Source: Isoetes taiwanensis
Taxonomy: Eukaryota; Streptophyta; Lycopodiopsida; Isoetales; Isoetaceae
NCBI GenBank assembly: GCA_021234155.1
Contig: JAJEKV010000054.1
Span: forward strand, 1,901,468-1,965,467
Direction: 5' to 3'
Length of the DNA: 64,000 bases
Below are positions 1-64,000 of this stretch, piece after piece. The position numbers and the translations under genes were made by a program. The notes under the pieces were generated by a model. The model did no database searches and was not told the DNA's origin. It saw only the letters and a program-made list of their open reading frames with translations. Position 1 is the first letter of the stretch. Each line of letters begins with the position of its first letter.

Positions 1-1234
1 CGGTAAAAGGTCAATTATCATTGTCTTGAATAACTTCCACATAAGACCCAATAACAAATGCATGCAAAACTAATGCACTTTCGGCATGAATCTCTATCGG
101 TTGGCATACCATCCCGAAGTAAACACTTGTCTTATGTTTAACATGTCATATCGCCCGTGGTGGATGGATAGCACCAAGCACAAAAGCTGCGAGAAGGCTG
201 TAATTTACCCTGCTTTTCCCGTCACGGTTGGCTATACCATCTTGAAGCACCAAGTGCAAAGTCACGGTTATTTGGGTGCATGGAGAGCACCAAGTGCATA
301 GTGGAGAAAGGCGGAAATTTCTGTCTTGCTTTTCCATGTTTACATAGTTATATCTTTGTGTGTCAAATGAAAACTCCATCATTTTTGTTACCTTGAAAGG
401 GCAAACTCATGCCCTTTCAAAACCCGTGCCAAATATATCTTCCATAAAGCGATACCAATCCAGGAGACAATGAATGCGACATCTAAATACGGAACAATGA
501 CATGGCCTTTTGCTCTCACTCCTTGATCCGCAGAGATGCATTGGTTGCCAAAAGCGGTTTAATGTCTTAAAGCAATGATTCTTTGCGGTCGAGAACACTC
601 CGGCGGATGCAATATCATAGTTGGATAGTGTCTTTTGGAGTCTTGGAATAAAAAAATGACGAGAACACTTTCTGCGTTACCGGTTGAACCGATGGCGTAT
701 AAGTCAGGAACAATAGAACCGAGTCCCTGTACATTTTGTGTAAGCCCGAGAATAGAAGAGCGAGTCGTCCATAAGCGAAAGTCTAAGATCCGGCAAGATT
801 ACATAGGCTGCGGCATCTAAGAGTCGGATCGTGACTGTGATCACGTAACTTGCGATTTTGTGTCCTTAAGAGTCGGATCTGTGGAGCTGTAAACCTGCTA
901 TTCGAAAAAGCACTCTCCAACTATGGCGATTTTATAACCTAAAGTGTCGGATCTGTGAGTCCAAACTGCGATTGCAAAACTCCCCATGATCATGTACCCT
1001 TGGGTTAAGGCCCTTGGGTTAATGTGCCGAAGCGCAAAAGAATTTTCCCTTGATGCTTCAATACTTGGCCGAAAACCATAACTAGCAGGGCATGATGAGC
1101 ATTACTTGGTGAAAACCATAACTAAGGGCTCTAAAAGATCCATTGTGCATAGCTAACATAGAGCTCGAATAGAATGTAAAACACGAATAGATAGAATGGA
1201 TAAGCGCTTCTAGCTCAAGCCCGGTTGGCCAAGC
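1..1234. other. Unassigned intergenic DNA with a degenerate short repeat
   Basis: No gene or known element is recognised. Related blocks built around AGTCGGATC recur at about 819-830, 868-880 and 941-957. Two are preceded by a GCGATTTT motif (about 853 and 926), so this looks like a decayed tandem repeat of roughly 50-70 bp. The small ORFs here lack family features and are probably chance. Confidence 0.3.
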
Positions 1235-1237
1235 TTA

Positions 1238-1581
1238 GGGTGCCTCCCCATTAGCCCAAAAACCGACCTTCCCTTTGCCATGTGTCAAACCCGGTTCCAA
1301 AAATGCCATTCCGTTACTAACCCAAATACCTATTTACTGGCGACATGGCGAGGCGGCTTCCCCACCGGAAGGAACGAAGAACTTCCGAATACCCCAGTTG
1401 AACTCGGTTTGTCTTGTAGTGGGGATCGGTAGGGTGAGATCACCCACCGGCGCACTCCTCCCAATAAAACAAAAGGAAGGGAACTTCGGTTTCGATGGGA
1501 ATGGTCGCATACCAATTTTTCGAAGGGAACTCGGTTATGTTGACGTGGAAACTGAGTTCCTGCTCTAATGGGGAGGCACCC
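1238..1581. mobile_element. Tourist-like MITE (PIF/Harbinger type), 344 bp
   Basis: Perfect 17-bp terminal inverted repeats, GGGTGCCTCCCCATTAG at 1238-1254 and its reverse complement at 1565-1581, are flanked on both sides by TTA (1235-1237 and 1582-1584). A 3-bp TTA duplication with GG-starting termini is the known signature of PIF/Harbinger elements and their Tourist MITEs. There is no transposase, so the element would be non-autonomous. The family name is inferred from TSD and ends only. Confidence 0.8.
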
Positions 1582-1584
1582 TTA

Positions 1585-3666
<2,082 letters not shown>

Positions 3667-3699
3667 ATCTTGATGTGATATTGTTATGGTAACCCTACC

Positions 3700-3932
3700 C
3701 ATCGAGTTATGCATTTCATGTGATGTTATGTGCTTATGTTTATGTGCTTCCCCAGCTAGGACGGTCCCGAGGGAGATGAGATGAATGACACGTCTATTCT
3801 TCCCACCATCAAGAGCTCGACGTCAGATAGATGGCTTGATGTTGACGACCTATGCTGCCAGGAGGGAATCTCCTGTTGATATACGGTTGGGGCATCGTAT
3901 ATGAGCAGGAGGCATCACAATGATATCAGAAC
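3700..3932 (+). mobile_element. 3' end of a decayed Ty3/gypsy LTR plus degenerate primer site
   Basis: The segment ending at 3919 resembles the last part of the intact LTRs at 45168-46727 and 56703-58259. It shares a GGAGGGAA block, an ATATACG...CGTATAT palindrome and the terminal GGCATCACA. One base later TGATATCAGAAC (3921-3932) matches the initiator-Met primer site TGGTATCAGAGC at ten of twelve bases. The 5' boundary is not visible. It probably belongs to the relic whose gag and integrase remains follow. Confidence 0.6.
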
Positions 3933-4170
3933 AATGATCTTGATTGACCAAGATCAACCACTGGCAATCGTACCCAGTAGTAGCTAACTGTCCTAGAGAA
4001 AATTCAGTCGTAAATAAAACCCGAGCAAGAACCACGAGTAGTGGATTTTATTTCCCTGTGATTAAGGCTAGAATCTAGCTAGAAGTAATAGCAGCTGGTA
4101 CTTTAATATAAATGAAGAAATTTGCACTGTCAAATCGAACTTAAAACTTGTAACATCGTCCGAAACCACC

Positions 4171-4608
4171 ACGACTCTCATGGTGCACAAATGGCCTCTG
4201 TGAGATTCTCACACACCCATTTGGCACACGATGAGAGTCGTCTACCTTGTTAAAGGAGCTAGAGACTTGAAAAAATTAATTGAATGCATAGATCTAGCTT
4301 AAAATATTAAAAGTGATTGCTAATTAGGCCCACGACTCTCATGATGCCTGAAAGGCACTTATGAGATTCTCACACCCTCATTTGGTGCACATTGAGCCCC
4401 TCCCCCTCCCTCCCCATGTTTAGTGGGTTTGACATCTTAAACGGGTTATACAAGGATCAAATCCAGCTCAACAACATGTGGTAAGCTCGAACTGCATCAT
4501 GGTAGCATGTAATTCGTCAACCCAAACTCGATTTGGCTGATGACTCTCGCGGTGCGCGAATGGCACTTGTGAGCTTCTCATAACTCTGTTTGGCACACGG
4601 TGAGAGTT
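4171..4608. repeat. Three copies of a 65-71 bp imperfect inverted-repeat unit
   Basis: Units at 4171-4241, 4332-4396 and 4540-4608 each start with a form of ACGACTCTCATGGTGC and end with its approximate reverse complement (GCACACGATGAGAGTCGT in the first). They share a centre like GTGAGATTCTCACA. Their outer arms would pair into hairpins. They lie in the leader between the decayed primer site and a gag-like ORF. A 23-bp direct duplication follows near 4612-4670. Confidence 0.7.
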
Positions 4609-4840
4609 CTCCTGATCTTAGATTATGATTTTGCTCTCAGAATTCTCCTGATCTTAGATTATGATGTGTAATTATATGCATGAAACGGACAAATTTAAAA
4701 ATTTGACCAAAAACCCTAGTGCATGAGCATATAAAAGGCATCCAAACCTCTTTCGTTTGGAATTTTGTGTTCATTGAAGCTGCTCCCAATCCCTAAATCG
4801 ATTTGTAGGTACTCCTGAGGTGATTTAGTTGATGTCAAGC

Positions 4841-5096
4841 ATGACTAGAAGCAAGCAAACAACAAGAACATAAAGAGAAGCTCCATTGCATAGCGCTCAA
4901 GAGAATGTGGTTCGATAGCAACGAGCTGAATACGAAGCCTCGAATCGGGAACAAAATCAAAAATATGATCAAGAATAAAACCAGCAGGATACAGAGCACG
5001 ACCCCAATTCCAGCATCCCCACACTAAGACCAACTCATGATTTTGTCCTGGAGAATGCAGATTGTGCAGTATTAACGCAAACTCCTCTAGAACAAC
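4841..5096 (+). pseudogene. 5' part of a decayed gag-like ORF, interrupted by the CACTA insertion
   Basis: A reading frame opens at the ATG at 4841 about 900 bp after the degenerate primer site, where a gag start would be expected. It has three nonsense codons (TAA 4871-4873, TAG 4916-4918, TAA 4976-4978) in an otherwise plausible Gln/Glu-rich hydrophilic protein. When the CACTA element and one TSD copy are ignored, the frame continues at 8460. Its start, M-T-R-S-K-Q-T-T-R, recalls the H3 tail A-R-T-K-Q-T-A-R, which may be chance. No gag domain is recognised, so the assignment rests on position and on the integrase relic downstream. Confidence 0.5.
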
Positions 5097-5099
5097 CAC

Positions 5100-5830
5100 T
5101 ACAAGGAACAGTCGACGTTCAACGACGTCCAGACGTTGAACAATGATGTCAAGTCGTCGAACAACGACGTCAACGTCATTGAACAACCTTTACGTCGTTG
5201 AACGTCCTCGCGACGTCGTTCATCGACGATTCCCAGGGCTGACGTGTCGCGACGGCCAGCGTGGCATGGTCCTTTTGCCAAGCTGGCACGCTTTTGTGTG
5301 TAGACACGTCAGCACGACGTCGTTTATCAACGTCCGCCAGAGCGACATCCACCATGCCCGAAAGTGGCGCGGTCGCGTGGACAAGCCGGGCACGCCGCGC
5401 CGTGTCGACAGACCGCGTCCGCTAATTCGTCGATAAACGACGGCGTGTAGAGTTGACGTGTCGTGTGGGCCGACCGGCATAGTGTTTGTTGCTGGCCGCG
5501 CGCTTTTCGTGTGTAGACACGTCGGCCGAGCGTCGATAAACGTCAGCGCAAAGTGGCGTGTTTACCATGCCCGCAAGGCACGGTCTTTGTGGACAAGCCG
5601 GGCACGGCCGTTCCGGACACGCGATTTTGTCGTCGATGAACGACGATATAGAGAGCGACGTGTCGCGTCGGCCGCCGCGGGTGGCATGGTGCCATTTGCC
5701 AAACCGCACGCTTACGTGGCTAGACACGTCATGTAGACGTCGTTCATCGACGTCGCATAGCGCTGACGTGTTTACCATGACTGCGTGGCATGTCGCATAC
5801 GAAATTTTAACGTCGTACTTGGCGTGTCCT
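5100..5830. repeat. Left subterminal repeat array of the CACTA element
   Basis: GC-rich, CpG-dense sequence packed with GACGTCGTT/AACGACGTC motifs. On a larger scale a unit starting GACGTGTCG followed by a GGCC-rich block recurs at about 5232, 5455 and 5658, giving three degenerate tandem units of about 203-223 bp. Each unit also carries a TAGACACGTC motif. In CACTA elements such arrays are transposase-binding sites; that role is inferred. The long ORFs on both strands are by-products of the low stop density. Confidence 0.75.
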
Positions 5831-7560
5831 CTAACGTGGCATCAAAAAAATTTAAACATAAAACAAGATCCCATCTATCTATCCTCAAGAAAAAAGTAGG
5901 GCAGATCCGATGGCGATAACCCGAAGCAAGTGTCGAATCCTTCGGATGTTGAAGGATTTGGCTGCTTGTGTAGGAGGTAGGCCTGCTAGTTCAAAGGCCT
6001 TGAGCCATCGGTCGCGAGTCAAGACCGATAAAGGGAAAGAGATGCAAGGGAAAGCGTAGCTTCGGATCATCAAAATCGTTGAAAAACTTTCCATCAATCA
6101 ATCCAAAGTGCCAGAGAGCCGAAAAAAGAGGTTAAAGATTGTTCACGTTGTAATCGGCGTGTCCTCGAATGATGACTCGAGAAGACTCCTTGAGGATACA
6201 TTGGCTATGCATTTCCGTGCATACCATCATAGGTTGACCAAGATGTTTTTGTAAGCCAATAAAAATATCAATAAAAATGTTCTTGTATACATTTGCTTTG
6301 AATATATTTTAGATTTAATATATTACATACATTATATAAAGACAAAAATACTCTTTTTTTTTTTTTTAAGTGTCAGCATGACTTATGTTTAAACTGTTAT
6401 ATTCAATGGTTGGCGAGCTCAATGGTTGTCTACATTATTTATTTATTTTTCTTATACCACGCTTAGCAAAATAACAGGCCTTAGTAAGCCGTAGGTGCAA
6501 AGCGATTTCCTCACAAAAATATATACAAAACTTCTCTTAGGAAATGAAACAAAAAATCCAACGCATAATCAGTTATCAAATCAAGCTGCCCAATTGGGTG
6601 CACAAGCACGAAATGAAATGCCAGTCTCAAGGACTTTCTTATCTAACCAATCTACACTATCTTGAGAGCCAACTACATCCACCCACGTAAATATCCGGTG
6701 GAGTGTCTAGTATAATATCCTCTAATTTGAACTTTTGTGGCACGATGGCCGGTATCAAAGCGTGAATCAAGCTCTCGAAAAAGATGACGCAGCGATCATT
6801 TTCTATACTCCTTGCCAACCCCCATCGGAAAACTACGAATATCTTCGTCACCTTTGGAGATTATTTGCGTGGTCGAACTTGATAAGAATGCATTCGCCTT
6901 GTTACCGCAATTTGAGACTCATTTGTGCACGTCCCATATTAGCCATTTCTTGTGAAGCTTGATCTTGGGAATTCACATTGAATGGCTCAAAGTTATTAGT
7001 GCCTCCACCACCATCCGCAAGTGCCTTTTGTTCGCAGAGAATGCATTAGTTTGTTTCAATTGCAAGATGCGGCCGGTTCGTTTAAGCGATCACATCGGCC
7101 CCCGATAATGGCGGTGACATAGCGTAAACTTGTGCTTGTTTAACATAATGAAACAACATACAATACAAATAACACAAATAAAAAAAAAACCGATTGTTTC
7201 CATTCATAAAAAAGCTTATACATTACTTATGTCCATCCCGAGGGCGTGATAGTTTGATGCAACCATTTGCATCATTATCACGCACCATTAACGTCGTTTT
7301 CTCTTTGTTTGGCTCGGTGAGCCATTCTACCCGTTCCCGTTCCGCGAGGAACGCGGATGTTAGTGCAATCGAAGCTCCTTTTCACTCATCTTTGCCCGCG
7401 ATGGTGAAGGGAGGGTTCTCGGGAGAAGCGGGGGTTCTTGGAGGTGTCTTCCCTTGGAGGAGGAGGATTACTGCTAGAAGGAACATATCGCGCGAAGGTG
7501 CTCTTTAACTGCCGGACCATTATAGCAAGATAGGCAAGAACACTCAAAAGATAAGAATAA
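5831..7560. other. Interior of the CACTA element, no recognised gene
   Basis: Mostly non-repetitive. A 49-codon ORF starts at 5910 and is basic, but it matches no family I know. A minus-strand ORF of 64 codons (6657-6851) is likewise unrecognised. These could be remnants of a captured host fragment or of a transposon gene, or chance. Confidence 0.35.
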
Positions 7561-8440
7561 CAAAGAATTCATCGATGGATCCACTTATAACGTGGATGTA
7601 GGGTTAGGGTTAGGGTTAGGGTTAGGGTTAGGGTTCATATTTGGCACCAGCACCATGCCACGACATGCACACAAGCACAGGTCGTCGTTTAACGATGTTA
7701 TGATCATTAAACGTCGTTGAACGACGTCGTGATCATCTGCGTGGCATCTGAGGGGGCATCTGACGCCCCTTACCTGACGTGGCATGCCTAGGTGTCAAGC
7801 CACACCAGTTAGACGTCGTTCAACGACGTCTTAGCTGGTAACTGACGTGGCATATGAGGCGGCATCCGACGCCCCGTGCTGACGTGGCATGCCTGGGTGT
7901 CAAGCCACGTCGGCTTGGCGTCATTGAACGACGTTGTGCAGACGTCGATAAACGTCATTAACGTCGTTGAACGACGAGGTGGCGTGGCTGCCACGCCAGC
8001 AGACACGTGGCAGCCACGCCAGCAGCACCTGCTGACGCGTGACAACCACGTCATCACGTCGTTGAACGACGTCTAACACGTGGTCGCTTACCGCCACGCT
8101 TACGCGCCGGCGACGCCATCGCTGACGCACGCACGACGCCGTCGACGACGACGATACGCACTTTCGCCGCTTAACGACGCTGCCACCATCACCCACGCTA
8201 CCGGCCGCTACCGGGCGCCGCCACGCCGCCACAGTTGTCGCGGCTGACCTTAACCAACGCCGCTGCCGTCGCTTTAAGACGCCGCCGCCGCAGGACGCGC
8301 AGTATAGCGACGCATAAAGCGTCGGTAAAATCGACGCCCGCATCGCCGTAATTGACGCCGCGTTTTTATCGCCGCTTTGACGCCGATCATCGACGCGTAC
8401 AACGACGCCCCGACGCCGAAATAGACGATAAAGAATGGGG
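7560..8440. repeat. Right subterminal repeat array of the CACTA element
   Basis: This mirrors the left end. Repeated GACGTCGTTCAACGACGTC palindromes (for example 7812-7830) alternate with TGACGTGGCAT boxes and CACGCCAGCAG repeats near 7985-8030. The last 350 bp become a simple GACGCCG/CGCCGC-rich track. The palindrome core is shared with the left array, which links the two ends as one element. Confidence 0.75.
7601..7636. repeat. Telomere-like GGGTTA hexamer block
   Basis: Five perfect GGGTTA units (7601-7630) followed by a partial one. The unit is the 6-base TTAGGG form, not the 7-base TTTAGGG usual in plants. It sits just inside the right subterminal array of the CACTA element, so it need not mark a former chromosome end. 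Confidence 0.9.
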
Positions 8441-8459
8441 CTTTAATCTAGTAGTGAAC

Positions 8460-9061
8460 CCGAAGAACATCATGTGGAGACTTCGGCCAATCAAAGGAAG
8501 CCAAACAAGAAACGAAAGAACATGCCCGAAGAAAAAGAAACCCGTAGGAAATGCAAGGAAGAATGGGCACGGCAAAAAAAAGAGCGAGAAGAGGAGTGGC
8601 AAAAGAAAGAACATAACGATAGGTTGCAAGAAGAAAAGAAAGGGAAGAAACCACAGAAGCTCAAAAAGAAGACGTACGCCGACAAAAGCTAAAGGGCATC
8701 AACATCAGACGTCCAAATCCATGCAGCGACGTCTCAAGTGACAGCACAGAGGACGGTGCTTACGGAATGCTAAACAATATCTTGAGGGGAGAAGCAACTT
8801 CGAATCCCCAAGATGAAGCTGAACAGGAGCAGCAGCAGGTACTCCAGAACAATGAAACTAACATAGGCAGAAACAAAACAACCTCCTCCATATCCAGAGA
8901 TGTCATTGCCCACTGATTGAAGAAACAAAAGAAGGGTGACACATATATTTGAAGCATGATGAGCAATTCAAGAAAAGTATGGCCAAGTACATAAAATACA
9001 AGGCCATGTACGATGCATACAAGGAATACTACGATGCACATAGAGTAAGGTACGTTGAAGG
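8460..9061 (+). pseudogene. 3' part of the decayed gag-like ORF
   Basis: Continuing the frame of 4841-5096, this segment is open from 8460 to a TAA at 8690-8692. It encodes a very basic Lys/Glu-rich stretch likely to form a charged helix, with a purine-rich coding strand. A -1 shift in an A run near 8686 then leads into another open stretch rich in Gln/Glu (about 8690-8918). Near 8957-9061 a Lys/Tyr-rich segment ends at a TGA. Multiple breaks show decay. The part between here and the RNase H remains at 9834 (protease and RT) is missing or unrecognisable. Confidence 0.45.
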
Positions 9062-9833
9062 AGGGAGGTGACAAGAGATATGACGAATTTGAGACCTCCA
9101 CATGAGGGTCAAAGCATAGAGGGAGGGGACTCTTTTTATTTCAGCGACACATGGTGATTATTGGGTGCTTTTAGGGGACATTTTCTTTGTGCTTTTGTAA
9201 AATATTTTTCTATTATTTTCTTGATATTTTTTCCTGAAACGCATTGATATTATGCCTTAGAATACAAAATTTCAGCCTCAACGGAGTTAGAGAAAAAAAT
9301 ATAAAAATGAATGGACTTTTCTGCACTAGGTGCTTAGTGGGTGCTTTACTGGTGCAAAAATGCCCCCCAGCTCCATGCTTTGACACATGAACCCCAATTG
9401 AGCCTAAGAAGCTTGCAAAATGCAAATGGACCTCCGTACATGCAAGGGCACTTAGAGAAATCTGGCATTTTCAGATAAGCGCCAATTTCTTAATTCCACA
9501 TCGGTCCTTCACAAAGAGGTGGTGCATGAGTACAACACCGATCTCCGTGGGACTGCGAAAATGCTCATAACAACACATGAAGCAGCAAAGATGGAGTTGG
9601 TATAACTCTTTGATAATGTGAACGTATGTGCTTGCATGCAATGTGCGTGCCAATGATGATGCTCAGAGACATAAGGTTGGTTAGGTTCATTAAGAACTGC
9701 CAAAATTGTTGAAATCTTTTTTAAAATTTTGATAATATAATATATCTTGGGTACTTTAAGCTAGTCGAATGTTTAAAATTGTGCTCAATAAATTTAATAT
9801 AAGTTTTGAAGATGCTACTTGTTGGGAAGGAAG
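9062..9833. other. Unassigned spacer inside the decayed Ty3/gypsy region
   Basis: AT-rich sequence between gag-like and pol remains of the relic. Nothing resembling protease or reverse transcriptase is left. A deletion or substitution of that part of pol is inferred. Confidence 0.3.
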
Positions 9834-11060
9834 TTCCACCGACCACCAAAGTCTTCAATATATCTTTACCCAACCATATCTTAATCTAAGACAGAGAAGA
9901 TGGATGGAATTCTTGGAGGAGTATGACTTCGAAATATTATACAAATCAAGTAAACTAAATGTGCTTGCAGATGCACTCTCAAGGCATCCTTTGACAACAA
10001 GGGTACATTGCAATGACATATCAACACTCACCAGTGAGTTTGGAAAAAATAGAAGAAACGTTGCTAATAAGTGAGGATTTCCAAGAAATATGGATGAGCC
10101 TTTCTACGAGGGCAAGAGCAGACAAAGAAAGAGAGACCTTCAAACATTTTAAGAAGGTAACCTCTTGTACCATAAAAACAAGCTATGCATGCCAGAATCA
10201 TCGGGAGTAAGAAAGATAATTCTTCATGCCACATACAAGCCGTGCGGGTTTCATGAAAACTTGCTTCAAGATAAGAAGTAGTTATTATTGGCCAGATATG
10301 AAGAAACAGATAGCGAGATATATTCAGGAGTGCCAGCTATATCACCAAACAAAAGCGGAGTGCCAGGAGCAATAGAAGCTTTGGCAATAGTCCCAAATGC
10401 AAAATGGGAAGTAATAAGCATGGACTTCATAACAGGGCTTCCAAGAACTGCAAGAGGCAAGGATGCCTTAATGGTCGTGGTCGACAAACTGTCAAAGATG
10501 GCACACTTCGTGCCTTGTCAAACCATCGATACGATCCTAGACACCGTCATGCTCTTCACAAAAGAGATCTTTAGACTCCATGGAATGCCAAGGGAGATCA
10601 TCCTGGATAGGGATCCGAAGTTCATGAGCATTCTGGAAGGATCTCTACAGCAATATCCAGCCAAAGTTGTCCAAGAGTACAGCCTATCGTCCACAAGCAG
10701 ATGGACAGATGGAGCGTACCAATTGGATATTGAAAGATATCTTGAGAAATTATGTCTGGTACAAGCAGTCGAAATGGGAAGACTACATCCACTTGGTAGA
10801 ATTTGCTTATAACAACACCAAGCAAGAGCCATCCCAGATGTCACCATTCATGATAAACTATGGCTACGAATGCTTAACTCCAGACACTTGGTAGAATCCA
10901 GTGTTCAAAGTAGAGATTTCTCAATAGATGTTGGCGGATATGTAACAGCTAGTCGAAGGAGTTCGGGGATATCTGCCAGCAGCAAGAAGATGTTAGAAGA
11001 GGCTAGCCGATAAGCACAGGATCGTAAGGGAGTTCCAAGTGGATTAGAAATGAGGAGTGA
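9834..11060 (+). pseudogene. Ty3/gypsy pol relic: RNase H end and integrase
   Basis: Translated segments match, in order, the pol at 54350-55570 in this window. They show the RNase H end with DHQSLQYIFTQP and VLADALSRHP, the conserved STLTSEFGK linker, the integrase core with a MDF catalytic Asp, LDRDPKF in place of SDRDPKF, the TAYRPQADGQMERTN catalytic-Glu region, and the NNTKQEPSQMSPF tail. Frames change several times and stops are frequent. The zinc-binding region is damaged. It is therefore an old, dead relative of the large element at 45168. It usefully keeps the eight bases missing from that copy near 55345. Confidence 0.85.
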
Positions 11061-11929
11061 AGGAGAAAAAGATAGATGTAGTGGCGCCAGAGAGGATACT
11101 AGAAAAGTTTGGCCCCAAAATGTGATAATGGCAGTTGGTGCTTATGGGCACGTGCACAATAACCAATCAAAGAAGCCATTATTTTGGTCATATGATATGA
11201 TTTTTGAAAAATATGGCCATTAATATAGTTGCAATAAATGTGCATCCACCTCTTATGAAAACCTCCCATGTGGATGCCAGGTAAGCCTGCTCCTTCCTAC
11301 ACTTGCCAACTAATATTGATTTTGGTAAAAGGCGCGAAAACCTGATTGGCAAATCCAAATACGACGTGGAATTTTTTAATCCAAGTTATGAGCTATTTTG
11401 AGATTCCAAATATGCCCTAATAGAAGCCTCAGAATTGAAACAGCTAAATGGATCCGGAAGCATGAAAGACATGCTTTGTCAGTGTCAGGCTTTGTCTAGA
11501 ATGAAAATATTCAGAACATTCCACCTACAGGAACATTGTTCATGTAGATCAAGTTGTATGCATATGATTAATACACCTGGAACACAATATACAATATTTT
11601 TTCCATGCAGATGACCAATACCATGGAACATAATATGCAATACTATATATGTAGGTATTTTTGGTCCGTTTGCAAGAAGAAAGGGACTTCTAACAATGAA
11701 AATATTCAGAAATATGCAGATAATACATTCTTATTTATCAAAATGGAGCGATCGTCCATCTAAAACAACCAATCTATCTTTAGAACTTTGGCAGACGCTC
11801 GAGCCCAAGATTCTAGCTCGAAACCGCTCATGCCCTGAGTTGCGAGTATCTTTCCCCTACTTATTATGTCTAAAGAGATCCCCTTTGCTCTATAAATGCC
11901 AGTGAGCTCTAGTCCAATATTATTGATAA
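11061..11929. other. Unassigned AT-rich DNA
   Basis: No recognised feature. It presumably includes the rest of the decayed Ty3 element, but I cannot find a second LTR. Confidence 0.25.
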
Positions 11930-12420
11930 ATTTAGCAAGAAGGTTGATCTTTTAAATAGCAAGTATTTATCCAAGAAAAGAAGGGCCACCATTGTCAACT
12001 CTCTTATCTCCTCCTCTTATGTCTATCAGTCTTCTATATTGATTGCTCCTAAGAAAGTAACCTCTAAACTTCAAGAAATCATTGGGAGATTTATAGCAAG
12101 TGGAGGCAATAACAAATGATAGAATTTAGTTTTTATAAGAGGGCTAGGAGAAACAAGGAGTTGTTCTTGCTGCCAAATATATTTGTCCGGCAGGTCATGG
12201 GCTCATCATGCACCATGTTTCCATCCTAATCAGGCACTTATCCCTCCATTCCATCTTTTTGGATGGAGGACTATAAGGATGTCTTTCCCTACTAGTTTAT
12301 TCTTTAATTTCATTGTCTCTAACAATATGAGAAAGTGGATCAAGGCTTGGAAAATTGTTAGACATGTGTATTTTTGGAAAGAGGATTTATTTAAAGATCA
12401 GACCATTTTCTAAAATCCCT
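11930..12420 (+). pseudogene. L1-type LINE fragment (region after the RT fingers and palm)
   Basis: The frame at about 11930-12110 reads like the conserved L1 segment downstream of the RT catalytic core. It has a KYLSKKRRATIVNSLISS stretch, a hydrophobic segment, then APKKVTSKLQEIIGRFIASG, which corresponds to the plant-L1 pattern of P-x-V-x(n)-I-x-x-x-F-x-x-G. A Trp-rich segment follows at about 12250-12400. The frame is broken and short. The call rests on the residue pattern only. Confidence 0.5.
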
Positions 12421-12854
12421 CTCTAATTCTAAACAACCATAAGATGTGACTTGCCATTGATTTTCAATAATGCAGAAAATGGGCTGACTTAAGGAAGTCT
12501 CATAATTCTCATCTATTTAATGATCATAGCTTCATTGAATTTCCTAATTCCTCTTTGATTTAAAAGCAGACAGGGAGAACCTCTATCAAGCTATCAGACA
12601 TACTTTGATAGAAGAAGCACGACATCAATAGCAAACTCAATAGCAGAGAGATGCATTAGTAACTTAAGTTTCCTTGAGACTCTTTCATCAATCCTAAAAT
12701 CAAAGCTTTCATTTTTTCAAAGATTGTTTATGGCTCGAATGGACCCTTGAGCTAAGTGTCAAAATGAATTTCAGATCCCTGGCCTCTCTTCCATAACCTT
12801 GGAAGATATTTTCTTCCCTGACCACCACTTAGATTAGAGAATATATATTTCCTT

Positions 12855-14594
12855 TGGAGAAAAAAAACCCCCACCGGAAAAAATCTTAGCGGTAATAAGT
12901 CTATAGGACAATTCAATCTTTGCCTTTGGAGGACATAGCTGAAGTCGTGTATCTAACCTCCTGAAGGTATGATCCCAACAAACCCATGGAACTCGTGTCC
13001 AACAGCACATGCAGTGGCTAGTCAGACATAACTAACTGAATGTATTGTGCTCGGATATGATTGAATGCTAGACAGGTCTGAAGGGCATGGCATTCATCCT
13101 CAATGGCGCCCTATTGGCAACACTGACAGATCCTGTGTTCATGTGCCTCCTGAGTCCATCGGCATGTCTCAATGCAGAGGCATCATGGTCCCTCTCTCTG
13201 TGTACCTGCATGCGTATATGTGCCTGTACATTCCATCGTGAGAACCACTGAGCTTGCTTATCCTTCCAGCATGCCTTGAGGCGTTGTGGATTTATTGCTA
13301 TGGCCAAAGCAAGATTGGGTAAACGAGAATCACCTATACCAACTACCTTCTGGAAGTAAATGATGTGACGGTCTAGTGTAGCCCTCTGAAGGGGTAGGAA
13401 CCCCATCTCCTGGAGCAAGAACTGAATATAGAACTATGGACTTTACCCATGCTCGTGCTAAGAAGGCCTTCTGTACCTGTTCCAGGTCATTCTGGATGGC
13501 GAGAGATATCACCAAACCCAACATCTCTGCCCCATACAGGAGAATCGGCTCGACCAAGGCCCTAACAGGTGTGACTGTTGACCCCAGGCATGCAGCTCTG
13601 CCTTGTGGATGTTACTCTGCATGGCATATAATGCTTTCCACCCTGCTATGACGTGCAACCTGATGGAAGCATCCCAGTGCATGATAGCAGGAAACTCGAT
13701 CCCCAAATACTTGTAGATCGAAGCCACCTCCACATTTTGTCCCCAGTAAGTGAAGGAGGGGGCCTTGGCTGACGAGAGGATGAAACAAGCAAAACTCTAG
13801 TTTTAACTCGCATGCCAGTGAATCGACAGAAAGTTCTAGAGCATCCAGGTGACACTGTATGTCTTCTGCAATGTAGGCCAAGAGGTCCGTTTCGTCAGCG
13901 TATATGAGTTGCCGAATTATGTGGTGCATGAGTTGAGCGCCCGCCCATCTGTACTCAGCAAGCCAATCTTCCAGCTGATCAATATAAAGGCCAACGCGGC
14001 GTTGGGGAGAGGGGTCAACCCGGCGCACACCAATCCGGGCTGACGGCGGCTGTCACGATGGTGTGAGACGACCTGAGCATGCCTCATATAGTCGGTATAT
14101 TGCATTTTACAAGTCGACAGGAGTTTCTAGTTGCCTCAATCTGTCCCACAACTTGTCCCGGGGTACTATGTCGAAAGCCTTTGCGAAATCCACAAAACAA
14201 TAATACAGGTTTTGCCAGCGATTTTTGTTATCCTCAATCAGTGTTCGCAAGGTGAAAATATGGTATATGGTGGAATGTCTAGACCGAAGGCTGTCTATGT
14301 CAGAGCACACACCTCTACATCTTCCATTCATATCGTCAGACGTTGCTCAAGGATGCTAGCCAATAATTTTGCAAAGAGGGAGCTGACTATGATTATGCGA
14401 TAGTTAGCTGGGCTGTGAGAGTCACATGCCTTGTATATGGGAACAACTCTACTAGTCATCCACTGTAGGGGGGAAGCCTTCTTGCAATGCTTTATTGAAT
14501 AATGCTGTGAGGATAGGCAACATCAGAGGCCCAGCCCATTTGAGATGAGAATCTCTGCCTGCTTGCCATCGAATCTATTGCCTTTCCATTAGCT
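12855..14594 (-). mobile_element. LINE family A, 5'-truncated copy 1
   Basis: Read on the minus strand it follows the longer copy at 29620-32775. It starts inside RT at the ANGKA-DLDG motif (14594), then shows motif A CFVDFAKAFD (about 14180), the GLYIDQLE segment after motif B, motif C as YADE in place of YADD (about 13895), and the C-terminal region to about 13070. It breaks into at least five reading frames. Its 3' UTR shares the CTTAGC-GTAATAA block with the copy at 19474 but lacks the pentamer tail. Its 5' end abuts a truncated LTR. Confidence 0.8.
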
Positions 14595-14596
14595 AC

Positions 14597-17352
14597 AAAC
14601 ACGAACATCAGAAGCAAAGAACATAGCCAAAATATCAAACCATTATACAATGGGAAGCTCAGCCAGCCTACATGCAGGCCCTGTTTGCCCAGCCAGCTCA
14701 CATTCTGAGCCCCGTTGGCGGAGTTGGTGGGGGTGAACCTCGTATGCACATACCCTTCCCAGCCCATGTCTGGCGCTAGAGGACCTCTTACCATGGAGAC
14801 ACATAGGTGACGTAGCATCCCTGCCAGGAGAACTACGCCCGGTGTCACAGGGCACAAGAATACTACAAAGAAACGCAGATGAACATCACCAAGTTCAGAT
14901 TTTCAGCCTGTCAGAGTGGCAAAGAAAAGAATAACAAGGAGTGCCACTAAGTCATGTGGTCAAAAGAGCATGCCAGAGCAACCTAGACCACCGAACCTAG
15001 AAGCCCGACCCCAAAGGATCCAAGTACATAATCAAAATACCAAGACAACAGTAGGACAATGCAAAGACCATAGCATGTGGTGTGCATTAGATATTTACTA
15101 TACATGTGTCTACATCCCTTGATATTCTCCTGCAATATCGAAGTAGCCTGTCCAAAGATCCGGTGTAAATCCGATACTTATACACTTCATTAGCAATTCT
15201 AACACTTATGTACCTCCTTAGGATTCCCAACACTTATACCCAAACGACTATTTACCCCATAAGGAAGTCACCCTTATATTAAATATGTAGCAAAATAATA
15301 GGGGGTTCCAGGAGGATTTGATATGGATGTAAAAATAACAATTCCTGAAACCATAGACCATATATCCTTAAAACAATTGAATAAGTTGTTATGAGAAAAA
15401 ACATAGATTCAAGATAAAAAAATGATGACATTAGCTCGCTGGGCATATTAGTTAACGTAGTCTTACTAGGACATTGAGTTATTTTGATAGAGATTCGAGC
15501 CTCCATATTGCATATTCTAACATCTTAGGCAAAGCCGTATAGAGGTTCGATATTCCCTCAAAACCTTAGGCGAAATCTTATTTCATATTTCAAAATCATA
15601 GAATAGAATAGAATAGAATAGAATAGAATAGAATAGAATAGAATAGAATAGGCGCCTCCAATCATAAATGACTATAAGCGAAACGAGAGGTTCCCAGAGG
15701 CCCCACCATACGATCTGAGTCGTAGAATTGATGAATCCGGTCCAGGATACACCTCGTTTAGAATATAGCTCACCAACTTACATGTAATTTCCTTGTTGTG
15801 CGGCCCATGGTCGCAACCCATCCCAGTCGAATTATCTAACTCCACAATTATATCAGTTGATGGCGTGCCCTTGCCTCACGCTATAAGGTAGCAACTTTCC
15901 AACATTATTCAATTACGGCACTCTTAGATAAGGCCTTACTATTTCTATATTAAAATTCCACTTCCTTTTAATTTAATGGCACAAGTAATGCGGAGCCTTA
16001 AAATTACACCTTCCAATCATAATATCCATATGGTTCCCGACCGCAACTGCTTGTAACTTCTCCCAACTGATCCCTAGGCTAGGTCCCATCTCCAGGGGCC
16101 AAGAATTAACCATTCCAGGAGTTCTAAAATTATTACTCTTTAATTACACTTATACTTTATTATATGTTTTTCCAAAGCAATACAATTTATTACATATTCC
16201 GGCCCTGGTGTTCTTCCAATCACTTGCAACTTGCCAGGACTTACTCGATGGATGGCGTGCGCTAGACCCATACACCTTATACTTCTATATTTCACTTATG
16301 GGCTCCTTGTATATTTATTTGTCATTGAATAACATTTGTCAACAATAGGCAAACACGACAGAAAGAGAGAGAGCAAATAAACAGGAAAAACCAACAGACG
16401 TCATCACTGGAGGAGATCTTTTTCAGATCGATCTTGCCACTCTGAAGCCGCCCATGAAGAATTGTCACTGCTCAGGCCCAACTTGGCTCTCTGCAAGCAA
16501 CTTCGACTACTCTAAAGCCCAAATCGGCCCTTTCCAAATAGATCCTTGGCCAAATCTCCTTTGCCATTTCAATCCCGATCCTACCAATTCGCCTTTTGAA
16601 GTATTTCTAGAAATCAACTACTCTAGGAAGAAGCTTCTATATCAATTTTGGTCTGATTCTGATGGATTTCAGTCTGTTTTGGTCTTGTTGGGTCGCTTTG
16701 CAGTGCTGCCAAATGGCCATGCCAACCTATAATTTAACCAAATTAGTTCTTGATTCATCTAAAACAGCCCCTTACCAAGTGATTCGGCCCTTTTGCAACT
16801 CAAATCGACCTGTTCTAGATCATAACCAAGACGAATTTTATTGCAATCCAAACTCTTGCTGTAGCTCATAACTTCCCAATTAGATTCCTCCTGCATCAAT
16901 TTCGGCTTACTACAGGCCCTTTAAGGATAATTACCATGCAGTTTACAATGCTTCCCAATCTACAGAGATAATTTTTAAGCCTTACAATTCTACTTGCCAG
17001 CATCTAGATTAGCTTCTATTCCATCTTTCTTACCTCTGGATATTTCTGAATGCCATACTTTCTCAAACATACATAGCCAAACCTTCTTATCAATTCATGC
17101 ATAAATCCAATGATAGCAGCCCATGTACCTCAGATTAACTCAGCAAAACCCCACCTGATAAGGAGAACGATCTGATGTCATCTCTTCAAGCTCTTGCCTC
17201 CACAGCTTGGATGCAATCCTCCTCCTGGTGCCTCCTCGGCCTCCTCCTCGGCACCACAGAGCTCCCAAAACCCTCTCTCGCAATAAAAATCCCTTTTGTA
17301 AACCCATGCACAAATATGTATATTAGACTGTCAAGTGGCCAGGACCGTGACA
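14597..17352 (-). mobile_element. 3' LTR (incomplete) of a minus-strand LTR element
   Basis: This is the sister of 17655-25161. Long blocks are near-identical (for example around 15001-15240 versus 18465-18710, and 16479-17350 versus 24237-25161). On the minus strand it starts TGTCACGGTCC at 17352, directly after the polypurine tract AGAAGGGGAGAC (17353-17364). It stops at about 14597, where LINE-A begins, and lacks the last roughly 450 bp found in the sister. No gene is seen inside. The ORFs are random. Confidence 0.75.
15601..15650. repeat. GAATA pentamer microsatellite, 10 units
   Basis: Ten perfect GAATA units lie inside the 3' LTR copy. The sister LTR (about 18762) has only CATAGGCGCC at the same place, so the array arose after the two LTRs parted. 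It either expanded from a single ATAG or is a bare LINE tail. The unit equals the LINE tails elsewhere in the window (TTCTA on the other strand). Confidence 0.9.
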
Positions 17353-17654
17353 GTCTCCCCTTCTAAAAATTAACCCATGTCCTCATGGGTCGATCACAGA
17401 TCTAAGCACTTGTCGAATCCATCGGAACCATCATGATCATATACACCAAAGTTATACAAGGAAAACTGTACGTCTATATCGTTGAAAGTTACTTCTATTG
17501 CTTACATGGAGAATTCTTCCTTAGCACCCTCATGCTAACCACCTCTAGATACTGCTCCTCTCTCTGAGGATACCATCTCCTGATAAACTATCAGCATCAC
17601 AATGGCACAACACAACAAGCCAACTCCCAAAGATCCAACATTGCTATGATACCA
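17353..17654 (-). mobile_element. Minimal internal region of the minus-strand LTR element (PBS to PPT, about 300 bp)
   Basis: On the minus strand it begins with TGGTATCATAGC (17654-17643), one mismatch from the initiator-Met primer site. It ends with a polypurine tract AGAAGGGGAGAC next to the 3' LTR. The bases GAGGACATGGGTTAA just upstream of the PPT look like the pol end of Ty3/gypsy elements. So only the leader and the 3' end of an internal region remain. Gag and pol are absent, through internal deletion or as a non-autonomous design. Confidence 0.65.
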
Positions 17655-19473
17655 ACAGTGGCGAGCTTGCCGAGTTGATCCTCCTGACAACTCGTGATCT
17701 TGTCAAAACTTAAGGCTAGATTTATATTGGTGTGAATTTAGGTGAAGAATTAAACCTTCCTCTTGTATAGTTGAAATTACACACTCAAAACTCAATGAGC
17801 AAATACTTGAGATCTCATTATAATCACACAACATTAACATCCAAAGAAATCTATATTCTCAGTAGTTACAACATCCACGTTTAACAACTCAACCCTAGAA
17901 GCTTCTCGCTCATCCATTAGCCACAACCGCGCTGGTGCCATCGCCTTGCTCTTTCACTGCACATGCACTCACTGGGGTTAGTCCTCGTGACTAAGTGGGG
18001 ATCCATGGCTGCCTCTCTGGAAATCTTGGATAAGCACAAACACAGACGAAAACTCCTACGTGAGTACAGTGCTAAGAGAATGACAACATAATCCAATGAA
18101 ATACCAAACAAGAACATCAGAAGCAAAGAACATAGCCAAAATACCAAACCATCATGACACATAGCTCTGGAACAATGGGACGCTCAGCCAGCCTACATGC
18201 AGGCCCTGTTAACAGAGAAATGCCTAGCCAGCTCACATTCCAAGCCCCGTTGGCGGAGTTGGTGAGGTGAACCTCGTATGCGCATACCCTTCCCAGCCCA
18301 CGTCTGGCGCTGGAGGATCTCTTACCATGGAGTCACGGAGGTGACGTAGCATCCCTGCCAGGAGAATTACGCCCGGTGTCACAGAGCACAAGAATACCAC
18401 AAAGAAGCATGAGCATGAGCATGAGCATGCCGGAGCAATCTAGGCCACCGAACCCAGAAGCCCAACCCCGGAGGATCCAAGTACATAATCAAAATACCAA
18501 GACAACAGTAGGATAATGCAAAGACCATAGCATATGATGTGCACTAGATATTTACTATACATGTGTCTACATCCCTTGATATTCCCCTGCAATATCGAAG
18601 TAGCATGTCCAAAGATCCGGTGTAAGTCCAATACTTAGACACTTCATTAGCAATTCTAGCACTTATGCACCTCCTTAGGATTCCCAACACTTACACCCAA
18701 ACGACTAACTCCCCCATAAGGAATCTTTAAGCGAAATCGTATTTCATATTTCAAAATCATAGGCGCCTTTAATCATAAATGACTATAATCGAAACGAGAG
18801 GTGCCCAGAGGCCATGATCTGAGTCGTAGAATTGATGAATCCAATGACTGTGGTAGTCCATGATGCACCTCGTTTAGAATATAGCTTACCAACTTACATG
18901 TAATTTCCTTATCGGGCGGCCCATGGTCGCAACCCATTCCAATCGAATTATCTAACTCCACAATTATATCAGTTGATGGCGTGCCCTTGCCTCACGCTAC
19001 AAGGTAGCAACTTTCCAACATTATTCAATTAAGGCACTCTTAGCTAAGATCTTACTATTTCTATATTAAAATTCCACTTCCTTTTAATTTAATGGCACAA
19101 ATAATGCGGAGCCTTAAAATTACACTTATCCATATGGTTTCTGACCGCAACTGGTTGTAACTTCTGCCAACTGATCCCTAGGCTAGGTCCCATCTCCAGG
19201 AGCCAAGAATTAACCATTTTAGGAGTTCTAAAATTATTACTCTTTCATTACACTTATACTTTATTACATGTTTTTCCAAAGCAATACAATTTCTTACATA
19301 TTCCGGCCCCGGTGTTCTTCCAATCACCTGCAACTTGCCAGGACTTACTCGATGGATGGCATGCGCTAGATCCATGCACTTTATACTTCTATATTTCACT
19401 TATAGATGACTTGTATATTTATTTGTCATTGAATAACATTTGTCAATAATAGGCAAACGTGACATAAAGAGAG

Positions 19474-20290
19474 AATAGAATAGAATAGAATAGGTTTTTA
19501 GCGTCCACGGAGACCAATTGGCCTATGGGACCCAAACAAAGAGAGAGCAGCAAGCATATTACTGACAGAATTAAAAAACCCCCGCCCCGAAGGGTTTTCG
19601 AGGGAAAAACCTTAGCAGTAATAAACCTGCTGGCACACTGTACAATTGCATAGGACAGTTCAATACCGCCCCGTAGGACACAAACGAGTCCGTGCATCCA
19701 TAACCTCCTGGAGGTACGACCCCAACAAACCCACTGACGCCGTAGTCAATAACTGATGCAACGGCTGGCCAGGCACTAGTAATCGAACATATCGCTCTCG
19801 GATATGGGCAAATGCTGGGCAGATCTGGAGGGCATGACATTTATCCTCAATCGCGCCCTGGTGGCAACACTGGCAAAGCCTTTGCTCTCGTGCTTCCCGA
19901 GCCCAACGCCATGTTTCAATGCGGAGGCGATGTGCCCCCGTGCGAATGGAAGCTATAAGTCTGCGCTTCTTCATGGGTAGCTCGATGTATAAGTACTGGT
20001 GTGGGCCTCTTGTGAGCCTAGGATTGACTTGCTGCTGATAGTGTGCCAGCTTAACATGCGTCAGAGCCTCTGCATCCCACAGCTTGCGAAGAAAAGTAGC
20101 ATCAAGGTATAGTTTAAGTGCCTCGCGATCTTTCTTTATCCTTACCTGGACGCATCTGTTTGCCTGCACACCCCAGCGTGAGAACCACTAAGCTTGCTTG
20201 TCTTTCCAGCAGGATTTCAGGCGTTGGGGACCCATTGCCGTGGCCAAAGCAAGGCGGGGCAAGCGTGTATCAGCCATAGCGACCACCTTA
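19474..20290 (-). mobile_element. LINE family A, 5'-truncated copy 2
   Basis: Inserted in the 5' LTR between bases that are contiguous in the sister LTR (AAAGAGAGAGAGCAAATAAAC near 16358). It is truncated in the C-terminal coding region. The minus-strand frame 20169-19660 (169 codons) keeps a zinc-finger-like CQCC-x8-H-x4-C (about 19885-19830) followed by an R-x(n)-LL pattern. The 3' UTR ends GGTCTCCGTGGACGCTAAAAA and then a TTCTA-type pentamer tail (plus-strand GAATA, 19474-19497). Confidence 0.85.
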
Positions 20291-20304
20291 GAGCAAATTA
20301 AACA

Positions 20305-20352
20305 GGAAGGAAGGAAGGAAGGAAGGAAGTATATTTTAACGTCCACGGAGGC
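20305..20352 (-). mobile_element. Extremely 5'-truncated LINE-A stub with a TTCC tail
   Basis: On the minus strand it reads GGCCTCCGTGGACGTTAAAA, TATACT, then about six TTCC units. The first part is the last ~20 bases of the LINE-A 3' UTR (compare 32722-32740). The sister LTR has AACAGGAAAAACCAACAG uninterrupted at the same place (about 16383), so this is a separate insertion of about 45-50 bp. The tail unit is a tetramer here, not TTCTA. Confidence 0.75.
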
Positions 20353-20441
20353 CAAACCAACAGACGTTATCACTGGAATAGATCTTTTTCAGATCGATCT
20401 TGCCACTGTGAAGCCGCTCATGAAGAATTGTCACTGCTCAG

Positions 20442-20800
20442 TGTTAACCACCTAGTGGTTAACATTGTGCATGCACATGTTAGGTGCATGCACATGTTAG
20501 GTGTCAGTGGTGGCAGACTGACACTTGGCATGATTAAGTTAACATAAGTGTAGGGATTAGATTTAGTTAGATGTACGGCTCAGATTTGCGGTCTACACTA
20601 TATTAGACCGGAGCCTCTTCAGATGTACTCAGGTTTGATCTCATATTTGGAGAGCCTCACTTGGCCACGTTCCCTTCATTCTTTGTACATATTTCTTTGT
20701 CTTGTTCTTGTTTTGTGATCATGAGCATGGCAGCTTTGTAGCATCCGTGATCATGGACTGCGGCTTTGCGCAGGTGTAGGCCAAGAACTCACAACTAACA
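20442..20800 (+). repeat. 5' LTR of the LARD-like element
   Basis: It starts TGTTAACC and ends ACTAACA. The first 23 bp form a palindrome, TGTTAACCAC-CTA-GTGGTTAACA. A tandem pair of about 17-18 bp, GCATGCACATGTTAGGT, follows. The main differences from the 3' LTR lie near 20748-20775. Confidence 0.9.
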
Positions 20801-23800
20801 TTGGCGCCAATTATGCCGGGTTCGCTTCGTGATCACCTTCTTAAGCCTTCTTTGTTTTTTCTTTGTTGTCTTTCTTTGCTCTTATCCTAATCAGTTCTTG
20901 AATACTTCTTGTACACTACTCTAAACCCTTCAATCCCTTTATTTGGCCCAACCAGTTGTTGAAATGGTCCGGCTGGAGGCCTCTTTGTCAATCAATTCCT
21001 TAGCACTTAGTTTGGTTATGAAAATCATTTTCAAAAACTCTGTTTTTCATGCGGCAAAAAGGAGTTTTCTGATGGGGATTTACGAAGTGGTGATAGCACT
21101 CCTCTCTGCAAGATTTCAGAAAAATCAAAAGGTTGATCCTCTTTTATCTTCTCTCTGCTGAAAAATTGTCAAAATATCATGATCTTTTTCATTATCCTCT
21201 GTTTTTCTCTCAGTTTTTATCAGATTCGTGCTTTTGCACACCAAAAATATTCTCTATCATTTCTTCTTCAGTTTAATTACAGAGGGCCAGCACTCGGCTA
21301 GCCCCCTTTGAGCCCATATATTCAAGTTCTGGCTGCTTAGTTTCAAGGTTTTCTTCTGCAATCTTCAAAGCCAGTATTTTGTCTCCATAGCTCCTGCACA
21401 TACACGAGTTCCAGAAGTTTTTTGAGCTTATAAATTACCACAGATACCCACAGAGTTGGTGCAGATTCAAGCAACTCTGATGCCGGATTTTTCATCAGCT
21501 ATTACCTCGTTTCATTTCCACCTGCATAGAACCCACTGAATCACACAGATCTTCTAAGTTGCTGAAGCTCTATTAAGTTCACCAGTCCAGTTCCGGCATG
21601 GCTATCATTCTGCACAGGGAAAAAATTAAGCATACTATATTTTTTTTATAAAAAATGGTTTGGCTATTTTTCAAAATGTTACAGTATTTTATGATATACA
21701 TTTGGCTAAAGTTATTATTATTGTTACATTTATATGTATTTGGACTTGGCGAAACTTTTAAATTATGTACTATAAACTTTTACTTGGCTATTTTTTCTAA
21801 CTGAAAAAAAAAAAAAATATATATTAAATTTTGTAACTATAGATATATTGTACTGCAATTACAAATAATAATCAACAATCAAGGAAAAAAAACTTTTCAC
21901 AGAAGTTCACAACATAGCTTATAACATCCATAGTCTGAATGCATTTAATGCAACAACACCTTCTACGTGATCAAATTGCACTTGTCTCTAACCCTTGAAG
22001 GAAGACGTTATGCAATCAACTCGGGCATCTAGAGGGATATTGGTCATCTCTTACAATTCTTTTTTGAAAATGCATATGTGGTATATGTAATAGAAATTCA
22101 AAGTTTGAAAAACTACTATCACTGATGCTGGTAGATGGGGATGTGTCAAAGTCTATAATAAGAATTTATTTTCATTTGGCTATTAATGATTTAATATATA
22201 AATATTGTAACATAAAGAAAGGCTAATCCCTTTTTCTTTAAGAAAAATGGGGAAAATAGTTTGGCTAATCCTAAAAAAATAATGGAGTACTTGTTTGAAC
22301 TATGGCTATTTTTTATTTTTTTAAAAGAAATCCCCCTTCATAAAATTCGCCGCAAAAATTGTCTTAGACCCCCTAAAAAATCGCCATTTGGCTATTAATA
22401 GCCACTAATTTTTTCCATGATTCTGCACTCTGTTTTCTGCAGCAAAACATGTGAGGAGAAGGATGTTCTTCAAGTATTTCGGCCTTAAATTCGTCTACCT
22501 TCTTCTTGATTTCTTTCAGAGGGCCAGCACCTGGGCTAGCCCCCATCCATATGTTCTAGCATGTACCGGTTGCAAATCCAGCAAGCTCATCTTCAGTGGA
22601 TCTTTGAAGCAATAGATCGGTTTTCTTAAAGCTGTCCTGTAAACACGTAAACATTTTTATCAGTCAAAGCGGGCTTCTATTCGAAAATCTTTATGGGTCA
22701 GCTATTTTATCTCTCCAAGCCAGCACGTCTCAGGTCAGATTTCTTCAGGCTCCTTACTCTGTGCTATCTGCAAAAAGAAGCAAATGATTTCATCAGTTAA
22801 GAGGATTCGAACATCCTTGAGAAGCAAAGTCTAATATCCACCACTGTGCGCATTCCTTCATGGCTCATCCATCTCTTCAAAGTAGCAGCCACTATTTCCC
22901 CTCGGCATCATTCTACCTGGCAGCACCGCTTTCTGCAAACAAATGGCTCTGTTCTCGCACATCCGGCCAGTTTCTATCTATAGAAGCTACAATTTCGGCA
23001 TCCTATCCGAATTTACCTTCTGCATGTGCATTTCAAGCCACATATTTCGCTCCATTTGCCACCAAACAACAAGATAGCACCGCCATAGCCGGCTGTTTGT
23101 ATTTTTGGCCTCACGCTCTGTTTTCATAATTATTGGTTGATAACGGGCCATGCCGCATTTTTTGGTCCACGCTCACGCTTCTTTCCACGGCCCACGGCCA
23201 CGCTTCTTTCCACGGCCCACGGCCACGCTAGTTATACCCAAAACCCACGCTGACGCTATTAAGTCCACGCCACACTTCACGGTCCACGCCAAGCCAAAGC
23301 CACGGTCCTCATTCCATGCTCACGCCCACGGCCACGGGCCACGGGCCACGCCAAGCATTTTAACTGGCTGATAACAGGTCACGCTTAGCCCACGGGCCAG
23401 GCTCACGCTGACGCCCAGGGCCACAATATGCCAACCCACGCCAAAGCCACGCTCTTTGTTCAACGCCCACGCTTCAATACACGCTTTCCATGGCTGATAA
23501 TTCAACGCCCACGCTTCAGTACACGCTTTCCATGGCTGATAAAGGGGTTTGCTTTTATGGTGTTTACACTTTTAAAGACCCCTATAATTGTTTTTAAGCA
23601 ACATTTTGGGCCCTATTTGTTAAATGGACTTACCCATAATATAAGGGGATGGTCTTAATGTTTTTTTTGGCCCAAAGTTCCTATGATCTATGTTCTGCAT
23701 CAACATTCCTTCGGATCCTCTTCGTCATCAATGCCTTCATGAAGATCTTTTACGGTGACACAACCCAACCATTACCATTATTTTCGCCCCTAAATTTTTG

Positions 23801-23879
23801 GCACCATGTTGTAATTGTCGGACTTGTCTTATAAAAGTCTGTACATGTTTTCGTGCTAAAAACTTTTAGGAGGAGGCAG
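20801..23879 (+). other. Non-coding internal region of the LARD-like element
   Basis: It opens with TTGGCGCCAATTATGCCGGG, which resembles the TGGCGCC...GCCGGGG primer sites (tRNA-Asp type) of Tat/Athila-like elements but has extra bases. It ends with a purine tract AGGAGGAGGCAG (23868-23879). No coding frame is recognised. It contains an AT-rich part (21640-22400) where TTTGGCTA recurs about seven times, a pair of about 30-bp repeats around AGAGGGCCAGCAC (about 21282 and 22519), and a C-rich block at 23150-23545. Confidence 0.7.
23150..23545 (+). repeat. CACGCC-rich block with short tandem duplications
   Basis: The strand is rich in CACGC/CCACGG. It holds a duplicated block ending GGCCCACGGCCACGC (about 23183-23230) and a 43-bp tandem duplication at about 23459-23541. 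GGCTGATAA recurs at about 23366, 23493 and 23536. The ORFs across it are low-complexity by-products. Function is unknown. Confidence 0.7.
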
Positions 23880-24236
23880 TGTTAACCACCTAGTGGTTAA
23901 CATTGTGCATGCACATGTTAGGTGCATGCACATGTTAGGTGTCAGTGGTGGCAGACTGACACTTGGCATGATTAGGTTAACATAAGTGTAGGGATTAGAT
24001 TTAGTTAGATGTACGGCTCAGATTTGCGGTCTACACTATATTAGACCGGAGCCTCTTCAGATGTACTCAGGTTTGATCTCATATTTGGAGAGCCTCACTT
24101 GGCCACGTTCCCTTCATTCTTTGTACATATTTCTTTGTCTTTTTCTTGTTTTGTGATCATGAGCATGGCAGCTTTGTAGCATCCGGCAGTCATGGACTGC
24201 TGCTGCAGGGTGTAGGCCAAGAACTCACAACTAACA
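23880..24236 (+). repeat. 3' LTR of the LARD-like element
   Basis: It starts at the same palindrome as the 5' LTR and ends CTAACA, followed by TSD CTCAG. It directly follows the purine tract. Differences from the 5' LTR include one transition (AAG/AGG near 23970) and a cluster near 24186-24210. Confidence 0.9.
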
Positions 24237-25161
24237 CTCAGGCCCAACTTGGCTCTCTGCAAACAACTTCGATTACCCTAAAGCCCAAATCGGCCCTTTC
24301 CAAATAGATCCTTGGCCAAATCTCCTTTGCCAATTCAATCCAGATCCTGCCAATTCGCCTCTTGAAGTATTTCCAGAAATCAACTACTCTAAGAAGAAGC
24401 TTCTACTATCAATTTCGTCCTGATTCTGATGGATTTCAGTCTGTTTTGCTCTTGTTGGGTCGCTTTTCAGTGCTGCCGAATGGCCATGCCAACCTATGAT
24501 TTAACCTAAATCAGTCCTCGATTCATCCAAAACAGCCCCTTACCAAGTGATTCGGCCCGCTTGCAACTCAAATCGACATGTTCTAGGTCATTTCCAAGTG
24601 TTTTCCACAGATCTGAGGCCGGCTGTGACGAATTTTATTGCAATCCAAACCCTTGCTGCAGCTCATAATTTCCCAACTAGATTCCTCCTGCATCAATTTC
24701 GGCATACTCCAGGCCCTTTTAGGATAATTACCATGCAGTTTACAGTGCTTCCCAATCTACAGAGATAATCTTTAAGCCTTACAATTCTACTTGTCAGCAT
24801 CTAGATTAGCTTCTATTCCATCTTTCTTCCCTCTGGATATTTCTCCATGCCATACTTTCTCAAACATACATATCTAAACCTTCTTATTAATTCATGCATA
24901 AATCGAATGATTGCAGCCCATGTACCTCAGATTAACTCAACAAAATCCCACCTGATAAGAAGAACGATCTGATGCCATCTCTTCAAGCTCTTGCCTCTAT
25001 AGCTTAGATGCAATCCTCCTCCAGGTGCCTCCTCTGGCCTCCTCCTCAGCACCATAAAGCTCCCAAAACCCTCTCTTGCATTAAAAATCCCTTTTGTAAA
25101 ACCCATGCACAAATATGTACAAATACGTATATTAGACTGTCAAGTGGCCAGGACCGTTACA

Positions 25162-27881
25162 TGTGACCAGAGAATAATATCAAGCAATGACTTGAAGTCA
25201 CAATGCACTGGTGTCTCCATTTTTTTTGAAGGGCAACCTTTGAAATTGCCATTCATATTGAAGGGCAATTTTGTCATGATGCCATTCATGTGAAGGTTAA
25301 ATTTTTTCTCGCCCATTCACTAAAAACATTTGCAGCTGCAGAATAAGCACATCTTCGATACAAAAGCAAAAATACTTTGGATATACTTCACATGTAAAGC
25401 TTAAAAGCCTTCATATTACTATTCAAACTAATTAACTTGATGTTTACAGATTCAAACTAATTAGCTTGAAGTTTATAATAGCACCATGTGGCATTGTTAT
25501 GATCCATACAATTAGCATAGATCATGTCATAGTCTGTGTCTGCCACGTTAAGTGGTGATAATAATAACAACATCAATGTTTTAGGAGTTTTCTGTTTCAA
25601 GGTTTTCGATCATCATTCTTTATCTAGTTTTTCTTTAAAAGCCACACTCACCTTTACAAAAGATGTTGGAAGAACTGGAACTGCTATCACATCATCATAG
25701 ATTTCAAAATAGAAATCACACATCCTACAAGCATCCGACAAAATCTTCATGTTCTTATGGATTTGTTGCACCAATCTTACTACAATTGAATATGCTTACC
25801 CAGTATCAAGAAACGCATATATCTCTTCCCCAAAATTGTTGCATAAATTGGCAGTCCATTTATCTGTTTGGTCATCCATTTTCTTTGAATCCATAGAATA
25901 TTCATTTGTGGAGAATAATTTTGTGCTTGCTAACAAATCTTCTCCTCAGTCAACAAATCTTTCCTTCAATCATGATCTCCTCAACAGATTATTTAGACAT
26001 TCCATCATGCGACCTCCTTCTTCTTTGCAAATTGTAGGATTGATTCATCACTGGTATGGTCTGGCCACGGAACTAGAGTGTGGAGAGTGAGATTGTTTGT
26101 GAGAATGGAGAAAAGCAGCAAATCATGTTCTTCCCTTTCTTGTCAAAAAAATTTTAAGATTCTTTTTTTTTTTATGTTTAATGCTGGTGGTGGTAGTTGG
26201 TTTGGTATCATTATTAATTACAAGAAATTTATCGCAGCGGCCTTAACATTTCTTTGGTTCCAAACCTGCATAGTTGCACTTGCTATTTAAATAGAATAAT
26301 TAGTAATATTTCGCTATTAATATCAAATGTAAGCATTGACATTCCTTCAAGATTTCCTTAAATTGTGTCATATTTTTTATCATCCTTCAAAATCCTCTTA
26401 CATTTTCTAAAACTTTCCTCACACTCCTAAGGATCAAATATATATTGAAGTGGTCCCCAAGATACTTCAACATTCTTCTAGATTCTTTAAGATCCTATTA
26501 TAATTCTTTTAGATTCCTTAATGCTCCATAAAGATTCCTTACACTTTTATAAAACGATGGCATTATTGATATGCAAAATAATTCATAGAAATACAAAAAC
26601 AACAATTTTAAGCCCTTCGCCAACATTCATTGAATGTTATTTTCTGCATTGCAACACAAAGAAAAGTCCGAATAAATCAAGATAAAAGTTTGTTGTTGCA
26701 ATAAATACCCAAGCCCGTAACATTTAACATCTTAAAGGACTTGAAGGGATCTAATACCATTTCCATACTAATGCACGTAAGAGGGGCAAAATAAAGTTCA
26801 TTTGCAAGAATCTAGGGGATTGTGAAACTTTTCTTAAGATACATAGTTTACAATACATGTACGATGTTTCACAAAATGAAAAGAAAAAAACATAACAAAT
26901 GCCATAATTCTAAGCTCAAGACCTCACAAAAGCAGTCATTATATTTTAAAAACGAAGTTGCAGAAATGAAAACTGTGTAATGGGTGAATCCTAGGAATAT
27001 CATAATTGCAACGTTAATTAGAACTTTCTTGAGTGCATTTCCACTCCAGCGAGTGGAAAGTTATATCAGAGAACCTTTGTAATGCATCAATACTCATATT
27101 TAGAGCGCCCCATTAGGTCGTCATCTACGTATGTGCATAGATGCACTTAGATTTTATTTGCGAATTCAAACGAAGATGGTAAAGAATCTATTATGCCAAT
27201 CAACCCTCATGTTTATCTCGCCGCTATTGATTGCGTCAGAAGATTCTAGTTACCTTCAACAACCAAGGTCTCCATTCCATAAGATTCTGTTGCAGGGTAT
27301 GGAAGAAACAATGCATTTGCGCAGAATCTTGAACGACCAAGAAGAACAAAAGATCAACCATACAACTACAATGTAAAATATCCGGAGCATACACAGTAAA
27401 CATGGCATTTCCAATTGCAACTAGTGATAAAGAGCCACCTTTAATGTGTTGGAGATCATCATCATTACTTTCCATGAAACCAAGTCAGAGATCTAAAAAG
27501 TCCATGATATAGCATGTCATGGATGGTTACTATATGTACTCTGCTTATTCAAATAGGAAAGCGGTTGTAGTTAACCAACCTATAGTTCTGCACAAATGAA
27601 ACAACACATATTTTACTAGCAGTTGAAAGTCATCATGTTCATTGCCTTGAATTGTTCTGGACCAAAAAAATCAAACACCCACATTAGATGAGAAGGGCCG
27701 CAGATTAGGCATCTTCAAGTTATCAGCGCATTATACTCTGAAAACCATAATATACCTAAGAAATGCCCCACAACTTTCTTCTGGGAACAAACCTAGGAAA
27801 TGCCTCACAGCTTTATCCTGTTATATCTTAAGGCCAAACTGCACATATAGTCACAATGCCCAAAAGACAAAAGTTAGAAAC
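25162..27881. other. AT-rich unassigned DNA
   Basis: No gene is recognised. At 25218-25300 an oligo-T is followed by a short repeat with TTGCCATTCA and TTGAAGGGCAA; a related copy lies at 33975-34110. The 77- and 113-codon ORFs near 25663-26090 overlap in different frames and show no family features. Confidence 0.3.
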
Positions 27882-28640
27882 GTGATGATTCCTAAAAATG
27901 TCGTTACAACTGACATCCAACATTATCCAGACAAAGAATTAGAATTGTGTCACCATCCTACTTTCAATTTATCTGAAGCAAAGATCAAACACCATATTGT
28001 TATATCTGTAGAAAAGAACATCAGAGATAACGTGGGAGACAGACAAGGAAAACTGTCCAGCATTGCGATCATAGAATCAGCAAAATCACATATCCTCGAA
28101 AGCAAAGGATGGTTTAAGGAGGTGGCAACATGGACCAGACAAATGGGATTGAATCTGAGTGACCTAATAGAAGAGGGGCAGTGGAATGAGGAGTGGGCAG
28201 ACACAGCAACAAGAGCATGGCTGCACAGGCATACGGGACCCAAGACAGACTGGCTCATACAGGTTTTTAATCCAGACCAACAAATAGGACATCAGATATA
28301 CAGGGATAACTTACTGGGGAAAAACAGAAGGGACACGCTAGCCAGATTTAGGATGGGAAGCCATGATCTGAGAATAGAAAAAGACAGATGGAGAGGGGTA
28401 GACAAGGAAGACAGGATATGCAGAATCTGCGAAGGGGGGAGAATAGAGGATGAGAATCATATGATTAGTGACTGCCCGACATACGGAGACATCAGGGACA
28501 GATATAGTAATATAAGGTGGGGAGAACCAGCCCACAAGCTGATGAAGATGACAGAATCACTAAGGGATCTAGCAGACGCGATCCACAGAATGACGACCAG
28601 ACACAGAGAAGTACACAGAGAAAGAGGGCTTGTAATATGA
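27882..28640 (+). CDS. C-terminal domain of a non-LTR retrotransposon polyprotein (partial)
   Basis: 252 codons, open throughout. The recognisable part is the end: an FRMGSHDLRIEKDRW motif (about residues 156-170), then a zinc-finger-like CRIC-x8-H-x4-C (about residues 183-200) and the Asp-Cys-Pro-x(n)-R pattern seen after the RT of many LINE polyproteins (zf-RVT-like). The RT and endonuclease are absent, so the first Met is probably internal to the original polyprotein. The lack of stops suggests a young insertion. Activity is not expected. LINE clade not assigned. Confidence 0.65.
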   Translation: MMIPKNVVTTDIQHYPDKELELCHHPTFNLSEAKIKHHIVISVEKNIRDNVGDRQGKLSSIAIIESAKSHILESKGWFKEVATWTRQMGLNLSDLIEEGQWNEEWADTATRAWLHRHTGPKTDWLIQVFNPDQQIGHQIYRDNLLGKNRRDTLARFRMGSHDLRIEKDRWRGVDKEDRICRICEGGRIEDENHMISDCPTYGDIRDRYSNIRWGEPAHKLMKMTESLRDLADAIHRMTTRHREVHRERGLVI

Positions 28641-28931
28641 TTACACAGTGAAAGAGGGCTTGTAATATGATCCGTACAAAACGACTCATATAGCCTCACA
28701 CAAATTACTCAGCTAAAAGCTGATTGATAACGACAAGATCACCGCACGCCAAGAAGCCGAGGTAAAAGTGGGGTGCCGGGTATTAAAAGGAAAAAAGTCA
28801 TAAAAGAAAAGGCTACATTGTAACAAATGTTGTGCTAGTAGCACCCTTTTAGGGAGCTCGCCCATGCTACACAAGTCCAGGGGCCTTATGGCACAAAGGA
28901 CACAAATGTATTCTATTCTATTCTATTCTAT
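27882..28931 (+). mobile_element. LINE family B, 5'-truncated 3' end with TTCTA tail
   Basis: A single intact C-terminal reading frame (27882-28640) is followed by a UTR of about 270 bp and a tail of about four TTCTA units (28909-28931). A segment of about 29 bp around GAAAGAGGGCTTGTAATATGAT is duplicated in tandem near 28618-28671. The protein is clearly different from LINE family A, yet the tail unit is the same. The 5' junction is not precisely defined. Confidence 0.7.
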
Positions 28932-29060
28932 ATCAGACTTCATCAATTTGTTAATCTTCATCGATTTGGAAATATAGAAGCTCTAGCTGCATGAGATAGC
29001 ACTGGCTATTATTGCCCCATGATTGAAAAGTTTTGGCCCACCAAATTACTCTAGGACAAC

Positions 29061-29176
29061 TTTTTTTTTTTTTTTTTTTTTTTTTTGGAGGTAAGGTGTT
29101 GTTGTATTCATAAGTTAAAACTTACATAGTCTTGATGTATACCACCATCAGTAGTATACTACCTATCATAATATTC
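29061..29176 (-). mobile_element. SINE-like insertion 1, TSD CTCTAGGACAAC
   Basis: CTCTAGGACAAC occurs at 29049-29060 and again at 29177-29188. Between them lie 26 T residues (29061-29086, a poly-A tail on the minus strand) and about 90 bp of unique sequence. The minus-strand 3' part (AACTTATGAATACAACAACACC) resembles the ends of plant SINEs. A 12-bp TSD plus poly-A shows LINE-type target-primed insertion. No box A or B is recognised, so it may be truncated. Confidence 0.7.
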
Positions 29177-29247
29177 CTCTAGGACAACATGACCTGTCTG
29201 TAGGTACCTCATTCAAATAAATTCGAAAACCTATATCTGATATTAAC

Positions 29248-29350
29248 TTTTTTTTTTGTTTGAAGGCAAGGTTGGTGGGACTTGCACCCACCCACGTCTC
29301 CCACCCGATGGTAGCTAGTGGGTTTTGAACCTTGGTGGGGTCACCCCAAC
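29248..29350 (-). mobile_element. SINE-like insertion 2 with box-B motif, 19-bp TSD
   Basis: ACCTATATCTGATATTAAC at 29229-29247 is exactly repeated at 29351-29369. The 103-bp insert starts with an oligo-T (minus-strand poly-A). On the minus strand it contains GGTTCAAAACC (29331-29321), close to the tRNA/SINE box-B consensus GGTTCGANNCC, near its 5' end. Box A is missing, which suggests 5' truncation of a tRNA-derived SINE. Confidence 0.75.
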
Positions 29351-29373
29351 ACCTATATCTGATATTAACACCT

Positions 29374-29500
29374 GTTAGTTTTGGATTCAATTTTATTTTG
29401 CTAAAATGAAAACAAGCAGGTGTTAAAATTAAAAACTATGTCTGATATTAACACCTGCTTGTTTTCATTTTAGCAAAATAAAATTGAATCCAAAACTAAC
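29374..29500. repeat. Perfect 53-bp inverted repeat with a 21-nt loop
   Basis: Arms at 29374-29426 and 29448-29500 are exact reverse complements. Each begins or ends with GTTAGTTTTGG / CCAAAACTAAC on the outside and TTAACACCTGC on the loop side. The loop is 29427-29447. No TSD or known element end is seen. Transcripts from either strand would fold into a long perfect hairpin. Confidence 0.95.
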
Positions 29501-29639
29501 CTGGATCTCCCAAGGTAAATCCCACCCTAAGAGCTACTCGAGATGTCTGGACGAAGAATATTGCTTTGCATACCTCCAAATTCTAATAGTTTGTCCATTT
29601 GTTATCCGTTAAATGCTGCTTGCTGCTTGCTACTTTCCA

Positions 29640-30710
29640 CATGCAGAAAGCAACTTTTACCATGCCCACTCAGATGTGGACAGGCTAGCTCCATATGTCG
29701 ATCTATATGATGACATATAGCAACATAGACAGTTGGGTAGTGTGGTACTCCTTGGGGACTTCAATGCACGGACAGGAGTAGAGCAGCCCATGAGACTTAA
29801 TCCTTTGGCTCAGGATGTGTTACAGCTGCGCCCCGCGGAGGCGGCCTGGCCACGAACATCAGATGATAGTCAGGTCACGCGCTTTGGCAGGCAGTTGCTT
29901 CTACTATGTGGTGTCTTTGACTTGGTAATTTGTAATGGCCTGGCACAGTGGCCTTCCTCCTGTAAGTGCACCTGCAGAGAAGAGAATCAGGGTGGAGGAT
30001 CTAGTGTGGTGGACTATCTATTAGTCGCTGAGCAGGATGTACATTTGATCAACCACTTTTAGGTAGGCACAGACAGTAGAGATGAGGAGACCGACTCAGA
30101 TCACCTTCCACTCTACCTGCAGTTGGCTTGGCAGGCTGCTAGAACCCCTTCTACGGAAGCTCCTCGTATACTTCACTTGCGATTGGATTATGAGCAGGTA
30201 AAGGATTATGCTGATATGCTCATAGATGACCTTTCAGGAATTTTGCAGGCCCCCACACTAGAGCAGCAAACGGGTCAGCTGATTGAGCTACTTGGTACTG
30301 TCGCAGAAAGATGTTTTGGGATAGCATGCCCGAGAAGTATCACAGGGACTGCAACATTCCCGCGTAATCGGTGGTTTGATGCTGAGTGTAAGGAATACAA
30401 ATGCCGGCTCCGCCAGATCACAGATCCTGCAATGCGCCCACATGTCCCCACACAGTATCGTGCTTTCTTGAAGGCAAAGAAATCTCAGTACATTGCCCGT
30501 CATCAAAGGGAAATGTTTTACATGTTGAAAAGCCATCCTAGAACCTTTTGGCGCAAGGTTCTTCGAAAGCCAGCCCAGCCTACGGGGAACATCACTAATG
30601 AGCAGTGGGAACAATACTTGCAGCAACTCTATGATCCTCAAGGGACACTAGCACTCATACCCCCACAGAATGGTCCGACATTAGAAATCACAGAGGATGA
30701 TGTTACCTAG
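29640..30710 (+). pseudogene. LINE-A endonuclease end and linker
   Basis: The frame shows a partial Exo/Endo/Phos domain: an N-D-x-N-x-R-like LGDFNARTG motif, a DYLL segment near 30020, then SDHLPLYLQLAW, where Ser-Asp-His is the catalytic end of the family. Stops fall at about 29716 and 30060. A linker of about 190 codons runs from 30123 to a TAG at 30708-30710, just before RT begins in the same frame. It would have cut target DNA to prime reverse transcription; it is dead in this copy. Confidence 0.75.
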
Positions 30711-30722
30711 GGTCTGCAGCGT

Positions 30723-31860
30723 TTGGCCAATGGGAAAGCAACGGACCTGGATGGTATGCAGGCAGAGTTGCTCAAGTGGGCAGGGGAGCCTATGGTACCA
30801 GTCCTAACCACTATGTTCAACAGAGCACTACAGGAAGGATTCCCCCAGCAGTGGACCACAAGCAGAGTTGTCCCCATTTACAAGGCAGGAGATCCACATA
30901 GTCTAACCAATTACCGAACAATCATGGTCAGTTCGGTGTTTGCCAGACTGCTAGCTGGCATTATTGAGCAACAGTTGACCAGGTGGACAGAAGCAACAGG
31001 TGTGCGAGCTCTCACGCAAGCATGGTTCAGACCCCGACATTCAACCATTGATCATATATTCACATTGAGGACTTTGGTTGAGGATAGCAGAAACCGTCGG
31101 CGGGACTTGTATTGTTGCTTTGTTGACTTTGCAAAGGCTTTTGACACTGTGCCTCGGGAAAAGTTATGGGAAAGATTGCGGCAACTGGAGGTTCCTGTGG
31201 ATATGCAAAATGCAGTATACATGTTGTAAGAGAGTTGTTCAGGTCAGATGCGGATGACGGGACAACCATTCACTAGCAGTATTGGGGTCCGCCAGGGATG
31301 TCCTCTTTCCCCAACATTGTTTGGTCTGTACATTGACCAGTTGGAACACTGGCTCATGGACAATGGGGGTGGCGGGACCCAACTTTTGCATCAGGTCATC
31401 AGGCAACTCATCTATGCAAATGATGTTGACCTCTAGCTCATACTCTAGAGGATATGCAGTCACACCTAGATGCTCTGGATACATTCTGCCAGGCCACAGA
31501 CATGAACGTCAATCTGGCCAAGACTAAGGTGGTCCTAATCTCATCCTCGCGCCATCCAAGGCCCCCTTCATTCACTTATCGAGGGCAACAAGTGGAGGTG
31601 ACACCCACTTGCAAGTATCTGGGAGTGGAGTATGCTGGGACACTTCCATAAGATTGCGTGTAGCAGCAGGCTGGAAAGCGCTTTATGCAATGCAGAACAA
31701 TAACCACAGAGCAGAATTGTATGATGGGGGACATCAGGCACATCTGTTCGAGGGGGTATTGGTAGAGCCCGTTCTTTCGTACGGGGTTGAAGTCCGGGGG
31801 CCCGATGGTGTCCCTTGCTACTTGGAGCGACTTAGAACAGTGCGAAGGCCTTCTTAGCAC
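30723..31860 (+). pseudogene. LINE-A reverse transcriptase, broken
   Basis: Non-LTR RT motifs appear in order: VVPIYKAGDP with the NYR block, RHSTIDHIFTLRTL, motif A CFVDFAKAFD (about 31118), motif B GVRQGCPLSPTLFGLYIDQLE (about 31285) and motif C as YAND at about 31417, where the catalytic YADD second position is Asn. Stops fall at 31227-31229 and 31434-31436, and a frameshift follows near 31640. No active RT is expected. Confidence 0.85.
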
Positions 31861-32775
31861 GTGCACTTTCGGAGTGAAATCCACAAGTCCCATATCAAAT
31901 TTTGTTGCAGGGAGCGGGTTTTCCCGCCACTTCACGAAAGCGGCCCTTGATAGACACAACCGTCTATTTCCGAGAAAGTGGTAAATATGGATGATGATCG
32001 TCTCACCGCGACTTGGCTTATGCAATGGCAATGGGACCACAACGACTCAAGAATTGTTGGAAGGATAAAAGAGTCAAAGTGGCTAACTAGATGGAATGTC
32101 CAGGAGCACATGTGCATCCGGTAGAAACAGAGGCGATCGCGACACCCGAGATGTTACCTTGATGCTTGTTTCTCCAGCAAGCTTTGGGATTCCGGGGCTC
32201 TGGAGCAAGTCAAAACAAGCACATTACAAGCGGCACATAAATCCCACATTAGAACGAGGCCTGGCGCTACCTACGTTCACATACGCCCATGAAAAAGCGG
32301 GCATATCGCCTCCATTCGGCACGAGTGCCCACCATCTCCGGATTGAGGCAGTCGATGGATTGGGGAGCCACGTCGGGATAGGGTTTGTCGGTCTTTGCCC
32401 GGGCGGGGCTGTTGAGGATGAGTGTCACACTTTCCGAGCTGCCCAAAGATATGATCGGTCCGGACACGCTATGCTCGGTTGATTAGCGATGAGCCGCTAC
32501 ACATGATATCGGCACACGACTTCGATGCACTCACTTTCGGATCATACATTGGGGAAGTCTTGGACTTGAGGGCTCGAGATATGCCCCGATCCAACCATTT
32601 AATCGTTGTCGGCCGGTCTTATTGCCGCTACGGTTTTTCTCGAAAACCCGCCGGGCGGGGTTTTTAATCCGAGGCAATAATGTGGTGATGCACTTTTTGT
32701 ATTGGGTCCCATAGGCCGATTGGTCTCCGTGGACAATAAAAACAATTCTATTCTATTCTATTCTATTCTATTCTT

Positions 32776-35700
32776 TGCAGGTCGTCCACTTTCTTGCTCT
32801 TTGGCAAAGCCACCATCTGAGAAAAAAACAGAGTCTGCAGATTCTAAATCAAAAGCAGGCCTTCTGCCACAAATTTCTGGGAGGCCTGGTTTTGTCTACG
32901 GGGCTATAATAAATGTTAAACTTTTCATTGCAAACACCATGACAAAAACACCCTATTGAATACAGTTAGAAGCTACCAATATCTGCATTTCTGCTTCAAT
33001 AGGAGCTGTAGAAAATTGATGCCACATGAAAGAACGAATTGAAGTACTGGAGCTAGAGGAACTGTTTTGATCCTCGAGTATCTTCTACCCTGTTTGCGAT
33101 GGAACACATTAAGAAAACAGAAAGCAAGAAAAAGAATGACCTAACACACGCTTCATATCTTACCTGCTCAACAGAACCCTTTATATGGGCAACTGAATCG
33201 ATAAGTTATTGCGCCAGGCACAAGCAGAACTTTGCAGGGCCGGAATGCTCCAAAGATGAGGTCACAGATCCACATAAAATGGCTTAAAACTTAAAAATAT
33301 CAAACGAAATTTCTGGAGTACCACCTCTTTGAACAGCCCCAGGCTCGAAATCATGTTCTTTGCAATTAGGGTTGTGCTTTTGAAAAGGGCTGCCACATTG
33401 TCGAACATAAATCTACGGATCCTATAAAACTGCCAATCTTTTTGGGCTTGCGTAATCGAACCAATAACCCGGACTTGCAGATTAGAAGAGAAGAACCCAT
33501 TAGAACAGAAGCAGCAAAACCGCATCAAAAAACTTGGAACGTGATTTCCATGGAGTTTTTTTTAACCTTTATGATTTCCAACTTCAGGGCCGCCGCTGTT
33601 GCACGACTTGGGGACTTGGCCTGGCCATATTACTGCGCTTCATATAGGGCCTGCAATGGCGAGATAGCGGAGACTATATCGGTGGACCTTCATAGCAGAG
33701 GCTATGGCGCCGGATAGATAAGCCAATGCTTCGCTGTCAGAAGCGAAGAATTTTGCAGTTTTTTTTTCTGCTATTTTTTCCCTCACTGGGGAATCTAAGG
33801 AATCGATGGAATCGAATCTTGGTGTGAATGATTTATATAAGAGTAGATAATGGTATTGGCCAATTGGACAAAGGCTAATTTAATTTTTTTGCATCCCTTG
33901 CATAGAATTATGTGCATGAAATGAGTAATGACAGAGAAGATTATAACATGAATAAAAATATGTACCAAAAAATATTTTTTTTTCAAGGTTGCCATTCAAT
34001 TGAAGGGCGACATTTGTGAGAGCCGTTCAAGTTGAATGGCACTTTATTTACCTTGCCATTCATTTGCATGGCAAAAAAGAAGACAACTGTTCTTTGAAGG
34101 GCCAAAGGCCTCTTGAATGGCATTGCAATGTTCAAATTTAAGGCTTACAATGCCGATGGCATAGCCCCCTCATACATGAGTTCCCCCTCTCATTACGTTA
34201 GGTTAAGTCAAGATAGGAAACATGTTGTGTCTTTTAATTGAAGTCAGCAATAGAGCACCTTTATGCTCATAAAACTACAGACTAGTGTCTTCCAAAGTTG
34301 TCTCATGCTCTCTGCTTGTAGCATGCATTTGTGATCTGTTACTTCTTGATTCGGAGATAGAGAATCTTGCAGTTCCATAAGCAAATCTGCTAAATGATTT
34401 GTATTATTTTGCTGAAAGGTCGTACTTCATGCAGCTAGATGTTTCGAAGCAAGTTTCTCGGGTATCTCATTAAATGTGCATAAATTAGACAATAGCCACG
34501 TTGAAAACTATTATGGGCTTTCGTTTAGGGCAATGCGAGATTGGCTGTGCGTGAGCTCAGAATTGAGCCCACTTAACATTTACGTTACGGGAAAAACTAC
34601 AAACCTTATGTTATGTTAATAAGGCATTTTTTTGGCAAAACAATCTTAACATTGCTTTTTGGAACTAAAGCAATTGAAATTGATTAAGGCCTGATTTGCT
34701 GCTAAGAATAGAGTATCATGTTCCTTGTACTGTGGCAGGAATTGCGGACTTTAGTTGAAAGCATAATTTCATACCTTCCTTTGGATTGCAATCCATGAAT
34801 GTGACCCAAATATCACGCCAATAATCTGTGGCTCTGAAACACATTAATCAAGTAACAAATTTGCACTAAGCAGAGGCCGTCCACCATAGACATGTTGTAA
34901 ACATCGCATTCCGTCATAAACTCGAGGATCGCCCAGCACGTTAGGCAGATGACTATAGATGGTTGGATAACTATATGCCTGGAAAGCCATCAGCAAGCCA
35001 ATCACTATACAACTCAGGCTATAGGATAGTGGCAGTGTGATGTCCAAAAGCTGTTATATAAGCAATACTACAGCTTAAAACAGGCAAGGCTCCACAAAAT
35101 GCAACTTAGGTTCACATTTCATGCGAACTTATTTGACGCCACCTGTCACAAGTTCAAGTATTAAAGGGCACAAGTTAAACTAAGTTCCATCTGAGAAAAC
35201 GTCTTAGCTTCATCAAGGTTTTATAGTAGGATCTGCCACAACTAATCTGCACAGTTGCACAACTGCTGGACCAAAAAGATGTTCAAAATCTTGCCTCTTT
35301 GAGTGGGAAAGGATCAACGCTTTACATGGCTTAGAAAAGGCATTTGAACAAAGGAAATGCAATATCTTTTCTTTTTTTGAGAAAGATTTTTAGATATTTC
35401 TGTTTTTCTCCTCTAGGATGCAGGCTCCAGTCTATGCATAGTGCGCCAAAACCTTGATCATGTGCAATATGCTTAAAGCTGAACGATCCAGAGGAAGGTA
35501 TAAAATGTCTGCTTCTGGAGTTCTTTCATGAACTGCAATCTTCTGTCAGTAGTCATGAATTGCAGAACATTGTCTATTGCCTCCCAAACTTAATTTATGC
35601 AATACATATTTGCAAAGGCAGGCAACATGGCAATCTCAAACAGTATAATATCATAGAGACTAAGATTTACATGCAGAAAGAAACTGTTACGTTCGCTTTG

Positions 35701-37269
35701 CAACAACATCTCTTCCAAGTGCTTAAGTGGAGTTGTGATTGAATCAGAACTATGGATCACAAATTTCTGTGATGGTTCCAACATAAATATTAACACAGAA
35801 TTCTGTTATGAAAACGTTGCGCATAAGATCAGTCTGATGCCAACGGAATGGCAGAAACAAGAACGAGCTTGGTGTGTAATCTGATACACGTGTGTGACTG
35901 ACTTAACATTAATTTCTCTAATGACTCAACTTTCAAAAGATTGGTTCACCTCAGTCTAAACATATTAAATTCATGAGTATCAACAGGACAGTATTTAAAT
36001 GCTCACTAATTTATACGGTTCCTAACGTCGGCGACAGTCCAGCTTGCCAAGTGTGGATAATCTTCCTTTTTCACTAAGAAAGAGTCAACTCTTAACAGGG
36101 TTTACAAAAGGCCTTCTGACAAAAGCAATGCAGTATCTATTCCCTTCTGATAAAGGTAGTTAAAGATTTCTGTTTCTCTTACCACGTGTGCAGGCTCCAG
36201 TTTATGAGTGTTCTCTCAAATCCTGTTCGTATGCACATCCCTTACTACAATCCAAAGACAGTGGGACACGTCTAAGGATATCCTAGATTTTTAGATTCTT
36301 TACGCTCCAGTCGAGTGTCGAGGAGCCTTGGAGACATGCATGTCCCAAGCCTATCATTTTTGCAAAAAAATTTGTGCAGAAATAATAATGGTAGGTATAA
36401 ATTCTGTGTCTTGGCAATAAAGCAAGTCGCACGTTAAACAAATGATTGGGAATGCTGAGCAATCATTCAGTTTCTATATTGCATGCTTCAGGAATCAACA
36501 AAATATAAGACCATAGGTTACTAGGGAAGAGCCAAAACAAAAGCACTCCTTACTGATTCAAAAAGAAATAGGGCAACAAAACAATGCCTTCCTGCATCAA
36601 TAATTCCATGCAAGATCCACTGCCTTGCTAAACCCTTTTCAAGCAACCACACATGGCTTTGCAACAAAATACAACAGATCCAGAAAGACATGGTACAGAA
36701 CAAATCAGATAATGTTTGGGTTTGATCCAAGCAAAACCAAAGGATGACAACAGTGACTGAGTGACATTGTCGGTACCCATTCTCCCGGTGATAAAAAGTA
36801 CCCACCCTCCTTGCATCCTGATAATGCCATAGAAGACCCTCTTCCAGTCGAACCAGGATTTGCCTACTCCCATACAAACGAGGGTTTGCTCTTTACGCCA
36901 AAAAGGGAAGAAGAGCATTTCTTCTTTATTTCTTTTCCTATTGGTTATTTTCAACGGCATGTCCAATCTTATACATCCTATATTAGCTTCCTCTTGTTCA
37001 AAGGTTGAGCTCACAGGATTAGTTGTTCAACGACTGTTTTGTTCTTTCAACCCGTTCAAAGATGTTTTCATTTTTCCACTTGGTTCTCCGAAGTCCAAAG
37101 TGTTTCGTGCTATTCACTCCAGCAATCTTAAAAGCTTAGTGGCATTGAAGATGGGAAGTGGAATATTCTAACACATGATGCCGCAAGTCAATGGTCCAAA
37201 GTGCATGGACCTCTCAAAAGTCTCATGTTAACAGGGGACCTATAAATGCATAGCTGATTAAATTGCAGC
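32776..37269. other. Unassigned intergenic DNA downstream of COG2
   Basis: No gene is recognised on either strand. At about 33975-34110 there is a repeat related to 25218-25300: an oligo-T, then TTGCCATTCAATTGAAGGGC and several inverted TTGAATGGCA copies. The overlapping 103-128 codon ORFs at 36521-37171 run on both strands and show no family motif. Confidence 0.3.
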
Positions 37270-40200
37270 CTAGCTTAAGTCAAACTTAATTGCTGACTGC
37301 CTGTCTTGTGGGGCGACAAACTGCCATAGTGAACAATAAGATGCCAGCTGGCCTGCTTCCACTCCAAGAACAGCAAGACGACGCCCATATTCCTGAAATA
37401 TGACTGATCAATTAGCATGATGATTGTGGAAGGATTGTTTATAAGGAATACATTAACAAACAGGAAATCCAACCTGAATGTCAAGGAATAATTGGGCACA
37501 GATCTTATCGGTATCTGAAATGCTATTATCGCCACTGTCAGATCCTGTTCCAATTCTTTGACGTCTTAGACGCAATAATGATGTTTCTGACTTTTTTATC
37601 TGTTATATAAATAAAGAAAAAGAAAATTGTGAGCACAATGTCACCTCATTCCTTATTTTGGCCGTAATGATAATGACAAAAGACTTTCCTAGGACAGTAA
37701 GGTTTGCATACCGTGGTGACAAGGTCGCGAACCAACTCATCATAGTGTGTTGTCACCTTCTCTACAACAGATAGGACAACTTCATTGTGGGTTGCAGTTG
37801 TTAAGTAGACTGCATAATCACCATCCAAGAAGGACTGTACAAGAACCAACAAAAACTAAATCAGAAACATTAAAAAAGAAATATGGAAAGCATTAAAAAG
37901 CACCTTCAATGGCTGCAGAACAGCTGTTACATATGGAGAATGACGGGTTGGCAAAGGTTTATTTGTCATCCGATATGTTGCAGTAATTCCTTTCAGCTGT
38001 TTGAGGACCTGCACGTAAAAATTAACAATACAATAAAACACAACTTATAAGACCCTTCTAAATGAATATCATAAGACGACACAAAAATTGATCTAAATTT
38101 ACCTCGAAACATCGTTTCGCTAGGTCCTCTGTGAGGATATTCATAAGCCCTGTTACAAGATCATTCAACCTTTTGGCACCTTGCAAAATTCCTTGTTCAA
38201 TGCTTAATAATATCTCAGATGAGGCTGGTGTTAGAATTTCTAGTACACGTTCTTTATAAGGCCCCTTAATCTTGGCATACAACAGATCAATATCATGCCT
38301 TACCTGTCAAGAATACCTTGATACATTATATAAAATAAAAGCCAGATAAGAGAATTAAAGATCAAAGTCAATGAACATTCCTTTGAGAACTAGTTCAAGG
38401 CCCGAAGTAAGGACTGCCAAGCTGGTAAGTTTGACATAAAACCTAAACAAACTGCACGAGCGCATTATACGTTATTTGGTCTCCAAAAGTCTCATTATCT
38501 CACTATCCCTGCCACCCTCCTCCCTCTTTCCAAAGATAGGATAAAAGAGCCTAGGCACTAGCTCCAGCCAAATGCGGATAACCTCTTCCTTTATAAATCA
38601 TGAATCAGGAAAGTAGCCTGCAACTAGAACCAGAATACGCAGTAAACTTAAAGCTATGTTATGAACAGCATCAAAGTGAACTTTACAAGTGGTGCCCGGA
38701 GAAGAAACAAAAGACTGGATGGTCACCTTGTACTACGGAGTTGAGCTTAATGCTCTTTGTAGTGAAACTCAAGAAATAATTTGGCTAATTCATTCGCTTA
38801 CAGACCTGCTGCTATAAGCCGGATTACTTCTTGAGATGTTAAAGACAGGAAGTTCTAGAGATCTAAGTTTGTTTCATTCCTCTGCAAATTGTGTTATGGC
38901 CACTGGTCAGGAGTGGCAGATGGTCTCACAGAACCTCTTGATAAAGTTCAATAAACTCAGTTTATGGCACATCATCACCTACAATTGGTTCGTTAAGAAA
39001 GTTCAATTGGACTTGTGAGGTAGTAAGAGATACCTTCATTTGGTATCAGAGCGAGATTGTATTATGACAACACGACTTGAAGCAGACTTGTTGAATGCTG
39101 TGGAAGTGTATAATGGGGGCTCTAACTTTCAATTAGGAAAGGCCGACCAAGCACATATTGGATGTGGAGCATCTCTGGGAACTTGTAGATCCAATTGTTC
39201 CAGACAATGTGGCTGTGAATGGAGGGAGTAGTATTGCTGTCAGCTCGAATGCTGGAGGAGGAGGTGCAGCTTCATCTGCAAGTTCTGGAGATACGCTTAA
39301 TGGTGGAACATCAAGTGCCACAGGAGTTGTGACTACTGGAGTTGCATGAGACGATTTCCGAGGTGCCTAATTTTCTTGTATGCTTTCTATTCAACTTATT
39401 AGACCATACATATTAAAATTCATAACCAATAACAAGTCGTGCAAATCTATGAAAGCTGACAAGGCATAAAAGTGTCCATTTTGACCAACCTGGACTGTTC
39501 AACTTACAAGAAGAAAGTCCTCAGGTGCAGCTGCTAATGCCCATTCACCCCCGCTCTGAGGATCCTCAGTCCTTTGTACAGCAGCTAGAGCAGTTGAAAC
39601 CCAGGTTATATATCTGCAGTAAATGTGTCAGTGTATGTTATTGATCAGAATGTTAACCACAAGCCCTTACCTTGAAACAAGTTGTAAAGATAACCTTAAA
39701 AATTTATCACATAAGGATGATATGTAAACGTCATCCTGCCAGCACCTTTCAAGACATTCCCATAGGGTAATGCTAGGATGAAGCACAAGGTTTGAATGGT
39801 TCTGTTGCCTTCCTTTAAGAGGAGATGCTGCGAAGGCACTATCCAGAGATCCAGCTATCTCCTGAAACCTTCGAACAGAAAGAATAAATTAGATGAAATC
39901 AACTAATTGTTATATGGAAGACAATTTTAGTCCTAAAACATGGAGATCGTGCACTTAATTTTGACACTAGACAGCAGCAATGACATCCGCCGTGCATGAG
40001 ACATTCACCTACAGGTGAAAGGACCGACATCCTTGTCCAGATCACTCTCACAACCCTGAGTCTTCACTCGTGGACTGGTAGGTTAGGCAGACAAGATAAC
40101 CCCTTACATGCAAACTTTCTCCACAATTCCATTATCCACCTTACCTATCTCTCCTGGCCTCGGTTCCAATCCAAGCTTGCAACTATTAGATTGCAACTTC

Positions 40201-42634
40201 TATGTACTTCAATGTGAAAGTGGCACAGTCATGCTTCACTAGTTAGTTCATTTTTTCATAATGTGCTCCTAGTTTTCTCTGGTCACCTAAGGGCTGCCTA
40301 TTATAGCCCCTTACATACTTGTGGTAATTTCATCTTTTCTCTACCCTAAGCAAGGGTGATTATCCCTAATCTAACAGAAGACAACTCATCTTTGTGCCAT
40401 ATAAGCTTTGTGTTTACAGGAAATACCAACAAAAGGATGTTCAGTTCTGCTGTTTTGTCCATGTGAATGCTACAAATTTTATATTACCTACATAGACGTG
40501 TTACTTAACCCTCTGGTTACGCATCCAATATGACATTGCCAAAATAGGAGGATGAAAGAAGAGCATCTGAGTATTGCTTAGGCATTTATCTTCTGATAAG
40601 GAGCAATATCGAGTTCCAAATCTCATAACGAGAAGCAAAGCTAATAATTGCAATGAACTTACCGTAATGTGAAATAAACCCCCAGATTCCACTGCTTCAA
40701 AAATTCGGTATATGCTCCTTTTGAATGAAATCCTGCGACCGTTGCTGCAGACTGACAATAACCTGATTACACATGCATATGGAGGAATAAGTACAATTCT
40801 TAGCAGCATTAACTGCAAGACTAAGTATATTCTTAGATATTAGAAACTTTACAATATCAAAAGAATCTCTAGAAAATGACAAAGCATCACCTTCTAAAAA
40901 CCTTAAAAATTTTAAGCTGGCCTTGTAGTTTGTCAGAAACTCAGTTGGCTTTCCAGGAGAAAATGCTCCGGGTTTCCGTTTCTGGATGGTCGAATGTACC
41001 TCCTTCAAAATAGAATTTCACAAAAAATCAAATACATGGAGACCAGAATTTTCTGCAAAATCCAATCAAATGTTAAGTGAATTTATGGATCAGCATTTCC
41101 GCTTTGTTATTGCAGAGCAAGTGCCATAGCACAAATGCTTGTGGAACACATAAATATTGTGAATTTATACCTGCAGCTGCAATATCCAGGAGAAACTTGC
41201 AGTCTTCTTTGACATGTTCTTCAATCTCCAGAAAAATCTCTTCCAGACGATCACTGGTATCCCCAATAGCATCCTTTGTAAAATTCGAAGGAATGATCTT
41301 TTGTATGAAAGGAGAGACTATGGTTTCACGAAATGCAGCTTCAGCACCCGATGTATTGTCAATAGCAGCATATGCTCGAAGACAATGATAGAGAACTGTC
41401 CTGTCACGTTTTTCTAGTCCTAATTCAAAGCATTTACGTAAACCATGCCCCAGGGAATCTTCAGCATTTTATATTCTTCTTTCCATGGTTCTGATAAATG
41501 GTAAGTCCTAGAGAATAAATGCAAAACACATCAAATAACATCTACTGTGGGACAATAATCATACTTGGACTAAACAAAATCCACCCCACAACACATTATC
41601 CTGCAGAATATTTACCTCACAAAAACAGTCGACTTACAAAATAGAATGTAGCCTAGTACATATGCATATGTTCCTCATCCTATGCATGCAATATGACAGG
41701 ATAGGATTGATGAACCGAAAGAAGACTGAAAGTGCACCTGGACACGGGCAACACAGTACTTGAGACGATTCATTTCGCTGGCAATTCGTTCTAGCATTCT
41801 ACTGCGTGATTCCTCAAGAGTAATGTTTTGCTCTGCAACTTCTTCGTCATCAGCATTTCCAAATGACCGTTTATTGGGGCCATCATCTTCAAGGATTTGA
41901 CTCTCATCTTTGGGCATGTTTCTTAGCTCAATAAGGAGTTTCTCGATCTGCAAAATTGTATCACAAAAACTATCATAAGGAGGTCAAAAGTTGTTTAAAA
42001 AACTCCATGTACTTGACAAGATGTTATGCACAAAAAAGCTCTAAAGAGTATCTGCAATTTTGCCTTCTAAAGATTGAATAAAAAAAAATAGAAGAAACTG
42101 CAACATTGTAATTCTAGGAATTTTGGAGTTCCTAGAAACTATTTAAATTTCTGCATCTTAGAACTACTTCCGTACCTTAGAGATAACATGAGATGTATCT
42201 AGAAGAAGTTCCAGAATTTCACGAGAGGCAGTTGCTTCTGCCCTACGATCCAAAGCACCTTGAAGAGCAGAAAGAGACTGACTTACAAAATCTTTAACAG
42301 TTATCAGTTTCACCTTTAATTCCTGCAGAGGAGTTCTCATCCTTGCGACCGCACCCTCAACGTCGACAAGTTTAGTACTTAAATTAACAAAATCATTATA
42401 ATCCCTATTGATCAGTTCCACAAGCTCGTTCTTCAACACAGTCAAATGGGTCCTGAGCTGTACTTTTAAGGTATCAAAAGGGACAAATCTTCGCAAATCT
42501 GCAATGTAGGACTCGCTACTAAAATTTGGATCCATGAATGCATCTTTCTTGAACCAAAGTGGCTGCAGATCTGTGTCATCTCCGAAATAACTTGCAACGG
42601 ATCTTCTTGCTGATCGATCATCCATAGCTGCCAT
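37270..42634 (-). CDS. COG2: Conserved oligomeric Golgi complex subunit 2, 12 exons, two in-frame nonsense codons
   Basis: COG2 is a lobe-A subunit of the COG tether, which guides retrograde vesicles to Golgi membranes. Exons on the minus strand: 42634-42176, 41947-41738, 41507-41171, 41052-40891, 40744-40663, 39868-39671, 39613-39508, 38303-38103, 38008-37904, 37834-37712, 37599-37474, 37392-37270. All junctions are GT-AG, phases agree, and the total is exactly 744 codons, close to plant COG2 (about 750). Diagnostic stretches are PLWFKKDAF and VPFDTL in exon 1 (COG2_N), KPGAFSPGKPTEFL in exon 4, and GITATYRMTNKPLP in exon 9. The start is the first ATG in frame, after TTACAG, a possible 5'-UTR splice acceptor. 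Breaks: TAA at 41471-41469 (exon 3) and TGA at 41020-41018 (exon 4), both inside conserved coding. The locus is therefore a recent pseudogene or carries two sequence errors. Confidence 0.9.
39041..39350 (+). pseudogene. Ty1/copia-type relic (primer site and gag start) in a COG2 intron
   Basis: TGGTATCAGAGC at 39041-39052 is a perfect initiator-Met primer site. An ATG follows at 39064 with a short frame of about 25 codons (MTTRLEADLL...YNGGSNFQL) that recalls the start of copia gag, which precedes a Trp. A shifted frame holds VEHLWELVDPIVPDN and a Gly/Ser-rich end. Orientation is opposite to COG2. The LTR upstream is not delimited. The copia assignment is tentative. Confidence 0.5.
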
Positions 42635-43518
42635 TCTTGTCTGTAAGGTTACCACTACCAGTTCATGATCTACAATTGATACTCACGGGCTTCAGATTTT
42701 CAAAACACAAATGAAAGTGCGCAAATGGCACCATGAAATGGGTTCAAACGAGTTTATGAAGCATTGGTAAAATTTATTTAAGAACAAGGTCCAAAAGCAC
42801 GAAAAAAGGTCTGGTTTCATTTAGACAATTAGCTACTCCTATGAGGTAGGTGCTTTGGTCAAATAGGATGAGTTGCCTTCATTAGTTGTGGGATAAAGCA
42901 GCCGTAATTTATAGTTAGTGTGTTCTTGCAATTTCGCTCAAAGAAAGAAAATTATATAACTCTGTTATGCCACCATGGAGAAAATACCCATCTTAGCAAA
43001 ACCACTAGCATTGAGCCATGAATAGGAATTGTGAAACTATCAAGTGAGTTAGCAACAAATATAAAGTGAATAACTTTAAAATATCATCTCACATAGCACA
43101 AGATATAGCTATTAAAACATAGTAAAGCATATATAAGGCATATACAACTTGACAGAGGATTGCAATCAACATCCTCTCAGACCACCTCCAGAGAAGATTG
43201 TACCTCACGCAATACATTCCAAATATACCCCTCAAGTCTGCAGATATTCTAAAAATACCTTTAGAAACAGGGTATTTGGCTCAAATGGCAATAAACATTT
43301 TTGTGATCGAATAAATAACAAAGTGCATTTCACAATGCTTATAGATGAGAGTAGCAGTGTAATTATCTCTTGGAATCTTCAAATTGCAATGGTTTAAAAA
43401 AGTGTTATAAAAAACAACTCAAATGAGTATAACTTGCAAATTTTCAATTCAGACAAGTTTGATCTTGTTAGAAAGTCCATATCCTATTCTCTAATTTTTG
43501 TGAAGACAACTTTTTTAT
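42635..43518. other. COG2 upstream region
   Basis: AT-rich DNA that should contain the COG2 5' UTR and promoter. The TTACAG just upstream of the ATG may be the acceptor of a leader intron. No clear TATA box can be assigned. Confidence 0.3.
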
Positions 43519-43830
43519 TTGAAATCCTTAGCACCTTCAGCTGCAGATATAGTTCCTACCGCTCTCCCCGTTGTTGTTTCTGCTTCTCATGCTTCTGAGG
43601 TTGTTATGGCTGATGGTCCTAATCTTCAGTGCGCTAAAGAGTCATGGCAACAGGTCAATTGGAAGAAGGCAGTGAGGAAGAAGTCTGCTATGTCATCTCA
43701 CGAGGCTATCCTGCCTCGTACTATTCAGTGGCATGATAACTTGATGTTTGTTGATGATCATCTCAATGTTGCAGGACATGTTGATTGTGATGAGGCCATT
43801 AAACGCCTCAAGGTGGCACAAGGAGTATGA
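43519..43830 (+). CDS. Hypothetical protein, 103 codons, possibly retrotransposon-derived
   Basis: The frame has coding-like composition, unlike nearby AT-rich random ORFs. It encodes a polar protein with Trp-containing segments (SWQQVNWKKAVRKKS, about residues 42-56) and an acidic C-terminal part. About 140 bp beyond the stop there is an A8 run (43952-43959), so it could be the remnant of a poly-A retrotransposon such as an L1 ORF1, or a processed gene fragment. No family is recognised, and no promoter is evident. Confidence 0.3.
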   Translation: MKSLAPSAADIVPTALPVVVSASHASEVVMADGPNLQCAKESWQQVNWKKAVRKKSAMSSHEAILPRTIQWHDNLMFVDDHLNVAGHVDCDEAIKRLKVAQGV

Positions 43831-45167
43831 TTATGTACTATGTATAGGTGGTTTTACTTAGTGGACTATCTCGTCCTCTAGGTTTTGAGTCCCATGTCAT
43901 AGGTCCCTTGTATGTATCTTGATGTTCCTTGATAATAGATTGTCGTCCTTCAAAAAAAATTCTTTGGCAGCATGTTCGATTCGACTAGATCATCACCTGC
44001 AGTCTGGTACTAGAATCTGAAGTCGATCTCTCTACTCTGGAATATGAGTTTCCTAATCTAGCAAAACCAACCTTTTTCTTTTAACTTATTCATTGGATCA
44101 TATTGTCAACCGTACTATTGAACTCAAACTTGAAGGACAAGCCAATATGATCACTAATTAACTTAACATAGTATGGACCCTACCTCATGTAGCTATCATC
44201 GGTTCCATCATAGTCTAACAGAATATACAGTCATCCAACACAAGCCTGCTTATCTTGACAACTACCTCCTCTTTGGGCGACCATGACATTAAGTTACTCA
44301 TGCTACTCTTGAACCCCTTCATTGCACACTCTTCATTAATGATGGATATCAATCTACCTTTGTGAACATCCATACATGATAGCTCTTGGTCCCATATCTC
44401 CATCTGAATAAAAAGGAGATCATTCACACTTTGTTATTGCCAAGTGCTAGCCATCATCACTATTATTTTGAATGCCTCCTAATCCTAGTCAATGTTTCCT
44501 TGATTCTTCCTACTCCCCTTCCTGGGGTTGGCAGGTTATACGAGTGTCTATTTTCAAATTGTCTTTAACGATATTCCCACTCCTTTTGAAATTGGTTTTG
44601 ATGGTTCAGATCCCTTCTACATTATACGCATATACATCCAGACATCTACACAACCATCCTTCTTCTCCATTACTTTTATTGCAAGGAGAATATTATTTTG
44701 TTCATCAAAATAGAACGCATCCAAGAATACATCCAATGCCCTTTTAGAAAGACGGTCTATCATCAGTGGTGATCCTGGCGGTCTTCCAATGCTCCATTGT
44801 TTCACGCAGGCACAACACCACAGGTACTCAATTCTCCCCTCCATTTATGTTGTATTCACATGCATTTTTTAGAAACAGCAACAGCGGAGTATAAACATTA
44901 CCGGTTGCAAAGCATCTTGCCAAACTGCAATTTTTATCGCCATCATGCACCCATCAGCGAATTCATAGCTCTAAGTTGCAGCTTGAAGGCAAATTGTAGC
45001 GGCGATGTAAGTTGTTATGCCGTGCTTCCTAATTCAATCTTCCATGTGAACCTTCCATTAGCCTCACATCATACAATCATTTGTCCAACCAAATATCATA
45101 GTCTTGACACATGAACAAATATGCCATAGTCATCTAGCAAGTAAATGTCTCCTTCCATCCCCACAAT
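43831..45167. other. Unassigned DNA upstream of the large Ty3/gypsy element
   Basis: No recognisable gene. Overlapping ORFs near 44386-44844 lie on both strands without family features. The five bases before the LTR are ACAAT (45163-45167), the candidate left target duplication. Confidence 0.3.
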
Positions 45168-46727
45168 TGTGACGTTCCAAGTATTTATATGATCTACGTA
45201 TATATATATTGACACATCACCAGTATAGGTACGCCACCCTGGGGTATGATAACCTAGGGGGTTGGCCACAAGGGATTTAATTAGCTATGTTAAATTAATT
45301 ATAAAGGGATAATTATCTAAATACTTGCTATTAAGTCACCTAATGGTGGGAAGGCGCCATTTGGCATGACCTGAGTGGCCAGCATGGGGGTTTCTAAACT
45401 GAGCCACCAAAGGCAGCGCCACCCCCATCCAAACCCCAACCGACCCGGCCAAAGACCAAGGAGCAGCTAGGCGCCAAGGAACGATTCTTTGAACATCCCC
45501 AATCGCCGGACACCACGACACATTCTGCCGCCACCCCAAGACAAAGACTATGGAGGCACCCCTTGACAACGGCTCCAGCCGAAACTCTGGTTAGTGGTAG
45601 TTTAACTTGCAAATTGTAGATTAATACTTTGGTATTCTTTTCTGGTTAGTTCTGGTTGAGATTAACCCTTCTTTGGTAACTGGGAATACTTTTCAATTAT
45701 GAATGATGCTCTGTTATGGGATGGTCGATGTCTCTACGAGTTAGTTTAGTAGTTCCAAAGAAAGGGGATTAAAAGGGGGTAGAGGCCTCTCGAGCTTGTG
45801 TATAGAATGCTCCTAGTACTTCCGTTAACACCCTACTAGTTTCACCAGGCACAAGAGCCCACCGGGTCATAGACGCTATGGTCCGGCTTAGCACCAGGAC
45901 AAGGGACACAAGTGGTGAAGTAGGGGTGGGGTCTTGCACGCGAGCATAAAAGGCTCCCCGAGACTCCCTGCTGGGCTAGGGCCCGATAGCCTGGTCACGT
46001 AGAGGGCGGGTATGGTGCGACACTCCCGGTGGGGCACCATGCACTTTGAGTATAATTAGGGTGAGTAAGTCCTGCACGGATGCGGATCGCCGACGCCGCA
46101 CGTATTCTCTAGCTCACCCATGGAACCCGTGGATCCCGGAAGGGGACGCTTCCCCGACCTGCCTCATCGGACCAGGTGTCATGAACCTGGAGTAGGCTCA
46201 AAGGGTGATACCTTGAGTCTGCGTCTCCGGAAGGCTATAGCGAAGTCATAGCGTGAATCGACCCATCTGCAAAGTGTGTACAGGAGGGGCGGATGGAGTG
46301 GACAACCCTAGCCGATGTTCTATGCCAGCCAACGCCATGCCAAGATTCGGTCTGCTGATCTCCCCGAGACCCGGCCCGCCGATCGCTCCCCACTAGAGTC
46401 TGAGCCGGGGTAGGACCTGGGTTTTGGGCGTTTTCTTAGTTTAGATGCATATTCTTTGTGTTAATGTTTGGATGGATGCGCTACCCTTCGTGGTGGCTAT
46501 ATATATATGATTTATGTTGTGTGCTAACCCTTGTATTCATGCTTCATGACGAGGGCTTCATCAAAGGCGTGGGCCGAATGACCCCTCCGTGTCCTTCACC
46601 TGAGCGTCTCTACGTAGACGGCCCGGGTTAGATGGAGGGCCCTGCTCGTGGCGAGATGGTCGCCATGGGAGGGGAAAGTCCCCGTATGTATACGACCGGG
46701 GGTCGTATATATTCAGGGAGCATCACA
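45168..46727 (+). repeat. LTR 1 of the large Ty3/gypsy element (1560 bp)
   Basis: It starts TGTGACG and ends CATCACA. LTR 2 keeps a perfect 7-bp inverted end (TGTGACG/CGTCACA). LTR 1 has about 27 bp more near 45287-45313, where LTR 2 has a deletion between TAAAT repeats. A TATA-like CATAAAAGG lies at about 45947 and a TATATATATG at 46499. A 9-bp-stem hairpin TATACGACC-GGG-GGTCGTATA lies at 46690-46710 near the LTR end. Confidence 0.9.
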
Positions 46728-46728
46728 G

Positions 46729-46740
46729 TGGTATCAGAGC
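46729..46740 (+). promoter_or_regulatory. Primer binding site, initiator-Met tRNA
   Basis: TGGTATCAGAGC, one base after the LTR end, is a perfect match to the plant initiator-Met tRNA primer site. The same site follows LTR 2 at 58261-58272. About 770 bp of untranslated leader separate it from ORF1. Confidence 0.95.
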
Positions 46741-47514
46741 CGTGATTTCGGTTGCTCGAAATCATAGCACTGGCCAAACACTAACTCGTAGCACGGTAGT
46801 TAGGAGGAGGCTAAGTTAATGTGTTGATTAGTCCTCTTTGATGTTTGGTTCGGTGTTAGGTTAAATTATGAAATTGTAGCTTTAAAGAAGATAGGGCGAC
46901 TGGAGGGCCCAAGATTGGAAGAGATGTAAATATCAGTGGGTAGCTCAAAAGACGGAGAAGGTGGTTCCATTGGATCGGGCGTACTCAAATTACCCTAGAA
47001 CAGTCGTCTCCAGGCGAAAAATGGTCAAGGGCAGGCCCGAAAACCAACTCGGGCGCCGCTTGCTTTTTATCGTCTTGTAGTCACGGTGGAAGAGCCGAAA
47101 ATGCAGTCGGCGCCCGACCGTACAGATGGGAGTCAACGCGGCCCCGCAAGGTCAACTCGGGCGCCGCTTGCTTTTCGACGATTCCTAGTCGAGGCGAAGC
47201 GCCAGATAATGCCCGCGCATACCGACCAGATGCCCCCGTATTTTTGCGCCAGATAATTATTTTATAATAACAAAATTAAAAAGTTAATAAGAAAAATTTT
47301 AAAATTTCAAAAGTTAACTGGCCGTTCAAATTTCTTTTTGTTGTCTTATTTCGCCTTGCCTTCAGCGCCTTCGACCGCCAGAGCCGACGCCCGCCATCGC
47401 CACCAGACCTGACTCTGCTTTTTCGCCCTTGTGCCTTGTGAACCCTAGCGCCTCCCTTGCCGCCTTCTTCGCCGCCAGCGCCTTCACCGCCCTCAGTAGA
47501 CCTTAGCCACGCCT

Positions 47515-48770
47515 ATGGCCAATACCAAGAGCGCCCGGACCTTCTCGACCCTAACCATAGTTGAGATTTATGCCATGATCGCCCGGTATATGGCCACCGA
47601 CCCGGCTTTCATCGACATCCTTCTGGACGAGTTGGTGAACCGGTTTGAGAATAACGATAGGATCCCCTATCCTATCTACCACTTCTCGGAGCCATTCCTG
47701 ATCCGAATTTGAACCTTCGCCGACTTTCATATACCATCGTCGAGCAACATGACATGGTCATGATCCGATTAAGTTCTATCCTCCGAACAAGAGGGGCATA
47801 CCGAGGAGGAGGACATCAGACCGAGGCCGATCGCATCGTGAGGCTTGGCTAAGGAAGATGACCATCGAGATTGAGCGAGCGGATACGGGCGGCTCTGGGA
47901 AGGGAGTACCAGGTATTTAGGGGACGGACTTGCCGTCATAGATGGCAGGGCAATTGAGGTTCCCCGCATTTAATGGCGTGAAGCTTCCCGTGAGCTTTAT
48001 GTGGGGAGCCCCGATCCCCGAGCATCACCGATTACCTAACGACGCATCCGCATTGATATGAGTCACCGCCGCCCCGCACGGTACCATGTGAACTTCTTCG
48101 CCGGCGCTAAAGACAACATTTCGCCAAAGTTGAAGAAGATCTCGAGGAGAGCCCGGAGGAACGGGAGAGGCTTGAACAGAGGGAGAGGGCTCGGCAGACC
48201 GGGCTGAACCCGCAGGATCGGAGGGGCATCGTGGAGTGGTCGGGACCAATACCCACCGAAAGCACACACCATTAAGCACCGTGAAGAAGGCCGTGGGTCC
48301 AAAATCCCGGCAGTCAATATAAGGAGAAATTAAAGACCGCTTGAGCTTTTGGCAAGAATACCACCTCCAAATCGGAGACAAGAGCCGGGTGGATGACTCC
48401 CACCAGCCGTTGAGCCAAGACGGTGCTCGCACCCAAGGGGCCGCCTACAAAACCCGCCTCCCCACGAGGAAGCCCCATTGTGTTCCCAAGACTATTGCCT
48501 TTACGGAGATCCGAGAATTTTAGAAGTCAACCCAACTTCTCGATACGGAAGCTTCCCTTCCAGAGGTCTGGTACGGAGATCGCAAGCAGAGTTCAAAACC
48601 AATCTCCGCTTTCCGCACCTTTTGCTATTTTGGCGCCCAAGAGGTCGCGGAAGCCTATTTGGTGGCACTTTTGGTGACGCTTAACCTTTGCGCCGATCCA
48701 CGCAAAGAGAGTCACCATTATGCCAAAGGATTTAGCCCTCGCCCGCAGGATTCAGGGGGAGCGTCCTTAG
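47515..48770 (+). pseudogene. ORF1 (N-terminal unknown region plus histone H3 core), copy 1, broken
   Basis: Counterpart of 59028-60275. The same start (MANTKSA) is used, but the frame is shifted after residue 60 and again many times. The H3-derived part is recognisable at 48467-48770 and ends at the same TAG. Most differences from copy 2 fall at CAG or CTG in copy 2, for instance TTCTGATA to TTCTCGATA, GGCTGG to GGTCTGG and TTCCAGACC to TTTCCGCACC. The amber codon in place of H3 Gln55 (48522-48524) is shared with copy 2. Real decay and consensus error cannot be separated here. Confidence 0.75.
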
Positions 48771-48989
48771 CCTCGTGCTACCAGGGTTTTCCCATTGTAA
48801 ATATTTTTTGATAAATAATAAAAAAAAACCTCTTTTTGTTTAAAAGTCGAAATTCTATTAAGAACCTTATATTTGATTTTAAATGTCAAATTGCTGACGT
48901 CACCATAAATAAAAGGAGTTAAAAGAACTTTTAAAGTTCATTTCAATTGTTAGATTTGTTTCTCTTCCTCTCTCCTCCCTTCCAGCGCC

Positions 48990-50384
48990 ATGGCAGCCAC
49001 CGACTTGCTTGCATGGTACGAAGACGGAGATCACTGGGATCCGCAAGTGGCATTCGACTATTTGCGGCCCTTTTTACCGTGCCGCCTAGATCTCATTACC
49101 AACATGCAGCGGCATCCAGATTATGCCGGATTTCTAGACTTCTACATGGAGGAGATGCTCCCTCTGTGTATTCCTCTTGGGGATCCTCCCCAACTGTATC
49201 TGGAGCGGGAGGTAGTCCGGGAGATGTTAGGGGGAGACACCCATGCATATGATGTCTGTCAAGGGAAAGTCGGATGGGGCAAACACCGCCTGCTAGAAAA
49301 GATCGTATGCAATACCTTGAGGTTGCCTTCGCCTAGCCATCCTCATGGACCAATACGCCGAGGATGAAACCTTGCTCAGAGAAAGGCAAGCTGCCTCGAA
49401 GTCTTCGAGAGGGGAAGACGAACACATAGGCATGGGCTTAATTTCGCCCTGGAAGCAGATTGGCCGGAAGAGCTGCCACCGCGCCGTGAGCAAGCTGTAG
49501 GCTTGTCAGGGCTGGATGCCCTTCCAGTTATTTATCACCAAGGGCAAGAATATCTTCTCTTGGATGATATTATCTGGACTTATCACATGGTGGCCGGATT
49601 TAGACGCAAGCGTAAAGACCATGTGCTTTATGAGCTTGCGGAGTATTGTATGGACGAGTTCATCGACTTCACTCCTATTGAGCTTCCTCCGGAGGTGCAG
49701 CAGCTGCTCCAGTTCCGCCAAGAGACCATAGAGCCGGCTGAGACTCTACTACGTCTTCGGGAGCTGGTGATGCAGGAGCCGGCCTCTCAGCCCTCACCAG
49801 ATGCCTTCACGGCTATGGGACCCCATGTCCCAAATATCAATATGGTTGAGGTTCCCTCGGGTTCAGATGACGAGGGAGAGGATTTGTACCATAATCCTAC
49901 TCATTTGAAGGAGGAGCAACAGGAACTTAAGGAAGAAGAAGTCCCTATGGATTTGGATAAAGAAGTGGCCACGTCCGAGACCCCACAAGGGAAGGTATTG
50001 GGAAACCACCTTACCCGCTTCTTCTTATCAGCCTTTCAGCAGGGCCAAGTTCTTTTTATAGCCCGAGATTTAGGGCCGGAGGCTGAAGCTTCATGGTGGA
50101 CCCTCCGTGCTCTCTCCACATTGGCCGGGCACAAGAAGCTCCCCTATCGTACGTTTACTTATGTACTCGTGCGATGGGATCTTGCCTTGACGGCCTTGGG
50201 CCAGGATATTGCACCTTGGATGAGCATGAAACTTCTTACAGCAGCCCCATTGGCTGTTGCTTATCCACCAGAGGTTGCATCCATTGCGGCTGCCACAGTA
50301 GACCCCGGGGTGACTCTGCTGCGACACCGACCGCCTCCACCACCTCCTAGGCCTACGAATGAAGAGGGAGGACCTAGTTCCTAA
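48990..50384 (+). pseudogene. ORF2, unknown protein, copy 1, frameshifted in the middle
   Basis: Same start (MAATDLLAWYEDG) and end (RPTNEEGGPSS) as copy 2 at 60495-61895. Here codon 16 is TGG (Trp), whereas copy 2 has TGA, so this copy shows the likely original start. Frameshifts at about 49255-49500 break it. The 3' portion from 49503 (293 codons) is intact and nearly identical to copy 2. The protein has an acidic central part (about residues 285-330) and a Pro-rich C-terminus. Function unknown. Confidence 0.7.
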
Positions 50385-50581
50385 ATAATTGTACTACGCA
50401 TTTTTGTATTGTGTATGATTGTAAAATTTTGGTTTGGCAAATTCTCTAGCCATTTTATAATATAATATACCCCTTTTCTCATCAATTGTGATTACTGTCT
50501 TGATGAATACAATTGAGAATTGTTTTTTTCCATGATGTCTTCTTCTAATTATTGGCGTTTAGAATATAATGAAATTACGGA

Positions 50582-51070
50582 ATGTTCTATATTCATTTCC
50601 ATTGTCTTGCAGAAGAGACCCTTTGGGAATATGAGGAGAGGATTACCGACATGATCCGGAGGGAGGATCCAGGGCCGCCCGAGCAGGACTATGGCCAAAG
50701 ATATGGAGAATATCCAGAATGGGATGAGGGTTATGAGATGGAACCCCCGCCACCAGGAGAACCCTATGATCCAGCCAAAGGGATGGAGATAGTTAATATC
50801 CTCAGGGACAGAGCTTTTGAGGACCTGAAGAAAACTCTGTGCCGCACATGGGACTACTGGAGCATGACCAGGCACGAAGCCTTCGAGGACGCTAACGACC
50901 ACCTGTGGCAACTCTTTTATGCTTTGAGGAGGCTTTTCAATCTTCTCATTGTTAGCCCAACGTGGGAATACCAACCAGTAATTGTCCAGGCCTGGGCACG
51001 CTACAAGCTCGTTAGGGCTGTGCGTGAGAGTGTTCGCTACTCGATCCTGTACCCCTTTGCGAACCCCTAG
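50582..51070 (+). CDS. ORF3, unknown 162-residue protein, copy 1
   Basis: Intact, and differs from copy 2 (62093-62581) by only a few residues. It has an acidic, Pro-rich N-terminal half (PEWDEGYEMEPPPPGEP, about residues 45-61) and a basic, helix-prone, Trp-rich C-terminal half (DLKKTLCRTWDYW, about residues 80-92, and LWQLFYALRRLFNLL). A splice-acceptor-like TTCCATTGTCTTGCAG ends at 50612, inside the frame, so the true protein may begin at a spliced junction. No known domain is recognised. It lies between ORF2 and gag. Confidence 0.6.
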   Translation: MFYIHFHCLAEETLWEYEERITDMIRREDPGPPEQDYGQRYGEYPEWDEGYEMEPPPPGEPYDPAKGMEIVNILRDRAFEDLKKTLCRTWDYWSMTRHEAFEDANDHLWQLFYALRRLFNLLIVSPTWEYQPVIVQAWARYKLVRAVRESVRYSILYPFANP

Positions 51071-51320
51071 GCCGGGTCTTTCCAGTTTCGTTTTTTTTCA
51101 TGCTGTTTGTGAGCTCAACTTTAAGTTCCAGTTGTATCATGTTGTCTTTGTGTAATACTCCTGTATCAACTTTTGACAGTACTAAGGTGTAAAACTGTAA
51201 TAGAAAAGTTTTTCCTCTTATAATGATACATGTCCCTTATGTTTTCTCTCTCTACCCTTTGTCCGACATGATAAAAATTTGTAAGAATTTATGTGTTATA
51301 AATATGCTTATACCTTTTTC

Positions 51321-52619
51321 ATGCTCAATTTAGATGGGGCACGAACGCCGCCGCGGCGACGCCTTCAAATGCCGAGGGCTCACACCAACATGAACTGATG
51401 TTAATGAAAAGGCAGCTAGGCGAGTTACAAGCCTATGTGTTGCATGCCAACCCACCGCAGCAAACCCAAGAAGATGGACCGGAGTTACCTCCGCTACCAC
51501 CGAGTCCACCGCGACAACAGCCCATCTCCCCTCGGAGCCGCCCCCCCGCATTCGCGACCGAGGAGGCCTCATGCTAAGCATCACCGGGTTCCTCTAAGGA
51601 TAGTGCCACTTCCTCACGCCAACCACTTCGGGTCTTCTAGTTCATCGGTATCACCGGTGACCATGCAAAGCACCGGATAAGGAATACCGTAAGACGGTTG
51701 ATACAAACTATAACTAGTATATGGAAGAATAGGAAACCGCCCAGCTTTGATGGAAAATCCCGAGGTGGATGAATGCGAGTCCCTGGGTTGGGACTAAATG
51801 AAGGAGTTTGGGAAGTCCTATGGCATGACGGAGAAGGATACAGGAAAGGTTGCCACCACCAACCTTACAGGAGCTGCCCGTATTTGGTGGAAGGGCTATG
51901 CCAGGGCCAAGCATCTGGACATGAGCAGATGCAACTTCAGGAAGTTTGCCAAGGCATTCAAGTCACATTATGTGCCTCGTGCGCACAAATGCCAGCAGAT
52001 TCAGACCTTTTATAGGTTGGAGCAGAAGGGTATGACGGTTCAGGCTTACACTGATGAGTTTATGCGCTTGAGGCTGTATGTACCAGGTATGAATGAAAAG
52101 AGAGCCGTATTGGGGTATATTGAAGGATTGGCTCCATCAATCAAACGGATGGTTAAAGCCATAGACCCGAAATCAGTTGCGGAGGCTGAGGCTAAGGCAT
52201 TGAGCCTCGAGGAGGACACACCAAGAAACCAGTATCCGCGTCCTGCTCCGTACCCGCAGCCCCGGCCATCCACACCGTACAAACCCCGGTCGCCAAGTCC
52301 GGGAATTCCTATGGCCGCCAGGAAAAGAAAGTTACCTTCACCACGCCGGATAAACAGGGCAATGTCGGTAAGGAAGTACGGAACCTCTTACAGTCTATTC
52401 CTAAGGAAGCCCGAGAGCAGCTCCGCCGGGATAAGGCATGCTACAGGTGTATGCGGCCCGGCCACTTTATGCACAATTGTCCTTATGTTACGCAGACGCC
52501 TACCGGGCCATGGTCGACCTCGATTGGGACGATCTAGAGTCGACCTTTACCCTGGCTAAGAGGAGGCTCCCCGAGTACATTCACGGTAAGGCCTCATATC
52601 CTTGCAGCCTATAGAAACC
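51321..52619 (+). pseudogene. gag of the large element, copy 1, frameshifted
   Basis: Counterpart of the open gag at 62832. The first 450 bp are shifted repeatedly, while 51798-52300 is intact (retrotransposon gag core, WWKGYARAKHLDM). Relative to copy 2, 13 bases are missing near 52302, which shifts the frame before the zinc knuckle. The knuckle CYRCMRPGHFMHNC (CX2CX4HX4C, about 52439-52480) is still present in another frame. Gag would package the element RNA. It is followed closely by protease. Confidence 0.8.
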
Positions 52620-52623
52620 GGTA

Positions 52624-55600
52624 ATGCGGAAAGTCACCACCATCATTTCCACCATAGGTCAAGTAGACAGTAAGCCTTTCGTAATTCTTATGGATACGGG
52701 AAGTACACATAACTTTGCTTCTCCCAGGATGGCCCAGGTCTTACAGCTTGAAACATTAAGGTCCCGACCAAGACCTGTTACTCTAGCCAATGGTAAGGTC
52801 AGGCATACCCATGGCCGCCGCATCCATCTTAAGATGCAGTTGCCAGGTGCACCGGTTGCTTTGGGTGCCGAATTGATGGATATTGGCAAATATGACCTCA
52901 TTGTTGGTATGGAATTCTTGGCATCTGCAAAAGCCAACATAGACTGCGAGAAGAGAGAAGTTACCTTCAACGCAGCTAATGGAGCCCGCGTGACTATCAG
53001 AGGTGAACCATTCAACCCTATCATACAGTCTATCTCCATCAGGCAGTTAGATAAAGCTATACGCAGGGAAAAGCTCCTGTGCATCATTAGCCTTGCTTCC
53101 ATAGAGTCAGATGCTAAACAGAAGCAAGTAATCGATACCTTGCCAGAGGGGATTGCTCATCTTCTCCGAGAATTCGGTGACCTTTTTCCAGATGAGATCC
53201 AGAAGCTCCCTCCTTTTAGAGGGGTGGAATGTGAAATAGCTTTAGAGCCGGGTACCAAGCCTACCAGCAAGGCCCCGTACCGTATGAGTCCTCCAGAGTT
53301 GGCAGAACTTAAAAAGCAACTTCAGGAGTTACTAAACCTAGGTTTCATCCGACCTAGTGTTTCGCCTTGTGGCGCTCCTATCCTCTTCGTTAAGAAAAAG
53401 GACGGCTCCCTGAGGATGTGTATTGATTATCGGCAACTCAACAAGCATACCATCAAGAATCGCTATGCTTTGCCTAGAGCAGATGACCTAATGGATCAGT
53501 TGCAAGGGGCTAAATATTTCTCAAAGATTGATCTACGCTCCGGGTACCATCAAATAAGGATTAAAGAGGAGGATATCCATAAATCCGCTTTTCGCACTAG
53601 GTATGGGCATTATGAATTTACAGTTATGCCTTTTGGATTAACTAATGCCCCAGCAACTTTCATGCGACTAATGAATGATGTCTTTCGATAATACTTGGAT
53701 GACTTTGTTGTTATTTTCTTTGACGACATTCTCATCTATAGTAAGACCCTGGAGGAGCATGAGAAACATCTTAGGCTAGCCCTACAAAAGCTAAGGCGTC
53801 ATCAGCTCTATGCCAAGTTCTCTAAGTGCAAGTTTGCCACTCCAAAGGTCGATTATTTGGGCCATGTTATTTCGGCAGAGGGAATTGCTACAGACCCAGC
53901 AAAGATAGAGGCCGTAAAAGAATGGCCTATTCCAGGGAATGTTTCCGAAGTCCGGAGTTTCTTGGGATTAGCAGGATATTATCGAAAATTTGTAAAGGAT
54001 TTTGCAAAGATCGCAGCCCCTCTTACAAATCTCACAAAGCATGAGAAAGTAAGGGATTGGATGGAACACTGGAAGACAAAAGTTCAGGGCAGTTTCCAGT
54101 AACTTAAGAATGCTTTAACATCAGCACAAGTTCTCACGTTACCCGATCCTGAGCAGGATAAGCTAGTGGCGATGGATGCCAGTAAAATTGCCACCGGTGG
54201 AGTCCTAATGCAGGAGGGGAGGGTCATTGCTTATGATTCAAAGAAGATGAACGAGACAGAGCAGCGATATCCTACCCATGATCAGGAATTGTTAGCCGTT
54301 GTCCGTGCCTTGCGAATATGGAGACACTACCTTCTTGGTAGAAGATTCCAGTTGGATACGGATCATCAGAGTCTCCGTTATTTATCCACCCAGCCGAATC
54401 TCAACCTCCGCCAGAGAAGATGGATGGAATTTCTGGAGGAATATGATTTTGAGATTATGTACAAGCCTGGCAAGCACAATGTGGTTGCGGATGCATTGTC
54501 ACGCCATCCCTTGGTGACCCGAACCCATTGTAATGCCATTTCTACACTCACCAGTGAGTTTGGGAAACAGATAGAGCAAACCTTGGCCACAGACCCCGAA
54601 TTCTGTGACATTTGGGATAGTTTGGCTAAGGAAGCTCGCACGGATAAGGAACGCGAAGCCTTTCGTGCGTATAAGAAAGAGGGCAACTTATTATATCATA
54701 GGGATAAGTTGTGCGTACCTCAGACGTCGGGAGTCCGTAAGCTAATCCTCCACGACACCCACAACAGCCCTATAGCTGGACATGCAGGGTTTATGAAAAC
54801 CTACTTTAAGATTCGTTCCAGTTATTTTTGGCCTTCTATGAAAAAGGACATTGCTAGATACATTAAGCAGTGTCAGGTATGCCAGCAAACTAAGGCTGAA
54901 CAGTTAAGGATCCCAGGTGAGTTACAACCTCTAGACGTGCCCAACGCCAAATGGGAAGTGATAACCATGGATTTCATTGTGGGCCTTCCAAGAACTCTCC
55001 AGGGGTATGATGCCTTAATGGTTGTGGTCGACAAATTGTCGAAAATGGCTCATTTCTTGCCATGTCATACCACGGATACAGCCTTTGATACCGCTCTGCT
55101 ATTTGCCAAGGAGATCTTCAGATTACACAGAATGCCACGAGTAATTGTGTCAGATAGGGATCCCAAATTTGTAAGTGCATTCTGGAAAGATTTCTTTGCC
55201 ACCATTCAGACCAAGCTTGCTATGAGTACAGCATATCATCCTCAAACAGACGGTCAGACAGAACGTACCAATCGTATTATAGAGGATATGCTAAGAAGTT
55301 ATGTGTGGAGTAAGCAATCACAATGGGCTGACTATATTTATCTGGGCTTATAACAGCATGAAACAGGAGTCTTCCAGAATGTCTCCCTTTATGATAAACT
55401 ATGGTTACCAATGTCTTACTCCAGACACTTGGCATAACTCCGTTTCTAAGGTAGAGGTTTCTCAAAAACTCCTCCTGGAGATGCAAGCTCTGGTCGAAGA
55501 AGTTCGTGGCTACTTGTTGGCTGCACGCAGTCGTCAGAAGAGTGTAGCCGATAAGCACAGAACCCCACGCGTTTTCCAGGTGGGCGAATCAGTTTGGCTT

Positions 55601-56089
55601 AAGATTAAAGTGAAGCAAGCCAAGCTTAAGATTGGCAATTGTAAAAAGTTGGCCCCCAGATGGGCTGGACCATTCAAGATTATTGAGCGCGTTGGAGAGC
55701 AGGCATATCGCTTAGAATTGCCGCCCCGCTTGAAGATCCACAAGGTCTTTCACGTGAGTCTTTTGAAGCAACACACCCCTGATCCAGAGGAGGTTTTGGA
55801 TTCCCCAACCCTCCTAGAAATGACAGAAGAGCAACTCGAAATAGTGCCTGAAGCTCTTCTTGATCGAGCTTACAAACAAACCAGAAGGACTCAAATGTTG
55901 CAATACTTGGTTAAGTGGAAACACTTACCAGTGGAGGATGCTACGTGGGTAATGAAGATAGACCTTGACAAGCATTATCCGGACTTCATGCGCGAATCTG
56001 AAGGCCGCACCATCAACGATGCTATCAACCCCGCAACTGGCGGTAAGCTTAGAAGCTCGATTGCCAGGAGTAGCGCCATAGAGGGGTAG
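52624..56089 (+). pseudogene. pol of the large element: protease, RT, RNase H, integrase, chromodomain
   Basis: Protease [10 protein letters not shown] (about 52687). RT shows [29 protein letters not shown] and the catalytic FFDDILIYS (about 53713). RNase H residues are MDASK, DQELL, DTDHQSL and VADALS (about 54169-54510). Integrase has a H-x(n)-H and CQVC zinc site (about 54750-54890) and the DDE core in MDF, SDRDPKF and DGQTERTN (about 54970-55270). The last 80 codons include YLVKWKHLP and EDATW, a chromodomain. Breaks: TAA 53689-53691, TAA 54100-54102, and a frame change near 55345 where eight bases kept in the relic at about 10800 are missing. Upstream, a TAG at 52614-52616 separates gag from protease. 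Otherwise well preserved, so young. Confidence 0.9.
55840..55995 (+). other. Chromodomain-coding segment at the integrase C-terminus
   Basis: The frame reads LLDRAYKQTRRTQMLQ, then YLVKWKHLP, EDATW and DLDKHYPDF. This follows the chromodomain pattern of a beta strand with YLVKWKG, then E-x-x-TWE and a C-terminal helix. The first aromatic cage residue is not obvious, as in the group II chromodomains of plant chromoviruses. In known chromoviruses this domain directs integration to particular chromatin. Confidence 0.75.
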
Positions 56090-56702
56090 ATGCATCGTAA
56101 ATAACAACAAGTAACCGATGATGAGATCACCTTGTGTTCTCTAGGACGTGGTGTACTGTCAATAGTGACCTGACCACAACTTGTTGCAGAGCATATAGTG
56201 ATAGGCCGCCTTTTTTCGGCTACAATGGGAACTCGACCAATCCCTATGCTGCAAGGAACTGCAAACCATAGACATGATAGGTTCCCTGATAAATAGTATT
56301 TTCTTTTAATTATTATAAGGGGGTGGTCCCTTCAACCACAATTTCATCATATGTACTGATATACTGACATGTGCAGGCCAGTAAGCAGTGCGTGCCCTGC
56401 CCATGCTAGAGGGTTACTGATGACCCGACCTCTTCAAGTTTTGCTTTTGGCTACATACTTTGTTTGTTGTTCCACTGATGTTGGTATTGGACTTAGGTCC
56501 TTGAACTTTTTTTTGATTATGATAATCATCTGAAATGCACCTCGGTGCCTGAACTGTGTTTCAAACTCTAAAGTTTTGCTAATATTATTATATATATATA
56601 TATATATATATATATTACTCATGGAAAGTAAGGAATAATTTCTTCCTATATTTGTAACTAACACCAATGCTGGGGGCATCATTAATTCTAAGGAGGAGAG
56701 AA
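56090..56702 (+). other. 3' untranslated part of the large element with TA repeat and polypurine tract
   Basis: No gene. A TA dinucleotide run lies at about 56588-56615. The purine tract AAGGAGGAGAGAA (56690-56702) directly precedes the LTR and is the expected plus-strand primer. Confidence 0.8.
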
Positions 56703-58259
56703 TGTGACGTTCCAAGTATTTATACGGTCTACGTATATATATATTGACACATCACCAGTATAGGTACGCCACCCTGGGGTATGATAACCTAGGGGGTTGG
56801 CCACAAGGGATTTAATTAGCTATGTTAAATACTTGCTATTAAGTCACCTAATGGTGGGAAGGCGCCATTTGGCATGACCTGAGTGGCCAGCATGGGGGTT
56901 TCTAAACTGAGCCACCAAAGGCAGCGCCACCCCCATCCAAACCCCAACTTCGACCCAGCCAGCACCAAGGAGCAGCTAGGCGCTCAAGGAACAGTTGCTG
57001 AACATCCCCCAATCGCCAGACACCCTGACCTGTTGCTGCCACCCCAGTACAGCACTATGGAGGCACCCCTTGACAACGGCTCCAGCCGAAACTCTGGTTA
57101 GTGGTAGTTTAACTTGCAAATTGTAGATTAATACTTTGGTATTCTTTTCTGGTTAGTTCTGGTTGAGATTAACCCTTCTTTGGTAACTGGGAATACTTTT
57201 CAATTATGAATGATGCTCTGTTATGGGATGGTCGATGTCTCTACGAGTTAGTTTAGTAGTTCCAGTAAACAGGGATTAAAAGGGGGGTAGAGGCCTCTGA
57301 GCTTGTGTATAGAATGCTCCTAGTACTTCCGTTAACACCCTACTAGTTTCAGCCTGTGCACAAGAGCCCACCGGGTCATAGACGCTATGGTCTGGCTTAG
57401 CACCGGACAAGGGACACAGTGGTGAAGTAGGGGGTGGGGTCTTGCACGAGCATAAAAGGCTCCTGAGACTCCTACAGTGGGCTAGGCCTGATAGCCGGTC
57501 ACGTAGAGGGCCGGGTATGGGTCTGACACTCCCCGGGTGTAGTGGTGTGACCCGTATGGGGCACCATGCACTTTGAGTAGAATTAGGGTGAGTAAGTCTG
57601 CACGGATGATGGGTCGCCGACGCTGCGGCACGTATTCTCTAGCTCACCCATGGAACCATCGCGGATCTTGGAAGGGGACGCTTCCCCACCGCCTCATCGG
57701 ACCGGTGTCATGAACCCGAGTAGGCTCAAAGGGTGATACCTTGAGTCTGATCTCAGGGAAGGCTATAGCTTAAGTCATAGCATGAATCGACCCATCCGCA
57801 AAGTGTGTGTATGGGGGGGGGCGGATGGAGTGGACAACCCTAGCCGATGTTCTATGCCAGCCAACGCCATGCCAAGATTCGGTCTGCTGATCTCCTGAGA
57901 CCCAGCCGTCGGTCGCTCCCCACTAGAGTCTGAGCCGGGGTAGGACCTGGGTTTTGGGCGTTTTCTTAGTTTAGATGCATATTCTTTGTGTTAATGTTTG
58001 GATGGATGCGCCACCCTTCATGGTGGCTATATATATATGATTTATGTTGTGTGCTAACCCTTGTATTCATGCTTCCGCGACGTAGGCGCCCATCGAAGGC
58101 GTGGGCCGAATGACCCCTCCGTGTCCTTCACCTGAGCGTCTCTACGTAGACGGCCCGGGTTAGATGGAGGGCCATGCTCGTGGCGAGATGGTCGCCATGG
58201 GAGGGGAAAGTCCCCGTATGTATACGACCGGGGGTCGTATATATTCAGGGAGCGTCACA
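56703..58259 (+). repeat. LTR 2, shared by the two tandem copies (1557 bp)
   Basis: It starts TGTGACG and ends CGTCACA. It is preceded by the polypurine tract of copy 1 and followed after one base by the primer site of copy 2, so it is both a 3' and a 5' LTR. Long blocks equal LTR 1, while others differ by clustered small changes. The hairpin TATACGACC-GGG-GGTCGTATA recurs at 58222-58242. Confidence 0.9.
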
Positions 58260-59027
58260 GTGGTATCAGAGCCGTGATTTCGGTTGCTCGAAATCATAGC
58301 ACTGGCCAAACACTAACTCGTAGCACGGTAGTTAGGAGGAGGCTAAGTTAATGTGTTGATTAGTCCTCTTTGATGTTTGGTTCGGTGTTAGGTTAAATTA
58401 TGAAATTGTAGCTTTAAAGAAGATAGGGCGACTGGAGGGCCCAAGATTGGAAGAGATGTAAATATCAGTGGGTAGCTCAAAAGACGGAGAAGGTGGTTCC
58501 ATTGGATCGGGCGTACTCAAATTACCCTAGAACAGTCGTCTCCCGGCGAAAAATGGTCAAGGGCAGGCCCGAAAACCAACTCGGGCGCCGCTTGCTTTTT
58601 ATCGTCTTGTAGTCACGGTGGAAGAGCCGAAAATGCAGTCGGCGCCCGACCGTACAGATGGGAGTCAACGCGGCCCCGCAAGGTCAACTCGGGCGCCACT
58701 TGCTTTTCGACGATTCCTAGTCGAGGCGGAAGCGCGTATAATGCCGCCGGCGCCCGACGTATAATTATTTTATAATAACAAAATTAAAAAGTTAATAAGA
58801 AAAATTTTAAAATTTCAAAAGTTAACTGGCCGTTCAAATTTCTTTTTGTTGTCTTATTTCGCCTTGCCTTCAACGCCTTCGACCGCCAGAGCCGACGCCC
58901 GCCATCGCCACCAGACCTGACTCTGCTTTTTCGCGTCTTGTGCCTTGTGAACCCTAGCGCCTCCCTTGCCGCCTCCTTCGCCGCCAGCGCCTCACTGCCC
59001 GCCTCCGTAGACCTTAGCGCCACAGCT

Positions 59028-60275
59028 ATGGCCAATACCAAGAGCGCCCCAGACCCTTCGACCCTAACCATAGTTGAGATTTATGCCATGATCGCCCGGT
59101 ATATGGCCACCGACCCGGCTTTCATCGACATCCTTCTGGACGAGTTGGTGAACCAGTTTGAGAATAACGATAGGATCCCCTATCCTATCTACCACTTCTC
59201 GGAGCCATTCCTGATCCGGCTGAACCTTCGCCAGCTTTCATATACCATCGTCGAGCAACATGACATGGTCATGATGCTGATTAAGTTCTATCCTCCTGAA
59301 CAAGAGGGGCATACCGAGGAGGAGGACATCAGGACCGAGGCCGATCGCATCAGAGGCTTGGCTAAGGAAGATGACCATCGGGAGATTGAGCGAGCGGATA
59401 CGGCGACTCGGGGAAGGGAGTACCGGTATTTAGGGGACGGACTTGCCGTCATAGATGGCAGGGCAATTGAGGTTCCACCGTACGAATGGCATGAAGCTTC
59501 TCAGAGCTTCATGTGGGGAGCCCCGATCCCTGATATCAGCCTGGATTACCTAACGACGATCCAGATTGATATGAGTCAGCGGCCTCAGCGGTACCATGCT
59601 GAACTTCTTCGCCGAAGCGCAGCACAACATTTCGCTCAGGTTGAAGAAGATCTGAGGAGAGCCCGGGAGGAACGGGAGAGGCTTGAACAGGAGGAGAGGG
59701 CTCGGCAGGACCGGCTGAACCCGCAGGACGGAGGGGCATCAGGGAGTGGTCCGGGACCAATACCCACTGAGCACACGACCATTAAGCACCGTAAGAAGGC
59801 CGTGGCCCGAAAATCCGGCAGTCAATATAAGGAGAAATTAAAGACTGTCGGAGCTTTTGGCAAGAATACCACCTCCAGTCGGAGACAGCAGCGGGTGGAT
59901 GACTCCCGACCAGCTGTTGGAGCCAAGACGGTGCCTGCACCGAAGGGGCCGCCTACAAAACCCGCCCCACAGAGGAAGCCCCACAGGTTCCGCCCCGGCA
60001 CTGTTGCCTTACGGGAGATCCGTAAATTTTAGAAGTCAACCCAACTTCTGATACGGAAGCTTCCCTTCCAGAGGCTGGTATGGGAGATCGCGCAGGAGTT
60101 CAAAACCGATCTCCGTTTCCAGACCTTTGCTATTTTGGCGCTCCAAGAGGCTGCGGAAGCCTATTTGGTGGCACTTTTTGGTGACGCTAACCTTTGCGCG
60201 ATCCACGCAAAGAGAGTCACCATTATGCCAAAGGATTTAGCCCTCGCCCGCAGGATTCAGGGGGAGCGTCCTTAG
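59028..60275 (+). CDS. ORF1: retrotransposon protein with a C-terminal histone H3 core (amber codon at H3 Gln55)
   Basis: 416 codons including the final TAG. The start is the ATG in ACAGCTATGG. Residues 1-200 are unrecognised, and about 205-235 form an Arg/Glu coiled coil. A basic region holds an ARKS motif (residues 260-263), the sequence around H3 K9 and K27. From residue 316, [19 protein letters not shown] aligns without gaps to H3 residues 36-54, and codons 336-415 continue exactly to H3 residue 135 ([44 protein letters not shown]). Loop 1 has canonical H3 length, unlike most CENH3. Codon 335 (60030-60032) is TAG where H3 has Gln. The frame after it is intact, so the stop is recent, read through, or an error. 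As annotated without readthrough the protein ends at 334. Capture of a host H3 gene is inferred. Confidence 0.85.
59973..60275 (+). other. Histone H3 fold segment
   Basis: About 100 codons equal to H3 residues 36-135 with some 20 substitutions, among them R72W, S87F, G102A, E105G, Q125A and A135P, plus the amber codon at 55. Position 41 is Phe (as in plant H3.1) and 90 is Leu (as in plant H3.3). All helices of the fold are represented. Confidence 0.9.
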
Positions 60276-60494
60276 CCTCGTGCTACCAGGGTTTTCCCAT
60301 TGTAAATATTTTTTGATAAATAATAAAAAAAAACCTCTTTTTGTTTAAAAGTCGAAATTCTATTAAGAACCTTATATTTGATTTTAAATGTCAAATTGCT
60401 GACGTCACCATAAATAAAAGGAGTTAAAAGAACTTTTAAAGTTCATTTCAATTGTTAGATTTGTTTCTCTTCCTCTCTCCTCCCTTCCAGCGCC
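60276..60494 (+). promoter_or_regulatory. ORF1-ORF2 spacer with TATA-like box and acceptor-like pyrimidine tract
   Basis: An AT-rich spacer holds ATAAATAAAAGG (about 60411) and then TTTGTTTCTCTTCCTCTCTC...CCTTCCAG ending at 60490, four bases before the ORF2 ATG in a good start context (GCGCCATGG). It can be read as a 3' splice site that would expose ORF2 on a spliced mRNA, or as a promoter and leader. Copy 1 is identical here (48771-48989). Confidence 0.45.
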
Positions 60495-61895
60495 ATGGCA
60501 GCCACCGACTTGCTTGCATGGTACGAAGACGGAGAGCACTGAGATCCACAAGTGGCCTTCGACCAGCTGCGGCCCTTGCTGTGCCAGCGCCTAGATCTCA
60601 TTACCAACATGCAGCGGCATCCAGATTATGCCGGATTTCTAGACTTCTACATGGAGGAGATGCTCCCTCTGTGTATTCCTCTTGGGGATCCTCCCCAACT
60701 GTATCTGGAGCGGGAGGTAGTCCGGGAGATGTTAGGGGGAGACACCCATGCATATGATGTGCTGAAGGGAAAGCTCCAATGGGGCAAACACCTGCCCGTT
60801 GTGCAGCATCAGGGGCGGCAATACCTTGAGGTTGCCTTCGCCCTAGCCATCCTCATGGACCAATACGTCGAGGATGAAACCTTGCCTGTAGAGAAAGGCA
60901 AGCTGCCTGAGTCTTCCGAGGAGGGGGAAGACGAACACATAGGCATGGGCGACTTCGCCCGTTGGAAGCAGTTGGCGGAAGAGCTGCCACCGCGCCGTGA
61001 GCAAGCTGTAGGCTTGTCAGGGCTGGATGCCCTTCCAGTTATTTATCACCAAGGGCAAGAATATCTTCTCTTGGATGATATTATCTGGACTTATCACATG
61101 GTGGCCGGATTTAGATGCAAGCGTAAAGACCATGTGCTTTATGAGCTTGCGGAGTATTGCATGGACGACTTCATCGACTTCACTCCTATTGAGCTTCCTC
61201 CGGAGGTGCATCAGCTGCTCCAGTTCCGCCAAGAGACCATAGAGCCGACTGAGACTCTACTGCGTCTTCGGGAGCTGGTGATGCATGAGCCGACCTCTCA
61301 GCCCTCACCAGATGCCTTCACGGCTATGGGACCTCATGTCCCAAATATCAATATGGTTGAGGTTCCCTCGGGTTCAGATGACGAGGGAGAGGATTTGTAC
61401 CATAATCCTACTCATTTGAAGGAGGAGCAACAGGAACTTAAGGAAGAAGAAGTCCCTATGGATTTGGATAAAGAAGTGGCCACGTCCGAGACCCCACAAG
61501 GGAAGGTATTGGGAAACCACCTTACCCGCTTCTTCTTATCAGCCTTTCGGCAGGGCCAAGTTCTTTTTATAGCCCGAGATTTAGGGCCGGAGGCTGAAGC
61601 TTCATGGTGGACCCTCCGTGCTCTCTCCACATTGGCCGGGCACAAGAAGCTCCCCTATCGTACGTTTACTTATGTACTCGTGCGACGGGATCTTGCCTTG
61701 ACGGCCTTGGGCCAGGATATTGCACCTTGGATGAGCATGAAACTTCTTACAGCAGCCCCATTGGCTGTTGCTTATCCACCAGAGGTTGCATCCATTGCGG
61801 CTGCCACGGTAGACCCCGGGGTGACTCTGCTGCGACACCGACCGCCTCCACCACCTCCTAGGCCTACGAATGAAGAGGGAGGACCTAGTTCCTAA
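60495..61895 (+). CDS. ORF2, unknown 466-residue protein, copy 2
   Basis: The frame is open from the ATG at 60495 to 61895 except for a TGA at codon 16 (60540-60542), where copy 1 has TGG. Translation could restart at the Met at 60552. Features: an internal duplication of LPV-x-x-HQG-x-x-YL (about residues 115-126 and 177-188), a Pro/Ser/Glu-rich acidic region (about 280-330), and a Pro-rich end with six consecutive prolines. No signal peptide, membrane segment or known enzyme motif is recognised. It lies between the H3-like ORF1 and ORF3. Near-identity with copy 1 shows it is a stable part of the family. Confidence 0.7.
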
Positions 61896-62092
61896 ATAAT
61901 TGTACTACACATTTTTGTATTGTGTATGATTGTAAAATTTTGGTTTGGCAAATTCTCTCGCCATTTTATAATATATTATACCCCTTTTCTCATCAATTGT
62001 GATTACTGTTTTGATGAATACAATTGAGAATTGTTCTTTTCCATGATGTCTTCTTCTAATTATTGGCGTTTAGAATATAATGAAATTACGGA
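61896..62092 (+). other. ORF2-ORF3 spacer
   Basis: AT-rich, about 200 bp, nearly identical in both copies. A splice-acceptor-like TTCCATTGTCTTGCAG ends just inside ORF3 (62123). Confidence 0.4.
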
Positions 62093-62581
62093 ATGTTCTA
62101 TATTCATTTCCATTGTCTTGCAGAAGAGACCCTTTGGGAATATGAGAAGAGGATTACCGACATGATCCGGAGGGAGGATCCAGGGCCGCCCGAGCAGGAC
62201 TATGGCCAAAGATATGGAGAATATCCAGAATGGGATGAGGGTTATGAGATGGAACCCCCGCCACCAGGAGAACCCTATGATCCAGCTAAAGGGATGGAGA
62301 TAGTTAATATCCTCAGGGACAGAGCTTTTGAGGACCTAAAGAAAACTCTGTGCCGCACATGGGACTACTGGAGCATGATCAGGCACGAAGCCTTTGAGGA
62401 CGCTAACGACCACCTGTGGCAACTCTTTTATGCTTTGAGGAGGCTTTTCAATCTTCTCATTGTTAGCCCAACGTGGGAATACCAACCAGTAATTGTCCAG
62501 GCCTGGGCACGCTACAAGCTCGTTAGGGCTGTGCGTGAGAGTGTTCGCTACTCGATCCTGTACCCCTTTGCGAACCCCTAG
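62093..62581 (+). CDS. ORF3, unknown 162-residue protein, copy 2
   Basis: Intact and almost the same as copy 1 (50582-51070); the visible residue changes are E/K in the first helix and T/I near residue 97. The first dozen residues are coded by what looks like a pyrimidine-rich splice acceptor, so the true N-terminus could be near EETLWEYE. The C-terminal half is Trp/Arg-rich and helix-prone (VIVQAWARYKLVRAV). It may be a DNA- or RNA-binding or Gag-associated accessory factor, but nothing proves this. Confidence 0.65.
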   Translation: MFYIHFHCLAEETLWEYEKRITDMIRREDPGPPEQDYGQRYGEYPEWDEGYEMEPPPPGEPYDPAKGMEIVNILRDRAFEDLKKTLCRTWDYWSMIRHEAFEDANDHLWQLFYALRRLFNLLIVSPTWEYQPVIVQAWARYKLVRAVRESVRYSILYPFANP

Positions 62582-62831
62582 GCCGGGTCTTTCCAGTTTC
62601 GTTTTTTTTCATGCTGTTTGTGAGCTCAACTTTAAGTTCCAGTTGTATCATGTTGTCTTTGTGTAATACTCCTGTATCAACTTTTGACAGTACTAAGGTG
62701 TAAAACTGTAATAGAAAAGTTTTTCCTCTTATAATGATACATGTCCCTTATGTTTTCTCTCTCTACCCTTTGTCCGACATGATAAAAATTTGTAAGAATT
62801 TATGTGTTATAAATATGCTTATACCTTTTTC
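62582..62831 (+). other. ORF3-gag spacer
   Basis: An AT-rich spacer of 250 bp, the same in both copies (51071-51320). It ends with CTTATACCTTTTTCATGCTCAATTTAG, in which the gag ATG (62832) lies upstream of a possible acceptor at 62844. Confidence 0.4.
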
Positions 62832-64000
62832 ATGCTCAATTTAGATGGGGCACGTAACGCCGCCTGGCAGACGCCTTCAAATGCCAGTAGGCTCACACCC
62901 GAACATGAACTGATGTTAATGAAAAGGCAGCTAGGCGAGTTACAAGCCTATGTGTTGCATACCAACCCACTGCAGCAAACCCAGGAAGATGGACCGGAGT
63001 TACCTCCGTTACCACCGAGTCCACCTGCACAACAGCCATCTCCCCCTGGAGCCAGTCCTGTACCTGCACCGAGGAGGCCTCATGCTAAGCATCACCGAAG
63101 TTCCTCTAAGGATAGTGCCACTTCCTCACGCTCAACCACTTCGGGGTCTTCTGGTTCATCGGTATCAGCTGGTGACCATGCAAAGCGCCGGGATAAGGAA
63201 TACCGTAAGACGGTTGATACAGCTATAACTAGTATATGGAAGAATAGGAAACTGGCCCAGTTTGATGGAAAATCCCGAGGTGGACTGAATGCAGAGTCCT
63301 GGTTGGACGAAATGAAGGAGTTTGGGAAGTCCTATGGCATGACGGAGAAGGATACAGGAAAGGTTGCCACCACCAACCTTACAGGAGCTGCCCGTATTTG
63401 GTGGAAGGGCTATGCCAGGGCCAAGCATCTGGACATGAGCAGATGCAACTTCAGGAAGTTTGCCAAGGCATTCAAGTCACATTATGTGCCTCGTGCGCAC
63501 AAATGCCAGCAGATTCAGACCTTTTATAGGTTGGAGCAGAAGGGTATGACGGTTCAGGCTTACACTGATGAGTTTATGCGCTTGAGGCTGTATGTACCAG
63601 GTATGAATGAAAAGAGAGCCGTAGAGGGGTATATTGAAGGATTGGCTCCATCAATCAAACGGATGGTTAAAGCCATAGACCCGAAATCAGTTGCGGAGGC
63701 TGAGGCTAAGGCATTGAGCCTCGAGGAGGACACACCAAGAAATCAGTATCCGCGTCCTGCTCCGTACCCCCAGCCCCGGCCATCCACACCGTACAAACCC
63801 CGGTCGCCAAGTCCGGGCCCCTCTCAGCAGAATTCCTATGGCCGCCAGGAAAAGAAAGTTACCTTCACCACGCCGGATAAACAGGGCAATGTCGGTAAGG
63901 AAGTACGGAACCTCTTACAGTCTATTCCTAAGGAAGCCCGAGAGCAGCTCCGCCGGGATAAGGCATGCTACAGGTGTATGCGGCCCGGCCACTTTATGCA
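62832..64000 (+). CDS. gag of the large element, copy 2 (partial, runs off the window)
   Basis: An open frame of 389 codons from the ATG at 62832 to the window end. Residues 1-110 are Pro/Ser-rich and basic. From about residue 130 comes a retrotransposon-gag core (KLAQFDGKSRGGLNAESWLDEM, ARIWWKGYA, then VPRAHKCQQIQTFYRLEQ). A Pro-rich linker follows, and CYRCMRPGHF begins a CX2CX4HX4C zinc knuckle cut by the window end. Gag forms the particle that packages element RNA. Copy 1 confirms the knuckle and the following protease. The start could also be a spliced junction at 62845. Confidence 0.85.
   Translation, partial: MLNLDGARNAAWQTPSNASRLTPEHELMLMKRQLGELQAYVLHTNPLQQTQEDGPELPPLPPSPPAQQPSPPGASPVPAPRRPHAKHHRSSSKDSATSSRSTTSGSSGSSVSAGDHAKRRDKEYRKTVDTAITSIWKNRKLAQFDGKSRGGLNAESWLDEMKEFGKSYGMTEKDTGKVATTNLTGAARIWWKGYARAKHLDMSRCNFRKFAKAFKSHYVPRAHKCQQIQTFYRLEQKGMTVQAYTDEFMRLRLYVPGMNEKRAVEGYIEGLAPSIKRMVKAIDPKSVAEAEAKALSLEEDTPRNQYPRPAPYPQPRPSTPYKPRSPSPGPSQQNSYGRQEKKVTFTTPDKQGNVGKEVRNLLQSIPKEAREQLRRDKACYRCMRPGHFM

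Follow-up and report, generated by a model that had tools for sequence, protein, structure and literature searches.

The window analysed here, a stretch of 64,000 nucleotides from the genome of Isoetes taiwanensis, contains an open reading frame (ORF1, 59028..60275, +) that lies within an LTR retrotransposon and ends in the core of a histone H3. This raises the question of whether a core histone has become a working part of a retroelement and, if so, what such a protein may do for it. The reading preferred here, which is given a probability of roughly 0.72, is that a captured H3 has been kept as an element-encoded variant, in which an N-terminal extension of approximately 315 residues replaces the histone tail, and that this variant enters chromatin or serves as a tether.

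The initial annotation, made from the letters alone, had aligned codons 316-415 of ORF1 with H3 residues 36-135 without a gap and up to the H3 stop. This alignment stands. The segment (59973..60272, +) matches H3 in a phmmer search of the PDB (E 1.1e-50) and the Pfam Histone family (E 4.8e-38), and 83 of 98 residues are identical, with no gap, to the H3.3 chain of 7ux9, presumably a plant H3.3. A chance or weak similarity is ruled out by the PDB match (E 1e-50), and phmmer, Pfam and the alignment all identify an H3-type histone fold. The centromeric variant CENH3 typically has a longer loop 1 and a divergent core; identity with CENH3 was rejected, as the alignment to canonical H3 is ungapped and contains no loop insertion. 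ORF1 as a whole is composed of an N-terminal domain, a charged coil, a basic linker and the H3 core, and is, as had been claimed, a single frame interrupted by one amber codon, at 60030, and terminating at the H3 stop position. In 1000 sequences simulated with a similar composition, no stop-free run extended to 334 codons or more, and the longest was 281. An alternative code in which TAG specifies an amino acid was set aside, since TAG closes the H3 core itself and the internal site is a sense codon in 43 of 44 full-length, ungapped genomic cores, the window's own being the single exception. Single-sequence AlphaFold models of the H3 piece downstream of the amber codon and of the N-terminal domain were of low confidence (mean pLDDT 56.5 and 41.7, respectively).

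By its sequence, the carrier is a chromovirus (Ty3/gypsy) with three extra ORFs between the primer-binding site (PBS) and gag. An 11.5-kb unit is present twice in the window, head to tail, with starts at 45168 and 56703, and the features of both copies lie on the forward strand (+). The LTRs, of approximately 1.56 kb each, start with TGTGACG, end in CGTCACA or CATCACA and are followed by TGGTATCAGAGC. Repeat comparison places the 5' LTR of copy 1 at 45168..46727 and its repeat at 56703..58259 (TGTGACG...CGTCACA, 1557 bp). The latter has TG...CA termini, with the polypurine tract AAGGAGGAGAGAA (56690..56702) on its 5' side and the PBS TGGTATCAGAGC (58261..58272), which we take to be of the initiator tRNA-Met type, on its 3' side. 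ORF1 is followed by ORF2 (60495..61895, with its ATG at 60495, a single TGA at 60540 and an open frame from 60543), by ORF3 (62084..62581, from ORF reading) and by gag (62796..63998, ending at the window edge), which matches Ty3_capsid (E 6.5e-17) and Retrotrans_gag (E 5.3e-16) in Pfam and contains a zinc knuckle recognised by eye. The pol region can be read in copy 1 (52615..56089), where Pfam matches to RVP_2, RVT_1, RT_RNaseH, Integrase_H2C2, rve and Chromo give the order protease, reverse transcriptase, RNase H and integrase despite frames broken by stops at 53689, 54100 and 55351. A chromodomain (PF00385, E 2.6e-8) forms the C-terminus of the integrase, at residues 184-232 of the last pol ORF. 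The order combined from both copies is LTR-PBS-ORF1(H3)-ORF2-ORF3-gag-pol-chromodomain-PPT-LTR.

Read by eye against what we take to be the cage positions of HP1, the integrase chromodomain lacks two of the three cage aromatics, so no case is made for an integrase that reads methylated tails of ORF1-H3. Two of the three are also missing from type II chromodomains, according to the accessible text of PMC6317226. ORF2 gave no match in a Pfam search, neither ORF1 nor ORF2 has relatives in the prokaryote collection or the viral contigs searched, and the H3 piece has none in the viral contigs. The possibility that ORF1 is a paralogue of ORF2 or ORF3 was discarded, as their alignments score no higher than those of shuffled sequences. 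Transduplication of H3 by a hAT-type transposon, with terminal inverted repeats and a hAT transposase, does not describe this carrier, which is an LTR retrotransposon. Splice-acceptor-like sites (a pyrimidine tract and AG) were found at 60466-60490, 62099-62123 and 62820-62844, directly 5' of ORF2, ORF3 and, by eye, gag, and these three may be expressed from spliced transcripts; the same scan found acceptor-like sites inside ORFs too. The 64 kb contain just two occurrences of TGACGTCA, at 48895 and 60400, an equivalent place in both copies, just 5' of a TATA-like stretch upstream of ORF2. Other features of the window include the N-terminal domain of COG2 in a host gene exon (42164-42682, -; E 4.4e-25) and a probable remnant of a non-LTR retrotransposon (29721-31229, +), with RVT_1 at 30711-31229 (E 1.5e-9).

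The initial annotation had argued that H3 belongs to the element because both copies contain it. The segment is indeed present in copy 1 (47515..48790, +), but its frame is broken there rather than intact. Furthermore, the middle LTR is common to both copies, which makes them a tandem pair rather than independent insertions, and copies linked in this way are by themselves no proof that H3 is part of the element. Between 47506 and 48800, 176 alignment columns distinguish the copies; six genomic relatives were compared at these columns, and every one of them matches copy 2 in 144-160 and copy 1 in 10-13. Differences over the shared 7.3 kb are clustered (variance/mean 7.5), with 18 of 74 intervals free of any difference where 0.2 would be expected. 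Because of this clustering, and because the six relatives side with copy 2, the breaks in ORF1 of copy 1 look like patches of unpolished assembly or local decay. Clustered substitutions and indels are seen at 45418-46378, 47126-49600 and 51343-51833, beside near-identical stretches, and over ORF1 the clustered differences are mostly peculiar to copy 1.

The membership of H3 in the element is supported instead by copies elsewhere in the genome, for which one assembly (1.658 Gb) was searched. A sample blind to H3 was obtained with ORF1 codons 1-315 only, which gave 126 scored copies from 4526 candidates; 70 of these were fetched, namely the 30 best (window included), the 20 ranked directly below them and 20 from close to the end of the list. 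In this sample, which was chosen by the ORF1 N-terminus rather than by gag or RT and comes from among the best-scoring candidates, an H3-core match was present in all 70 copies (69 besides the window). The core is full length, ungapped and stop-free in 42 of the 70 and full length and ungapped with one stop in a further two, the window among them. It is gapped or partial in 26, which brings the gapped, partial or stop-bearing cores to 28.

The amber codon of the window copy and the broken frame of its partner are what would be expected if the H3 piece were an inert fragment, captured by transduplication, spread by hitch-hiking and now decaying. Such a fate has a parallel in Pseudocercospora fijiensis, where captured H3 copies are inactivated except for the original gene, according to the accessible text of PMC6710886. 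Comparison of the genomic copies makes this explanation of the Isoetes element very improbable. Pairwise Nei-Gojobori counts on the 42 intact-core copies (95% intervals by codon bootstrap), which are not branch-based, include many pairs of high dS and draw on the better-preserved copies, gave a pN/pS of 0.049 (0.030-0.077) for the H3 core, 0.143 (0.109-0.180) for ORF1 codons 1-200 and 0.299 (0.231-0.376) for codons 201-315. The core therefore has the lowest ratio of the ORF1 parts compared, close to 0.05 and not near 1; this contrast within ORF1 is less affected by preservation bias, though the 42 copies were kept for an intact H3 core. Addition of the two stop-bearing full-length copies gave 0.052. 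Within subfamily B the ratio for the core is 0.070, between subfamilies (crudely labelled) it is 0.10-0.13 and for seven host H3 loci it is 0.024, the between-subfamily and host values being rough because pS is near saturation. The fold is also kept in subfamilies whose synonymous sites have diverged, and the stop at the window's amber codon is, as described above, private to the window copy among the full-length, ungapped cores. As judged from these copies, the H3 core has been under long-term purifying selection in this genome. Of the outcomes that the initial annotation had named as counting against it, none was observed in the one genome searched. A neutral simulation from the window copy alone, now superseded by the copy-based test, yielded missense changes as conservative as those observed in 0.275% and 0.025% of 4000 runs (two starting H3s); the stop count was that expected without selection.

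Strong purifying selection is equally a property of host genes, and ORF1-H3 might be imagined as a family of host H3 variants that lies beside chromovirus debris by chance. This is scarcely credible in view of its surroundings. ORF1 of the window is placed between the PBS and gag-pol, and H3 occupies an equivalent place in both tandem copies. Among 30 genomic ORF1 loci (29 elsewhere and the window), an ORF2 match is present in all 30 when 1.5-kb flanks are taken in, and the 12-mer PBS TGGTATCAGAGC is found exactly in 23, lying approximately 0.8 kb upstream of ORF1 in 22 of these. The sheer number of copies also argues against a host family: the nine-residue signature DANLCAIHA has 651 + 618 = 1,269 exact matches in the genome, spread over many contigs, and its reversed pattern has none (0 + 0). 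The host H3s examined lack this signature because they carry T107.

A search of the genome with the Histone family scored the best 150 of 8704 first-look candidates. The 15 top rows of these 150 are host-type, and are followed by 135, in many of which the match begins at position 20 of the profile and lies within a long open frame. All eight host-type rows that were fetched (L001-L008) have a host-type core, and the four for which a full reading was given have a full H3 tail. With 1,269 signature matches against 15 host-type rows among the best 150 of 8704, H3 genes of the element probably outnumber those of the host. Twenty further loci chosen from this search brought the collection to 90 (L097 is the same place as L063), and in 37 of these a single open frame covers 300 or more codons upstream of the core and the entire core as well. 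The core is full and ungapped in 64 of the 90, 61 of them stop-free.

At least four subfamilies of the element were distinguished among the loci examined. Outside the window's own subfamily (A), the N-terminal part of ORF1 is 27-41% identical to that of the window (in L090 it is not alignable), and the H3 core is 85-90% identical to host H3. A subfamily B locus (L085, which continues in L099) has ORF2, ORF3, gag and protease downstream of H3, arranged as in the window. Identity with the window is about 30% in the N-terminal part of ORF1, 42% in ORF2, 80% in ORF3, 88% in gag and 92% in the protease portion of pol, the gag and protease values coming from L099 compared with 50588-53123 and 62099-64000. 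Past the protease, the 7 kb of this copy contain nothing that matches the pol of the window, which implies that it is interrupted or truncated. The closeness of gag and protease, set against the distance of ORF1 and ORF2, points to faster evolution or recombination of the 5' block, which looks to have been exchanged or to be fast-evolving.

Despite these distances, the H3 cores appear to share one origin. In an IQ-TREE analysis of 42 cores (the B, C and D rows, 14 A rows and eight from the host, with 26 A rows left out), all 34 element cores form one clade against the eight host H3s, with support of 100/98.7; two rows labelled D by a crude rule group inside A. In FastTree, 42 A cores likewise fall together apart from seven host genes, with a weak support of 0.61. 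As the element cores form a single clade apart from the host, a single old capture of host H3 is the simplest reading. How the fusion came about is suggested by the start of ORF1, which reads MARTKGT in L098, a copy of another subfamily than A, where host H3 starts MARTKQT. Among 31 copies of subfamily A, the start is MA-x-TK in 29; an exact ARTK at this place has a chance probability of about 2e-5. On the basis of these starts, the fusion may have arisen by insertion of an element domain into the H3 tail, an idea against which the M-P/S-RFK start of three subfamily-B copies counts. Elsewhere in the window, a decayed H3-like remnant at 9507-9632 scores 35.8 bits, compared with 23.5 for the best of 200 shuffled 45-kb sequences. 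It lies approximately 200 bp upstream of, and in the same orientation as, a degraded RNase H-integrase fragment of a chromovirus (9838-11113; 53-66% identity at the protein level). It may stem from a more ancient relative that carried H3 and has lost an internal segment, or may be an unrelated pseudogene of H3.

The initial annotation had proposed that such a protein could be built into nucleosomes, label the chromatin of the element or compete with the H3 of the host. The residues retained and replaced in the core bear on its possible function. Arginines 40, 49, 63, 69, 83 and 116, which we take to be the minor-groove (DNA-contact) arginines of H3, are unchanged in the window copy, as are residues 110, 113, 114, 123, 126, 129 and 130, presumably those of the H3-H3' bundle. 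Ten positions (54, 59, 86, 87, 89, 102, 105, 107, 124 and 125) are unlike the host in at least 42 of 44 subfamily-A cores, and at six of these (86, 87, 89, 105, 107 and 124) the majority residue differs from the host in all four groups compared. Residues 87-90 accordingly read FAIL or HAIL in the element, given a majority I at 89 in all four groups, and SAVL or TAVL in the host. This stretch of H3 is described as the chaperone-recognition site that sets replication-coupled or replication-independent assembly, in the accessible text of PMC9145170.

Upstream of the core, the basic linker of the window copy contains an ARKS motif (codons 260-263, 59805..59816, +). Among the 42 copies this motif is ARKS in 21 and ARKT in 12 (33 of 42 together), and when the N-terminal part of the window copy was shuffled 20000 times, one or the other appeared in 285 of the resulting sequences. 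When the linker was aligned with the tail of host H3, the score was no higher than for shuffles in six of seven copies, and in the seventh 39 of 1000 shuffles scored as well; the proposal of an H3 tail hidden in the linker was therefore dropped. The short MA-x-TK start and ARKS/T are leads, but no H3 N-terminal tail was identified, and tail-based H3 functions are thus not supported.

A protein with so long an extension in place of the H3 tail, and with majority residues that depart from the host in and next to the stretch recognised by chaperones, might never enter a nucleosome. Its H3 fold could instead bind host H4, chaperones or importins, either to help capsid, integrase or cDNA reach the nucleus or to sequester chaperones, and fold constraint alone could preserve the H3-H3' and DNA-contact residues. 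A mere tether, however, needs none of the six presumed DNA-contact arginines that are unchanged in the window copy. A decoy of this kind, or tethering without stable incorporation, is considered the less likely reading and ranks second. Incorporation of ORF1-H3 in nucleosomes or H3-H4 is rated as rather probable.

The preferred reading, of a captured H3 kept by the element as its own variant, can be set out as a sequence of steps, of which the capture, the fusion, the position behind the PBS, the single origin and the purifying selection are shown, for this one genome, by the comparisons above. A chromovirus lineage captured the coding sequence of a host H3 a single time in the distant past, placed it at the C-terminal end of ORF1 and has kept it as a working histone fold. 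The ORF1-H3 protein would be translated from genomic RNA, pair with host H4 and be loaded by host chaperones, with a pathway preference altered via residues 87, 89 and the adjoining 86. It would then enter chromatin, or tether element proteins to H4 or to chaperones, either on newly made element DNA, where it might delay silencing, or at integration sites. That a family-owned H3 variant deposited by host chaperones confers a private chromatin state on the element is put at even odds. If this is correct, a selfish element would be editing the nucleosome itself instead of reading its marks. The family would also be a test case, provided by nature, for the capacities of an H3 core joined to an N-terminal domain of approximately 315 residues, and would offer a new angle on how LTR elements, here with a chromodomain on the same element, escape or use silencing.

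The initial annotation knew of no retroelement with a captured core histone. This holds for retrotransposons, for which no report of a histone was found in the open-licence literature searched, but the capture of H3 by a transposable element has precedents in the hAT DNA transposons of fungi (PMC3538342 and PMC6710886, in their accessible text). Consequently, H3 captured by transposable elements is already known, and its occurrence in an LTR retrotransposon is without precedent in the literature searched. Ty3/gypsy elements of orchids encode an AlkB-type RNA demethylase, PMD, G-patch and other domains, and resemble the Isoetes element in that a host-type domain has been kept through the radiation of an LTR element (PMC9289625, accessible text). 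The same source reports 15 recurrent extra domains in 25,565 consensus elements from 121 angiosperms, with no histone among those named in the text, as distinct from its figure and supplement.

Captured core histones are also encoded by viruses. Single H3s are described in Dishui Lake phycodnavirus, Manila clam xenomavirus and Sylvanvirus, and share with ORF1-H3 a captured core fold, which is 73-87% identical to that of a possible host; the tail is extended in three of six and residues 87-90 are SAIL or TAIL in three of six (PMC9145170, accessible text). These are DNA viruses, however, and their extensions amount to tens of residues rather than approximately 315; the words retrotransposon and retrovir- are absent from the main text of that paper. 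The H4 of bracoviruses is another core histone captured by a DNA virus. The closest parallel in kind is provided by the H3-like genes of hAT transposons in Pyrenophora tritici-repentis, P. fijiensis and relatives, where, as here, an H3 of the host was taken up by a transposable element and thereby increased in copy number (PMC3538342, PMC6710886). In the accessible accounts, those elements belong to class II, carry H3L as a separate gene and, in P. fijiensis, have been inactivated by RIP. In Isoetes, by contrast, the carrier is a class I LTR retrotransposon, in which H3 is fused to a large N-terminal domain within an ORF that follows the PBS, and has been maintained in several subfamilies under long-term purifying selection.
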